From Henckelia pumila (lineage: Eukaryota > Streptophyta > Magnoliopsida > Lamiales > Gesneriaceae): a stretch of DNA of 64,000 nt. Location: positions 131,286,375 through 131,350,374 of the forward strand of contig NC_133121.1 of NCBI RefSeq assembly GCF_033568475.1, read 5' to 3'. The position numbers and the translations under genes are program-made. Below, one piece after another: positions 1 to 64,000 of this stretch (position 1 is the stretch's first letter; each line of letters starts with the position of its first letter). The notes beneath the pieces were generated by a model that searched no databases, was not told the origin of the DNA, and was given only the letters and a program-made list of their open reading frames with translations.

Positions 1-265
1 ATTAAAATATATTCATCAGATAAGCGAGGAAAAATAAAATAGAGGCCAAGATAACTGTGCCACCTAAATTCACCACACACAAAAAATGCCAAAAACATAT
101 ATATATCCCCAAAAATCCAATTGGGGAAAAAAAAGTGATCTTGCCCACCGGCCCCCGAATCAAAATGTCATCAGATCCAGAAGAAATTTAATTACATGAA
201 TCAATCATAAATCTTGTTGTAAATACAAATACAAAAGAAAATAACAAAAATATAAAAATATAGAC

Positions 266-473
266 CTCCAGATACAAATAGCGGGTGTGAATCATGAAAA
301 TGAACACCACGAACGGGTCCATGATGTTCGTGAAATCGATCGATGAGAGTGGCCCTGTAATAATCCCAGAGCTGGATGACTCCGCTGTCGAGACTGGCCA
401 AGATCCATGGCCTCTTCCTGTGAAAACTCAAACCTCTCACACACTCACTCTTGGTCTCAAACTTAGTCAACAT
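266..473 (-). CDS. Coatomer subunit alpha-like, first exon (partial, possibly decayed)
   Basis: The minus strand encodes about 69 residues starting MLTKFETKS and running through [24 protein letters not shown] and PLFVSGG. This is the N-terminal WD40 part of alpha-COP, the COPI coat subunit that works in Golgi-to-ER vesicle transport. The exon closes at a GT donor at 265-264, with the Gly codon split G|GT, so the rest of the gene would lie beyond the left edge. I count about a dozen differences from the plant sequence as I remember it, including FHPK to FHRK and SLHSG to SLDSG. That is many for such a conserved stretch, so this may be a decaying or partial copy. No second exon is visible in 1-200. 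Confidence 0.6.
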
Positions 474-732
474 TCAGACTTCAAATTCAAACTCCACACA
501 AACAATAAAAAGACAAACGACATCCGAATCTCCTAACTAATTGGGTTATATATTTTTGTTAAAAAACGAGTTCGGGTTTGGGATTTTGTTATAATCATTT
601 TAGTGCAGGTCTTGATATTAGATTAAACTATAGATTTTTAAAGAGTTTAAAATAATGGTATTTAAAAAAAACAATAATTCAAGAGCAATTTACTATGGGA
701 TAAATATAAATAGTTGAAGAGTAACACCTCGG

Positions 733-893
733 TTAGACGGTCTCATTTGTGAGACGAGTCAACTCTACCCATATTTATAATAATAAGTAATACTTTTGGT
801 ATAAAAATGTAATATTTTTTAATGAATAACTCATATAAGAAACTCGTCTAAAAAAAATGACCCTTGAGACCGTCTCATGAGTTTTTGTCATAA
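733..893. repeat. GAGACGGTCTC-type MITE
   Basis: The element opens with a GACGGTCTCAT...GTGAGACGAGTC motif and closes with GAGACCGTCTCATGAG, around an AT-rich core. The same pattern recurs near 1046-1190, 47515-47600, 48035-48195 and 48412-48560, so it is a dispersed family. I see no coding capacity. Confidence 0.6.
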
Positions 894-1045
894 TTGAATT
901 AACATGTGATTCAGCTAACTATTGATTTTACGAAAAAGTGTGTAATGTTTGAAAAATATATTATTTTTATTTAAATAAAATGAACGCGTCCTTATTTTAA
1001 ATGTTTGTTTTATATAAGTTAAGAACAAGTCTCTTGTTAATCACC

Positions 1046-1190
1046 AGTTTTATATTCGTGAGACGGGTCGATTCGACATATATTTACAATAAAAATTTAA
1101 TAATTTTGACATAAAAAATATTTTTTTTTCACGGATCGAGTGCAATAAAAGACACGTCTAAAAAAAATGACACATGAGATTATATCATAA
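1046..1190. repeat. Second, degenerate GAGACG-type MITE
   Basis: This has the same family pattern as the element at 733-893: a GTGAGACGGGTC start, the AT core with an ACATAAAA stretch, and a final CACGTCTAAAAAAAATGACAC segment. It is more diverged and its ends are not clean. Confidence 0.45.
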
Positions 1191-1284
1191 CAGTTTTTGT
1201 GATAAGTTAATTTATCCCATGCATGTAAATGGAAAACCAAATGTCTTAAGTTCTTTTTGCTGCTGTGTTTAGAAAAAAAACTTA

Positions 1285-1392
1285 GGTAGTGTTTGAAAGA
1301 GCTTGTACGAAGCACTTCTCAGCTTTTTCTTGACAAAATTTTGATAAATTGTTAAGAAAAAGCCGATAAATACTTTTTAAAAGCTCTATCTA
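1285..1392. repeat. PIF/Harbinger-like MITE, right end worn
   Basis: The left terminus GGTAGTGTTTG follows TTA. The body (AGCACTTCTCAGC ... AAAGCTC) matches the MITE at 58413-58539. The expected mirrored right end CAAACACTACC is missing. Homology to the duplicated NPC flank at 27067 begins directly to its right. Confidence 0.55.
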
Positions 1393-2060
1393 CTAGACAA
1401 TAATACGGCCTTTTAATTGTTTTCCTTATATAATATAGCATTTTTATTTATCTTAAATTACTTAAAACTATATTTTGTGAATGCCAAAAACAAAATCTAA
1501 GATTTAAAAAGTTTATCGTATCCTGAATTTGTTGGTGTTAGTGTAATTATTTTGATGTATATAATCAGTTTTTCCCTAAAAATATTTTAAGCACTAATGC
1601 TGATCAATTTCCACATTTTCTACAATATGGTATTCCTATTGATGACACACCACTTTTTCCATAGCATATATATTTTGATCAAATCACATTTGATACCAAT
1701 AGGGAATATTTTGGAAAAATAAAATTTGTTTGACCATGAATTTGAAATCCATGCATCTCAAAGAAAAAGGGAAAGAGAACCAATTTCCATTTTATGAAAT
1801 TATTTTATGCCTGCTTCAGTGCTTTGTCTAGTATAGCATATATAGTACAATATGCTTTAAAAAAAAAAAAAAATCAATAGAGAATCACGTGGTTTTTGAA
1901 TGAGTCGCCCAAATGGAAACAAAGTCCAAAGAGAACAATTTGAATTTTTGGACTCCGTTGTAACAATAAAACCACAAAGCCCTCTCCCTCTCACAGTTAA
2001 CCCGTGTTTCCCATATAATTTTCTTGACTCATATTCCTCCACAAACCAAGAAACTAAACC
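1393..2060. other. 5' flank of the NPC gene
   Basis: This AT-rich upstream DNA has no coding signal. Segments at about 1393-1527 and 1533-1582 recur at 27067-27200 and 27455-27503, which shows that upstream DNA was copied together with the gene. A pure A-run lies at about 1859-1873. Confidence 0.6.
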
Positions 2061-5000
2061 ATGCCGGAATACACCGAAAAATCTCCCATCAAAACAATCG
2101 TGGTTTTAGTCCAGGAAAACAGGTCATTCGATCACATGCTAGGATGGATGAAAACCCTCAACCCCGAAATCAACGGCCTCACTGGCACCGAATCAAACCC
2201 TCTGTTGTCGTCTAGCTCTGATTCCAATTCAAATCGCGTATATTACAGCGATCAATCAGGATACGTGGAACCGGACCCCGGCCACTCATACGCGGCAACT
2301 TACGAGCAAATCTTTGGCGTCCCATGGACCGAAAGCTCGGCCGAATCCCACACCCTTCCTCCCACCATGGAAGGCTTTGCTCAACAAGCAGAAAGCGTAC
2401 AGAAAGGATTGGCCAATGTGGTGATGAATGGGTTTAAGCCAGATTCCGTGCCGGTTTACAAAGAACTGGTGTCCCAATTCGCAGTCTGCGATCGATGGTT
2501 TTCGTCTATTCCTACGTTGACGCAACCCAACAGGCTCTATGTACATTCTGCTACATCTTATGGCGCTACTGAAAACGATAATAAAATGATGATCGAAGGG
2601 TATCCGCAGAAGACCATCTTTGAATCTGTTGAAGAAGGTGGCTATGATTTTGGGATTTATTATCAGTATCCTCCTTCCACTCTCTTCTACAGGTAATGAT
2701 CGATCATATATGTTTTGGTCATTCTTTTTCAATTGGATGATGCCCTCTAACAAATCTAATCTGGTGATATAATTAATTAATATTATAAACTTTGATATTT
2801 TGGAGTTACATGGGCTGACACATTGATAATTAATTAATCACAAGCTAATTTCCACTAAAAATGAATAAAATATCGCGGTCTCTTATTTGATAGGTTTCAA
2901 GACAATTATTCTCATCTTATTTTACATGTATAATTCAACATAGTGAACAAAAATAACGTGTGATCATTGAATGGAACTTTTGAGCAATGATAAAAGATAT
3001 AGCATCAATTAAATTAAAGCATGTAAATATGTGCGTATGCATAATGCATGTGACAATTGCCTTTCTTTTCATATTACAATATATAATGAAAATATAATTT
3101 CTTTATTCCGAATATCGTGATTATAATTAGTTTGCAATCTTAGAGGAAAGTGGTCTCTTTTTCCTCCACCTTAATTTCCTCGGAAGTTTAGGATCAAAAA
3201 TTTAACATTTATGTTAATTTGAATATTTTTTGCACCTTCGTTTAAATGGAAAAAATTCAACCGTCACAATTGTTGTAAAATTTTTTTCGTTACATCGATA
3301 GTTATTCTTATTTGTTAAGTTTCTGTTGATGTAATAATTTCTTAAAACATATAAATTATCACACATGCTAAATTAGTTTGTTAGAGAGAATTTTTTTCAT
3401 ATTTAAATTGGTTTCCATTGGCTAGATCCATTATTATTTACTATTCAGAACCCGTCGTCTGCTTTTCAATGTGGCCAAGCTTTGTCGACTTATAAGAATT
3501 CAAATTCAAATTCAAAACCAAAAATTAAGTATAAATTTGTGTCATCATTACCAACGTAATTAATATGAAATGACGCCATTAATTGTACGTTATCTTCTCA
3601 AATAATTAATTAAAAAATGATTAGTTGAATCCTATCGTCTAGACGTCACGTCATTATGAAGCCCCACCAATATGTTTTTCTTATTCTAAAATTTCCATGT
3701 GTTCAAACTCCAAAGCCGCCTTCAATTATGAGTTTGTGACTTTTTTGGTAGCTCTAGTTTGACCATTTTCTTCGATGCCGACGTGCCGTGCTAGATATTT
3801 TATCTGAAAATGGATTTCAATTTTCAAATCACACCGATTTTGAATTTATTAAAAATTAATTGATTGTTTTTTTTAAGAATAAAAATTAATTGATTGTTGT
3901 ACGTTGAAATTATACGAGTCAATTTTAAAATTTACTTTGATTCTGTCCATTTAAGTAAAAACAAATATGTTCTTGTTACTCAAAATCATGAATTTAATTT
4001 TAACCCCTCAGCATTATATTACCTACATCATTAATTCATTCATCCTCATCTTACTTGGCATCATGATTTTTAAATGTACTTGTATAGTTGTATTTCTATG
4101 TATTTCTCACCGACATTACCTCCATGATAGATTTAAGAGTTCTTGTTACTGTTTTTGTGTACGTAAAATCTAACTTACCGAAAAAGGTCACATGCACTAC
4201 TAATATATATTATCAATAAACTAATATATATATATTTATAATCAACAGAAACCTGAGGAAGTTGAAGTACGTAAGAAAATTCCACCAATTCGATAGACAT
4301 TTCAAGAAACACTGCAATGAGGGGAAGCTACCAAACTATGTCGTCGTCGAACAACGATATTTCGAGACCAAACTCTTGGCGGGAAACGATGATCACCCGT
4401 CCCACGACGTCTCGGAGGGGCAGCGATTCGTTAAGGAAGTGTACGAGGCATTGAGATCGAGTCCCCAGTGGAACGAAATATTATTCGTGATCGTATATGA
4501 TGAACACGGTGGATTTTACGATCACGTGCCGACCCCTGTCTCCGGTGTTCCGAACCCAGATGGCATCGTTGGTCCCGAACCATACAAGTTCAAATTCGAT
4601 CGACTTGGTGTCAGGGTTCCTTGTATCTTGATTTCTCCTTTGATTGAACCCGGAACAGGTAACCAATTAATTAATTAGATTTGTGTTCTGTCGATACTGT
4701 CACGTGTGCTACTTTCGACTGTTTTTTTTTTTTTCATCCGAGATGTTCATGTGAACATGATCTCGCTTGCAAAAAAAATTGAGCCTTTGGATTTCCATTC
4801 ATAAAGTGTTCGAATGAGGTCAAACATCTCTGAGTGCAAAAATATTGAGCCATCAGATCTTCATTCGAGTACTAAGGGTAATGTCCGAATGGTGTAGCAT
4901 CAACATATATATCCCAATATTTTTAGTACTTCTGACTTGAAATTAATGTATTGATCATGAAGAGTTTTAATGAAAATGCAGTGTTGCATGGGCCATCGGG

Positions 5001-5566
5001 ACCTTATCCTACATCAGAATATGAGCACTCATCGATTCCAGCAACAGTCAAAAAGATTTTCGATCTGAAAGAGTTCTTAACGAAACGTGACGCTTGGGCT
5101 GGAACTTTCGAATGCGTGTTAAATAGGACGACCCCAAGAACAGACTGCCCTGGTAACAAAATTTTACTTTTTAAAATAACAAAACTTGTTGTGATTCTTG
5201 AACCAATATATATCGATCCTTTCAGTTACGCTACCCGAACCAGTGAAAATGAGGGAATCGGAACCAAACGAAGATGCAAATTTGAGTGAATTTCAAGAAG
5301 AGCTAGTTCAATTATGCGCAGTATTGAAGGGAGACCATAATGCAAAAGACATATTTCCTCACAAAATCGTGAAAGACATGAAAGTGGTGGAAGCAGTGGA
5401 TTACATGGATGTCGCATTTCAGAAATTCTTGGATGATTGCGAGGATGCCGAGAAAAATGGAGCCGATGGATCCCATATCGTGTGCCTCCCTTCAGAACAC
5501 GCCAAAAAACGTGTTCCCAAAACCTTCACGCAGAAGTTATTCTCGTGTTTAGTGTGTGACAACTAA
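2061..5566 (+). CDS. NPC4: Non-specific phospholipase C (NPC4-like)
   Basis: Exons 2061-2692, 4249-4658, 4982-5152 and 5226-5566 join in frame to a 517-residue protein, close to the usual length of 510-540. NPCs hydrolyse membrane phospholipids or glycosylinositol phosphoceramides to diacylglycerol or ceramide-type products, in phosphate starvation and hormone responses. Family motifs are ENRSFDH (residues 19-25), VVEQR (243-247), DDHPSHD (258-264) and [12 protein letters not shown] (294-305). There is no signal peptide, which fits the NPC3/4/5 clade rather than NPC1/2/6. The C terminus ends LFSCLVCDN. The two cysteines suit the S-acylation reported for NPC4 near its C terminus, so plasma-membrane anchoring is inferred. 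Intron 1 is long (about 1.55 kb). NPC3 or NPC5 orthology cannot be excluded. A broken duplicate lies at 27067-28905. Confidence 0.93.
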
Positions 5567-6779
5567 TTCATGAGATTCTCTTTGCATTTTCTACTTTTGC
5601 ACGGGGAAGAATTCATTGGATTTTCGATTTCATGATGTGTTTTGTGTTGAGAGTCGTGAGATAAGTTGCTATTTGATTTCCTTGTATAAATTCAAACATT
5701 GTTTATCTTGTACTTGTACATCTTTTGTTTGAAATGCAATTTTGTTGTATCAAGTTAATTTGACATCTCCCATTTTGGTGGCTTCGGCTATGCTAATCCA
5801 GAGTAAAGCTTTCGCCAATTTATTTGCATGACACGTGTCCAATTATTTGCAGACTACTGCAGTTTGATTTGCAAATATTTTTTCCGTAGATATACGTACC
5901 GCATATTCAATGTACATAATAATGGGAAAGAAATCGGACTTTGGTGCATTTTCTTTCTCATGCACATATATATTATTATTTATTAGATTATACTACAGTC
6001 TACATGTATACATAAAACTATACATTGAATTTGCTTTTATATATATGATTATTTTTAATGTATTTTTAAAATAAAATAGATGAATAATTTTATAATTTCA
6101 AATGTTACGTGTAACCTCCGTTTACATGTAACATTTTAAATAGCAAAATTTTTTGTGAGATTGTCTCTTGAATTAATTTTTTGTAATATATCTTTTATTT
6201 TATCTTGTGATGTCTAAGAAAAAGTACTATATATTTTTTTAAAAATTTCAAAAATATTATTCTTCATTATACGTCGACTTGATCCAATTTACAAACATAT
6301 AAAATACGTGCAAATACATTTAAGAACTTGTCACCTACTGCATTTAAATTACTTGATTGTAATTGTATTCTAGAAAAAAATTTCTTAAATTCCACCTACA
6401 ATCTTATTTTTTTCGTCCATACACATCCATGGTAAATTTAATTATGACAAAGTAGTAGAAAATTGCTTTCGAAATCTATGATGTATTGACATCTAGTGTA
6501 TTTAAATTACTCGATCGTTTGTATATCAAGTTCTTAAATTCCACATATACACACACACACGTATTATTATGTATATACCTACAATCTTATTATTATTTTT
6601 TCCATACAAGTATCTATGTTAAAATTAATTAGAAATTAAATTTGGAAAAATTGAAAAACGAAATTAAAAATTTTTTTTCGGATTTTTAAACTGTATTTTC
6701 TTACAAACAATTTTTTAAATGAAATTAAGGTGTTTTTTTTTTTTAAAAAATAATAATAATAAATTAAAATTGAAACACT
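5567..6779. other. Intergenic, AT-rich
   Basis: The start holds the 3' UTR of the NPC gene. A piece at about 5619-5745 also appears in the pseudogene near 28137-28900. The rest is AT-rich, with homopolymer runs and a short CA/TA run near 6545. I see no gene, RNA or clear mobile element. Confidence 0.6.
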
Positions 6780-6887
6780 TTAAAAGTAAACCCTCTCTCT
6801 CCCCCAACCCAATTCCCGTTTAATTTCACCCTCCATTCCCTTCTTCTCCATTTTACCCATGATTCCCTTCTTCTCCACTATGGCCGA
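6780..6887 (+). pseudogene. Leader and first codons of a host membrane-protein gene, cut by an LTR
   Basis: A pyrimidine-rich leader precedes ATG at 6880-6882, followed by GCCGA at 6883-6887, where the LTR starts. The complete gene copies in array B begin ATGGCCRAGAAAG. Directly after the LTR the sequence resumes GCCGAGAAAG. GCCGA is therefore a 5-bp target duplication and the LTR interrupts this gene at its second and third codons. The leader is not found in array B, so this is the only place in the window that shows the gene's own 5' end. Confidence 0.75.
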
Positions 6888-7542
6888 TGATGCCCCTAAA
6901 AAATATACGAGTCTAATTCGATCCGAGCTCAATAATTCATATTTTTGAAAATATACTTTGAGACTCATCTAGTTTTATTTTATGAGAAGCCCAGTCTGGG
7001 ATGACCCTGTTAGAAAATGGGCTCATGATTATAAATTCATGGAGTTGAGCTCTATCTGGTATGGTTGGAGCATGACCCGAGCCCAGGAAGGGCCCAATAT
7101 CTAGAACCTTCCAGTACTCTCGGACACATGAAGATCTGCAATAGATAAGGACAATATCTTATGAATCTAAGATTTGATATTATTTCAGACTCATCAATTA
7201 GAGTCCTACTCTAACACATGTTCTACCTTGACAAGGTAATCTACCCCTCCATTCCCCTATAAATACAGGTATGGTTCATGATTTATTCATTCATCTCTTC
7301 TATTTACTTCTTGTTCACTTACTCACACACGCATATTTTCTTGTTCTTACTTTCTGTCAAGCTCTTTCATTTTTCGAGCACTAACTTAGGCATCGGAGGG
7401 GTCACACTGAAAACACCTTCGACGCCCCCTAACTCAGCTTTTGTCTGTGCAATGCACGTGAAGCCTGACCCGACCCGCTTTGTGGAGGATTTGGAGATTC
7501 GTTCCACCAGACCGAACCCGGAGGAAAAAATCGACATCCTCA
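6888..7542 (+). mobile_element. LTR 1 of array A
   Basis: This 655-bp LTR begins TGATGCCCC and ends ACATCCTCA, flanked on both sides by GCCGA. A TATAAATA box lies at 7258-7265. The following stretch with CTTAGGCATCGGAGGGGTCAC resembles U5 regions of plant Ty3-Gypsy LTRs, so the element is read on the plus strand. It is the most diverged of the four LTRs, with several C-to-T type differences from LTR 2. Confidence 0.8.
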
Positions 7543-8195
7543 GCCGAGAAAGCGACTGGAGTCATCCCAGCTTTACTTCGCTTTGGTTTGGATTTACGAT
7601 ACCGTGACACAGTCAAACTGAAGGTTAAGATAAAAGTTTTTTTTAAAAAAAAAATTTATTTTAGGGTTTGTTCGTTTGTTTTTTTTTCATTTCATTTCTA
7701 ACACCACATTTCTTTTTGAAGGTTTTAAGATCTCTAGCGATTTTAAAGATGATGTGCGTCGTTGGGGGGTTTTTTTGGGCACAAAATATCGGTGAAAAAT
7801 TACTTTATTTTAGTGGGAGCCTTCTCCATCTACAAGGGCATCCGCCGCGTCCCGAACGACCAACGGTTGAAAGTGGTTGCACTATCAATATGTTGTTTCT
7901 TTCAGTGTATGTTATTTTGCAATCTGGTTCCAGATGCTATGACAATAGCCATGAGCTCTCTGTTCCCACCTGTGGGAGAGCTTTCCCAGCTCTCCCAACT
8001 TGTGGGAGGAACTCCCCATTTGCAGTTCTTGATTCAAGATAAGTAAGTTAGTGGGTTTTTTTATTGTTTTTTTTTCCTTTTTCTTTTTATTTTTCTCGTT
8101 ACTATTTTTTTTTTGAAAATAAAAAAAATCAAGATTCATCATCAGCTCACTGATCGGGGCATTTCTCCACTCTTCGTGCATTTGGAAGCAAACAG
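7543..8195 (+). pseudogene. Host membrane-protein gene copy A1
   Basis: Exon 1 (7543-7623) encodes AEKATGVIPALLRFGLDLRY and onward to VKLKVK. It is followed by a GTTAAG donor, a T-rich intron, an acceptor at 7720-7721, exon 2 (7722-8042), a GTAAGT donor, and exon 3 from 8134. Homology stops near 8195 at WKQT. Exon 2 has segments like ILKMMCVVGG, AFSIYKGIRRVPNDQ, LSICCFFQCMLF and PLFPPVGELSQLS, suggesting about four membrane helices with exon 3. The ATG is cut off by LTR 1, and a T-run in exon 2 breaks the frame. Function unknown. Kept introns show it was copied as DNA, not through spliced RNA. It lies just downstream of an LTR promoter in the same orientation. Confidence 0.7.
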
Positions 8196-9130
8196 TAATA
8201 TTTTCCTATTTTATTTTGTGGAATCTCTCGAACCTCTTCTTCACACGCATGGAACCCTTGGTCCCGAGCCATATTTTGAGGAGAATATGTTGAAAGTCTC
8301 CCCAGATGATCACTCATTCCTCCTCCCGATCCATTTCTTCCTTCTCGCTCCCAATTACACTTCTTCACGTCCCTCTCCCTTTTTTGTTTTTTGGCTTCCT
8401 CCATGTTGATGTACTTCTCATCCCGAGCCAATAGATCTTCAAAATCAGACCAAGGATTTAAAGAATTCCCCTCTTTGAGTCCCTGAGTAAAAGCAATGAC
8501 CTTGTTTTCTTTGGCACAAGATGGTACTTTTAGAGCCACTTTATTGAACTTCTTTATGTATGCCCTCAAGAACTCCTCTCCAGATTATTTTACTTCAAAC
8601 ATGCTGAATGTGGTCTTCTTATACCGCCTGTTGCTACTAAAATATTTCAAAAAAACCCTCTGAAATTTAGCCAATGATCGGATGCTACCGAACATCAATT
8701 TATTGAACCACTTCTGGGCCGAATCCACTAAGGTGGTTAAGAAAACCTTACATTTGATTCAATTTTCAAACAATGTAACATGGCTATATTTTTTTTTAAC
8801 ATAGCCAAGTGCTCTTCTATATCTGTGCTACCATCATATTCCCTGATTTTGGAAAACTTGTAACAGGCGGGCAAGGACTCTTTGACCACCTCTGGCGAAA
8901 AATGGCAACTGGGACCTTGGCTCGCGAAGATTCCCGCAAGCCTGTCTCCTTTAGCTTATGTATCTTCAGTCGTAATTCCTTTAACTCCTCCGCTACAGTA
9001 ACATATATAGATTTTGCATGTGAACCCTCATCTTCATCTTCAGGATGTGAACCACCCTGAACCTCCTCCTCCCGCTGCGTCTCCTTTTCCTTCTCCTTTT
9101 CTTTCTTCTGATTCTGCTCATGTTGTCGTG
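8196..9130 (-). mobile_element. Antisense gag fossil, unit A1
   Basis: The minus strand carries Ty3-Gypsy gag (retrotransposon gag family) sequence: an acidic and lysine-rich N-terminal part with coiled-coil character, and a C-terminal part with LRAYIKKFNKVAL-like and LLARDEKYINMEEA-like segments. It is broken in several places. It is opposite in orientation to the LTRs that bound it. Confidence 0.7.
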
Positions 9131-9420
9131 CAACCCACGCCACTCGAGGTTATCTCAAAAGCCAGACCAGCTCGGCAATATGTAAACCCACACCACTCGT
9201 GGTTATCTCAAAAGCCCGACCAGTTAGGCAATATGTAAACCCATGCCACTCGTGGTTATCTCAAAATCCCGACCAGCTCGAAAATATGTAAACCCACACC
9301 ACTCGTGGTTATCTCAAAATCTCGACCAAGCTCGACACCTACCACGCACTTCGTCGTCAAATTCAATGCCTAACCAGCTCGGCACCTACCACGCCACTCG
9401 TGGCCTCCATCAAAAACCCA
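9131..9420 (+). repeat. 53-bp minisatellite, unit A1
   Basis: CACTCG recurs at 9141, 9194, 9247 and 9300, a 53-bp period. Each unit carries CCACTCGTGGTTATCTCAAA and GCCCGACCAGCTCGG-like parts, and the core CCACTCGTGG is an inverted repeat. The array sits between gag and the purine tract, as tandem repeats often do near the 3' end of large Ty3-Gypsy elements. Confidence 0.75.
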
Positions 9421-9542
9421 TCCGGTTGGGAAATGTTACTTGTACTTGGTTAATACAAGAGTTCTTACATGAGCTCGGGATCCGACTAGACCACATGGTC
9501 TAAACTTTGTACTTCTTTTAGACCAGTAGGGGGAGGTACTAT

Positions 9543-10197
9543 TGATGTCCCTAAAAAATATACGAGTCTAATCTGACCCGAGCCCAATAATCCATATTTT
9601 TGAAAATATTCTTTGAGGCTCATCTAGTCTTATTTTATGAGAAGCCCAGTCTGGGATGACCCTGTTAGGAAATGGGATCATAATTATAAATTCATGGGCT
9701 TGAGCCCTAACTGGTATCGTTGGAGCCCGACCCGAGCCCAGGAAGGGCCCAATATCTAGAACCCTCCAGTACTCTCGGACACATGAAGATCTGCAATAGA
9801 TAAGGACAATATCTTAAGAATCCAAGATTTGATATGATTTCAGACTCATCAATTAGAGTCCTACTATAACACATGTTCTACCTTTGACAAGGTAATCTAC
9901 CCTCCAATCGCCTATAAATACAGGTATGGTTCATGGTTTATTCATTCATCTCTTCTATTCACTTCTTGTTCACATACTCACACACGCATATTCTCTTGTT
10001 CTTACTTTCTGTCAAGCTCTTTCATTTTTCGAGCACTGACTTAGGCATCGGAGGGGTCACGCCAAAAACACCTTCGGCGCCCCCTAACTCAGCTTTTGTC
10101 TGTGCAGTGCACGTGAAGCCCGACCCGACCCGCTTTGTGGAGGATTTGGAGATTCGTTCTACCAGACCGAACCCGGAGAAAAAAATCGACATCATCA
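9543..10197 (+). mobile_element. LTR 2 of array A
   Basis: This 655-bp copy is preceded by the purine tract AGTAGGGGGAGGTACTAT, as expected for a 3' LTR, and followed by GCCGAGAAAG of the host gene. A TATAAATA box is at 9913-9920. Confidence 0.8.
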
Positions 10198-10849
10198 GCC
10201 GAGAAAGCAACTGGAGTCGTCCCAGCTTTACTTCGCTTTGGTTTGGATTTACGGTACCGTGACACAGTCAAACTGAAGGTTAAGATAAAAGTTTTTTTAA
10301 AAAAAAAATTATTTTAGGGTTTGTTTTTTTTTTTTTCGTTACATTTCTAACACCACATTTCTTTTTGAAGGTTTTAAGATATCTAGCGATTTTAAAGATG
10401 ATGTGCGTCGTTGGGGGTTTTTTGGGCACAAAATATCGGTGAACAAGTACTTTATTATAGCTGGAGTTTCAGTTGCCTTCTCCATATACAAGGGCATCCG
10501 CCGCGTCCCGAACGACCAACTGTTGAAAGTGGTTGCATATCAATATGTTGTTTCTTTCAGTGTATGCTATTTTGCAGTGTGTTTCCATATGCTATGACAA
10601 TAGCCACGAGCCCTCTGTTTCCACCTGTGGGAGAGCTTTCCCAGCTCTCCCATCTCGTGGGAGGAAATTTTCATTTCCAGTTCTTGATTCAAGATGAGTA
10701 AGTTAGTGGGTTTTTTTATTGTTTTTTTTTCCTTTTTCTTTTTATTTTTCCCGTTACTAATTTTTTTTTTAAAATAAAAAAAATCAAGATTCATATCAGC
10801 TCACTGATCGGGGCATTTCTCCACTCTTCATGCATTTGGAAGCAAACAG
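10198..10849 (+). pseudogene. Host membrane-protein gene copy A2
   Basis: The structure matches copy A1: exon 1 from codon 2, a T-rich intron, exon 2 from about 10376, a GTAAGT donor after CAAGATGA, and exon 3 to about 10849. Exon 2 shows GHKISVNKYFIIAGV followed by VAFSIYKGIRRVPND, with frame breaks and one altered stretch (VVAYQYVV where other copies have VVALSICC). It is not translatable as one protein. No function can be assigned. Confidence 0.65.
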
Positions 10850-11780
10850 TAGTATATTCCTGTTTTCTTTTGCGGAATCTCTCGAACCTCTTCTTCACAC
10901 GCATGGACCCCTTAGTCCCGAGCCATATTTTGAGGAGAATATGTTGAAAGTCTCCCCAGATGATCACCCATTCCTCCTCCCGATCCATTTCTTCCTTCTC
11001 GCTCCCAATTACACTTCTTCCTGTCCCTCTCCTTTTTTTGTTTTTTGGCTTCCTCCATGTTGATGTACTTCTCATCCCGAGCCAATAGATCTTCAAAATC
11101 AGACCAAGGATTTAAAGAATTCCCCTCTTTGAGTCCCTGAGTAAAAGCAGTGACCTTGTTTTCTTTTGCACAAGATGGTACTTTTAGAGCCACTTTATTG
11201 AACTTCTTTATGTATGCCCTCAAGAACTCCTCTCAAGATTATTTTACTTCAAACAGGCTGAATGTGGTCTTCTTATACCGCTTGTTGCTACTGAAATATT
11301 TCAAAAAAACTCTCTGAAATTCAGCCAATGATCGGATGCTACCGAACATCAATTTGTTGAACCACCTCTGGGCCGAATCCACTAAGGTGGTTAAGAAGAC
11401 CTTACATTTGATTTGATTTTCAAACAATGCAACATGGCTATATTTTTTCTTTAGCATAGCCAAGTGCTCTTCTAAATCTGTGCTACCATCATATTCCCTG
11501 ATTTTGGAAAACTTGTAATGGGCGGGCAAGGGCTCTTTGACCACCTCTGGCGAAAAATGGCAAATGGGACCTTGGCTCGCAAAGATTCCTGCAAGCCTGT
11601 CTCCTTCAGCATATGTATCTTCAGTCGTAATTCCTTTAACTCCTCCGCTACAGTAACATATATAGATTATGCATGTGAATCCTCCTCTTCATCTTCAGCA
11701 TGTGAACCACCCTGAACCTCCTCCTACCGCTGCGTCTCCTTCTCCTTTTCTTTCTTCTGATTCAGCTCATGTTGTCGTGC
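10850..11780 (-). mobile_element. Antisense gag fossil, unit A2
   Basis: This is the clearest gag copy. The minus strand shows KIREYDGSTDLEEHLA, CKVFLTTLVDSAQRWFNKL and SIRSLAEFQRVFLKYF, which are hallmarks of the plant Ty3-Gypsy gag core. It is broken, with a handful of interruptions over its length, and no pol follows. Confidence 0.75.
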
Positions 11781-12010
11781 AACCCACGCCACTCGTGCTT
11801 ATCTCAAAATCCCGACCAGCTCGGCAATATGTAAACCCATGCCACTCGTGGTTATCTCAAAAGCCCGACCAGTTCGGCAATATGTAAACCCATGCCATTC
11901 GTGGTTATCTCAAAATCTCGACCAAGCTCGATACCTACCACGCATTCGTGGTCAAATTCAATGCCCAATCAGCTCGGCACCTAACACGCCACTCGTGGCC
12001 TCCATCAAAA
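11781..12010 (+). repeat. 53-bp minisatellite, unit A2
   Basis: The same repeat as at 9131-9420, with fewer copies. Confidence 0.7.
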
Positions 12011-12138
12011 ACCTTTCCGTTTGGAAAATGTTACTTGTACTTGGTTAATACAAGAGTTTTTACATGGGCTCAGGATCCGACTAGACCACATGGTCTAAAC
12101 CTTCATACTTTTTTTAGACCAGTAGGGGGAGGTACTAT

Positions 12139-12792
12139 TGATGCCCCTAAAAAATATACGAGTCTAATCCGACCCGAGCCCAATAATCCATATTTTTGAA
12201 AATATACTTTGAGGCCAATCTAGTCTTATTTTATGAGAAGCCAGTCTGGGATGACCCTGTTAGGAGATGGACTCATGATTATAAATTCATGGGTTTGAGC
12301 CCTAACTGGTATGGTTGGAGCCCGACCCGAGCCCAGGAAGGGCCCAATATCTAGAACTTTCCAGTATTCTCGGACACATGAAGATCTGCAATAGATAAGG
12401 ACAATATCTTATGAATCTAAGATTTGATATGATTTCAGACTCATCAATTAGAGTCCTACTCTAACACATGTTCTACCTTGACAAGGTAATCTACCCCTCC
12501 AATCCCCTTTAAATACAGGTATGGTTCATGGTTTATTCATTCATCTCTTCTATTCACTTATTGTTCACATAATCACACACGCATATTCACTAGTTCTTAC
12601 TTTCTGTCAAGCTATTTCACTTTTCGAGCACTGACTTAGGCATCGGAGGGGTCACGCCGAAAACACCTTCAACGCCCCGTAACTCAGCTTTTGTTTGTGC
12701 AGTACACGTGAAGATCGACCCGACCCGCTTTATGGAGGATTTGGAGATTCTTTCTACCAGACCGAACCCGGAGGAAAAAATCGACATCATCA
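12139..12792 (+). mobile_element. LTR 3 of array A
   Basis: This 654-bp copy has the same purine tract on its left and the host-gene sequence GCCGAGAAAG on its right. Confidence 0.8.
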
Positions 12793-13451
12793 GCCGAGAA
12801 AGCGACTGGAGTCGTCCCAGCTTTACTTCGCTTTGGTTTGGATTTACGGTACCGTGACACAGTCAAACTGAAGGTTAAGATAAAAGTTTTTTTTTTATAA
12901 AAAAATTATTTTAGGGTTTGTTTGTTTGTTTTTTTTCGTTTCATTTCTAACACCACATTTCTTTTTGAAGGTTTTAAGATCTCTAGCGATTTTAAAGATG
13001 ATATGCGTCTTTGGGGTTTTTTTTTGGGCACAAAATATCGGTGAACAATTACTTTATTTTAGTGGGAGTTTTAGTTGCCTTCTCCATCTAAAAAGGCATT
13101 CGCCGCGTCCCGAACGACCAATTGTTGAAAGTTGTTGCACTATCAATATGTTGTTTCTTTCAGTGTATGCTATTTTGCAGTCTGGTTCCAGATGTTATGA
13201 CAATAGCCATGAGCCCTCTGTTCCCACCTGTGGGAGAGCTTTCCCAGTTTCTTATCTCGTGGGAGAACTCCTCAATTCTAGTTCTTGATTCAAGATGAGT
13301 AATTTAGTGGGTTTTTTTATTGTTTTTTTTCCTTTTTCTTTTCATTTTTCCCGTTACTATTTTTTTTTTTGAAAATAAAAAAAATCAAGATTCATCATCA
13401 GCTCACTGATCGGGGCATTTCTCCACTCTTCATGCATTTGGAAGCAAACAG
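12793..13451 (+). pseudogene. Host membrane-protein gene copy A3
   Basis: This copy has the same three-exon layout in the same orientation. The stretch around 13088 reads CTAAAAAGGCATTCG where other copies have CTACAAGGGCATCCG, and exon 2 is frame-broken in the T-run. It is decayed like A1 and A2. Confidence 0.65.
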
Positions 13452-14380
13452 TAGTATTTTCCTGTTTTCTTTTACTGAATCTCTCGAACTCTTCTTCACA
13501 CGCATGGACCCCTTGGTCCCGAGCCATCTTTTGAGGAGAATATGTTGAAAGTATCCCCAGATGATCACTCATTCCTCCTCCCGATCCATTTCTTCCTTCT
13601 CGCTCCCAATTACACTTCTTCCTTTCCCTCTCCTTTTTTTGTTTTTTGGATTCCTCCATGTTGATGTACTTCTCATCCCGAGCCAATAGATCTTCAAAAT
13701 TAGACCAAGGATTTAAAGAATTCCCCTATTTGAGTCCCTGAGTAAAAGCAGTGACCTTGTTTTCTTTGGCACAAGATGGTACTTTTAGAGCCACTTTATT
13801 GAACTTCTTTATGTATGCCCTCAAGAACTCCTCTCCAGATTATTTTACTTCAAACAGGCTAAATGTGGTCTTCTTATACCGCTTGTTGCTACTGAAATAT
13901 TTCAAAAAACCCCTCTAAAAATTCAGCCAATGATCGGATGCTACCGAACATCAATTTGTTGAACCACCTCTGGGCCGAATCCACTAAGGTGGTTAAGAAG
14001 ACCTTACATTTGATTCGATTTTCAAACAATGCAACATGGCTATATATTTTTTTAACATAGCCAAGTGCTCTTCTAGATCTGTGCTACCATCATATTCCCT
14101 AATTTTAGAAAACTTGTAATGGACGGGCAAGGGCTCTTTGACCACCTCTGGCGAAAAATGGCAACTGGGACCTTGGCTCGCGAAGATTCCCACAAGCCTG
14201 TCTCCTCCAGCTTATGTATCTTCAATCGTAATTCCTTTAACTCCTTCGCTACAGTAACATATATAGATTCTGCATGTGAACCCTCCTCTTCATCTTCAGG
14301 ATGTGAACCACCCTGAACCTTCTCCTCCCGCTGCGTCTCCTTCTCCTTTTCATTCTTCTAATTCTGCTCATGTTGTCGTG
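13452..14380 (-). mobile_element. Antisense gag fossil, unit A3
   Basis: This is a third copy of the same gag segment, colinear with units A1 and A2 and likewise broken. Confidence 0.7.
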
Positions 14381-14610
14381 CAACCCATGCCACTCGTGGT
14401 TATCAAAAAAGCCCGACCAGCTCGGCAATATGTAAACTCACACCACTCGTGGTTATCTTAAAAGACCGACCAGCTCGAGAATATATAAACACATGCCACT
14501 CGTGGTTATCTCAAAATCTCGACCAAGCACGACACCTACCACGCACTTCGTGGTCAAATTCAAAGCCCAACTAGCTCGGCACCTACCACGCCACTCGTGG
14601 CCTCCATCAA
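14381..14610 (+). repeat. 53-bp minisatellite, unit A3
   Basis: The same repeat as at 9131-9420, with fewer and more worn copies. Confidence 0.7.
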
Positions 14611-14739
14611 CAACCCATCCGGTTGGGAAATGTTACTTGTACTTGGTTAATACAAGAGTTCTTACATGGTCTCGGGATCAGACTAGACCACATGGTCTAA
14701 ACTTCATACTTCTTTTTGACCAGTAGGGGGAGTTACTAT

Positions 14740-15394
14740 TGATGCCCCTAAAAAATATACGAGTCTAATCCGACCCGAGCCCAATAATCAATATTTTTGG
14801 AAATATACTTTGAGGCTCATCTAGTCTTATTTTATGAGAAGCCCAGTCTGGGATGGAACTGTTAGGAAATGGGCTCATGATTATAAATTCATGGGCTTGA
14901 GCCCTAACTGGTATGGTTGGAGCCCGACCCGAGCCCATGAAGTTCCCAATATCTAGAACCTTTTAGTACTCTCGGACACATGAAGATCTGCAATAGGTAA
15001 GGACAATATCTTATGAATCCAAGATTTGATATGATTTCAAACTCATCAATTAGAGTCCTACTCTAACATATGTTCTACCTTGACAAGGTAATCTACCCCT
15101 CCAATCCCCTATAAATACAGGTATGGTTCATTGTTTATTCATTCATATCTTATATTCAATTCTTGTTCACATACTCACACATGTATATTCTTCTGTTCTT
15201 ACTTTCTGTCAGGCTCTTTCACTTTTTGAGCACTGACTTAGGCATCGGAGGGGTCACGCCGAAAAGACCTTCGGCGCCCCCTAACTCAGCTTTTGTCTGT
15301 GCAGTGCACGTGAAGCCCGACCCGACCCGCTTTGTGGAGGATTTGGAGATTCGTTCTACCTGACCGAACCCGGAGGAAAAAATCAACATCATCA
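14740..15394 (+). mobile_element. LTR 4 of array A
   Basis: This 655-bp copy has the same flanks as LTRs 2 and 3 and heads the last, truncated unit. Confidence 0.8.
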
Positions 15395-16054
15395 GCCGAG
15401 AAAGCGACTGGAGTCGTCCCAGCTTTACTTCGCTTTGGTTTGGATTTACGGTACCGTGACACAGTAAAACTGAAGGTTAAGATAAAAGTTTTTTTTAAAA
15501 AAATTATTTTAGGGTTTGTTTGTTTGTTTGTTTTTTCGTTTCATTTCTAACACCACATTTCTTTTTGAAGGTTTTAAGATCTCTAGCGATTTTAAAGATG
15601 ATGTGCGTCGTTGGGGGGTTTTTTTGGGCACAAAATTTCGGTGAACAATTACTTTATTTTTGTGGGAGTTTCAGTTGCCTTCTCCATCTACAAGGGCATC
15701 CGCCGCGTCCCGAACGACCAACTGTTGAAAGTGGTTGCACTATCAATATGTTGTTTCTTTCAGTGTATGCTATTTTGCAACATGGTTCCAGAAGCTATGA
15801 CAATAGCCATGAGCCCTCTGTTCCCACCTGTGGGAGAGCTTTCCCAGCTCTCCCATCTCGTGGGAGGAACTCCTCATTTGCAGTTCTTGATTCAAGATGA
15901 GTAAGTTAGTGGGTTTTTTTTATTATTTTTTTCCATTTTCTTTTTATTTTTCCCGTTACTATTTTTTTTTTTTGAAAATAAAAAAAATCAAGATGCATCA
16001 TCAGCTCATTGATCGGGGCATTTCTCCACTCTTCATGCATTTGTAAGCAAACAT
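15395..16054 (+). pseudogene. Host membrane-protein gene copy A4
   Basis: This is the best preserved of the A copies. Exon 2 keeps GHKISVNNYFIFVGV, AFSIYKGIRRVPNDQ and ALSICCFFQCMLFC through GELSQLSHLVGGTPH, apart from the T-run shift at its start. Exon 3 changes the Trp codon seen in other copies (CATTTGGAAGC reads CATTTGTAAGC here). After 16054 the antisense gag fossil begins. Confidence 0.65.
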
Positions 16055-16254
16055 TAATATTTTCCTGTTTTCTTTTGCGGAATCTCTCGAACCTCTTCTT
16101 CACACGCATGGACCCCTTGGTCCCGAGCCATCTTTTGAGGAGAATATGTTGAAAGTCTCCCCAGATGATCACTCATTCCTCCTCCCGATCCATTTCTTCC
16201 TTCTCGCTCCCAATTACACTTCTTCCTGTCCCTCTCCCTTTTTTGTTTCTTGGC
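16055..16254 (-). mobile_element. Antisense gag fossil, truncated, unit A4
   Basis: Only the C-terminal end of the gag segment is present. It stops at about 16250, where the sequence switches to array B within a shared CTTGGC-like motif. Confidence 0.65.
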
Positions 16255-16284
16255 TGTTATAAGTGAGTTTTACTACAAGGATAT

Positions 16285-18955
16285 TGTAACACCCGGTATT
16301 TTTAATTACATAAATCCGCCTGCATAATTAGGATATTTAATTATTTAAATTTATGATTTATGGGTTAAATAATTATGTGAATTATTTATGCATGATTTAA
16401 TTTATTTTTAAGCATTTAACCCATAATTAGTGAATTTTATGATTTTTAGTATTTTTATTATTTAATCGCGTAGACGGGACTGTGGACGGACGAGATGACA
16501 ACTTTTTAGCCAAATTATTTTATGAGCCTTTTTAGAGTCTTAAAATATTATTTTGAGTTTTATTACCCCAAAATTTTAAGTATTTAATTTTTAGTTAATT
16601 TTAGGGGTCATTTTTATCCAAAATTAGTCAAAATATTGACTTTTTAGTATTTTTAAAATTCCCCTAAAATTATATTTCGAGATTTTTAATTAGGTTATCA
16701 GATTTTTTTTAGAGTTTAAGTTGTTTATTATTTAGTTTTAAAACCTCTTTATTTAATTAGTTAGCTTATATTTTAATTAAACCAAAAATTTAACCTATTC
16801 TACCCAAAACCCTAAGCTAGCCGACCTCCTTTTCTCTCCCACTCAGCCGTCACCCTCCATACTTCTTCTTCATCATCGGCCACCACCATCCTAGGAGTTT
16901 TAGCCGTGAACTTTCTAGCTCGAGGTCCTCCGGTCGTTGTCCCGTCGTCCCGAAGCCCGTCGTACACGTTTCAAACTCTACAAACCCGTATTAAGGCATG
17001 TTTCTTTCTATCTTTCACATCTATATCAGTGCATGTATGAGTGCGAGAGCTTATCATCAGAACATGAGATTTTTTGACAGCAAGTTCGATTTTTCCATCT
17101 TTTATGCTTTCGATTTTTTTTTTGACTTGTTTGATTCATGCTCCCGTTTTTGGCTATCCATGGCTGGGACGGCTGCTGGCTAAGGTTCTACGGGGTCCCT
17201 AGGTGGTCTAGGTGAGTCGGCCATGGTTGGTTTGGGGGCTAGGAACCAAGGCCGAAGCTTTTTCAGAAAAAGGGTTCAGCAGGTACGCAGATTAGGGTTC
17301 TTGGAAGGTGGCTTCGTGTTCGGTGGTTAGGCAGCATGGGGTGCGAACCATGGTATGGTTCGGTCCGGCAGAACCCTGGGGAGGTACTGCCGGCGGGGCT
17401 CCGGCCACGGTGGCCGGAGCTAGGCTGCAGCAGGCCGGGATGGCCTGCTGCTCACGCAGCCGAGGCGGCCGAGAGGGAGGAAGAAAATAGGGTTCGGGTC
17501 TAGGGTTTTAGGTGGATCCGGGTCGGGTCAAGTGGTCCGGGTCGGGTCTAAAATAATGTGGGTCAAGTTAAGTGGGTCCGGGTCCGGGTTATGTTAATTG
17601 GGCTCGGGTATTTTTATTTTTAAGTTTTTAAGTTAATTAGGAGTTAAATGGACTAATTAAATTCCCAAAAATTTAATTAGTACTATTTAATTTATTTGGG
17701 CTCCATTAAATTATTTTGGGTTAAGTTAACTATTTTTGGGCTTTTAATAATTTTATTTAAATTTTTTTTTTAGTTGGCCAGAAATTTTTATGGGCTTGGG
17801 AGCCCATGAAAGTTATTGGGCCTGTTAATGGGCTTTTGGGCCCATTGGGTCAGGGACAGTGTTATTGGGCCTAAGTTAGTCTTAATGGGCTTTGGTTGAT
17901 TTATGGGCCAAGTCTTAAGTTAATGGGCTTGAGTGTAGGGCCAGCAGTCCAGAACCATCCATGAGAAAATTGCATGTGTCCTGATTATATATTTAATTAT
18001 TTTTATGCATTTAAGTTATTTTAATATTTATATGTTAGTAAGAAAATTAAATTAAATATATATGAAGGACACACAATTTATTTAAGTACATGCATTCACG
18101 AAATCAATTTTTATGCTATGATTTAATTTCTATGGTTGAGCAAATAAAATATTTTAGGTGGAAATTGAAGTAGTGTGGCCATTTATGGGCAGTTTTCTGC
18201 CATTTATGTATGGGCAGTTTCTGCCATTTATGTATGGGTGGTTCGCCACCAGCCTCGTACGATGGTTTTTTAGACTGATCAGTCGCACTATAAGTATGGG
18301 TCACACTTACGGATAGGACCATACGATGTTCAGAAAACAAATGCTCAACAACTTATGTATGTATGATATTATGTATGTTTATTTATGAAATTTATGTTAT
18401 TAATTTTTAAGCATGCTCATTCATGTATACGTATGTATTAGTAGTAAATTGATTTAAATTATTTTAAACCCTTGTTAGTATGCATGTTGGGCCTCTAGGC
18501 TCACTACACTGATATGGTGCAGGTGAGTACGTAGAGGAGCAGGTTACTCCTACCGGTGGTGAGGATCTATGAGCTGTGCTGCAGTAGCCCCGTGACCGTG
18601 ACAGCTTCTGAGTCACCGTGCATGATGTCATGTGAAACATTTTATTATATTTTTAGTGGTTGAGTTTTATGGAAATATTTTATTAAATGTTTTAGTGCAT
18701 GCACATATTTTAATTATTTTATTTATGCAGTATGTTTTTAATTCTAGGGTTGACTCAGATGTTTATTTATTTTAAAGAATGCATTTTTCTTAAGTATTTA
18801 ACTGTTTATTTATTTAGTCATGTATTTATTTTAAATATTTTATCTTGTGCATATATGTATGGGCATATATGTACATATTTTATTTAGTCGTAAAAAAAAA
18901 AAAAAAAAAAAAAAATTTCCGCATATTTATTTATTATAGAGTTAGGGTCGTTTCA
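16285..18955 (+). mobile_element. Solo LTR (Ty3-Gypsy, perhaps Tekay/Del type)
   Basis: The 2671-bp block begins TGTAACACCC and ends GGGTCGTTTCA, with GATAT at 16280-16284 and again at 18956-18960 as a 5-bp target duplication. No gag, pol or second LTR is visible, so a solo LTR left by LTR-LTR recombination is the simplest reading. It has GC-rich patches near 17150-17600, short repeats around 18180-18240 (TTTATGGGCAGTTTYTGCCA) and an A-run near 18895. The lineage is a guess from length and style. The clean target duplication suggests a fairly recent fossil. Confidence 0.75.
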
Positions 18956-18960
18956 GATAT

Positions 18961-19570
18961 AGTTTCTCTTTTCTTTCTTTTTTTGTCCTTGGGACATTAG
19001 AAATTGAGAATATAGAATTTTACCCTCATTTGTGTTTTTTGGAGTACTGAATCTTGGTGTTTAATTTTTTTATTATTCAAAATTCAAGTTAATTGGGCTA
19101 TCGTTCAAGTTTTCTGATAACCTCACTCGCGCTCTACACTGGCAAGTAAGCATCATCTCTTTGACTTGCATTTGGTTTGTTATCTGGACTATCGACGAAC
19201 CGATGCTCATGGATGTAAGTCAGTAGAGATCGCCATGGGGCGGGACGGCGGCGGGGATGCCTTTCTCATCCCCGTCCTCGAATTCGAACTGCATCCCCAT
19301 AGTCTCCCCGATCCCAATAATTTCTTATCGAAAATTATCCATTCTCATTCCCGCGGGGACAAAGTCCCTATCCCCGTACCCATAACATAAAATATATAAA
19401 TATTATAAATAGATTTTATTATAAAATATTTTTATATATATATGATATTAGTAAATTTTATTATATAATAATATAAAATTATTATTCAATTTTATGATAA
19501 AATACCTAAAATATTTTGGTCAAATTTTTTATTATAATATTAACTTTTAAAATTAATAAAAATATATTAG
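18961..19570 (+). repeat. Array B spacer with GGGGCGGG-type repeat
   Basis: The spacer carries a conserved stretch near 19140-19215 (GCAAGTAAGCATCATCTC, then TTGCATTTGGTTTGT and a GATGTAAG) that could be remnants of further exons. A GC-rich repeat (ATGGGGCGGGACGGCGGCGG ... CCCCGTACCCATAA) and an AT-rich tail reach the gene start at 19571. The GC-rich repeat recurs near 20568, 21924 and 23236 in the other units, and resembles a dispersed plant repeat of the GGGGCGGG/CCCCGTACCC type. Confidence 0.55.
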
Positions 19571-20330
19571 ATGGCCAAGAAAGTGACTAAAATCGTCCCA
19601 ACTATACTTCGTGTTGGTTTTGACTTTTGGTTTCGTAACAACGTCAAACTCAATGTTAAGTTAATTTTTTTATTTTTTTTGAGGTTTTTTTACCATTTCA
19701 TTCCTAACAAATTTTTTTAAGTGTAAAGATCTCTAGTGATGCTAAACATGATGTGCGTATTTGGTGGGTTTCTTGGACTAAAATTATCGATGAACAAATA
19801 TTTTATTTTCGTGGGAGTTTTTGGTGCTTTCCTCATCTACAAGTCTATCGGTCGCATCCCAAATGACCAGTGGGGGAAAGTGGCAGCATTGTCTATCAGT
19901 TGTTTCTTCCAGTGGATGTGGTTTGGGACTTTCATTCCAGATGGAATGGTTATGACCCCTCTGCTCCCACTTGTCGCAGAGCTCTTCCATCTCGTGGGAG
20001 GACTCTCTGATCTTGTTCCTCAACTCCACTTACTCCAAGATAAGTAAGTTACAAGTTTTCTTTTCATCTTTTTCTCGTTACTATTTTCTTTTAAAATCAA
20101 GATTAATGATCTGTGCACTAATCGAGGCATTGTTGTGCTCTTCATTCATATGGAGTGTTAACGAGTGGGAATGACTGCCACTAGAAATGCAATCGACTCA
20201 CTATTGTATGGTGGTGACAATGATATGGACGATTGTTTATGCAAGCATTTTTGGAGTACAATTCATGTCTTGGCAGCTATAAGTGAGTTTTACTACAAGG
20301 ATATAGTCTCTCTTTTCTTCCTTTTTTTTC
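19571..20330 (+). pseudogene. Host membrane-protein gene copy B1
   Basis: ATG at 19571 opens exon 1 (to 19654, MAKKVTKIVPTILRVGFDFW and on). Exon 2, from about 19728 to 20043, has MMCVFGGFLG, KYFIFVGVFGAFLIYKSIGR, QWGKVAALSISCFFQWMWFG and LPLVAELFHLVGG. Exon 3 starts at 20102 (LMICALIEALLCSSFIWSVN). It ends early at NEWE-stop, where copies B2 and B3 read on into WLPLEMQSTH. Hydrophobicity suggests three or four membrane helices. I do not recognise the family. This is the best preserved copy in the window, but the intron 1 acceptor region and the exon 3 stop argue against an intact product. The alternative frame TATRNAIDSLLYGGDNDMDD is also open at the 3' end. Confidence 0.6.
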
Positions 20331-20920
20331 CTTGCGACATGAGAAATTGAGTATTTTTACCCTCATTTGTGTTTTTTGGAGTACTGAATCTTGGTGTTTA
20401 AATTTTTTATTATTCAATATTCAATTTAATTGGGCTATCATTCAAGTTTTCTGAGAACCTCACCCGTGTTCTACACTAGCAAGTGAACATCATTTCTTTG
20501 ACTTGCATTTGGTTTTTTGTTTGGACTATCGACGGACCAATGTTCATGGATGTAAGTCAGTAGAGATCGCAATGGGGCGGGACGGCGGCGGGGATATCTT
20601 TCTCATCCCCGTCTTCGAATTTAAAATCCATCCCCATAGCCGCCGCCCCGATCCCAATAATTTCTTATCGAAAATTATTCATTCTCATTCCCGCGGGGAC
20701 AAAGTCCCCATCCCCGTACCCATAGCTTTATATATATATATATATATATATTATAAATAGATTTTATTATAACATATATATATATATATATGATATTAGT
20801 AAATTTTATTATATAATAATATAAAATTATTATTCAATTTTATGATAAAAATACCTAAAATATTTTTGTCAAATTTTTTATTATAATATTAACTTTTAAA
20901 ATTAATAAAGTTATATTAAA

Positions 20921-21650
20921 TGGCCGAAAAAGTGACTAAAATCGTTCCAACTGTACTTCGCGTTGGTTTTGACTTTTGGTCCACAACAGCGTCAAACTCA
21001 AGGTTAAGTTAATTTTTTTTGAAGTTTTTTTGAGGTTTTTTTACCATTTCATTCCTAACAAAATTTTTTTTTGAAGTGTTAAGATCTCTAGTGATGCTAA
21101 ACATGATGTGCGTGTTTGGTGGGTTTTGTTGAACAAAAAATATCCATGAACATATATTTCATTTTGGTGAGAGTTTTTGGTGCTTTCCTCATCTACAAGT
21201 CTATCGATCGCATCCCAAATGACCAGTGGGGAAATGTGGCAGCATTGTTTATCAGTTGTTTCTTCCAGTGGATGTAGCTTTGGACTTTCATTCTAGATGG
21301 AATGGTTACGACCCCTCTGCTCCCACTTTTTGGAGATTTCTTCCATCTCGTGGGAGGATTCTCTGATCTTGTTCCTCAACTCCACTTACTCAAAGATGAG
21401 TAAGTTACTAGTTTTCTTTTCCTTTTTTTTCTCGTTACTATTTTTTTAAAATCAAGATTCATGATCTGTGCACTAATCGAGGCATTGTTGTGCTCTTCAT
21501 GCATATGAAATGTTAACGAGTGGGAATGGCTGCCACTAGAAATGCAATCGACTCACTATTGTATGGTGGTGGCAATGATATGGGCGATTGTTTCTGCATG
21601 CATTTTTGGAGAACAATTCATGTCTTGACTGCTATATGGAGTTTTACTAC
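20921..21650 (+). pseudogene. Host membrane-protein gene copy B2
   Basis: ATGGCCGAAAAAG at 20921 starts the copy. Exon 1 has a short deletion (TGGTCCACAACAGC against TGGTTCCGTAACAGC in B3). Exon 2 carries an in-frame stop where B1 has the Trp-Phe-Gly of FFQWMWFG. The exon 3 region near 21459 reads on through NEWEWLPLEMQSTHYC and a hydrophobic tail to a stop after GEQFMS, giving the best view of the original C terminus. Confidence 0.6.
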
Positions 21651-22263
21651 AAGGATATTGTCTCTCTTTTTTATTCTTTTTTTCCTTGGGACATGAGAAA
21701 TTGAGAATGTAGCATTTTACCCTCATTTGTGTTTTTTGTACAACTGAATCTTTGTGTTTAAAGTTTTTATTATTCAATATTCAAGTTAATGGTTATCGTT
21801 CAAATTTTCTGATAACCTCACTCATGTTCTACACTAGCAAGTAAGCATCATCTCTTTGACTTGCATTTGGTTTGTTATTTGGACTATTGATGGACCGATG
21901 TTCAAGGATTTAAGTCAGTAGAGATCGCAATGGGGCGGAACGGCGGCAGGGATGTCTTTCTCATTCCCGTTCTCGAATTCGAACTCCATCCCCATAGCCT
22001 TCCCGATCCCAATAATTTATTATCAAAAATTATCCATTCTCATTCCCTTGGGGACAAAATCCCCATCCCCGTACCCATAACTTAAAAAATATATAAATTA
22101 TAAATAGATTTTATTATAAAATATTTATATATATATTTGATATTAGTAAATTTTATTATATAATAATATAAAAATTATTCAATTTTATGATAAAATACCT
22201 AAAATATTTTGGTCAATTTTTTTATTATAATATTAACTTTTAAAATTAATAAAAATATATTAG

Positions 22264-22960
22264 ATGGCCGAGAAAGTGACTAAAATCGTCCCAACTGTAC
22301 TTCATGTTGGTTTTGACTTTTGGTTCCGTAACAGCGTCAAACTCAAGGTTAAGTTAAATTTTTTTTATTTTTTTTGAGGTTTTTTTCCATTTCATTCCTA
22401 ACAAATTTTTTTTTTGAAATGTAGATCACTAGTGATGCTAAACATGATGTGCATGTTTTGTGGGTTTCTTAGACAAAAAATATCCATGAACAAATATTTC
22501 ATTTTGGTGGGAGTTTTTGGTGCTTTCCTCATCTACAGGTCTATCGGTCACATCCCAAATGACCAGTGGTGGAAAGTGGCAGCACTGTCTATCAGTTGTT
22601 TCTTCCAATGGATGTGGTTTGGGACTTTCATTCCAGATGAAATGTTTATGACCCCTCTGCTCCCATTTGTCGGAGAGCTCTTCCATCTCGTAGGATACTC
22701 CAAGATGAGTAAGTTACTAGTTTTTTTTTCCTTCTTTTCTCGTTACTATTTTTTAAAATCAAGATTCATGATATGTGAACTAATCGAGACATTGTTGTTC
22801 TCTTCATGCATATGGAGTGTTAACGAGTGAGAATGGCTGCCACTAAAAATGCAATCGACTCATTATTGTATGGTGGTGACAATGACATGGACGATTGTTT
22901 CTGAATTCATTTTTGGAGGACAATTAATGAATTGGCTGCAATAAGTCAGTTTTACTACAA
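22264..22960 (+). pseudogene. Host membrane-protein gene copy B3
   Basis: ATGGCCGAGAAAG at 22264 gives the best exon 1 (MAEKVTKIVPTVLHVGFDFW). Exon 2 lacks about 34 bp after ELFHLVG that other copies have (GGLSDLVPQLHLLQ), and the intron 1 acceptor is altered. Exon 3 stops at VNE. The copy is decayed but clearly homologous to B1 and B2. Confidence 0.6.
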
Positions 22961-22961
22961 G

Positions 22962-23690
22962 GATATAATCTCTCTTTTATTTTATTTTTTTTCCTTGGGA
23001 AATGAGAAATTGAGAATATAACATTTTATCCTAATTTGTGTTTTTTGGAGTACTGAATCTTGGTGTTTAAATTTTTTATTATTTAATATTCAAGTTAATT
23101 GGGCTATCGTTCAAGTTTTCTGATAACCTAACTCGTATTCTCCACTGGCAAGTGAGCATCATATCTTTGACTTGCATTTGGTTTGTTATTTGCACTATCG
23201 ACGGACCGATGTTCATGGATGTAAGTCAGTAGAGATCGCAATGTGGCGAGACGGTGGTGGTGATGCCTTTCTCATACCCATCCTCGAATTCGAACTCCAT
23301 CTCCATAGCCGCCCCAATCCCAATAATTTCTTATCGGAAATTATTTCCGCGGGGACAAAGTCCCCATCCCCGTACCCATAACTTAAAATATATATTATAA
23401 ATAGATTTTATTATAAAATATATATATATATATATATATAATATTAGTAAATTTTATTATATAATAATATAAAATTTTTATTCAATTTTATGATATAATA
23501 CCTAAAATATTTTGGTCAAATTTTTTATTATAATATTAACTTTTATTATTCAATTTTATGATATTAGTAAATTTTATTATATAATAATATAAAATTATTA
23601 TTCAATTTTATGTTATAATACCTAAAATATTTTGGTCAAATTTTTTTTTATAATATTAACTTTTTAAAATTAATAAAAATATATTAAATA
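22962..23690 (+). repeat. Last array B spacer, no gene copy after it
   Basis: This spacer has the same order as the other array B spacers (T-rich start, GCAAGTGAGCATC, GGGGCGGG-type repeat from about 23236, AT-rich tail) plus an internal duplication of about 130 bp (ATATTAGTAAATTTTATTA at about 23442 and 23562). Homology fades near 23690 and no ATGGCC gene start follows, so this is the right end of the array. Confidence 0.65.
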
Positions 23691-24016
23691 AAAAATATTT
23701 CTATCAATCAAAATTATTATTTTAAATAAAATACTATGTATAAAAAATTTATTGATATTATATTTTGTTTCTAAATTTATCAAAATAAATAAAAAATATA
23801 CATAAATTAATATAAATAGTTTATACATGTACGTAACATGAATGAGATTCAAATAATATTTTTATATTATAAAAAATTACGTTATCATAAACAGATGTAT
23901 TATTTATAATGAATAAAAATATATATAAACTAAATAATAATAATAATACTTTTAATTTTAATTTTTTTATATTATTTTATATTTAATAAAATTTGATATT
24001 TAAAATATTTGTATAC

Positions 24017-24050
<34 letters not shown>

Positions 24051-24109
24051 TTGCGACTATAATAATAATATTATTATTTTAACGTATAAAAATTAATAAT
24101 AATATTATT
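23691..24109. repeat. AT-rich spacer with (ATT)n microsatellite
   Basis: The stretch is almost pure A and T. A run of ATT triplets lies at about 24014-24051. There is no coding signal. Confidence 0.7.
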
Positions 24110-24486
24110 TAGAAAGGCGGCTGCATGGCGGAGAGAAGGAGAGGCAGCGGCGGCGACAGCTTGGATATTTGGCGACGTCTAATGTCGATTTTCAGCCATG
24201 GATTAGCTTCCAAGCTTTCCTAATCTGGCTCGATGGAGGCGGCATCGTTCGTGGCGTTTATGTGCAAGGAGCATGGCCTCACGAAAAGATGGAGAAAAAA
24301 CAGTGCCCAGAGTCGACTTCCAGCATGGAACATCCACCGTCGGTGGATGCTCCATTTCCTGGCTCGATCTGGGCGCGGTGGTTGCGGCGCGACGGCGGTT
24401 ATGGTACGACAACGATGATAGTACGATGGCAATGGCGCGACGAAGATGCGGCGATGAATTTCTTGGACCGTGAAAGGGATGGATAG
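24110..24486. other. GC-rich island of unclear nature
   Basis: A sharp GC-rich block in AT-rich surroundings is open in several frames on both strands (for example 24169-24486 plus and 24220-24582 minus), which is what high GC content alone would give. It contains palindromic pieces such as CCACCGTCGGTGG and GCGGCGCGACGGCGG. None of the translations resembles a protein I know. It could be a gene fragment captured by a transposon or an exon of an unknown gene. Confidence 0.35.
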
Positions 24487-25140
24487 ATGCATGTATATAC
24501 ACACATATACATATACACATATGTTATTGTTGTTGATAATAATTATTTTATTTGTGTTTAAATTCATGGTCTGCTTCACCATAAAATCGTGAGAATTTTT
24601 ATTGTTTCACTTTTATAACTTTTGTCTAATATTTTAAAAATATTATGACTTGTTTATTTGCATTAAGTGGTAGTGGAAAAGGTGTACTAGATATATATTT
24701 TAAATATATATATATTTGGTGGGGTGACCGTTCTGGTATAAGGTATTGTACTTGTTGAAAGTGAACCGAAATACCAACGCGTTTGTTGATCTAGCGGAAC
24801 CTAACGATGATAGTGAATATAATAAGTGAATTTTCACTATTTTTAAAAATCGGACCTGGTATAACGACAGTTATTTCTTTTGCTCACATATGGGCGTTGG
24901 ATCGCAATTTCTATTCCGGTGGATGCATTAGGACCGCCACTTATAATATTTTCGACGTAGAGTTTTCCGAACGCCTGGGAGATTTTAGTCTTCTAAGCAA
25001 TCTCTTTAGGGAATGCATTTTCTGCAATCCTTTGGAGTAGTATTTTCGATGAAAACCCTTAAGTTAATGTATTTTACGTAACCTCTTAGGTTGGTGCATT
25101 AGATGTAACCCCTTGGGGCTATGATTTTGTATAGTCTTTA
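24487..25140. other. Spacer, possible old LTR-element debris
   Basis: There is AT-rich DNA to about 24710. A mixed stretch follows (GGTGGGGTGACCGTTCTGG onward) that leads into the 33-bp minisatellite. Phrases like GTAACCTCTTAGG and GTAACCCCTTGGGG repeat loosely. I see no gene. Confidence 0.4.
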
Positions 25141-25870
25141 GGACTTGGTGAATTTTTTTTATGATCATTATGATTTGATAAAATTTTTATAGTCGATATG
25201 ACTTCTTCTGAAAAAATATTTATAGTCGATGTGACTTTTCCTGAAAATTTTTTTATAGTCACTATGACTTCTTCTGAAAAAAATTTTATAGTCTAGCTCT
25301 ATGAATTATTGGATTATTTATGATCGCTATGACTTTCTTGAATTGTTTATAGTCGCTATGACTTTTTTTGAAAAAAATTTATAGTCACTATGACTTCTTC
25401 TGAAAAAAATTTTATAGTCTCTATGACTTTTTCTGAAAAAATTTTTATAGTCGTTATGAATTTTTCTGAAAATTGTTTTATAGTCTCTATGACTTTTCCT
25501 GAAAATATTTTTATAGTCAATATGACTTTTTCTGAATTTTTTTTTATAGTCGCTATGAATTCTTCTGAAAAAAATTTTATAGTCATTATGACTTTTTTTG
25601 AAATTTTTTTTATAGTCGCTATGACTTTTTTAATTGTTTATAATCGCAACGACACTTTTGAATTGTTTATAATCACTATGACTCTTTCTGAAATTTTTTT
25701 CATAGTCGCTATTACTTTTTGAATTGTTTATAGTCGCTATGACTCTTTCTAAAAAATATTTATAGTCGCTATCACTTCTTCTGCAATTTTTTTATAGTCG
25801 CTATGACTTTCTGAATTATTTATAGTTGGTATGAATTTTTTAAATTGTTTATAGTCGCTATGACTTTTTG
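25141..25870. repeat. 33-bp minisatellite
   Basis: TTTATAGTCGCTATGACTT followed by TTTCTGAAAAAAAT repeats about 20 times. AGTC recurs at 25191, 25224, 25257 and 25290, exactly 33 bp apart. Because 33 is a multiple of three, long frames stay open on both strands (25390-25722 plus, 25356-25586 minus) and give 11-residue repeat peptides. These frames are by-products of the repeat. Later units shorten and vary. Confidence 0.85.
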
Positions 25871-26165
25871 TAGCGCTCTAGGAGAAATAACGTAGTGCTT
25901 AACATGGAGTACTTAGGAGTGGATCAATTTCTTAAGATTTTGTCTTAGGGGAAAGTCCTGAACCCATTCTATTTTTTAGGTGGTGAGGTATCCACTGTAT
26001 TTTTGTCGTCTTGACCTCTTACAGCATCGTGGCTTAGGTAGTCCTATAGGGCTGGCCAAGTCTATGATGGATGAGTAGCCTTAATGATTGCATGGGTCGT
26101 GACGTATGAGTTAAGCATTCATGATGTGAATCTTATGTATGAAAGGCAAAACGATTACAACGAAT
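25871..26165. other. Unique-looking spacer
   Basis: Moderate-GC DNA follows the minisatellite (GTAGCGCTCTAGGAGAAATA onward, with GGTGGTGAGGTATCCACTG). It reads like LTR-element non-coding DNA, but I find no termini. No gene is seen. Confidence 0.35.
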
Positions 26166-27066
26166 CGCACCTCAATTCGATAACAAAAGAAACAACGATT
26201 TTTCCCTATCTTTGAAATAATTAAGTTTGCAAAATCCACCTCTAGTTGAACTTGTAACTAGCAACAAATAATTGCGGAATAAACAATCGATCACAACGGG
26301 ACCTTCAAAGGAACCTGTCTTTGACAACCCACGAAGATAATCAACCGACAAACGCCACAAAGTTGTTAAACTTTGATAAGTTTGATTTTGACAAAGAAAA
26401 AGCTTCAATAAAATTCTATAGAGAATTTTAGACTGATAAAAATCAATAATATGAACTATGTTATTCAATAATGAATAGTCTTGTTGTATTTATAATACAA
26501 CTACAAAATAATAAAAGATATCGCAAAATAATTCAAAATATATCTAAAGATATCAAAGATATCTCCTAGAAGTTTCCTAGTATGCTTAAAAGACTCAAAA
26601 ATAGGAATAAAATATCAAAATAATAAAATCCACCGAAACACACACAAACACGCCGCACTGTGTGTGTGCACGGACGCGCGGACGCGCGGTTTATGGCGCG
26701 GGCGCGCTGGCCTTGCGCATGAACGGCGCGGGCGCGCGACAAGTTGGCGCGGGCGCGCTGCAGGTTCGCAAATGATGGCGGGCGCGCTTAGGCTTCGAAC
26801 CAAGGAATTCAATTTCGTGATTTCTTCAATATTTCCTCCATTTTCTTGCTTCTTTTGACCTCCGAAAACATTACAATAATTTTCAAAGTTAGATCCACGC
26901 TCTCCAACCAAGTTTTCATGGATCCCAAATCCTGCAATCCTTGATGGCAAATTAAGAGACATCCCTTAGAACAATATGAATCGTTGGACACCTCCTAGAT
27001 TCATATCAATTCATTTACGAAGCTGTATTCACCTTTTGATTATTTATCTAATTTAATTTAATTATT
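26166..27066 (-). mobile_element. Probable LTR-element fragment
   Basis: On the minus strand this block has promoter-like DNA (GTATTATAAATACAAC near 26490-26510), a T-rich leader and short phrases typical of LTR-element leaders, but no clear termini, gag or pol. It includes a CpG-dense patch (26640-26790). It ends where the duplicated NPC flank begins at 27067. It is treated as a broken fossil of uncertain family. Confidence 0.35.
26640..26790. repeat. GCGCGGGCGCGC repeat patch
   Basis: GCGCGGGCGCGC occurs three times (about 26696, 26727 and 26747) with a shorter GGCGGGCGCGC at about 26776, next to a GGACGCGCGGACGCGCGG run. This is extreme CpG density in an otherwise AT-rich region. Confidence 0.7.
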
Positions 27067-27210
27067 ATCTACTAGACAATAATACGGCCTTTTAATTGTT
27101 TTCCTTATATATTATACCATTTTTATTTATCTTAAATTACTTAAAGCTATATTTTGTGTATGTCAAAAACAAAATCTAATATTTAAAAAATTTATTGTAT
27201 CATGATATTT

Positions 27211-27439
27211 AATCGCTAGCTAGCCGCCTCACACTGTATGCATCTGCCCTACCGTCATGGGTGGAGCTACATATTTAGCTCGGGTGGCACACATTTTTTT
27301 TGAAATATTTTATATATTGATTTTGAATAATTTTAGACTAATTTGATATTAGTTCGGGTAGCTCGATTAAAAAGATTAAAGCATTAGAGGCCTTAAAATT
27401 CTAGCCCGGGTAGATTAATATTTCTGACTCCACCGGGTT
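27211..27439. mobile_element. Small DNA-element insertion in the NPC pseudogene
   Basis: About 230 bp with no counterpart in the parent locus separates two matching upstream segments. Imperfect inverted ends (GGTGGAGCTACATAT near the left, ATTTCTGACTCCACC near the right) and a duplicated ATGATATT at 27202 and 27440 suggest a MULE-like or other MITE. The exact ends are uncertain. Confidence 0.5.
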
Positions 27440-28175
27440 ATGATATTAATTTGTTGATGTTAGTGTAATTATTTTGATGTATATAATCAGTTTTTCCCTA
27501 AAATGTGCTTGTGTACAACGATATTTCGTGACCAAACTGTTGGCGGGCAACGATGAGGGGCAGCGGTTCATTAAGGAAGTGTACGAGGCATTGACATCGA
27601 GTCCCCAGTAGAACGAAATATTATTCGTGATCGTATATGATAAACACGGTGGATTTTACGATCACGTGCCGACGTATCATCGGTGTTCCGAACCCAGATG
27701 GCAACGTTGGTCCCGAACATACAAGTTCAAATTCGATCGACTCGGTTTCAGGGTTCCTTTATCTTGATATCTCCTTGGATTGAACCCGGAACATGCAGGT
27801 AACTAATTAATCAAGATTAGGGTCTTGTCGATAATAGCACATGTGCTACATTCTAAGGTTCTTCTTTTTTCGCATTTGAGATGTGCATGTGAATATTTTG
27901 CGTGCAAAAAAATGATCCTCATTCAAGCACTGGACTCTGGAGTACTGCCCGAATGGTGTAGCATCCACAGATCTCAAGATTTGTTCTCGTTATGATTTTT
28001 AGTACTTCTGACTTGAAATTAATGTAATGAAGAGTAATTTTAATGAAAATGCAGTGTTGCATGCATGCGCCATCGGGACCTTATCGTACGTTAGAATACG
28101 AGCACTCATCGATTCCAGCACCTGTCAAATTAAAAAGATTTTCGATTTCATGTGTTTTGTGTTGAGAGTTGTGAG

Positions 28176-28780
28176 CAGTGTTTTAAAAACCGGACCGGAC
28201 CGGCCGGTTCGATCGGTTCGACCGGTCACCGGTCACTGGTCCGGTCCGAAATACACCCTAAAAACCATTTTAACGGTTCAACCGCTCAGAACCGGTCAAA
28301 ACAGGTCGAATCGGCCAAAAATCGGTCAAAAACCGGTCCCAAGAACCGGCTAGAAAACCGGTCGAATCGGTTTTTGAATTTTTTTTAAAAAAATTGGTTT
28401 TTTTTTAATTTTAAAATCTTAATTTAATATTTTATTATATATATACATGATCATTTGAAATTTGTACTTCGTTAAAAATATTATTTTTTATTATTATATT
28501 TTTTAAAATTAATTTATTTATTTTTTAAAATATAGTATATATAACTATAATTAATATTTTGAATATATTTATATAGTTATTTATTTTTTAAACTATAATA
28601 AATATATTTTTGTTTATTTATTACATCTTTTAGATTTTTAAAATTTAAAATATATTATTAATTATATTATATTATATAAACGGTTTTTCGATCCGACCGT
28701 TGGGTTAAAACGGTCGAACCGATTGGACCGTTTTTTTAAGATAGACCGGTTTCATCACCGGTTCGATTATGAAAACATTG
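28176..28780. mobile_element. hAT-type MITE (CCGGTT-rich)
   Basis: The 605-bp element starts CAGTGTTTTAAAAACCGG and ends CCGGTTCGATTATGAAAACATTG, so the termini CAGTGTTTT and CAATGTTTT mirror each other. It is flanked by GTTGTGAG (28168-28175) and GCCGTGAG (28781-28788). The uninterrupted parent site near 5651 reads GTCGTGAG. An 8-bp target duplication points to hAT. The ends are rich in ACCGGT and GGTTCGA motifs, the centre is AT-rich, and there is no transposase. Confidence 0.85.
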
Positions 28781-28905
28781 GCCGTGAGAGTTGCTATTTG
28801 ATTTCATATTATAAATTCAAATTGTTGTCTTGTACTTGTACGTCTTTTGCTTCAAATGCTTTGTTGTTTCTCCATAATGTAATAGTAATTTTGACATTAA
28901 GTTGT

Positions 28906-29010
28906 CCGAGACTCCCAGTTGATTGGTCGTGAGCGCGTAATAAATAGTTAGGAGTTCGATTTTTTTAATCAACTTCATCCGGCGAGCTGGTATAGTGTTC
29001 GCCCGATACA
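28906..29010 (+). repeat. Possible tRNA-derived SINE remnant
   Basis: GTTGATTGGTCGTGAGCGCG followed about 20 bp later by GGAGTTCGATTTT loosely fits the A and B boxes of tRNA-derived SINEs. It directly follows the NPC 3' UTR homology. No tRNA fold or tail could be shown. Confidence 0.3.
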
Positions 29011-29857
29011 ATTTAATTATTTGATTATCATGATTTGCCATTAGTTAGTCCGATAGTTTATGTAGTGCAAAGCGAATATTGTTTGTGGGCTCCCAAGTCA
29101 TTCAAAACAGAAAGCTAATTGTTTCAATCTTGTATTTCGAAAAATACTGATTCTTCTTCTTAGCTTCAAGAAGTTGTAATTTCTGATTCTGACTTCGGAG
29201 TGATATATTTGGTTTCATCTCTCAAAAAATAAAAAGAGATCTTTATATAAAATATAATTAATTCACACTTCCAGAAATTGATTTTATAAATTTACCATTG
29301 TCTCGTAAAGATTTCAATTAACTTGTAAGTTGAACTAAATGGGCTCAAAATCAACATTTATATATATCTATTTCCTTGGAAATATGGCCCGAGTGGGTAT
29401 TTAAAATTTTAAACTTTATTAAGAGGTTAGAAAGCCCAAGCCCACGACGACTTTATAATAGAAAGAATGTGGAAGAAACAATAATTCAGGAAAGTGACTA
29501 AAGGTTAGGAAGACCAAATCCCACTATGATTCTCCCTCATGTCGATTAACCGAGTAATTGGTATATATGCAGAATTTTTTTAACTAATATCCATGATAAT
29601 ATGCACCCAAAAAAATAGAGAGAATATAGTGAATTGTTTTGATTTAAATTTAATGTTATTAAGGTATTTTCTTATAGTTTCTGGGTTAATTAATCGCCAA
29701 AAAAAAAAAAAACTTGATGAAAATTGTCATGGGTGTTGAATTTAGAAATTATTCTATTTTCACTAAACAAAAATTTACTTGTACGAGCCTAAAATTTTTA
29801 AATTGTGATAGCCTAGAAACATCGCAATTATGAATCGAAAATATTAGATGATAATTA
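29011..29857. other. AT-rich intergenic
   Basis: I see no open frame of interest, RNA gene or clear transposon end in this stretch. Confidence 0.5.
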
Positions 29858-29990
29858 GGTAGTGTTTGGAGAGTTTCTAGGGAGCACTGCTCAGTTTTTT
29901 TTTTTTTTACAAAATTTTGAAATTTTGTTAAGAAAAAACTGACAAGTGCTTTCTAAAAGCTGAAATTTTGAAATTTAAAAGCTAGGTGTT
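29858..29990. repeat. PIF/Harbinger-like MITE, worn
   Basis: GGTAGTGTTTGGAGAG after ATTA, then AGCACTGCTCAG and a T-run, matches the left half of the MITE at 58413. The right end is degenerate. Confidence 0.5.
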
Positions 29991-31492
29991 GATCACATAT
30001 CAATTACACGATATATAGTTTCCAAAACAATATTATTGTCTAAACGGGATCCTAGAGTGTGCCAATCAAGAAATTAACAACTTAACTCGTCTATTTTATA
30101 TGGCGACTTGAACCAAGTTGGCGAAACATAGTCATTGTTTAAAGTAACAATTGATCAAGACCATATACGACTGCACTTTAATTATCTTTGTAACTTCATG
30201 CGTGATAAACTAATTTATATATCATTATTTTTCCCATGAGCTAAATTACATTATACTTGGCATATTGACTTCTTGAATAATGATATCTCAATCATTATTT
30301 CTCAATGAATTCGGAATAAAGAAATTACAAAAATACTTGTTAATTACGAATTTTATAATTATTTTAAGTTTCGAGCATGTTCTTGAGTTGAATTGGGTAA
30401 ATTCCCTACAAAACAAGCTGGCACGGTATAGTTTGGTTCGGGGCAGGTTACATCGATCCGCCCCCATTGCTCCTACAAGTAACTAAATTACACGGGGTTT
30501 ATAGAAATTATGTAGAAATGAGAAGAGATTTTATGTTATATCGACATAAATATTTATTTATCCTTTTTCAAATGTTCGAACGAACATCGTGTTTACAACA
30601 AAATAAAAATAGAAATACTGACAAGATCCATACATTTTTTTCAACATGAAATTCTTGCAAACATTTGGAAAAAAATATGTAAAAAGAGAGTATTTCTTAC
30701 TTATTACAAGTTACAAATTTACAATATATATAGATATAGAATATCCCAAAAATGAGTACTACACACGGACAACACAAAATGACGAAATAATGGAATTTCT
30801 GCTTTCTAGTGGGAAATTAGGTTTATAGGGCCTACGTAACAGGATACCTGTTCTTTGTAGGACCATACAAATTTTCTGAATTTACGATTAATTAAAGTGC
30901 ATGCCAAATTATGATATTGATTTGAAAAATAATACATGTATAATGAATGTTACACACGATCACATGTTAACTTTAAAATTATAAACTACTCTAATGAAGA
31001 AATCCTTCAACACACTTTAATTTGAGATATTTTTTAAATTTTAAAATAACATATAATCATATATACACCACTCATTGTGTATATAGCATAACTCTGATAA
31101 TTTTTGTTCAAAAATAAGTTTTTTATATTCTAAAAAAAACAAAAATAAAATAAGTTTTTGAAACTTTAAGAATTGTGTGAAAGTACGAGTGCTTTAGACA
31201 TAATTTATAATTTTCTTTAGTTGTTTGTTTATTTATTTATTATTTTTCGAGTTTATCCAGTTATATGGCATTAGGCGTGAGTTTGCTAGTGGACCCCAAA
31301 TATGGATATATATTCCTTCAAAATTCAAATGCACAACGGAGAGCACATAAAATATACGAAATAATAAGACTAGTTGATGAAAACGGCGAAGAAAGCAACT
31401 CACCACCAATCAGATTCTACATCCCAATTGGCCCATCTTTTTTTTAGACAAATCCAACTGCAAAAGGAACTATCATCCATCCTAATAATACA

Positions 31493-31534
<42 letters not shown>

Positions 31535-33184
31535 GAAATTTATTAAAAATACTATATACATATGAGTTACCTTTTCGATTATGCAACCACATAAACCTGA
31601 TCTATTAAATTGGTAGAGTCGATAAGCATGAGTAAGGTCATCTCCAGAAATTTGGAGATCCTTATACTAATTGTTAAGAAAAAATTTCATATAATTTTTT
31701 TATTAGATAAAAATATTACATTCATGCTAATAATTAAATGAAACATAATTATCATCCATATCTAATTTAATAAATCAATATTCAACATTTTATTAAATCA
31801 TAAGAAATTACATTTATAAATTAAATCCAATAACAAAATATTCATATTCTTTGCGCTTTTTTGTTGCACAAAATTATCAAATAAATTAAATATTCGTAAG
31901 CAAGTTTGGAAAAATAAAAGAAATGAGAAGAAATAAAAGTACAAAATTGACCACTATTTCAAATTTTTAACAAAATAAATTAAAAATTCATCCAAGAATT
32001 TTTAAAAAAATGTGAGGCCCCACTTAAGGAAATGCCCTGGGCTACCCACCTAGGATGCCTCCCCCTAGAACCGGGCTTAAGCACAAGTTCAATTATCTTT
32101 ATTAATATTTTTTCAGTTGCATATGTCACACATGATATGTCTAGTACTGTTATTTACTTGGTAGGCGTTGATTATAAACAATTGATCAAAGTAGAGGGTT
32201 TTACTCAATCAAGTGCATACTTGAAAAATAGCGATTATGGATTATTATAGAAAATTAAATAAATAAAGAAGAAGAAGAAGAAGAAAAAAGATGTGAATGG
32301 ATTGATACGTAAAAAATGTGACTATAGGATTCTTCTAATTTCAATACCCCGTTTAATATGAGATCGATGAAAAATTTGTTATATTTTCTAACGATTTGTA
32401 TTCATCACGATAAAACATCAAAGACGACGACGATTCATTGTTTGCGATTTTGCTCAAAGGGCCTAAATGAATTCGAGATATGGTATAATTAATTATCCTT
32501 CTTAATTTAATAAATTTCACACATATAATCGGAGGAAATTATTCATTGTGATCATATGAATTTTAGTTGATTACAACCTCGTCCACAATAAATAAATCAA
32601 ACCATTGAACCAACTCAATTATTAATCTTGAATTTTCATATCTTTCTTACATATTATCAATTGCTCAGTTGTTAATTAGTTGTTGTAACCACTGTATATA
32701 CCTCAAAAAAAATTTCAGAGTACGTATCACGACAACAAGACATTACATGGCAAATTGTTGTACCGAGTTTATATTATCTTCCAATGAGATGATAAAATGT
32801 GTCTCTTAATTCCTAGCTTTGCCATGAATGGGGATATTTTATATTTAATATTTGTGTCCGAAGTTTAGACTTGTTGAGAAGTTTTCGAATTTGACCTAAT
32901 GTTCTCTTTTTATTACAAAAGAGGGGGTGTGGAAGAATTTATGTCACTGTATCATATAGAAGATGGCTACGAAATAATTACCTTCTAGCAAATTAAATTT
33001 AATATACTTACATTTTCGTCTCGAGGGCGTGACAATTATAGGGTTCATACCGGCAATGACATACAAACCTATTCCAAACAAAACACGTACACACACAAAA
33101 TATACAGAGAAAAAACTGCAATTTTTATGTTGTATGCTTTTTTTATTTATAATTTTGGTACTAATTTTATCAAATTCAGTTTTT
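29991..33184. other. AT-rich intergenic without a supported gene
   Basis: The region holds A/T runs and a long (TA)n tract at about 31497-31531. The short open stretch at 31265-31447 does not resemble a protein I know. Nothing else stands out. Confidence 0.5.
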
Positions 33185-33796
33185 AGAGGGTTTGGCTAAA
33201 CTTATTAAAAGAAGCTTATATGCTTCTAGAGCTTAAAAGCTGTTTTACGAGCTTATAAGCTGTTAGAACTTATTTTAAAAATAAGCTGTTAAAGTGTTTG
33301 GATAAAATTATTTTAAATAACTTAAAGATGTTAATGTGTTTGGTAGTATAAGATCTTTTCATCGTCGAAATTACCAAAAAAGGTATAATTATATGAAAAT
33401 AATATTTCGAGTTATACATATATGAAAATAGTTTTAGAATAAACATATATTAAAAAATAAAATTGTTATAATATTTTATTTTAGAAAAATTTATGTGATT
33501 TGAAATTTTTTTTAAAAATAATATTTAATATTTAATGGGTGGAGGATATGATGGAGATTTATTAAAATATTTAAAAATATTTTAGAGAGATAGAATGTTA
33601 AAATAAGATCTTTTTTAAAAAAAGTACATACCCTCTTATTTTTTAAAAAAACAGCTTATAAACTGTCAAATAGCTTATTTTGACAGCTTATAAGTTGTTT
33701 CTAAAAAAAATTACCAAACAGATCCGGAGAGCTTTTAAGCTCTAAAACAGCTTAAAAGATATTTTTAAGAGCTTAAAACCTCTCCCAAACACCCTA
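33185..33796. repeat. AGCTTATAAGCT-rich MITE
   Basis: The left end AGGGTTTGGCTAAACTTATT and the right end CTCCCAAACACCCT are imperfect inverted repeats around a core rich in AAGCTTATAAGCTG and its complements. The length is about 610 bp and it does not code. It looks like a TIR element of the GTGTTTGG class. Its target duplication is unclear. Confidence 0.55.
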
Positions 33797-34343
33797 TTAA
33801 TCAATTATATGGTTTTTTTGTTTTGTTTTTTATATATAATTTCAGTATTTTTTGATGTGGTGTTGAAATGATCAAATATCACTCAAAACTTTCAATGAAA
33901 AATGATTGAAATTGACAAATATAAAAAAAATACAAAACTAAAATTAAAATTTGATTATATATATAATTGCAATTTTGGTCATCTACTTTTACAAATAATT
34001 AAAAGTATATGACCAAACTTGCAATTTCTAAAAAAACAAACACTTATATATATATATATATATTCTGTATCTAAAATACTGACATTCATAATTTCTCGTC
34101 CATGTTAATCATCCTTGATAAGGCTCGGTTTCTAACTTCAGATGTCACAATTGTACAACTGAGATTCATTTGTCTCGTAATCAATAATATTATATTAACA
34201 TACTTTGCGTGTGAGAATGAAACAAAACCATCAATATTATAGCGACTAAGGCTATTTTTTTGCATGACAACTGTACTTGAAGATTATATTAGATTTGTGG
34301 TTATTATAAACTAATGGCATGCAATTATCAATACTATGATGAA

Positions 34344-34384
<41 letters not shown>

Positions 34385-36228
34385 AACTCATAATATATAT
34401 TTTCTAAAAAATAAAAAAAATCTAGCAAGTTGCATGCAAGATGGCGTGCCACGTGGACAGATGATGTAACTGTATAAAGAAAATTTGCTTTGAAAAAGTC
34501 ATAGCCACCATCGATGAATTTTAATAGCCTTGTTAATTTAAGTTAGCAATACAGATAACCATCACACCAACACTTAATTTAAATAATTAATGCAATTAAA
34601 TATTGTTTAGTATGGGGAGAAAAAACCCACCAATTTCATACTACTACTACACAATATATATTTCGCCGGTGATTTTTAACTTATATAGCCTCAATAATTT
34701 TTTGTAAGCCAATCAATGATTGCCTATATAGTGCTACGTTGAACACTTAATTTTTACGTGTTTAATTAAATCATAAATTTGGGTCAAACTAAACATCCAC
34801 ACAGTTAAGAGAAATCAATCATATAACTTGAATTATATATGAATGACTCGTAGCTAGCTAGGTAAAGGATTTATATTTGCAAAAAAAAAAAAAAAACAAA
34901 TACAATATAATTTGAGTGATAATGGAATAAATTAATTTTGACTCAATTGTTTTTAAAAAATAATATGGAATATATAAGGACTCAAATTATGATTCGAATT
35001 TAAAACTAAAGGATAATTTTTAACCCAATTAGTAAATCTTGTCACAATCTTTTCTCTCCTTTTGTGTTGGTTTTAGTGAAAGTTGGCGGATTGGTTTTCT
35101 TCACAATAATGATTGATTGTTGTTCAAACTCATTTTTCAATCGATAATTGTCTTAATTTCCTTTTAATATAGGACATTTAATTCAATCCATTAGTGACAG
35201 TGATTAAAGCTGATATTGGCACGCTAAGTTGTTCAATGGTTTTCTGATATATTTGCCAAAAATTTGGATATTCGAAAAGATTACTGAAATTATATCATTT
35301 GGAAATTAAATCGAGTTAATTAGCTCATTTGGGCACTTCTATAATCAGCTCAAAATTTAATAGTGCTGGTGTAATTTAAAAAAGAACCTAAAAAGTTAGA
35401 GAAACAAATAGTGATATGTAGGTGTGCATAATTCCTTTTATTTCGTCTTTCAAAAGCAACCTTTCTTGTTGGGCATGTCACCCTTTGGTTTCCACGCCCT
35501 TTTTTTTTATCTTATGTGCGAAAACCTCTTTTCATTTTTTTTCCTTTTTTTTTTTTTGAAAAAAGGTTGTAACCCACAATACATCAATTAAATCATTAAA
35601 CTTCCCATGAAGCATGTCTTAAAGATTACATATAAATTTTCATTTGCTTCCAAGAATTCTCAATACGAGTCCATTGAAAAGGATGGATTTTTGTTTAAAA
35701 TAAAAAAAACAAAAACAAAAACAAAAGTTGAATTATGCAAAATGGGGTCAAAGACATTGAATGTATCGAGTGATGGAGTTTGAATTTGTAACAAAAAATT
35801 AATGACATCTACAATTTCAATTGATTTTCTTTTGTATATATTTTTTTCCATAGTGAAAATGTTTCCGTAAATGACCACGCTCATTTCTTCGATTCATATG
35901 AGAAATAAAGGAGAATCTAGAAATTAAAATAAATTAAATAAATATCCAAATATACGATGAAATCAATGGAACAAGTCTTTTAATTTATATTTCCCCATAT
36001 CAAATAATTTCCATAAACACCCCGTAATTCCCATAAATACCCTTGATTGTAACTCCGATTTTTCTAATGTCCACTGATTAAACAAATGATCATTAGACCC
36101 AGCTCATATATCCTCTTACCAATTATTTTTTAACACAATAACACACGCAATTCTTTCATGACACACACACACACATATATATACAAGAAACTTGAGAAAG
36201 CAAAACAGTTGTAATAACACTACAAGAC
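33797..36228. other. Upstream flank of XTH, AT-rich
   Basis: Only microsatellites (a TA run at about 34348-34381), homopolymers and no supported gene are visible. The last 100 bp carry CA/TA repeats just before the XTH start. Confidence 0.5.
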
Positions 36229-38970
36229 ATGGATAAGTTCCCCTATTCTATGTCTTTCTTCCTTGTTCTAATTCAAGTATCATACATAACATTCGCTGCT
36301 GCAGGCTTCAACGTATCCACCATCCCGTTCAACAGAGGCTTCACTAATTTATTCGGCGATTCGAATATCGTCCGCTCCGCCGATGATCGGTCCGTTCAAC
36401 TCCACCTCAACCAATTCACAGGCTCCGGTTTTAAATCCTCCGACCTCTACAACCATGGCTTCTTCAGCGCAAAAATAAAGCTCCCGTCGGATTATACCGC
36501 CGGAATCGTTGTCGCGTTCTATGTACGTATAAATATATATATATATATATAAATTTTTCAGCTGCCCAATTAATGATATTCACCAAAAATAAAAAAACAA
36601 AAACAACTAAAATCCGGTACGTCGGGAACGAGTTGGAAAAATATTGTTGGGCAGCTGAAATGTTATATATATATAACGTGTAACAATTTACATGGCTTTA
36701 CGTACATATATACTAAATAGTATATAATTGATCATTATATATATGTATGCAGACGACAAATGGAGATATATTTCGAAAGACGCACGACGAATTGGACTTC
36801 GAGTTCTTGGGGAATATAAAAGGAAAAGCGTGGAGGTTTCAGACAAATATGTATGGAAACGGGAGCACAGATAGAGGGAGAGAAGAGAGATACTACCTTT
36901 GGTTCGATCCTTCCAAAGAATTCCATCGTTACAGCATACTATGGACCACTAACAAAATCATGTACGTAATTTTTTTATTTTTATTTTTTTAATTCTTATT
37001 TTTTAACCAAAAATTTCAAAACATATACATCTCCCTCTTGCAACGGACACTTTTAATTCACTTGTATAATTGTCAATTGCTTCCTCGCATAGAATTTGAC
37101 CCATTCAAGGTTAATTTATACACTCGGCGTAATTAATAATTTCTGTCAATTAATTGTGTTCGTCATCTACTAACCGATACTAGGAAATAAAGTAATTACT
37201 ATTAGATATATAGTTTAAAAAAGTATATTTGAATCAGAATACAACGATATAAGGAAACTGTCGCACAATCGATAGTACTTGAGTATAGACTCGAGATTTG
37301 CTTATTTCGATCCAAAAAATTACAAATAAACTACCAAATTTATATATCGAACACTAACAAACTCATGTACGTAAGTTTTTTTTTAATTTATTAAATTCTT
37401 ATTTTTACCAAAAAAATCAAACATATACATCTCCTGCTTGCAACGGCCTCTTTTCACATGTATAATTGTCAATTGCTTCCTTGCATAGAATTAATTGACC
37501 CATTCAAGATTAATTTATACACTCAGCATAGTTAATAATTAATTTGTGTCAACGAATTGCATGTGGTCGTCATCTAATAACCGATAATAGAAATAAAGTA
37601 TTTACTATTAGATATATAATTTAAAAAGTATATTTATGTGTCGAGATAAGGCAGGAGATGGTGGTTAATTAATTCAAAAAAAAATTATTTGAAATGAATC
37701 GAAAATAATGGATGCTCACATGCAAAAAGGGATAATATATATATGGGCATATCATTAATCAGCCTAAAAGGTGTTTTTTAGGTTTGATGTCAAAGGAAAA
37801 CGTATGTGGTTCCATGTTTTAGCGTAATTAGGTGGTTATCATAAGCTCCCATCACCACTCATATTATATATAATTCACATTTTATTTCAATAGTTTTATT
37901 AGATTAACTTTCATATAATTTTATAATAAAGAAAAGAATATGTTGAGAATACATATAGATATAAAACTCATTTCATTCTTATTGTAGCTATTATGATTAA
38001 TATTTGGAAAAGAAAATATTGTATATACTCTTATCATTACTGATATATAGGATCATTCATGGCAAATCACAATATCAGAAAAAGGAAGATATACACTCAA
38101 TTATGATAGATTTTTTTTAACCGAGAAAGATAATTAATAATTAATATAGAAATACAATAATTTATGATGAATTTTCCACCTACGATCCGATCTTCTTGGC
38201 TTTTTCCCAAAAGTTTTATAAAGATGAAATAATCCAGCTATAGTGTTATAATTAGAGTCAAAAGTTGTTCTCTACATCAACCACACGCAAAATCATATGA
38301 TGTTTTTGGGTCGGATATTAAAGTAGCTTGTAATCATAGTTGGTCACTATACCCCTTCAATTAATTCATTTCAATTTTTTTATAAAGTAAATATGTGAAA
38401 CAGATCAATCCGATTAAATAAATATCCAATTCTTATTCTTGCAGATTTTATATAGACGATGTCCCTATCCGGGATATGGTACGTAACGAGGCCATGGGGG
38501 GCGATTTCCCGTCGAAGCCTATGGGATTATACGCGACCATTTGGGATGGCTCCGACTGGGCTACTTCCGGCGGCAAGTACAGGGCTAATTACAAGTACGC
38601 GCCGTTTGTGGCGGAATTTAACGACCTCGTTCTCCAGGGATGCGTGTCGGATCCGCTAGAAGAGGTGATCGACGCGGGCTGTGCTGAAAAAGATAGACAA
38701 CTTGCAAATGCTGATTTTGCTAATATAACCCCTAAACAGAGGTTGTCCATGAAAAGATTTAGGAGCAAGTATGTGTATTATTCCTATTGTTACGATATCG
38801 TGAGGTATCCGGTGGCTCCGCCGGAATGTGACGTTGATCCGGCGGAGAGGAGACGGTACAAGGACAATGGACGGTTGAAGTTCGACAAGTTTCATAGGAG
38901 GAGTTACAAGAGAAGAGGTGAGATTTTGAGAGCTAAACGTTATGATCAAAACGAAGACGACGAAGATTGA
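36229..38970 (+). CDS. XTH: Xyloglucan endotransglucosylase/hydrolase (XTH, group III type)
   Basis: Exons 36229-36522, 36753-36961 and 38445-38970 join to a 342-residue protein. XTHs cut and rejoin xyloglucan in the cell wall. A signal peptide covers about residues 1-25. The active-site motif HDELDFEFLG lies at 109-118, with E111 and E115 as nucleophile and acid/base. An N-glycosylation site (NGS) is at 134-136. The C-terminal XET domain holds YYSYCYDIVRYP and a long basic and acidic tail ending NEDDED. The tail and the sequence around VRSADDRSV and WFDPSKEFHRYSILW resemble Arabidopsis XTH27-XTH30, a group mostly acting as transglucosylases. Introns 1 and 2 contain a foldback and a tandem duplication (separate entries). 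Confidence 0.93.
36556..36660. repeat. Foldback element in XTH intron 1
   Basis: TTTCAGCTGCCCAA (36556-36569) is perfectly mirrored by TTGGGCAGCTGAAA (36647-36660), with partial pairing further inside. The span is about 105 bp. It may be a tiny MITE. Whether it folds in the pre-mRNA is unknown. Confidence 0.65.
36951..37630 (+). repeat. Tandem duplication in XTH intron 2 copying the splice donor
   Basis: The block starting AACAAAATCATGTACGTAA at 36951 recurs as AACAAACTCATGTACGTAA at 37356, 405 bp later, and homology continues for about 270 bp (for example GTATAATTGTCAATTGCTTCC in both). The copy includes the last 11 nt of exon 2 and its GT donor, creating a decoy 5' splice site inside the intron. 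Confidence 0.8.
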
Positions 38971-39304
38971 ATTGAAATTCATATCATACAACAAATTAAG
39001 TTCATGTATAGCGGTATATACACATGATTTTTTATGTTTATTTCTGTCTTTTTTGATTTTTTTTGTATTTAAAATTTGTTTGGGATATAAATTTACACGT
39101 GGGAGCATTAGATTGGAGAGAATATTCTTTTAGTTGTTTTTTTAGCTTGTAAAATAAAAGTATATTGTTCAAGGGACGTGGAATAAAGTTGTGTGCTATT
39201 TATGGAAGTTTTACAATATGGTCTCTAATATAAGAGTGTTTGCTCTTGCATTTGGGGGCGTGTCACCTATGCAAAGTACAAAATTTTAATATGAAAAATG
39301 CTGA

Positions 39305-39412
39305 ATTAGTGTTTGCAAATTTTAAATATAAGTGATTATGAGATTTTTCTTCACAAATTTATTAAGAAAAAAAATTCATAATCACTTATTTTTAGAGGTT
39401 GCAAACATTATC
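39305..39412. repeat. Harbinger-like MITE, worn copy
   Basis: TTAGTGTTTGCAAATTTTAAA at the left is mirrored by AGAGGTTGCAAACATTATC at the right, and ATAAGTGATTATG by CATAATCACTTAT inside. It is a diverged sister of the element at 39503. Confidence 0.7.
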
Positions 39413-39502
39413 TTAATCTAATTTCTAAATTATTCAAAGACGTGAATCCTGACTCAAACTTTACTGAAAAATGAAAAAAAAATCAAGTGGTAATGCTACT
39501 AA

Positions 39503-39608
39503 GGTAGTGTTTGCAACCTCTAAAAATAAGTGATTATGAAGATTCTTTTCACAAAATTATGAAAATAATATCCATAATTACTTATTTTTAGAGATTGCAA
39601 ACACTACC
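39503..39608. repeat. Harbinger-like MITE with TAA target duplication
   Basis: GGTAGTGTTTGCAACCTC is mirrored by GAGATTGCAAACACTACC, the whole 106 bp is nearly palindromic, and TAA flanks both ends. TIRs of the GGnnnTGTTTG type with a 3-bp TAA duplication indicate PIF/Harbinger (Tourist-like). Confidence 0.85.
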
Positions 39609-40079
39609 TAAGAATTGAAAATAACAATGGCCACCACTTTCCTTTTGTCCCAATAAGCTGGAAACATTTATTGGGCTTTCACGCATTTGGTTGTGGGCTG
39701 AAATTTAATCTTTTTCTAGGACTAACAGGGAGATCCTTATTTTGAAAAGCACATAAGCTCTTTTTCCAAATTTCACAATAAAAATAATAATTAGATGTTT
39801 GAGGCAAGGCAGATAATTCCCGGCAGGTTAAATATTATTGGGCTGAAGCCCAGTCTAACACACACACAAACGCTGTGTAATTTCAGAAAACAGTTCTGAG
39901 ACCCAATCTAACAACTGGGACTGAGTTTTATACACAAACATTGTGGGCTTAATTATATATGTATTGGGCTGATTTAAATAAATGTTTTTTTGGCCCATAC
40001 AACTTTCTTTTTGGGTTTTTGAAATATGCCCAAAATTTATCCAATTATAAAGTGACGCATTTTGGAGAGTTACTACTGT

Positions 40080-40640
40080 TAGGGATGTAAATGAGTCGAA
40101 CGGTTTGCGAGCTGTTCAAGTCTCGACTCGTTAAAAGCTCGTTCGAACTCGTTTAATGAGGTTCATTAAGGCAAACGAACCAAGTTCGAGCTTTACAATA
40201 TTCGGCTCGTTAGCTCATGAATATGATCGTTAACAGGCTCGTTAACAAGCTCGTAAGTCATCTCTTAGACAGAAATAATAATAATATTGATATTTAATTT
40301 ATAAATTTACATTTTACTTATGAAAAATATTGAAAAATCTATAAAAATAAATTTATTAGAATAAAATTACAAATTTTAATAATAATATTATATTTTTTTT
40401 CAAATATATAATTTTATTTTTAATTAATTTAATAAATATTTAAATTTATAATTTAAATATATTAAGCCCGTTTAGGCTCGATAAAAAATCGAAAAAACTC
40501 GCGAGCGATAAATATATTCGTTAAATAAGATCGGGATCGACTCGGTTATAAATAAACCGAGCTTGACTCACTCGGCTCGGCTCGGCTCCTCGGCTCCTCG
40601 ACTCGAATCCTCGACTCGACTCCACTCGTTTACGTCCCCA
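40080..40640. mobile_element. hAT-like non-autonomous element (GCTCGTT-rich), worn
   Basis: The element starts TAGGGATGTAAATGAG and ends CTCGTTTACGTCCCCA, with GAGCTCG and CTCGTT motifs throughout and an AT-rich centre. The 8-bp flanks ACTACTGT and GTTCCTGT agree in 5 positions. It is a sister of the element at 55484-56338. Confidence 0.7.
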
Positions 40641-40958
40641 GTTCCTGTCCTGTCCTCAGGTTCCCTTTGCGAGGCAGCCGAAGTTAAAGAGACACCATCA
40701 CGGAAAAATTGGGAGCTTGTGATGGAAATTTACCCAAATTCGAAGAGAAACGGGAGAGAAATCAAGAATGGGGAGGGAAATTGAGATCAATATATTCGGT
40801 TTCGATAAAGATCCGTGTTTTGTGCTTCCAATGTCACTATCAATCAAAGAAAAATAAATATCCGAATCACACGCTTGCTTCTTCCGCCACCCATTTCAAG
40901 ATTTCTAGTTTTGTAAGATTTTCCATTGTGTTCTCCGACTGGTAGCCTTCCCGAACCC
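40641..40958. promoter_or_regulatory. Promoter/5' UTR region of the first EF-hand gene
   Basis: About 320 bp lie between the hAT-like element and the ATG at 40959. I see no clear TATA box. Part of it is probably 5' UTR. The hAT-like insertion therefore forms the upstream border of this promoter. Confidence 0.35.
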
Positions 40959-42160
40959 ATGGGACAGATTCTTGCTAAATTCCAAGGTAAATTTTCTTTA
41001 ATCGCGCTTAATTGTTGGATGTCCCTCTTGAAATTACAAGGAAACTGGTAAAATTTGCGGGTTTCCATAATCGTTAAAGCTTTTTGACTTTTGTTGATAT
41101 AAGTAGCGAAATTCTTAATGGGATTTTACTTTTCCGATCTAAGAGCTGTCGGATCCAAATTTCGATGCTTTCAGTCTTGCCTATTTAATTTTCAAAATTT
41201 CAAACCAAAATAAAGCAAATGGCCATTTTCTAATCCTTGGATAGTTGAATTCAAGCAGACTACAATGTTGATTTATCTATCCAAATGACAGAATCTTGTT
41301 AAACACAAGTCCCTTCAAGATTTGGGAACAAGATGTGAACTTGTCTTGTGAAACATCACCGAGCGGCAATCGTAGTTGTTCTAACAAAATCGATTGAATA
41401 TTATGCTTATGCAGGAGAGGATTGGAAAGAAAGGCAGATACGAGCAATATCCAACAAAGTTTTTGATCGTGTGAACCGAGATTCCGATAGGGCTAGTCTG
41501 AGTTTTGAGGAGCTTTATATAGCTGTGTTACTCGTATATAAGTGAGAAGCTTCATCTGCTTGATGTCCTATCCATATCCATTTTACACAATAGCTCTGTT
41601 AATTTCTCCATTTTCCAAGTCTTTTACATTGTGGGGTGGTTCTGAAATTGTTAGATTCCATCTTTGCAGTGACATTAACAAGCGTTTGCCTGGTCCGCAT
41701 TTCGATCCCCCCACAAAGGAACAAGTGAAGAATCTGATACTGGTAAGTTATAGACTTTCCATTTTCACATACATTGATGCTCTTCCATTCGTGTTTCGAA
41801 ACGCTACCATGACTCCGTTGTTCCATCCATAACAAAACTGTTTCAAGTTCGCGTTAGACTTATATTGGAAATTATATTTTTTGTAACTTGTAGGAGTCTG
41901 ATATGAATCTTGATGGTGAACTGGACCGTACAGAGTTCGTGAACTTCATCCAGCATATAACAAGAGATACATTTGTGACAGTGAGCCGGGGACTGATCAT
42001 TGCTTTGGTTGCAGCTCCTACTTTGGCTTTGTTAACTAAAAGGACAACAGAGAACGTCCCCGGCGTGGGAAAGGTGGTGCAGAAAATACCCACTTCTGTC
42101 TACGCATCACTCGTGACGCTTGTGGTTGTTGCATTACAACAAAGTTCAGAGAATGTGTGA
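40959..42160 (+). CDS. EF-hand membrane-associated protein, copy 1
   Basis: Exons 40959-40986, 41415-41541, 41670-41742 and 41894-42160 join to 164 residues. MGQILAKFQ at the start has the Gly2 of an N-myristoylation signal. One canonical EF-hand loop, DMNLDGELDRTE (79-90), has acidic residues at positions 1, 5 and 12. A possible degenerate loop lies near 30-41 (NRDSDRASLSFE). Two hydrophobic stretches (about 109-123, LIIALVAAPTLALLT, and about 145-157, VYASLVTLVVVAL) suggest membrane insertion. It resembles plant EF-hand family proteins such as, from memory, At1g64850; their biochemical role is not known to me. Calcium binding is inferred from the loop. A near-identical tandem copy follows in the same orientation. 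Confidence 0.85.
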
Positions 42161-43079
42161 GGGGTTCACCTCCTAGCAAACTTGTTATTGCATCATGAAT
42201 ACTCATAAACTAGTACAGAATCTCAAAAGGATATATGCTTGAATTTAGCTATTTGGTTATAGTAGTCCTATTTTGTGGTCTAGGAGTCTGTAATAACTTC
42301 TGAAGTACTTTCCTCAGAACACTCTTTACCAGAAACAGAGAGTATTTGAACTAAGCTCACCAGTGTGCTTTGTAAAGTGAAATAATACGTTTGAAGCCGG
42401 TCTAGTCCTTGGGCTGAATTTCTATACATATATTGTGGGCCTGGTTGTTTTTTTATGAATAATATTTAGCCCAGATTGATCCAGCATGAGTTCAGCCCAA
42501 ATTTGATCCAATCATTAATTCATGATGTGGATGGTTTGTAGAGATAGTGGTGGGCCGTGACCCCAGCCATTGGAGGGGAGAGCGACTGATATACTCATTA
42601 AAGAAAATAATTGCTAATAAAATTATTAAAAATCTAAGCACAACATTCCTGAGTGGCAAGGACAAAATACTCTGAAATAATAGTAAATAGTTTTTTTAAT
42701 TATTAAAAAACAAATTTCACAAATATCTCCCTATAAAATCACACAAAATGCATGATCTTTGGACAGAAAAATAGACTCACATCCAAAATATAACGAAATT
42801 TACATAAATATCCTAAATAAATTAAAAATTAGACAAAGTGAAGATTTGATGATTGGTTCATGTTTTTTAAAGATAAAAAATGATATACTGATTTCAATGT
42901 TTCTTGTGGTTAGTGCGCACATCACTCTCAAACAAAAATGTATCCCAAAATTCCAAATCACGCGCTTTGATTGTTCCGACAATAAACTTGAGCCCATTAA
43001 TTTCAAGTTTTGGAAGCTTCTTTTTCATTGTGCTCTCTCACTTGTAAAACTTGTGTCTTAAGTCCTCAGAAAGAAAACC
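42161..43079. other. Spacer between the tandem EF-hand genes
   Basis: The 3' UTR of copy 1, AT-rich spacer and the upstream region of copy 2. The last 150 bp before each ATG resemble each other only weakly. No other feature is seen. Confidence 0.5.
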
Positions 43080-44257
43080 ATGGGACAGATTCTTGAAAAA
43101 TTCCAAGGTAAATCATCTTTAATTACCATTCAATTGTTGAATTTCCCTTTTCAAATCACTTGGAATATATGTATTATATGGTATAACACATCGGTTTCTG
43201 GTTTCTTGCGTGGTTGAAGTTTAAGTAAATCCACCCCCAGCTTTTTGAGTTTTATTCATGTATATGTAGAAATTGAATTTCTAGGAGCTCTTGAATCCAA
43301 ATTCCGATGCTTTTTTGTCTCGATCAATCAAGTTTCAATGTTCGACCCAAATTACAGCAAGTTCCCACCATCCAAATTCTTGGGTAGTTGAATCTGAAGC
43401 TGATTGTAACGTTGACTTCTACATTGAAATGAATTCAGTGATCCCATCACATAATCTTTATAGCTTGTTTGTATAGAGTCCTGTTAAAATACGAGTCCCT
43501 TTAGGATTTTGGAAGCCAAAAATCTAAAACCAGATGAAACTTCTTGTAATATCAAGCATCGAAGTTATGCTATTATGCTTATGCAGGGGAGGATTGGAAA
43601 GAGAGGCAGATTCGGGCGATAACCGACAGAGTGTTTGATTATGTGAACCAAGATTCCGACAGGGCTAGTCTAACGTTTGAGGAGCTTTATATTGCTGTGT
43701 TACTTGTATACAAGTGAGAGGTTTCATCTGAGCATGATGTCCTATCCATATATTTTGACAGTAATTTTGTTAATTTCTCCATTTTTCAATTTCATTGGGC
43801 TGTTATTCGGAATTGTTTTCATCTTTGCAGTGACATTAATAAACGTTTGCTTGGTTCACATTTCGACCCCCCAACAAAGGAACAAGTAAAAACTCTGTTG
43901 CTGGTGAGTATAATTTTTCCATTCTCACACACGCTATTATCGACTTTCCACTGCACTTGCTGAAAATGATGTTTTTTTTGTGACGTATAGGAGAGTGATA
44001 TGAATCTTGATGGCGAACTGGACCGTGCAGAATTCGTGAATTTCATCCTGCACGTTACAAGAGATACATTTGTGACTGTGAGCCGGGGATTGGTCATTAC
44101 TTTGGTTGCAGCTCCGACTGTGGCTTTGTTAACAAAAAGGACAACAGAGAATGTCCCCGGTGTGGGCAAGGTGGTGCAGAAAATACCCAACTCAGTCTAC
44201 GCATCGCTCGTGACCCTTGTGCTCGTTGCATTGCAACGAAATGCAGATAAGGTGTAA
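43080..44257 (+). CDS. EF-hand membrane-associated protein, copy 2
   Basis: Exons 43080-43107, 43587-43713, 43831-43903 and 43991-44257 have exactly the same lengths as in copy 1 (28, 127, 73 and 267 nt) and give 164 residues. The start is MGQILEKFQ, the EF loop is DMNLDGELDRAE, and the hydrophobic parts are LVITLVAAPTVALLT and VYASLVTLVLVAL. Both copies look intact and most differences are conservative, so both are probably under selection. Tandem duplication is the obvious origin. The intron phases agree. Confidence 0.85.
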
Positions 44258-45529
44258 GGGATCACTTGTGACTTGCGTTAATGTTCATAAACTAGTACAT
44301 AATCTCAAAAAGGCATAACGCTTGAATTTAGCAATTTTAGAATAGTAATCATGTTGTGTGTTTATAAGAACTTCCAAGTCACTCAAAAGTAGCTCACAGA
44401 TGGTTCGATCAAGCTTAGTCAGGCTACTGAAATAATTGTTCAAATAGAGCTCAAGAACATATAATCCAAAGTTCAGTTGAGCCAGATTTCTAATGTATAT
44501 TAAGGTAGTTTTTGCAACTTCTAAAAATAAATAATTATCGATTTAAAGGTTGCAAACGCTACTTGATATTTTTCTTATCATAAATTTTATAGAATTTTAT
44601 TAATACTCGAAGGAAAAAATACCCATTTCAGGGGGGTCACAGGCGGTAGTTGAACACATCTCGGTTCCGGAAAGAAGCCATTTTGTGATATCATGGGAAA
44701 CTTTCGAGCACTTATCAAGGAATAGTTATTGCCTAATTCACCAAGTACATCATCTTTCATGCTTGCTAAAAATGGATCTCAGCAGATTACCTTGTACTAT
44801 TCTGTAAATATTACAAGTTCCAAATGAAGAACGAAACTACAAGGGCCAAATAGCGATCTGCTCAAACCAAAACAATTAGGTACCTTGAATAAATGAACTT
44901 CATTCAAATAAACTACGAACAACTGCAAAACCTATAGGTACCGTTTGGTACATGAGATGAAAGTGGGATGAAACACAAATTTTTACTCATCTCATATTTC
45001 TCTCATTTTTTTTATTAACCCAATGATATCTCATGGTCCGGTATGAGATTAAATGTAGGCTTGATGACAAATACCTCTTCACCCATGGTATTAGTGGAGG
45101 ATGAGTGTCATATAAGTGAAATTGTGTGAAATTGACAATGATAATTAAGAGAATAAACACAATAATCCTACAAAATCAAAAACATACAAAACAACATATT
45201 ATTCATAACTATGTCTTGCTTATCCATATCTCATCATGTTTTTATTCATCTATCGTACATCTCATCCATGATACTATACAGTATCATAGAGGAAGTGTCA
45301 CAAGGGTGGTTCTACATAGTAAGACAAAATAACAATATACAAAATATTTGATCATCCTTGTCACCCTTGTGATCACTGCTGATGTGGATACAGCACTCGT
45401 ATTATGATGATAACAAGAGAGAGAGACACAAAGGGCGTTGATGACAGATACCCATAACACTCTTGAAATGGTTATACAGTTACCCATGACACCATTCGCC
45501 ATGGGCGGATATGAACCAGGTTAATGGTA
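44258..45529. other. Intergenic between EF-hand copy 2 and the minus-strand small gene
   Basis: It includes a small MITE (44504-44563) and, around 44938-45330, DNA with GGTACCGTTTGGTACATGAG and ATGAGATG/CATCTCAT motifs that may be another worn TIR element. The 3' UTR of the minus-strand gene probably lies at its right end. Confidence 0.5.
44504..44563. repeat. Short Harbinger-like MITE remnant
   Basis: GGTAGTTTTTGCAACTTC after TAA is mirrored by AAAGGTTGCAAACGCTACTT. Only 60 bp, it looks like an internally deleted relative of the element at 39503. Confidence 0.65.
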
Positions 45530-47439
45530 TCAAGATGAACCCAGCTTTTGCAGCCTAGCTTTAGCAGTATCCAATTGTGCTGCTCAAATAATCAACATAG
45601 ACAATCGCATCACTAGACAACATACAAAGACACAGAATATTGACATGATTAAGAGGACACTTACTTTGTTCTAATGCCGTTGCTTTTTCAATGGAGGTTC
45701 GAAAAAATATATTCCCATTTTTGTGATATACAGCCTGCATGAAGAACAAAATTTTTCTATAAAACTACCGTTTCTTGGAAAATTGTATGGTAATATTTTC
45801 TTCCTAGGAAACTAGAACTAATCAACTAATGCGAAATTGAAGTCTAGCTTCTAAAGTTATCAATGGAAAAAGTCGTGGCTGTCAAAATGGTACTAGACAT
45901 AAAACAAACTTTTAAATACTAATATATTACCCTACAACTGCATATGGCACAAGTCTGAGTATCAGTATCTAGAACAAATAAATCTCAAATTTATCGAATT
46001 AAAACAAATCTGTTGGGGGGGGCAGATAATGTAATTTTCTCCCTTTCCTCCTGTAGTATCGAAATAAATTAAATAATCGGACCTATAATTGACTACTGAC
46101 TACTCTAAGAAAGCATCCTGCAATGTGATTATTCTCCCTCTCCTACCACTTCATGATTTTGTTTTGGGCACTCTGCTTGTAAACTCACACAAAGCATTAA
46201 AAGTGACCTGGGTATGAACTAAGGTTCCCGAATAAATTTTGAGGATGATTTGAAAACCAGGCTCATGAAACGGGGAATAATTTGAGAAGGTGCAGAACTT
46301 GGATTTATGGAGAATAAATAACATGAAAATGTGTTCGTAGAACTACTCAACAGGTGGAACCAAACACAAGGATAACCAAAGTTCACATTCACTAGTCAAC
46401 ATGTATGCAATTAGGCACCCATAAAATTTATGCGAGCCTAGTTAAAATCAATAATAACTTTTACACTGAGGAATTGCCCAAGGTTTAAGATCAAATGCAG
46501 CTGGCAAAATGCGCAAGTGCATTGCCAATTATAAGCTGGATCAGAGTTCTTACTTTAATATTCCCTGTTCTTTACAAAAATGTTTCTCTTCATTCTCACA
46601 CAATGTCGCAACCTTCTCCACATAATCAGTTAAAACAGTTTTCTTCCTCAATAATAAGTTAAGAATCTCTAGGGGCTCGAAACATCTTGGTCAACCAGAT
46701 AGGTCCAAGAAGTCATTGAAGCAAATACCATAACTAGTACCACTGAATCTCACAAACCTAAACAACCGTGGACTCTGTTAAAAGATTAAGCTACTTAACG
46801 AGTGCCCATTCAAAAATAACAACCCAACATCATCGAACTGAGATAAAGATTAAATTTGTAGAATTCAAACCCAATTACAACACGTCGTTATGCGTCAATA
46901 ATGCACAAAGAACCAAAATCAATAGAGTTAAACGACTTGGTGGATAAGAGAACCATACCCGAGAGGAAGAAAGGTTATTTAGCTCGGCTAAAGCAACTTC
47001 ATGACTTCTAACCTGTGAGTACAAGTACACTATAACCCATTAATATTTCATAGACACCGACACCGGACACACAGGAAAAACCCAAAAGCTGGATTTACCA
47101 GAATTCAGCGGCAAGACTTATTTTTTAAGAAAATATTGTGAAATTAAAATTATTTCATATTTTCATTTGTGAGTTGATAGAGAAGTTGCAGAAGTGTGAA
47201 CAAGATTTTTATTTTTATTTTTAAAAAAGGGTAATTTATACAGCCAATGTCAGTCCCCCACGCCACCAAAAAGCAAAGGAAAACAAAAAATTGATTCAGC
47301 CACGCCACAGCCATCTAAAATAACAGTAATCTTATGCATAAACGATACACTTTCATGCATAAATTGGGCTAATTGATTGAGATACCTGCTTGAGAAGATC
47401 GGAATAGGACGATGGATTTGGAGATGCTGGAGACGACAT
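45530..47439 (-). CDS. ASDURF/prefoldin-like small protein
   Basis: Four minus-strand exons, 47439-47386, 47012-46959, 45734-45665 and 45579-45530, join through GT-AG sites in consistent phase to 228 nt and a 75-residue protein. It starts MSSPASPNPSSYSDLLKQ, continues VRSHEVALAELNNLSSSR and AVYHKNGNIFF, and ends TAKARLQKLGSS. Two helical arms around a short hairpin fit a small prefoldin-type subunit. The ELNNLSSSRAVYHKNGNIFF part resembles, from memory, human ASDURF (ELSNLKKNRKVY...NSNIFF), a prefoldin-like subunit of the PAQosome co-chaperone complex. A role in HSP90/R2TP-type assembly is inference. Every exon is shorter than 75 nt, so ORF-length filters miss the gene. The splice model is convincing; the functional label is less sure. 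Confidence 0.75.
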
Positions 47440-48034
47440 GACGAAAGGGGTTTTGCCAACGGAATTGTGATTCACTCGACTTTTTAAGGACGGGAACCCA
47501 AAATAATTGTTTTTATGTTAAAAGTATTACTTATTAGTATAAATATGGATAGGATTGATCCACTTCACGGATAAGACCGTCTCACATCAGTGTTACTCAA
47601 ATAAATATTACTAACAATCCATATATGTATATTAGTTTGATTTATTTTTAAAAAAAATATCATAAAGTTGTACAATTTTACAAATTCCTATTAATTTTTT
47701 TAACCTGAAATATATACTCAAATTTGGTCAAGTTTGATAGGTATGATAATATAAATAATAAATTAATAAATAATATAATATAATAAAAAATAAATAAAAA
47801 ATTATAGTTAATATAATATTTGATTTGATTGATAGATTATAAGTTTATTTGATTTGATTGATTAAAATTTATATAAAAATGATAATTACTATTTTGTTTT
47901 TTTAACAATAAATAAATATGAACAATATTATTTATAAGGAGCAATATAGTAATTTCAATTCAATGATTTGATTGATGTAAGATAAATAATTAAAATTAAC
48001 ATTCCTGATGTAAGATAAATAATTAAGATTAACA

Positions 48035-48195
48035 CTCCTGTGAGACGGTCTCATCCGTGAGACGGGTCAACCTTACACATATTTATAATAATAAGTAATA
48101 TTTTTGACATAAAATATAATACTTTTTAATTGATAACTCATATAAGAGACCCGTCTAAAAAAAATAACCCTTAAGACCGTCTTATAGGAGTTTTT
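48035..48195. repeat. GAGACGGTCTC-type MITE
   Basis: CTGTGAGACGGTCTCATCCG at the left and GACCGTCTTATAGGAG at the right surround the same AT core (ATATTTATAATAATAAGTAA) seen at 765-790. It is a clear family member. Confidence 0.7.
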
Positions 48196-48411
48196 GTCAA
48201 TAATTAATGATTTGATTGATTTAAATAAATAATTAATATATGGATAAATAATATGACAAGAAGAATGTGAGATTGAATAAGATAAATTATAAATAGATTA
48301 CTAAACTATCGTACCAAACGATAACTAAAACCAAAAATATTACTTTTTATTTTATTGATGCGTTAGTTTTTTTAACACACATGGAATTGTTGCAGGATTT
48401 TCTTCAACTCT

Positions 48412-48560
48412 TTTGAGACGGTCTCATGAATTCAAATATAAAATAAAAAGTAATATTTTTGGCTTAAAATATAATACTTTTTCACAAGTCAGAATTAATA
48501 TAATATCTGTATCACAAAATTAAACCCGTCACATGATCTCACAAAGATTTCAATGATCTT
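48412..48560. repeat. GAGACGGTCTC-type MITE, worn
   Basis: TTGAGACGGTCTCATGAATT, then the TAAAAAGTAATATTTTTGG core and a final CCCGTCACATGATCTCAC. A diverged copy of the family. Confidence 0.55.
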
Positions 48561-48997
48561 TGTTAGTCCCTCTTGTCACGTACCACTCTTGTCATTTCGT
48601 TTTTCTATATATCTATATATATTCAGTTATTTTTTAAAAGATTTTAATTTATAATGAATAGCTAGCTAGCTAGCATGTTGCCATATTTAGCATGAAAATT
48701 GGCATATTTTGCATGAGAACAATAAATGATGAAACAATATATTACCATCCGTTTTGGACGTCTTTCCCCTCGTCGAATCCGCAGCCCACCATTTCATCCA
48801 TCCTCCGCAGCTTGCCTGAAAATTAAACCTCGGAAGATTGCCAGAAAAGAAGTTAATTCAAAAGAAGATCATATTCATCAGAATCAAATTAAGATGCAGA
48901 TGATCAAAATCAATGCCAAACAGAAAAAGATCAATTAGGATATTACACGTACAAAAGGAGACGACACAGAAACAACATTATAGACTAATTATATTAA

Positions 48998-49414
48998 ATG
49001 GAGGATGGGAGGGAAGGAGACATCAGGGTCCCGTTGATCTCTTTCCTCTTTTGCCTCTGCCTCATCACCGGCGGAATATTCCTCGCCTTATACGTCTTCG
49101 TCCCCAATCTTTCCCAGCCCTGGTACCCCGTCGCCGCCTTCGTTCTCATCGGATTGCCCTGGATTTTCTGGTTCTTAACCTACATTTACGCCTGCATGAA
49201 GGGATGCTTCGGCCGCAGGGATGGTGGCGCTGTAGACAGCCGACAGATCTCCCGGAGGCAAACCACCCGGAATATCTCCAACACCAACTCCAACTCCGCC
49301 TCCGCCACGCAGAATCATGCAGGCGGCGGCGGCAACCAACAGAGCGGTGCAGGAGTGAATCCATCCGTCGCCTCTTCCAGGGAATCCGAGATGCCGTTGA
49401 CATACTCTGTGTAA
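48998..49414 (+). CDS. Small plant membrane protein, single exon
   Basis: A 138-residue uninterrupted frame starts MEDGREGDIRVPLISF. Two hydrophobic segments (about residues 12-35 and 42-65) include GGIFLALYVFVPN and LIGLPWIFWFLTYIYACMKG. A Cys-rich end (CMKGCFGRR) and a hydrophilic tail rich in Asn, Ser, Gly and Gln follow. GC content and codon use rise sharply against the AT-rich flanks, as expected for a real exon. The hairpin of two helices with a cytosolic tail resembles small uncharacterised plant proteins. I cannot name a function. Confidence 0.75.
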   Translation: MEDGREGDIRVPLISFLFCLCLITGGIFLALYVFVPNLSQPWYPVAAFVLIGLPWIFWFLTYIYACMKGCFGRRDGGAVDSRQISRRQTTRNISNTNSNSASATQNHAGGGGNQQSGAGVNPSVASSRESEMPLTYSV

Positions 49415-51128
49415 TTATATATTCCAGCTGGTAAATTATTTTCTTCAGTTATATATGATCATGATTAATTTATGCATGCATGGACCAATCTTTTTAATCA
49501 CACAAAAAGAAGTGAAAAATATTCAGTTTTTTTCTGAGGCAAAATCATAATCCATCTGACAATGTTTTAATTTCTATTTCATTAATTTTCGAGGAAAATA
49601 TGCCGGTTGTTATCATCTGCAATCAGCTTGATGTGGATGATAAGATATTGATTGATTACGCATCCATGATCAACTGAGTGTATCATATCAACATAGTATT
49701 CTCTTAAAAAAAACTCCTACCACATACACCTTCCGTGCAAGTTATTAAGGACTAAATAATATGTCAAGAAAATGGATTTTAGTGCATTAGAATGAATAAT
49801 AAACGTCATATATATGTCAATGTTTGACACAAAAACATTGATGTGAAAATATGTCTAAGCTTGGTGCATGCATTCAGCAGAAATTTCCATGTAAAATGGA
49901 GGACAAATACTAGTAGACATCAATGTTGGAAAGTGGACAGCAAATTAAATGAAGCAGAGTCGAAGTTTTTAGCATGATGTGGTGGGTCTGTGGAGTGGAG
50001 GCTTTATCTCCCGAAAAGGCAAGAAGTTAGCTGTATTTGGATGCAACTTGTGGAATTCTTGAACCCATGCCAACTAATAATTACAATTATTATTGGTTGT
50101 CTCCTATGTCTCCCAGCTCAATTTGCAATTTAGTTGTTTTGGAGGTCAATTATTATTGACTAAACAAGAATTAATTTATATTCATTCGATCATACGTAGT
50201 AAACTGTAGCAATTATTAGCCGCTGAAGCACACCAAGACTTTTTTCAAGTAAGGTCAATTGTAAACACTATGTACGTATACGTATTTGGATAATCAAGGA
50301 TGATGATTATATCTGCATTGGGTAATACTAATACACAAAAATTATTCAAAGAAATACAAAATATATATGTATTTCATATAAACATTTTCTACGCATAAAA
50401 AAATTGTATATATATATATGTTTTCATGGAGCACCAATATAATTTAATGATTGCATGTCATGGAGCACCAACATAATTTAAGGATTACCTTTACGTCATA
50501 ATATAATATTCAATACGCAAATCAAACATCCCACATGTACCTAACATGGTTGGCAGATTCTGAGCAGGGGGAATTGGTCTTCAAAAAGATGATAAAAGAG
50601 CACAAAAAGTAGTTTACTTTTTAAGATAAAGATGGCAACAACTCTTGTTCTTTCAGGAAAAAAACTAAAAAGTAGTAATCTGATGTTATTATAACTTAGT
50701 TGCTTCACTCTAAAGCACTTCTCCCAACAGATTTTAATGGTTAGTATTTGTCCTTCAATCCCTTTTACCATATTTCTATTCAAAGTACTGATAAACTATG
50801 ATGTCCGCATTTGTTCTTATGTAAACTACTCCACTTGCCAATAAAAAGGTCCCATGCTTGCATCCCTTTAGGCTTTAACCCCTCGGACTAACATATTAGA
50901 TCGAAATTCAATAAATACAGCATTACAAAATACAACTGCAAATTCAATATGAAAATGCTCATTTTCTTTACCAAAAGTTTGCGCCAATCATATTCAAAAT
51001 AGTATTAGGTGAAATTGGGACAAAGGCACTGATGAGTTGAAGAGGTAACAAAGTGAAGTACCTGGTCCGTGGAAACCACTCTTATATATACTCCTGGTGG
51101 ATAGCATGTTTCTATATTCATAAACAAC
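49415..51128. other. Intergenic, no feature supported
   Basis: AT-rich DNA with a duplicated CATGGAGCACCAAYATAATTTA motif at about 50425 and 50459. I see no gene or element. Confidence 0.5.
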
Positions 51129-52322
51129 ATGAATATAGTTACAGAAAGCCACTACAAGAACAAAGATAAAGATATCGTTGATGAAAATGATGAAAACCTG
51201 CAAATAAACTTGCAAATCAAGTCGGTCTTACTACCCGGCTTACCTGACCACCTAGCTCAGCAATGTCTTTCAACTCTCCAACCTTCACTTCTCTACGACG
51301 TCTGTCTTTCATGGCGTCGACTCATATATTCTCCCTCCTTTCCTCCCTTCTTCTCTCTTTATGCAGTCCTTTGCGAAACTACCTCAACCAAGTATCCCTT
51401 CATAAAATCTGTCCAATTAGGCAGATGGCAATGCCAACCAAATTCAATTGCCTTCTTCTCTTTTGATCCCATTTCCTCAACATGGAAAGCACTCCCAACT
51501 CCTCCAACCGATCCACCCATGTGCATCCTACGTCAACATCCTTCTTTCATATCAAGAATTCTATCCATTCAATCTTTGACTGTGTCGGGGCGTTTGGTGC
51601 TTATAGCTGCAACCACCCACAAGCTACTCCCAGCTTTAACTCATCCATTAGTTTTCAACCCTTTGTCCGGTAAGTGGTACCATGGACCTCCATTCTCTAG
51701 TCCTCGGCGCTGGTGTGTTGCCGGATCAATGAATGGTGGAATATATGTGGCAAGTGGTATAGGCGCACAGTATAACGTTGAAGTAGCACGGTCCATGGAA
51801 AGATGGGACATGTCAAAGAAGGATGTAGATTGGCATTGGGAAACAAGAGTTCCGTTCAAAGATGGAAAGTTTAGTCGAGAGGCTGTCGAAGCATTAGGAT
51901 ACAGAGGTAAGCTATGCATGGTAAATGTAAAAGGTAAAGCGGTAAAAGAAGGGGCGGTTTATGATGTTGTGATGAATCAGTGGCAGGAAATGCCAAAGGG
52001 AATGCGGGATGGATGGAATGGGCCAGCAGCAGTAGATAATGATTCCATGTATGTAGTGGATCAAGAAAATGGGTCGTTGAGCCGGTACAATGCCGATGGT
52101 GATTGCTGGGAGGAGGTGATTGAGCCTTCCGAGCTTCTAAAAGGTGCTGAGCATTTATCAGCACATAAAGGAAAAATCTGTGCTGTTTTTGCTAATGGTG
52201 GAAAGATCATCGTGGCTGATATTTTGGCAAAACCGGCTAAGGTTTGGGTGGTGAATCCTCCACAAGGAATGGAAGTCATTTCAGTCCATGTACTACCAAG
52301 GATGAGTGTTCCTGAATATTGA
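51129..52322 (+). CDS. SKIP25: F-box/kelch-repeat protein SKIP25
   Basis: A 397-residue single-exon frame. An N-terminal F-box follows residue 33 (LLPGLPDHLAQQCLSTL and SWRRLIYSPSFPPFFSLYA). Kelch-type beta-propeller repeats follow, with HPLVFNPLSGKWYHGPPF, RRWCVAGSMNGGIYVASGIG, RWDMSKKD, GKLCMVNVKGKAVKEGAVYD, WQEMPKGMRDGWNGPAA and AEHLSAHKGKICAVF. The end VSVHVLPRMS is typical of SKIP25 orthologues (here ISVHVLPRMSVPEY). SKIP proteins bind SKP1/ASK adaptors and give SCF ubiquitin ligases their substrate choice. The substrate is unknown. The first 30 residues are variable and the start codon could lie further in. Confidence 0.92.
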   Translation: MNIVTESHYKNKDKDIVDENDENLQINLQIKSVLLPGLPDHLAQQCLSTLQPSLLYDVCLSWRRLIYSPSFPPFFSLYAVLCETTSTKYPFIKSVQLGRWQCQPNSIAFFSFDPISSTWKALPTPPTDPPMCILRQHPSFISRILSIQSLTVSGRLVLIAATTHKLLPALTHPLVFNPLSGKWYHGPPFSSPRRWCVAGSMNGGIYVASGIGAQYNVEVARSMERWDMSKKDVDWHWETRVPFKDGKFSREAVEALGYRGKLCMVNVKGKAVKEGAVYDVVMNQWQEMPKGMRDGWNGPAAVDNDSMYVVDQENGSLSRYNADGDCWEEVIEPSELLKGAEHLSAHKGKICAVFANGGKIIVADILAKPAKVWVVNPPQGMEVISVHVLPRMSVPEY

Positions 52323-52812
52323 TACTCAATGTCAGGATAAAAGAGTCCAAATTTCTGCAACAATTTTCATAACACAATAACCATAATCTCCTTTCCAAAA
52401 TTATTAATAATAACTATCATCTATTCAAAAGGTATCCAGCATTGTGCACTAATAGGACTCAAACATTTCTGGAGTTTCAATGCTTTCTGCTTCCTTGAGC
52501 TTTCAAATCCTGTTAAATCATCACAAAATTAAACGCTCGTTATATTATGATCTGTGGGAAAGTTTCAAGAAAATAAGCCAAGATGAAACCTCCACATCAA
52601 AATGTGAAAAAGAAAGTGGCTTTAGGTGCCAATTCGGAAAGTTAAGTTCTTTTTTTCCGTGAACTTTTTAAGAAAATTTTTTCAATCAACCCAGACTTGA
52701 ATGATTTATGCTCAAACTACTCCCACTATAATGGGGCCAATACGAAAATCAAACTGTACTTATTTATTCAGAGAAGGTTCTAGGATGACTTGCATGGATA
52801 CAAAAAATATAT

Positions 52813-53697
52813 ATATTAGATACCTTAATCTTTTCCACAACCAGAATCTTGATAGATGCTACAGTTCGTATTCTTCGCTTAAATTTTTTGAGAACATATG
52901 CTATTGGAATATAGCACTGGGCAACAACTACAGCTACATGCAATCCATTTTCCCAAAAGACCGTGTCATAGAACCTCATGTCATCTTCTTTATAAACTGG
53001 AAGGCTTGCAAGGACCCTTGTCCAGACAAGTGTGAATAGAACTGAAGGCAGAGGTAACTTAACTGCTTCCTACCACAAATTGGCAGCCCAAACTGTTTCG
53101 ATGCAAAAGTTTCTTATTAGAACCTAGACTTTTACTTGTGATCATAGTTTTATTTCCTCAACTTCAACACAGGTTATTATATAATCTGATACATTAACAA
53201 CATGAGGTCCCCTAACTTTCACTGGTTTCTAACTATATCCATGCCCAAAGATACTTCCAGTAGAAATTACATTCCAAGAAAAAAATACAGATAAAGACCT
53301 TTTTTTCACAATAAAACCAAAAAAGAAGCAAGTGTGATCTATGAAAACAAACAAAACGAACAGTGAACTGTGTTACTTATGTTTAGCTAATAGAATATAA
53401 AGATCAATGTTTTGTTTTTGAAAAAACGAAGTACATATCAATCATCTGCTCACCAGAATATCATCATTTGATCTCTGCAATTGCTTGAGGATATTACTAT
53501 GCAACGATTCGAAAGACGTATGGTTCAGTATTATCTAATCTACCCAATTATTATTCTGTTTAAGTCAAAACTTTCTGTCTTTTATACGGCATCTCTTAGT
53601 TCACCAGCAGAAAGCATTCCACCATCCGATGATTGCTCTGTCTCAGACAGCACAACAGGGCTGTACTGAGCTTGAAAGAAGACTTGATGAGCAAATG
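52813..53697 (-). other. Candidate minus-strand exons of an unidentified gene
   Basis: Three stretches are bounded by plausible splice sites: 53697-53591 (AFAHQVFFQAQYSPVV, then SETEQSSDGGMLSAGELRDA), about 53541-53476 (IILNHTSFESLHSNIL, then KQLQRSNDDIL) and 53033-52813 (LPVYKEDDMRFYDTVFWENG, LHVAVVVAQCYIPIAYVLKK). The first two join in phase. The third reads long only in a frame that does not follow from the second, and in the matching phase it stops after about 23 codons. I recognise no family. This may be a decayed gene or partly chance. Confidence 0.3.
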
Positions 53698-54001
53698 CTA
53701 AATAAAATGAAACAAATTAAAGCCTCCTACATCAGGTGGTGTAGCATCTTCATTAAACAAAATCATCATTTTTACATTGGAAAATCTTATGTTTAGCAAG
53801 CTATCAATGCACAAGAAGTTCGTGTATCAACATTTCTCAGTTTCCATAACAATAACATGATGTCTCATCGACATGAATAAAAAAAATGATACTGGCTTAT
53901 ATCATATTACAAGACACCCATGAAATTTTTAATTTTTTCTTCCAAGGGAGATGGAACACATTTCAAGAGATTTTAGTCTTATTTCGCACAAATTCAATTA
54001 A

Positions 54002-54190
54002 TCAAGGAGCCTCGTGAATCACCGCATTGTAATGTACCAAAAACTCATGCAGTTCCATATGCCCACACATTCTTCTGCGGCATTCTATCGAACAACTTGC
54101 GCATGTTTCTTGAAATGTACGCATTAAATAGATAAAGTCATGTATTTCATGAAACCGATAAAAAAAAAATTCAACGGATACTATCAATTA
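54002..54190 (-). pseudogene. Short PPR-like relic
   Basis: The minus strand near 54054-54113 reads RKLFDRMPQKNVWAYGT, which fits the start of a PPR motif. Frames close on either side and no further repeats are seen. It could be debris of the neighbouring PPR family or a chance match. Confidence 0.25.
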
Positions 54191-54397
54191 GGAGAATGTA
54201 AAGATGCATTACCTCTTCTCTCGGGACCATATTTATATTAGTCGAGAAGCAACATCGCGCATAACGGCAGCCTTTGTAGTTAGAAATTAGTTGTGTGAAT
54301 CATGGAAAATGTGTGCAAGAGAAAACAATCAAAAATCTCGATGCAGAAATTTTCTATATATAAACCAAGAATTGCTTTAAATCATCTTGCAAATCAA

Positions 54398-55380
54398 ATG
54401 GGTTCGGTTGGGAAGACAGGTGACAACACTCAAATCCTCCCTTCACAACGGTTGGTACAGAAAAAACTTTTGATCGTCTGCTGACATCAAACATGTGTGG
54501 CCTGAGTAATGGCTACATTTGAGTAACGTATGCTTCTTATGTTCTGAAATCTTCATTTGTTCGATTCATTTGCAGGTTATACGGCAAAGTCGCCGTCATA
54601 ACTGGTGGAGCAAGGGGAATAGGAGCTGCGACGGCAAGACTATTTTCCGACAATGGTGCCCATGTCGTCATTGCCGACATACTAGATGATTTAGGCACAG
54701 AACTAGCCGATGCAATCCAGGGCAAGTACACCCACTGCGACGTTTCGAAAGAATCCGACGTAGAACAAGCAATCCATCTCGCCGTTCAATGGAAAGGACG
54801 CCTGGACATCATTTTCAACAACGCCGGCATATCCGGGCCAGAAGGAAGCATCACCAACCTCGAGATGGACCAAATGATGACCCTTCTAGCCATAAACCTG
54901 AACGGCATAGTACACGGGATCAAACACGCGGCACGCATCATGATCGAAGGGAAAAAAGGAGGCAGCATCATCTGTTCATCGAGCTCGGCAGCAATCATGG
55001 GAGGCCTGGCATCTCATGCATACACGGTGTCGAAAGAAGCCATCCTTGGACTGGCAAGGAGCACCGCATGTGAACTGGGCGTTCATGGGATTCGGGTGAA
55101 CTGCGTTTCGCCGCACGGGGTGCCATCGGAAATGCTGCTGGGTGGGTACAGGAGGGTTCTTGGGAGGGAGGATTTGAGTGCAAAAGATGTGAGCAGGATG
55201 GTGGGGGAAAGGGGTAGTCTGCTGCGGGGAAGAGAGGCGAGGGTCGATGATGTTGCTCGAGGTGTGTTGTTTCTTGCCAGCGAAGAAGCAGGATTTATCA
55301 GTGGGCATAATCTGGTTATAGATGGAGGTTACACTTCTGGTTGCAGTCATATGAGTTTCATGTACCAGAACAAAGGCTGA
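54398..55380 (+). CDS. Short-chain dehydrogenase/reductase (SDR110C type, ABA2-like)
   Basis: Exon 1 (54398-54450, MGSVGKTGDNTQILPSQ plus a split Arg codon) joins exon 2 (54576-55380) to give 285 residues. Classical SDR motifs are TGGARGIG (27-34) for the dinucleotide, D52 after the second strand (NAD preference), NNAG (99-102), N127, the Ser run 152-155, and YTVSK (167-171), the catalytic Tyr and Lys. This subfamily oxidises alcohols of terpenoids, phenolics or xanthoxin (ABA2, borneol- and isopiperitenol-dehydrogenase-like enzymes). The substrate cannot be read from sequence. The exon 1 donor GTTGGT is weak but gives the only in-phase join. An upstream in-frame ATG at 54302 exists. A broken duplicate lies at 59971-60394. 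Confidence 0.88.
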
Positions 55381-55483
55381 TGCTACAAGAAAGTGTATCT
55401 ATCTAAAATCATATCCGACGAAATTATCTTCATCTTTTTTTATGAATAGTTGATGTATCAGTTAATCTATTATAATAATTTGT

Positions 55484-56338
55484 TAGGGATGTAAATGATC
55501 CGAACTGATTGCGAGCTATTCGAAGTTCGGCTCGTGAAAAAATTTGTTTGAGCTCGTTCGTTAAGCTTATCGAGCCAAGCCCGAGCTTAATTTTGAGCTC
55601 AAAAATATTCACGAGCCGAGCTTGAGCTTAAGGATGTTCGGCTCGTTAGCTCGCGAACATGTTCGTTAATAAGCTGGAAAGCTCAAGCTCGGTTCGTTTA
55701 GGTGGCTCGTTTAGTGTGTTAGCTTCGGATTTATGCTTTAGCTTTAATCGTAGGTTCAGTCTACATGCAGTTTATATATCGAGTTGAATGAGTTTGATTC
55801 ATGCAGAATTTTAGTGTGCACTACAAACAAACTTGTTGTGCTTTGTATTGTCTTCCATTTGACGTTGGAATAACTTAATTTGATAAACATATAGATTATA
55901 TATGATTTTCTGCTTAAACGTGTCAAAACTATATCCTGTATTTAACTTTGCGAAGATGTTTATTGTTTTTAGGCTTTACGAGTTCGAAAACGAGCCCACT
56001 TAACGAGTTAGAATACGAACCAACTAAACGAGCTAACGAGCCTAAAAACCAGCTCGTTTAACGAGCCAAAATCGAGTCACACTCGTTTAATACAATAAAT
56101 GAGTCGAGCCTGAGCCGACATATGTAGTAAACGAGTTGAGCCGAGCTTTTATTGCTTTATGATAAAAGCTCGGTTCGGACTCGGGTACCAAATGAGCCGA
56201 GCCCGAGCCTAATCGTTTACATCCCTACCCGAGCCGAGCTTGAGCCTGAGCCTCGACATATACTTAACGAGCCGAGCCCGAGCCTGATGTTGTTCGGCTC
56301 GACTCGACTCAACTCGACTCGGCTCATTTGCATACCTA
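55484..56338. mobile_element. hAT-like non-autonomous element (GCTCGTT-rich)
   Basis: The 855-bp element starts TAGGGATGTAAATGA and ends TCATTTGCATACCTA (13 of 15 mirrored). It is flanked by perfect 8-bp duplications TAATTTGT (55476-55483 and 56339-56346). The body is full of CGAGCCGAGC and GCTCGTT motifs. There is no transposase. It is absent from the duplicated block near 60480, so it arrived after the block duplicated or was lost there. Confidence 0.88.
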
Positions 56339-56500
56339 TAATTTGTATTAATTATCTATACAAACCAGAAAGTCAAAAACGATTGGCTCAAAAAAAAAAA
56401 AAAAAAAAAAAAGTCAAAAACGATGGCGGGCCGCGGACCCTTGCGCTCTTCAATACATATATTCCTTCAACAGAAAATCAAAGGGAAATGAGAAACAAAA

Positions 56501-57266
56501 ATGGCAGAAGATTTGAAGCTTTTCAGATCATGGTCAAGTCGATATAGTATGAGAGTGGTACACGCACTCAAGATTAAGGCCATAGAATACCAAACAGTAA
56601 TGGAAGATCTTACCAATAAGAGTGCTTCACTTCTTGAGTACAATCCTGTACACAAGAAAGTTCCAGTTCTTGTGCACAACGGAAAGCCAATATGTGAATC
56701 CCTTGTCATTCTTGAATACATCGATGACACGTGGAAGCAACGCCCCCTCCTCCCTCGAGATCCTTGGGAGAGAGCCATGGCTAGATTTTGGGCAAAATTT
56801 GGAGATGAGAAGGTACCAAAACCACTCTTTACCTTTATGTACATATATGATCTCATCTACCATATTCATGGTCTAAAGTATAATTTCTGGGGATACATTT
56901 GAAATGCAGGTTATGCCATCAATATGGAGGGTGTTCATCTCTCAAGGAAAAGAGAAGGAGGAAGCCATTACTTCATCAGTGGAGAACCTGAAATTAGTTG
57001 AAGATCAGCTAAAAGGGAAAAAATTCTTTGGTGGTGACACAATAGGTTACCTTGATATAGCATATGGTTGGATGGCCAATTTGATCAGTATTCTGGAAGA
57101 GGTAGCTGAGTTGACAATACTTGATGCAGAGATATTTCCACTTTTATCAGCCTGGATGAACAACTTCTCAGATGATCCTGTAATCAAAGAATTGTGGCCA
57201 CCACGTGACAGGATGGTTGAAAAATTTAAGGTTGCGCGACAACCTTATCTGTCAAAAGTTGTTTGA
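56501..57266 (+). CDS. GSTU: Tau-class glutathione S-transferase, copy 1
   Basis: Exons 56501-56812 and 56910-57266 give 222 residues, the usual tau length with the usual single intron. The N-terminal thioredoxin-like domain has the catalytic Ser (S13 in [10 protein letters not shown]), VPVL with the cis-Pro at 55, and the glutathione-gamma-glutamyl contact ES at 66-67. The helical C-terminal domain includes [15 protein letters not shown] and ends QPYLSKVV. Tau GSTs conjugate glutathione to xenobiotics or reactive metabolites in the cytosol. The residue after the active-site Ser is Arg, where copy 2 and most tau GSTs have Pro, which could alter glutathione activation. It lies between the SDR and PPR of duplicated block 1. 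Confidence 0.9.
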
Positions 57267-57489
57267 AAATGGATCTCGTGTGATTCAGTAATAACTTCAT
57301 GGCAACTCTAAGTTTGATCATGTAATCTGTTTTCTAGTAAGTCTGCCCACTTCTTCACAAGTCCCTCTAATGTTGACACTCAATGTGCTTAAACCATTTA
57401 AGATATGGAAATGGTAGAAGAAATGCAGATGCTAAAATGGAAAACCAAATATATTATCCCTCAAAACAAACATATGTGGGGAAATGATG

Positions 57490-59193
57490 TCACCAATGAT
57501 CTCCACAATTACAGGCTCCATCTTTAAATAGATGAAAACGATTTGCATCCCTGACTAATATTTCCCGATGCATGAATCTTGATATATACTTGGTCACAGT
57601 GGGGCAATCCCCACAAACCCGAAGATTTTTCATTACCAGCAAACTAGTACCAGGTTTTGTATGTAATAAGGCGTAAGCTATGGCCAGCCTTTCACTATGT
57701 CCACAAAGCATGTCTAATTTTTAATCCTCCTCCCATCATACAGGACATATTTGACATCAGCAGCATATCCTTCCTTAGCCATCAAAGAAGAGAGATAGTT
57801 CAGTAATTCCATCACTTCTTCGTGTTTTTCAAAGAATCGATCACCAGCTCCAAAATAGTATACCCTATTTTGAACCTCCACCCAACTACATCCCGGATCT
57901 TTTTTGAGTTCTCTGACTTTTAAAGATGTTCTTATCATTTCCACTTGATTCCACTTTCCCAAGGCAGCATAGGCATTTGATGTTAAAACATGATATCCTG
58001 GATTGTCCACATTTAGTTCAATAATGTGGTTAGACACATGTTCGGCCATCTTCATGTCTCCACTTGCTCTGCAAGCACTAAGCAACGCTCCCCATATACT
58101 TGCATCAGGCTGCAATGGCATTGAAACTATGAATTTCTCTGCTTCAATTAATAGGCCAGAGCGTGAAAGAAGATCAACAACACAGGCATAATGTTGAAGC
58201 CCAGGTTCAATATTGTAGTCTTTCTTCATTTGTTCAAAGCAATTTCGCCCTTCTTGCACCAAACCAGAATGGCTACATGCATATATTATGGCAATAAAGA
58301 CGATGTGATCCATATGAATACCAGCTGCCTTCATATTCTCAAAAATTTCAAGAGATCTCCTATCTTCACCATGCATTCCATAAGAAGCTATCATCGTTGT
58401 CCATGAGACCACGGTAGTGTTTGGGAGAGCTTCTTAGAAGCACTTCTCGGCTTTTCCGTTAACAAAAGTTTGAAATTTTGTGAAATTTTGTTAACGACAA
58501 GCTCATAAGTGCTTACTAAAAGCTCTTTCAAACACTACCTACATCTCTTGCTTTCATCTGCTTGAAAACCGGCACTGAATTCCTTAAATTGCCTGTGTTG
58601 GAGTACATTTCAATCAAAGCATTTCCTATTGGAATAATGGACTCAAATCCCAATCTGAAAATGTAACCATGCATCTCCTTCCCTAAAAGTCTTGCAATGA
58701 GAAAGGAAAACAAAGGCACTTAATAACGTTGGTGCATCTGGAAACATTCCTTCCAATCTCATCCGTTTAAGTATGCTAAAACCAAGAATATCATTATCAG
58801 ATTAACCACAAGCAGCGATAATAGAATTCCAAGAAACTTTATCTCGAATTTTCATGTTTTCGAACTGTTTCAATGAATCCTCCAATTCTCCACACTCGGC
58901 ATACGTATCTAAAAGAGCATTACCCACAATCTGAACAGAATCAAAACCTTGTTTTATTATACCACGGTGGAGTTTTTCTGCCAAATTCATATTTATTAAT
59001 TTTGTACAAATAGAAAGAAGTGTCACATATGTGACAGAATCAATTTCACAAATCATCCTCATCCTACTAAAGAGTTTTATTGCTTCCTCATAAATCTGGT
59101 TTTCAACATAACCTTTAATTAGAGAGTTCCATGATACAATATCCGGGCTTTTCATGCTCTCAAACAATTTGCTAGAACCTACCAAATCACCAC
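57490..59193 (-). pseudogene. PPR-DYW gene copy 1, broken
   Basis: This is the colinear duplicate of the PPR gene at 61909. It starts inside a PPR motif (SSKLFESMKSPDIVSWNSLI) and so lacks the N-terminal repeats. It is interrupted by a 127-bp MITE (58413-58539), has frame breaks near 58700-58800, and has a shift near 57715-57745 where copy 2 reads [20 protein letters not shown]. The DYW part has CGDCP where copy 2 has CGDCH, losing a zinc-ligand-type His. It is not expected to be functional. The truncated end meets an AT-rich repeat at 59194. Confidence 0.9.
58413..58539. mobile_element. PIF/Harbinger-like MITE inside PPR copy 1
   Basis: GGTAGTGTTTGGGAGAGC is mirrored by AGCTCTTTCAAACACTACC. 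It is flanked by CAC (58410-58412) and TAC (58540-58542). The uninterrupted duplicate at about 62827 reads GAGACTACATCTC, so a 3-bp site was duplicated on insertion. It is related to elements at 1285 and 29858. Confidence 0.9.
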
Positions 59194-59570
59194 ATTTGGA
59201 ATTGAATTTGGAATTCGTGGAATTGAAAGTCCGTTTTGGTGTTTGATAAGAATTTAAAATATAGTAGTGTGAGTTAATAATATAATTTTTAGAGAAATGA
59301 TATTTTGTAAAATTTGCAAAGAAAACTTGAAATCTACGATTAAGTTATATAAATATATTTTTTAAAAAATTTATTATAATTTTTAAAACTCAAATCTTAT
59401 GAAATCTTACGAAATTCAACCAATTTCATAAGAATTTCATTTAGTTAAATAAAATCTTATCAAATATCAATCTCATTTCGAAATTATTTTATCAAACACT
59501 AATGATATATGTAATTCCGAATCCTATCAAATTCAATTGAAATCCTGCATTCCAAACACACTAGTAGTGG
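59194..59570. repeat. AT-rich repeat at the truncated end of PPR copy 1
   Basis: It begins AATTGAATTTGGAATTCG and ends near CATTCCAAACACACTA, with TGGAATT/AATTCCA-like inverted pieces. It looks like a MITE of the GTGTTTGG class and marks the point where PPR homology stops. Confidence 0.5.
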
Positions 59571-59970
59571 GGGAGATTGGATTTGATCCAATCTTTGTTT
59601 TGTCCTTCTGATTTTAGATCACAAAAAAGAAAAATAGTGACAATTTTGTCCGTTCACATTTTTAATCAAATTCAATTTCTCTAATGGCTTTGTGCATAAT
59701 AATAATAATAATAATAATAATAATCAAATGATATCTTATATAATCAATTAGTAAGATATAAGATTTATTAGCATAAATTTACATAAGTTCTAAGTTGGGG
59801 GGGAAAAAAAATTGAAATCGTGTGAAATGATTGAGGACGAAGAATAAAGAAACGTGGGTGGGAAATGGGTAGTGGGGGAGGTTGGGTTTGGTCCAATCTT
59901 TTAAGTTGTAATTTGATTAACATATGCTTCTTATGTTTTGAAATCTTCATTTGTTCGATTCATTTGCAGG
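59571..59970. other. Junction between the two duplicated blocks
   Basis: It contains an (AAT)n microsatellite (about 59697-59724). From about 59918 on, the sequence matches the intron upstream of SDR exon 2 at about 54527. SDR exon 1 is absent from this copy. Confidence 0.65.
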
Positions 59971-60394
59971 TTATACGGCAAAGTCGCCGTCATAACTGGT
60001 GGAGCAAGGGGAATAGGAGCTGCGACGGCAAGACTATTTTCCGACAATGGTGCTCATGTTGTCATTGCCAACACACTAGATTATTTAGGCACAGAACTAG
60101 CCGATGCAATCCAGGGTAAGTACAACCACTGCGACGTTTCGAAAGATCCGACGTAGAACAAGCAATCCATCTCGCCGTTTTCAATGGAAAGGACGCCTGG
60201 ACATCATGTTCAACAACGCCGGCATATCCGGGCCAGAAGGAAGCATCACCAACCTCGAGATGGACCAAATGCTGACACTTCTAGCCATAAACCTGAACGG
60301 CATAGTACACGGGATCAAACACGCGGCACACATCATGATCGAAGGGAAAAAAGGAGGCAGTCATATGAGTTTCATGTACCAGAACAAAGGCTGA
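59971..60394 (+). pseudogene. SDR gene copy 2, broken
   Basis: This duplicate of SDR exon 2 starts after the same TTTGCAG acceptor, but exon 1 is missing. One base is lost near 60146 (GAAAGATCC against GAAAGAATCC) and two are gained near 60180 (GCCGTTTTCAATGG against GCCGTTCAATGG). About 380 bp coding the catalytic Ser, YTVSK and most of the C terminus are deleted between two GCAG motifs. Only the last residues HMSFMYQNKG remain. It cannot make an enzyme. Confidence 0.92.
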
Positions 60395-60658
60395 TGCTAC
60401 AAGAAAGTATATCTAAAATCATATCCGAAAAAATTATCTTTATCTTTTTTATGAATAGTTGATGTACCAGTTAATCTATTATAATAACGTGTGGATTAAT
60501 TATCTGTACTAACACAATAATTACTCTAAATTAAAATAATTATCTATACAAGACAGACAAAAAATAAAAAACGATGGCCGGCCGCGGACCCTTGCTATTC
60601 ACGCTCTTCAATACATATATTCCCTCAACAGAAAATCAAAGGGAAATAAGAAACAAAA

Positions 60659-61528
60659 ATGGCAGAAGATTTGAAGCTTTTGAGATCATGGTCAAGTCCA
60701 TATGGTATGAGAGTGGTGCACGCACTCAAGATTAAGGCCATAGAATACCAAACCGTAATGGAAGATCTTACCAATAAGAGTGCTTCACTACTTGAGTACA
60801 ATCCTGTACACAAGAAAATTCCAGTTCTTGTGCACAACGGGAAGCCAATATGCGAATCCCTTGTCATTCTTGAATATATCGATGACACGTGGAAGCAACA
60901 TCCCCTCCTCCCTCAAGATCCTTGGGAGAGAGCCATGACTAGATTTTGGGCAAAATTTGGAGATGAGAAGGTATCAAGACGACTCTTTACCTTTCTGTAT
61001 TTTTCAAGTTTCAATTTCATTCTGCTTCCAGAAACTTCTGACACTGTCTTTATGGATGAGGGACCCATGCTCCATCCCTGTGATACCGAGGATCTTGATT
61101 AGGAAATAGCATAAGAAGCTTTATAATTCATGGTCTAACGTATAATTTCTGGTGATACATTTGAAATGCAGGTTATGCCATCAGTATGGAGGGTGTTCAT
61201 CTCTCAAGGAAAAGAGCAGGAGGAAGCCATTACTTCATCAGTGGAGAACCTGAAATTAGTTCAAGATCAGCTAAAAGGGAAAAAATTCTTTGGTGGTGAC
61301 ACAATAGGTTACCTTGATATTGCATATGGTTGGATGGCCAATTTGATCAGTGTTCTGGAAGAGATAGCTGAGTTGACACTACTTGATGTAGAGATATTTC
61401 CATTTTTATCAGCCTGGATGAACAACTTCTCAGATGATCCTGCAATCAAAGAATTGTGGCCACCACGTGACAGGATGGTTGAAAAATTTAAGGTCATGCG
61501 ACAACCTTATCTTTCAAAAGTTGTTTGA
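60659..61528 (+). CDS. GSTU: Tau-class glutathione S-transferase, copy 2
   Basis: Exons 60659-60970 and 61172-61528 give 222 residues with the same exon sizes as copy 1. The active-site region reads [10 protein letters not shown], the family-typical Ser-Pro, followed by [12 protein letters not shown] and [10 protein letters not shown], ending QPYLSKVV. Most differences from copy 1 are single residues, so both copies seem functional. The intron is about 100 bp longer than in copy 1. The role is cytosolic glutathione conjugation, as for copy 1. Confidence 0.92.
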
Positions 61529-61556
61529 AAATGGATCTCGTGTGATTCAGTAATAA

Positions 61557-61709
61557 GGAGGACACAACTTCACTCTAGGTTGAAGATGAAATTCCCAATG
61601 GGTTCTGAAATGTAGGTCTGATGGTGAAACGTGGTTGAAATAATACACTTTTCACACCTCGATTCCAAACTTACTGTAAACTATTTAAGTGTGAGAGTTA
61701 GTCAATCTG
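61557..61709. other. 153-bp block present only in copy 2
   Basis: Between the GST stop and the PPR end, copy 1 reads CAGTAATAACTTCAT. In copy 2 the AATAA occurs twice (61552-61556 and 61710-61714) around 153 bp. This is either an insertion with 5-bp duplication in copy 2 or a deletion between direct repeats in copy 1. No transposon ends are recognised. Confidence 0.6.
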
Positions 61710-61908
61710 AATAACTTCATGGCAACTCTAAGTTTGATCATGTATTTTGTTTTCTAGTAAGTTCGCCCACTTCTTCACAAGTCCCTCTAATGTTGACACT
61801 CAATGTGCTTAAACCATTTAAGATATGGAAATGGTAGAAGAAATGCAGATGCTAAAAAGGAAAACCAAATATATTATCCCTCAAACAAACTTATGTGGGG
61901 AAATGATG

Positions 61909-64000
61909 TCACCAATGATCTCCACAATTACAGGCTCCATCTTTAAATAGATGAAAACGATTTGCATCCCTGACTAATATTTCCCGATGCATGAATCTTG
62001 ATATATACTTAGTCACAGTGTGGCAATCCCCACAAACCCGAAGATTTTTCATTACCAGCAAACTAGTACCAGGTTTTGTATGTAATAAGGCGTAAGCTAT
62101 GGCCAGCCTTTCACTATGTCCACAAAGCATGTCTAATTTCTCATCCTCCTCCACATCATACTGGACAGATTTGACATCAGCAGCATATCCTTCCTTAGCC
62201 ATCAAAGAAGAGAGATAGTTCAGTAATTCCATCACTTCTTCGTGTTTTTCAAAAAATCGATCCCCAGCTCCAAAATAGTATACCCTATTTTGAACCTCCA
62301 CCCAACTACATCCCGGATCTTTTTTGAGTCCTCTAGCTTTTAAAGATGTTCTTATCATTTCCACTTGATTCCACTTTCCCAAGGCAGCATAGGCATTTGA
62401 TGCTAAAACATAATATCCTGGATTGTCCACATTTAGTTCAATAATGTGGTTAGACACATGTTCGGCCATCTTCATGTCTCCACTTGCTCGGCATGCACTA
62501 AGCAATGCTCCCCATATACTTGCATCAGGCTGCAATGGCATTGAAACTATGAATTTCTCTGCTTCAATTAATAGGCCAGAGCGTGAAAGAAGATCAACAA
62601 CACAGGCATAATGTTGAAGCCCAGGTTCAATCTTGTAGTCTTTCTTCATTTGTTCAAAGCAAGTTCGCCCTTCTTGCACCAAACCAGAATGGCTACATGC
62701 ATATATTATGGCAATAAAGACGATGTGATCCATATGAATACCAGCTGCCTTCATATTTTCAAAAATTTCAAGAGATTTCCTACCTTCACCATGCATTCCA
62801 TAAGAAGCTATCATCGTTGTCCATGAGACTACATCTCTTGCTTTCATCTGCTTGAAAACCAGCACTGAATTCCTTAAATTGCCTGTGTTGGAGTACATTT
62901 CAATCAAAGCATTTCCTATTGGAATAATGGACTCAAATCCCAATCTGAAAATGTAACCATGCATCTCCTTCCCTTGACGTCTTGCAATGAGAAAGGAACA
63001 CAAAGGCAATGCACTTAATAACGTTGGTACATCTGGAAACATTCCTTCCAATCTCATCCTTTTAAGCATGCTAAAACCAAGAATACCATTCTCAGAATAA
63101 CCACAAGCAGCGATAATAGAATTCCAAGAAACTTTATCTCGAATTTTCATGTTTTCGAACTGTTTTAATGAATCCTCCAATTCTCCACACTTGGCATACG
63201 TATCTACTAGAGCATTACCCACAATCTGAACAGAATAAAAACCTTGTTTTATTATACCACAGTGGAGTTCTTCTGCCAAATTCATTTTTATTAATTTTGT
63301 ACAAATAGAAAGAAGTGTCACATATGTGACAGAATCAATTTCACAAATCATCCTCATCCTACTAAAGAGCTTTATTGCTTCCTCATAAAACTGGTTTTCA
63401 ACATAACCTTTAATAAGAGAGTTCCATGATACAATATCCGGGCTTTTCATGCTCTCAAACAATTTGCTAGAACCTACCAAATCACCACATTTGGCATACA
63501 TATTAATAATGATATTAGCTGACGATGTGTTACACTCGTATCCATTACTAACCATGTAGTCGTGGACATATCTTCCTGATTTTAAGTCCCTAAGGTAAGT
63601 ACAAGCACGGAGAACTGATGTAATTGTCAAAATATCAGGCTCCAAATGGCCCACCATATTTGTAAACAACCTAATTGACTCTTCATACAAAGCAGATTCA
63701 CAACATCCACAAATCATAGTATTCCATGTAACCTTGTCTCTATCAACCATCTCATTAAATATCTTCTGGTAATTAACCAACATATCAAACTTTATGTACA
63801 TCGACAACAACATATTATTGACAACCACATAACTACGCACTCCTATTTTCTCTACCAAGCCATGGACAATCTCACCCTCTGTAATCTGCCCAAGTCCACC
63901 ACAAGCAAGTATAACACTCGAAAATGTAGAATAGTCCAGCACTGAACTATTCATTCTCAATTGAAAATATATTTCCAAGGCTTCGCTGAAGAATCCATTG
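61909..64000 (-). CDS. PPR-DYW protein (At3g03580-like), N terminus beyond window
   Basis: The minus-strand frame is open from the right edge to the stop at 61909, with more than 690 residues visible. Repeated PPR motifs (for example KVTWNTMICGCCESALYEES, DIVSWNSLIKGYVENQFYEE, DVVSWTTMIASYGMHGEGRK) are followed by E/E+ segments (ACSHSGLVQEGRTCFEQM, SNAYAALGKWNQVE) and a DYW deaminase domain with HSE, CGDCH and a final CNCGDHW. Such proteins edit C to U in organelle transcripts. The order of motifs and the wording [16 protein letters not shown] match Arabidopsis At3g03580 from memory. The terminal tripeptide is DHW instead of DYW. The target transcript is unknown. A targeting peptide would lie outside the window. 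Confidence 0.93.
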   Translation of the reverse strand, partial: NGFFSEALEIYFQLRMNSSVLDYSTFSSVILACGGLGQITEGEIVHGLVEKIGVRSYVVVNNMLLSMYIKFDMLVNYQKIFNEMVDRDKVTWNTMICGCCESALYEESIRLFTNMVGHLEPDILTITSVLRACTYLRDLKSGRYVHDYMVSNGYECNTSSANIIINMYAKCGDLVGSSKLFESMKSPDIVSWNSLIKGYVENQFYEEAIKLFSRMRMICEIDSVTYVTLLSICTKLIKMNLAEELHCGIIKQGFYSVQIVGNALVDTYAKCGELEDSLKQFENMKIRDKVSWNSIIAACGYSENGILGFSMLKRMRLEGMFPDVPTLLSALPLCSFLIARRQGKEMHGYIFRLGFESIIPIGNALIEMYSNTGNLRNSVLVFKQMKARDVVSWTTMIASYGMHGEGRKSLEIFENMKAAGIHMDHIVFIAIIYACSHSGLVQEGRTCFEQMKKDYKIEPGLQHYACVVDLLSRSGLLIEAEKFIVSMPLQPDASIWGALLSACRASGDMKMAEHVSNHIIELNVDNPGYYVLASNAYAALGKWNQVEMIRTSLKARGLKKDPGCSWVEVQNRVYYFGAGDRFFEKHEEVMELLNYLSSLMAKEGYAADVKSVQYDVEEDEKLDMLCGHSERLAIAYALLHTKPGTSLLVMKNLRVCGDCHTVTKYISRFMHREILVRDANRFHLFKDGACNCGDHW

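Follow-up and report, generated by a model that had tools for sequence, protein, structure and literature searches.

Solo LTRs form in plants by unequal recombination between LTRs, through which the interior of an element is lost and one LTR with its target duplication is left. This route is also named in passages of PMC4007544. In the consulted sections of PMC7215508 and PMC4528315, tandem arrays with LTR-interior-LTR units of a non-autonomous element are described for two plant TRIM families, Cassandra (PMC7215508) and Wukong (PMC4528315), the latter mostly with 5-bp target duplications. Unequal crossing over is named there as a process. The array described here lies in a window of 64,000 nucleotides (the whole stretch of DNA analysed) from Henckelia pumila and resembles the Cassandra and Wukong arrays, as those sections present them, in its repeating LTR-interior-LTR units with shared LTRs. 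In those arrays the repeated interior belongs to the element itself. Here most of it is made up of host exons plus a piece of gag from another family in antisense, and there is no longer a primer-binding site. Resemblance to relatives of the element is confined to the 53-bp repeats and the polypurine tract, all else coming from the host gene and from foreign gag. In a word search, the main text of PMC7215508 returned 0 occurrences of 'host gene' and 0 of 'flanking gene'. Unlike in solo LTR formation, the product of an LTR-LTR exchange would here have been copied in tandem together with host sequence. A search of titles and abstract openings did not find this arrangement described, which does not prove its absence from the literature.

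Self-BLAST of the window identified four LTRs with starts at 6888, 9543, 12139 and 14740, each followed by a piece of the same host gene. Adjoining units share their LTRs, giving three LTR-to-LTR interiors and a partial fourth, with periods of 2655, 2596 and 2601 bp. The original prediction of a tandemly amplified LTR-plus-gene unit is borne out by the four LTR starts and by the continuation of the gene behind all of them; its four copies with periods of 2596-2655 bp hold for the LTRs and the spacing, but the fourth unit is partial. A gene copy had also been placed directly downstream of every LTR. This adjacency is found in 4/4 units, but the pieces comprise only exons 1 and 2 plus the beginning of exon 3, in a broken frame.

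All features are on the + strand except the Gag fragments (- strand). Each unit consists of LTR, exons 1-2, exon 3 start, antisense Gag fragment, 53-bp repeats and polypurine tract. The antisense Gag fragment and the retrotransposon 3' end together account for about half of each full unit. LTR1 (6888-7542, 655 bp, TATA at 7258) is followed by the unit 1 gene piece (7543-8185: right GCCGA, exon 1, intron 1, exon 2, intron 2 and exon 3 start, with an approximate Gag boundary), the Gag fragment (8186-9131) and the 53-bp tandem repeats with polypurine tract, i.e. the 3' end of the LTR element (9132-9542). Unit 2 contains LTR2 (9543-10197, TATA at 9913), gene piece (10198-10840), Gag fragment (10841-11780, joined to the 53-bp repeats at 11780/11781) and repeats with polypurine tract (11781-12138), and unit 3 contains LTR3 (12139-12792, 654 bp), gene piece (12793-13442), Gag fragment (13443-14381) and repeats with polypurine tract (14382-14739). 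In unit 4, LTR4 (14740-15394, TATA at 15110) and gene piece (15395-16045) are followed by a truncated Gag fragment (16046-16249), which matches Gag query positions 721-921 at 97%. The LTRs were delimited by self-BLAST and sequence, the gene pieces by sequence and paralog comparison, and the Gag fragments of units 1-3 by genome relatives, together with PF03732 for units 1 and 2. Unit 4 stops at about 16249 inside the Gag piece, which is joined to the native gene end at the shared string cttggct. This end comprises the last codons (SWLL-stop, 16248-16262) and downstream sequence (16248-16284), and 16248-16287 matches 20268-20307 at 92.5%. The original right border of the gag fragment has been lost. 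Behind the array lies a 2671-bp solo LTR of an unrelated young LTR family (16285-18955, target duplication GATAT), and beyond it a second tandem array of three native paralogs (19571-22960).

The insertion site is readable on both sides. The host ATG (6880-6882) and the left GCCGA (6883-6887) form ATGGCCGA directly left of LTR1, a string that is uninterrupted in paralogs, and GCCGAGAAAG is found directly right of the LTR in 4/4 units; the LTRs begin with TGATG and end with TCA. The empty site is present within the window as ATGGCCGAAAAAG at the paralog ATG 20920 and ATGGCCGAGAAAG at the paralog ATG 22264, and the third paralog (ATG 19571) differs from it by one change (ATGGCCAAGAAAG). Because the paralogs are uninterrupted and the LTR relatives make 5-bp duplications, GCCGA is a genuine 5-bp target duplication, and the predicted insertion at codons 2-3 is upheld. 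The whole array has this single target duplication. Left of the insertion lies the host gene's native 5' flank, with putative promoter and 5' UTR (6490-6879), recognised by alignment with the paralog L054: 6490-6770 aligns upstream of the L054 start codon with a local score of 198, whereas 200 single-base shuffles gave at most 105, and 6592-6728 has a BLAST match (71.5%, E 4e-17).

The LTR family is abundant, with 1337 first-look candidates, of which 40 were scored and ten relatives fetched (L021-L030). Dispersed relatives are about 3 kb long and contain a 655-bp LTR, TTGGCGCCGT, which we take to be the primer-binding site, an apparently non-coding interior, 53-bp repeats and a polypurine tract. 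TTGGCGCCGT stands behind the 5' LTR in 8/10 relatives, with variants in L021 and L026. The polypurine tract precedes the 3' LTR, with small variations, in eight of the ten (the L029 and L030 matches begin inside the LTR), and an AG-rich polypurine tract also precedes LTR2-4 of the array. Exact 5-bp target duplications flank five of the seven relatives readable at first (L021, L023, L024, L026 and L028); that of L027 agrees in 4/5 bases, that of L022 is not exact, and L025, L029 and L030 were unreadable in that reading. As an eighth locus, the second copy of L025 has the exact duplication AAGGC once its right end is read. In four of the ten relatives, inspected by eye, the interior of 1.9-2.4 kb has open stretches of at most 129 codons, and the source of the array LTRs was apparently a small, non-coding, non-autonomous LTR retrotransposon. 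The array shares LTR, 53-bp repeats, polypurine tract and 5-bp duplications with these dispersed elements; unlike them, its units are without primer-binding site and element interior. A repeat at C3:67.83 Mb (L025, L058, L059) was considered as a second LTR-plus-flank duplication and rejected as a recent 9.9-kb tandem duplication (98.9-99.8% identity).

The array LTRs are 654-655 bp long, and LTR1, LTR3 and LTR4 are 93.6-94.1% identical to LTR2. In a tree of 24 LTRs, where the L025 pair is a cross-copy pair and not the pair of one element, they form one clade (support 0.987), and they have five states at LTR positions 128-615 in common that occur in at most 1/20 other LTRs. This single clade and the array-specific states indicate that all four descend from one insertion. 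The abundance of the family and the LTR-gene-LTR appearance of the units would also suit two insertions of this family, one in codon 2-3 and one behind the gene, with recombination between their LTRs duplicating the intervening gene. LTR1 should then differ at family level from the 5' part of LTR2-4, but 0/25 of the LTR1-private states are the commoner ones in 20 other family LTRs, compared with 0/12 for LTR2, 2/20 for LTR3 and 2/26 for LTR4, and LTR1 also carries the array-specific states at positions 128-615, which makes a two-insertion origin quite improbable. That a composite retrotransposon captured the gene and spread it by reverse transcription is scarcely credible. In its favour is the order LTR, gene, polypurine tract, LTR, in one orientation between LTRs 1-4, but the primer-binding site is absent after 4/4 LTRs, the predicted introns 1 and 2 (judged from paralogs) are retained, genome searches place the gene at no other locus, and the entire array has one target duplication. 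On the first three of these grounds, gene capture was rejected and the unit is not regarded as a gene-carrying retrotransposon.

Relations among the units are star-like, with 159 private substitutions against nine two-to-two sites split 3/2/4 over the three groupings; in the stretch common to all four, private substitutions per unit number 46, 32, 41 and 40. At LTR position 61, LTR1-3 share one state and LTR4 differs, a hint against a perfect star. K2P distances between units 1-3 are 0.057-0.076 for the LTR, 0.066-0.069 for the gene piece, 0.042-0.051 for gag and 0.067-0.101 from the 53-bp repeats to the polypurine tract. These values are of similar magnitude, which fits joint copying of the parts, and the near equidistance of the units points to one brief expansion followed by independent decay. 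A star would equally fit the one-step, rolling-circle amplification of an extrachromosomal circle (LTR-gene-gag-53 bp-polypurine tract) that reinserted at the locus; the same pattern results from two quick rounds of unequal crossing over, however, and no feature here points to a circle, so that this origin is considered unlikely. Tandem repeats are generally error-prone in assemblies, but multiplication of one unit by the assembly is hardly conceivable in a 201-Mb contig where each unit has 32-46 substitutions of its own; furthermore, unit 1 carries one 53-bp repeat more than units 2 and 3, and the right end of unit 4 differs.

The Gag fragment matches Retrotrans_gag PF03732 below the curated cut-off in a profile search on a piece. 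The idea that members of the LTR family regularly carry antisense gag was rejected, since nucleotide BLAST found it in 0/10 relatives, and 7/7 gag loci (of 40 scored matches) were without this LTR or the 53-bp repeats in 9.9-kb stretches. The gag/53-bp junction is spanned by three array units alone among the matches listed, of 412, and its two sides have no visible homology.

The host gene, with three predicted exons, is a member of a resident tandem cluster, and it matches only there: 6/6 matches in each of two genome searches and, at the protein level, 13/13 matches with E <0.01 (of 25 matches up to E 10). These searches revealed no gene-bearing copy with its own target duplication at a new site. 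The exon-2 piece of one window paralog hit no Pfam family; two of four further gene copies gave only sub-threshold Pfam matches (E 0.085 and 0.35), the other two no match, and a solved-structure search with the host protein returned three insignificant matches, all to one receptor (E 0.36-0.41). Within this cluster the array forms a side branch composed of broken copies, and the idea of a gene family carried by the LTR is not sustained. The paralogs next to the array were tandemly duplicated without this LTR, which therefore was not needed for amplification here. As for amplification by LTR recombination, an LTR-LTR exchange is probably the best and simplest reason why LTR1 adjoins the gene instead of a primer-binding site, and to this extent the original prediction is retained; the gag/53-bp join without visible homology and the LTR-free duplication of the neighbours argue against it as the general process.

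The following history is probable as a whole, and we infer the order of its events after the insertion. A non-autonomous LTR retrotransposon inserted in codons 2-3 of one gene of the resident cluster, as documented by the target duplication and the empty site. A gag fragment of another element, present today, would have come antisense into exon 3 by a presumed route. As the junctions suggest, the 53-bp repeats of the LTR element may then have become joined to gag by a non-homologous exchange that produced a tandem duplication, and an LTR-LTR exchange may have stripped the element interior from the first copy; a copy of the locus still holding that interior was not found in this genome. The 2.6-kb unit would then have multiplied quickly, with unequal crossing over as the simplest mechanism, until at least four units existed; a deletion would have trimmed the last unit, and the copies have since decayed separately.

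In 4/4 units the reading frame of the gene continues upstream into the LTR for 27 codons without a stop, and 0/4 have an in-frame ATG in the LTR upstream of the gene piece, in agreement with the predicted open but ATG-less LTR tail. Because this start codon is missing, exon 2 carries a frameshift and exon 3 is truncated in 4/4 units, the array most likely makes no protein. Among private changes in exon 1 and later exon 2, 16/33 are synonymous against a permutation mean of 10.3 (P 0.024), a weak excess that would not be expected of plain pseudogenes. On the other hand, the gene piece has diverged between units 1-3 at least as fast as the adjoining gag. The unit 4 exons hold just 3/33 of these changes. 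It is very doubtful that the LTR promoters drive read-through of gene piece and antisense gag, making the array a source of small RNAs against paralogs and gag elements with partly constrained coding sequence. Units 1-3 each share six 21-mers in gag with the relative locus L041 and unit 4 none, and array gag shares none with six other gag loci. The unit 1 gene piece shares two 21-mers with one paralog of the second array; the other gene-piece pairs tried, including the upstream cluster, share none.

The array is a well-preserved case of ordinary genome rearrangement, in which known processes are unusually readable, and not a new system. It provides a clean record of one retrotransposon insertion becoming part of a tandem repeat: within 10 kb one can read the insertion site and its empty counterpart, two junctions with foreign sequence, a probable exchange between LTRs and a burst that can be dated. 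It also illustrates that the presence of an LTR in a tandem gene array does not by itself mean that the LTR did the amplifying, since adjacent copies multiplied here in its absence.

The array lies in an 885-Mb genome, on a contig of 201 Mb; the genes in the window, one for a PPR-DYW protein included, are evidently those of a plant. Self-comparison of the window places the LTR starts at 6888, 9543, 12139 and 14740, with the repeat extending to approximately 16254. The resulting periods of 2655, 2596 and 2601 bp match the 2596-2655 bp of the original prediction. LTR1 is preceded by ATGGCCGA, and in all four units the LTR is followed by GCCGAGAAAG. GCCGA, proposed as a 5-bp target duplication, is a real one because downstream paralogs in the window have an uninterrupted gene start. 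In array 2, a set of three native paralogs, the empty site reads ATGGCCGAAAAAG (ATG at 20920) and ATGGCCGAGAAAG (ATG at 22264), while the copy with its ATG at 19571 has ATGGCCAAGAAAG, which differs by a single change; GCCGA is not embedded in longer unrelated sequence. The region left of the ATG at 6880 can be aligned with that preceding the start codon of L054, a paralog located before the window (score 198; maximum of 105 in 200 single-base shuffles), indicating that the native promoter side remains at array 1.

The host gene has three exons, predicted from sequence and paralogs rather than from transcripts. Exon 1 after the start is AEKATGVVPALLRFGLDLRYRDTVKLK in units 2-4, with one change in unit 1. 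Units 2 and 4 share the exon 2 donor GATGA/GTAAG with two of the array-2 paralogs; the donor is GATAA/GTAAG in unit 1 and one paralog, GATGA/GTAAT in unit 3 and GATGA/GTATG in the upstream paralogs L055-L057. Each array unit contains exons 1 and 2, each followed by its intron, and the beginning of exon 3, which reaches SSCIW (SSCIC in unit 4), where antisense gag starts. The reading frame of exon 2 shifts at a G/T run in all four units, where an assembly homopolymer error is possible, and unit 3 has two additional stops in this exon. A Pfam search with the exon-2 piece from one paralog in the window found no family; four other gene copies gave sub-threshold matches in two cases and none in two.

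Genome-wide DNA searches, which skip very common words, returned six matches for each of two kinds of gene copy, all at this locus. Of 25 protein matches up to E 10, the 13 with E <0.01 are all inside this cluster, while the 12 weaker ones at other sites (E 0.1-9.3) look like noise. The 13 include five additional paralogs that lie 12-24 kb ahead of the window, spaced by 2.3-3 kb; four of the five were examined at sequence level (L054-L057, C2:131262854-131274249; at least three in a ~2.95-kb tandem repeat). L055-L057 are tandem repeats of one another (91.6-93.5% alike), and neither LTR nor gag has a match in the 11.5 kb spanning them. Array 2 (18956-23689, period ~1.35 kb, three paralogs) is a third tandem gene set, ~88% alike. 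In the self-comparison, its 5' flank does not match the native promoter of array 1; a GC-rich repeat block is present in this flank near 19230-19380. Since L055-L057 and array 2 were duplicated without the LTR, the LTR is not required for tandem duplication at this locus.

In a tree of 24 LTRs from 11 loci, LTR1-LTR4 form one clade (support 0.987). They share five states (LTR positions 128, 354, 366, 433 and 615), each present in at most one of 20 other LTRs, and none of the 25 states private to LTR1 is more frequent across the family than the state seen in LTR2-4. These observations point to one insertion rather than two. As the gene, and not a primer-binding site, directly follows LTR1, an LTR-LTR exchange probably removed the interior of the element. 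Units 1-4 carry 46, 32, 41 and 40 private substitutions, with only 3, 2 and 4 two-to-two sites for the three groupings, so that their relations are nearly a star and denote a short burst; a single LTR site, position 61, is a hint of unit 4 having branched off first. Over all unit pairs, K2P distances range from 0.057 to 0.090 in the LTRs and from 0.041 to 0.069 in the gene piece; among units 1-3, the ranges are 0.042-0.051 in gag and 0.067-0.101 from the 53-bp repeats to the polypurine tract. At 1.3e-8 substitutions per site and year, a mean distance of 0.071 between the LTRs corresponds to a rough age of ~2.7 million years. C-to-T changes are commoner at CG (22/564) and CHG (26/574) than at CHH (62/2761), as expected for methylated repeats.

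Dispersed relatives, of which ten were fetched, have the same LTR ends as the array. Behind the 5' LTR, eight of the ten have TTGGCGCCGT, a putative primer-binding site of the kind known from Tat-group Ty3 elements, and the other two have variants. The relatives also contain the 53-bp repeats and, in eight of ten, the polypurine tract (two unreadable). Exact 5-bp target duplications flank five of the seven with both ends readable, and also the second copy at L025. The four interiors inspected have short open stretches, and the family thus resembles a non-autonomous element ~3 kb long. LTR-pair distances of 0.022-0.056 make nine dispersed elements younger than the array LTRs, these nine being an unfair sample drawn from the best matches; the tenth pair, L025, is a cross-copy pair and not that of a single element. 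At C3:67.83 Mb (L025, L058 and L059), a recent 9.9-kb tandem duplication (98.9-99.8% identity) contains an element of this family.

Between the gene piece and the next LTR, the antisense Gag fragment is followed by the 53-bp repeats and the polypurine tract. All three gag pieces tried matched Retrotrans_gag below the curated cut-off (E 0.0033-0.017), and among the 40 of 273 candidates that were scored, the closest non-array gag shares 73% identity. The array LTR and the 53-bp repeats are absent from all seven gag loci fetched (9.9 kb each), two of which (L042, L046) have a TTGGCGCCGT-like string of putative primer-binding type near gag. Among the matches listed (412 in all), only those within the array extend across the gag/53-bp junction. 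Gag and the 53-bp repeats were thus most likely joined at this locus. In unit 4, the gag end is followed by the native gene's last codons, SWLL-stop (16248-16262); cttggct is common to gag and the native gene end at this junction, which may reflect a microhomology-type deletion.

The LTR tail had been described as open into the gene frame in several units and devoid of an ATG; in all four LTRs the final 27 codons are indeed open in the gene frame, and none of the four has an in-frame ATG. Each LTR has two or three ATGs downstream of its TATA-like box and ahead of the gene. Private changes in exon 1 and the later part of exon 2 number 33, of which 16 are synonymous (P 0.024 against a permutation mean of 10.3, one of several tests) and two are stops. 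Among units 1-3, the gene piece has diverged at about the same rate as the LTR and more quickly than gag. The exon substitution pattern does not provide good evidence of function. Unit 4 holds three of the 33 exon changes, and LTR1-LTR4 have 25, 12, 20 and 26 private states, respectively. Unit 4 (14740-16045) combines a much changed LTR with a little changed gene piece.

A solo LTR of 2671 bp (16285-18955; target duplication GATAT) follows array 1. Its first 615 bases are 99-100% identical to 16 of 39 other copies scored and 92-93% identical to the rest, and many copies of this family are paired, ~7.5 kb apart. These features mark it as a young insertion. The window also contains a 33-bp minisatellite of ~22 copies (25176-25869) and, on the minus strand, a PPR-DYW gene together with what, on inspection of the ORF list by eye, is a closely similar, partial copy of the gene's 3' portion (57714-58412 and 61909-63978).

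Short non-autonomous LTR elements are already known to form tandem arrays. A tandem arrangement with inferred unequal crossing over is reported for Wukong (PMC4528315), and long arrays whose size may be altered by unequal crossing over for Cassandra (PMC7215508). Array 1 resembles both in being a tandem array of such an element, but differs in that its repeated interior consists mostly of host exons and foreign gag. Array 1 is filed as the rearrangement products of an LTR insertion within a tandem gene cluster, which are of a kind already known.
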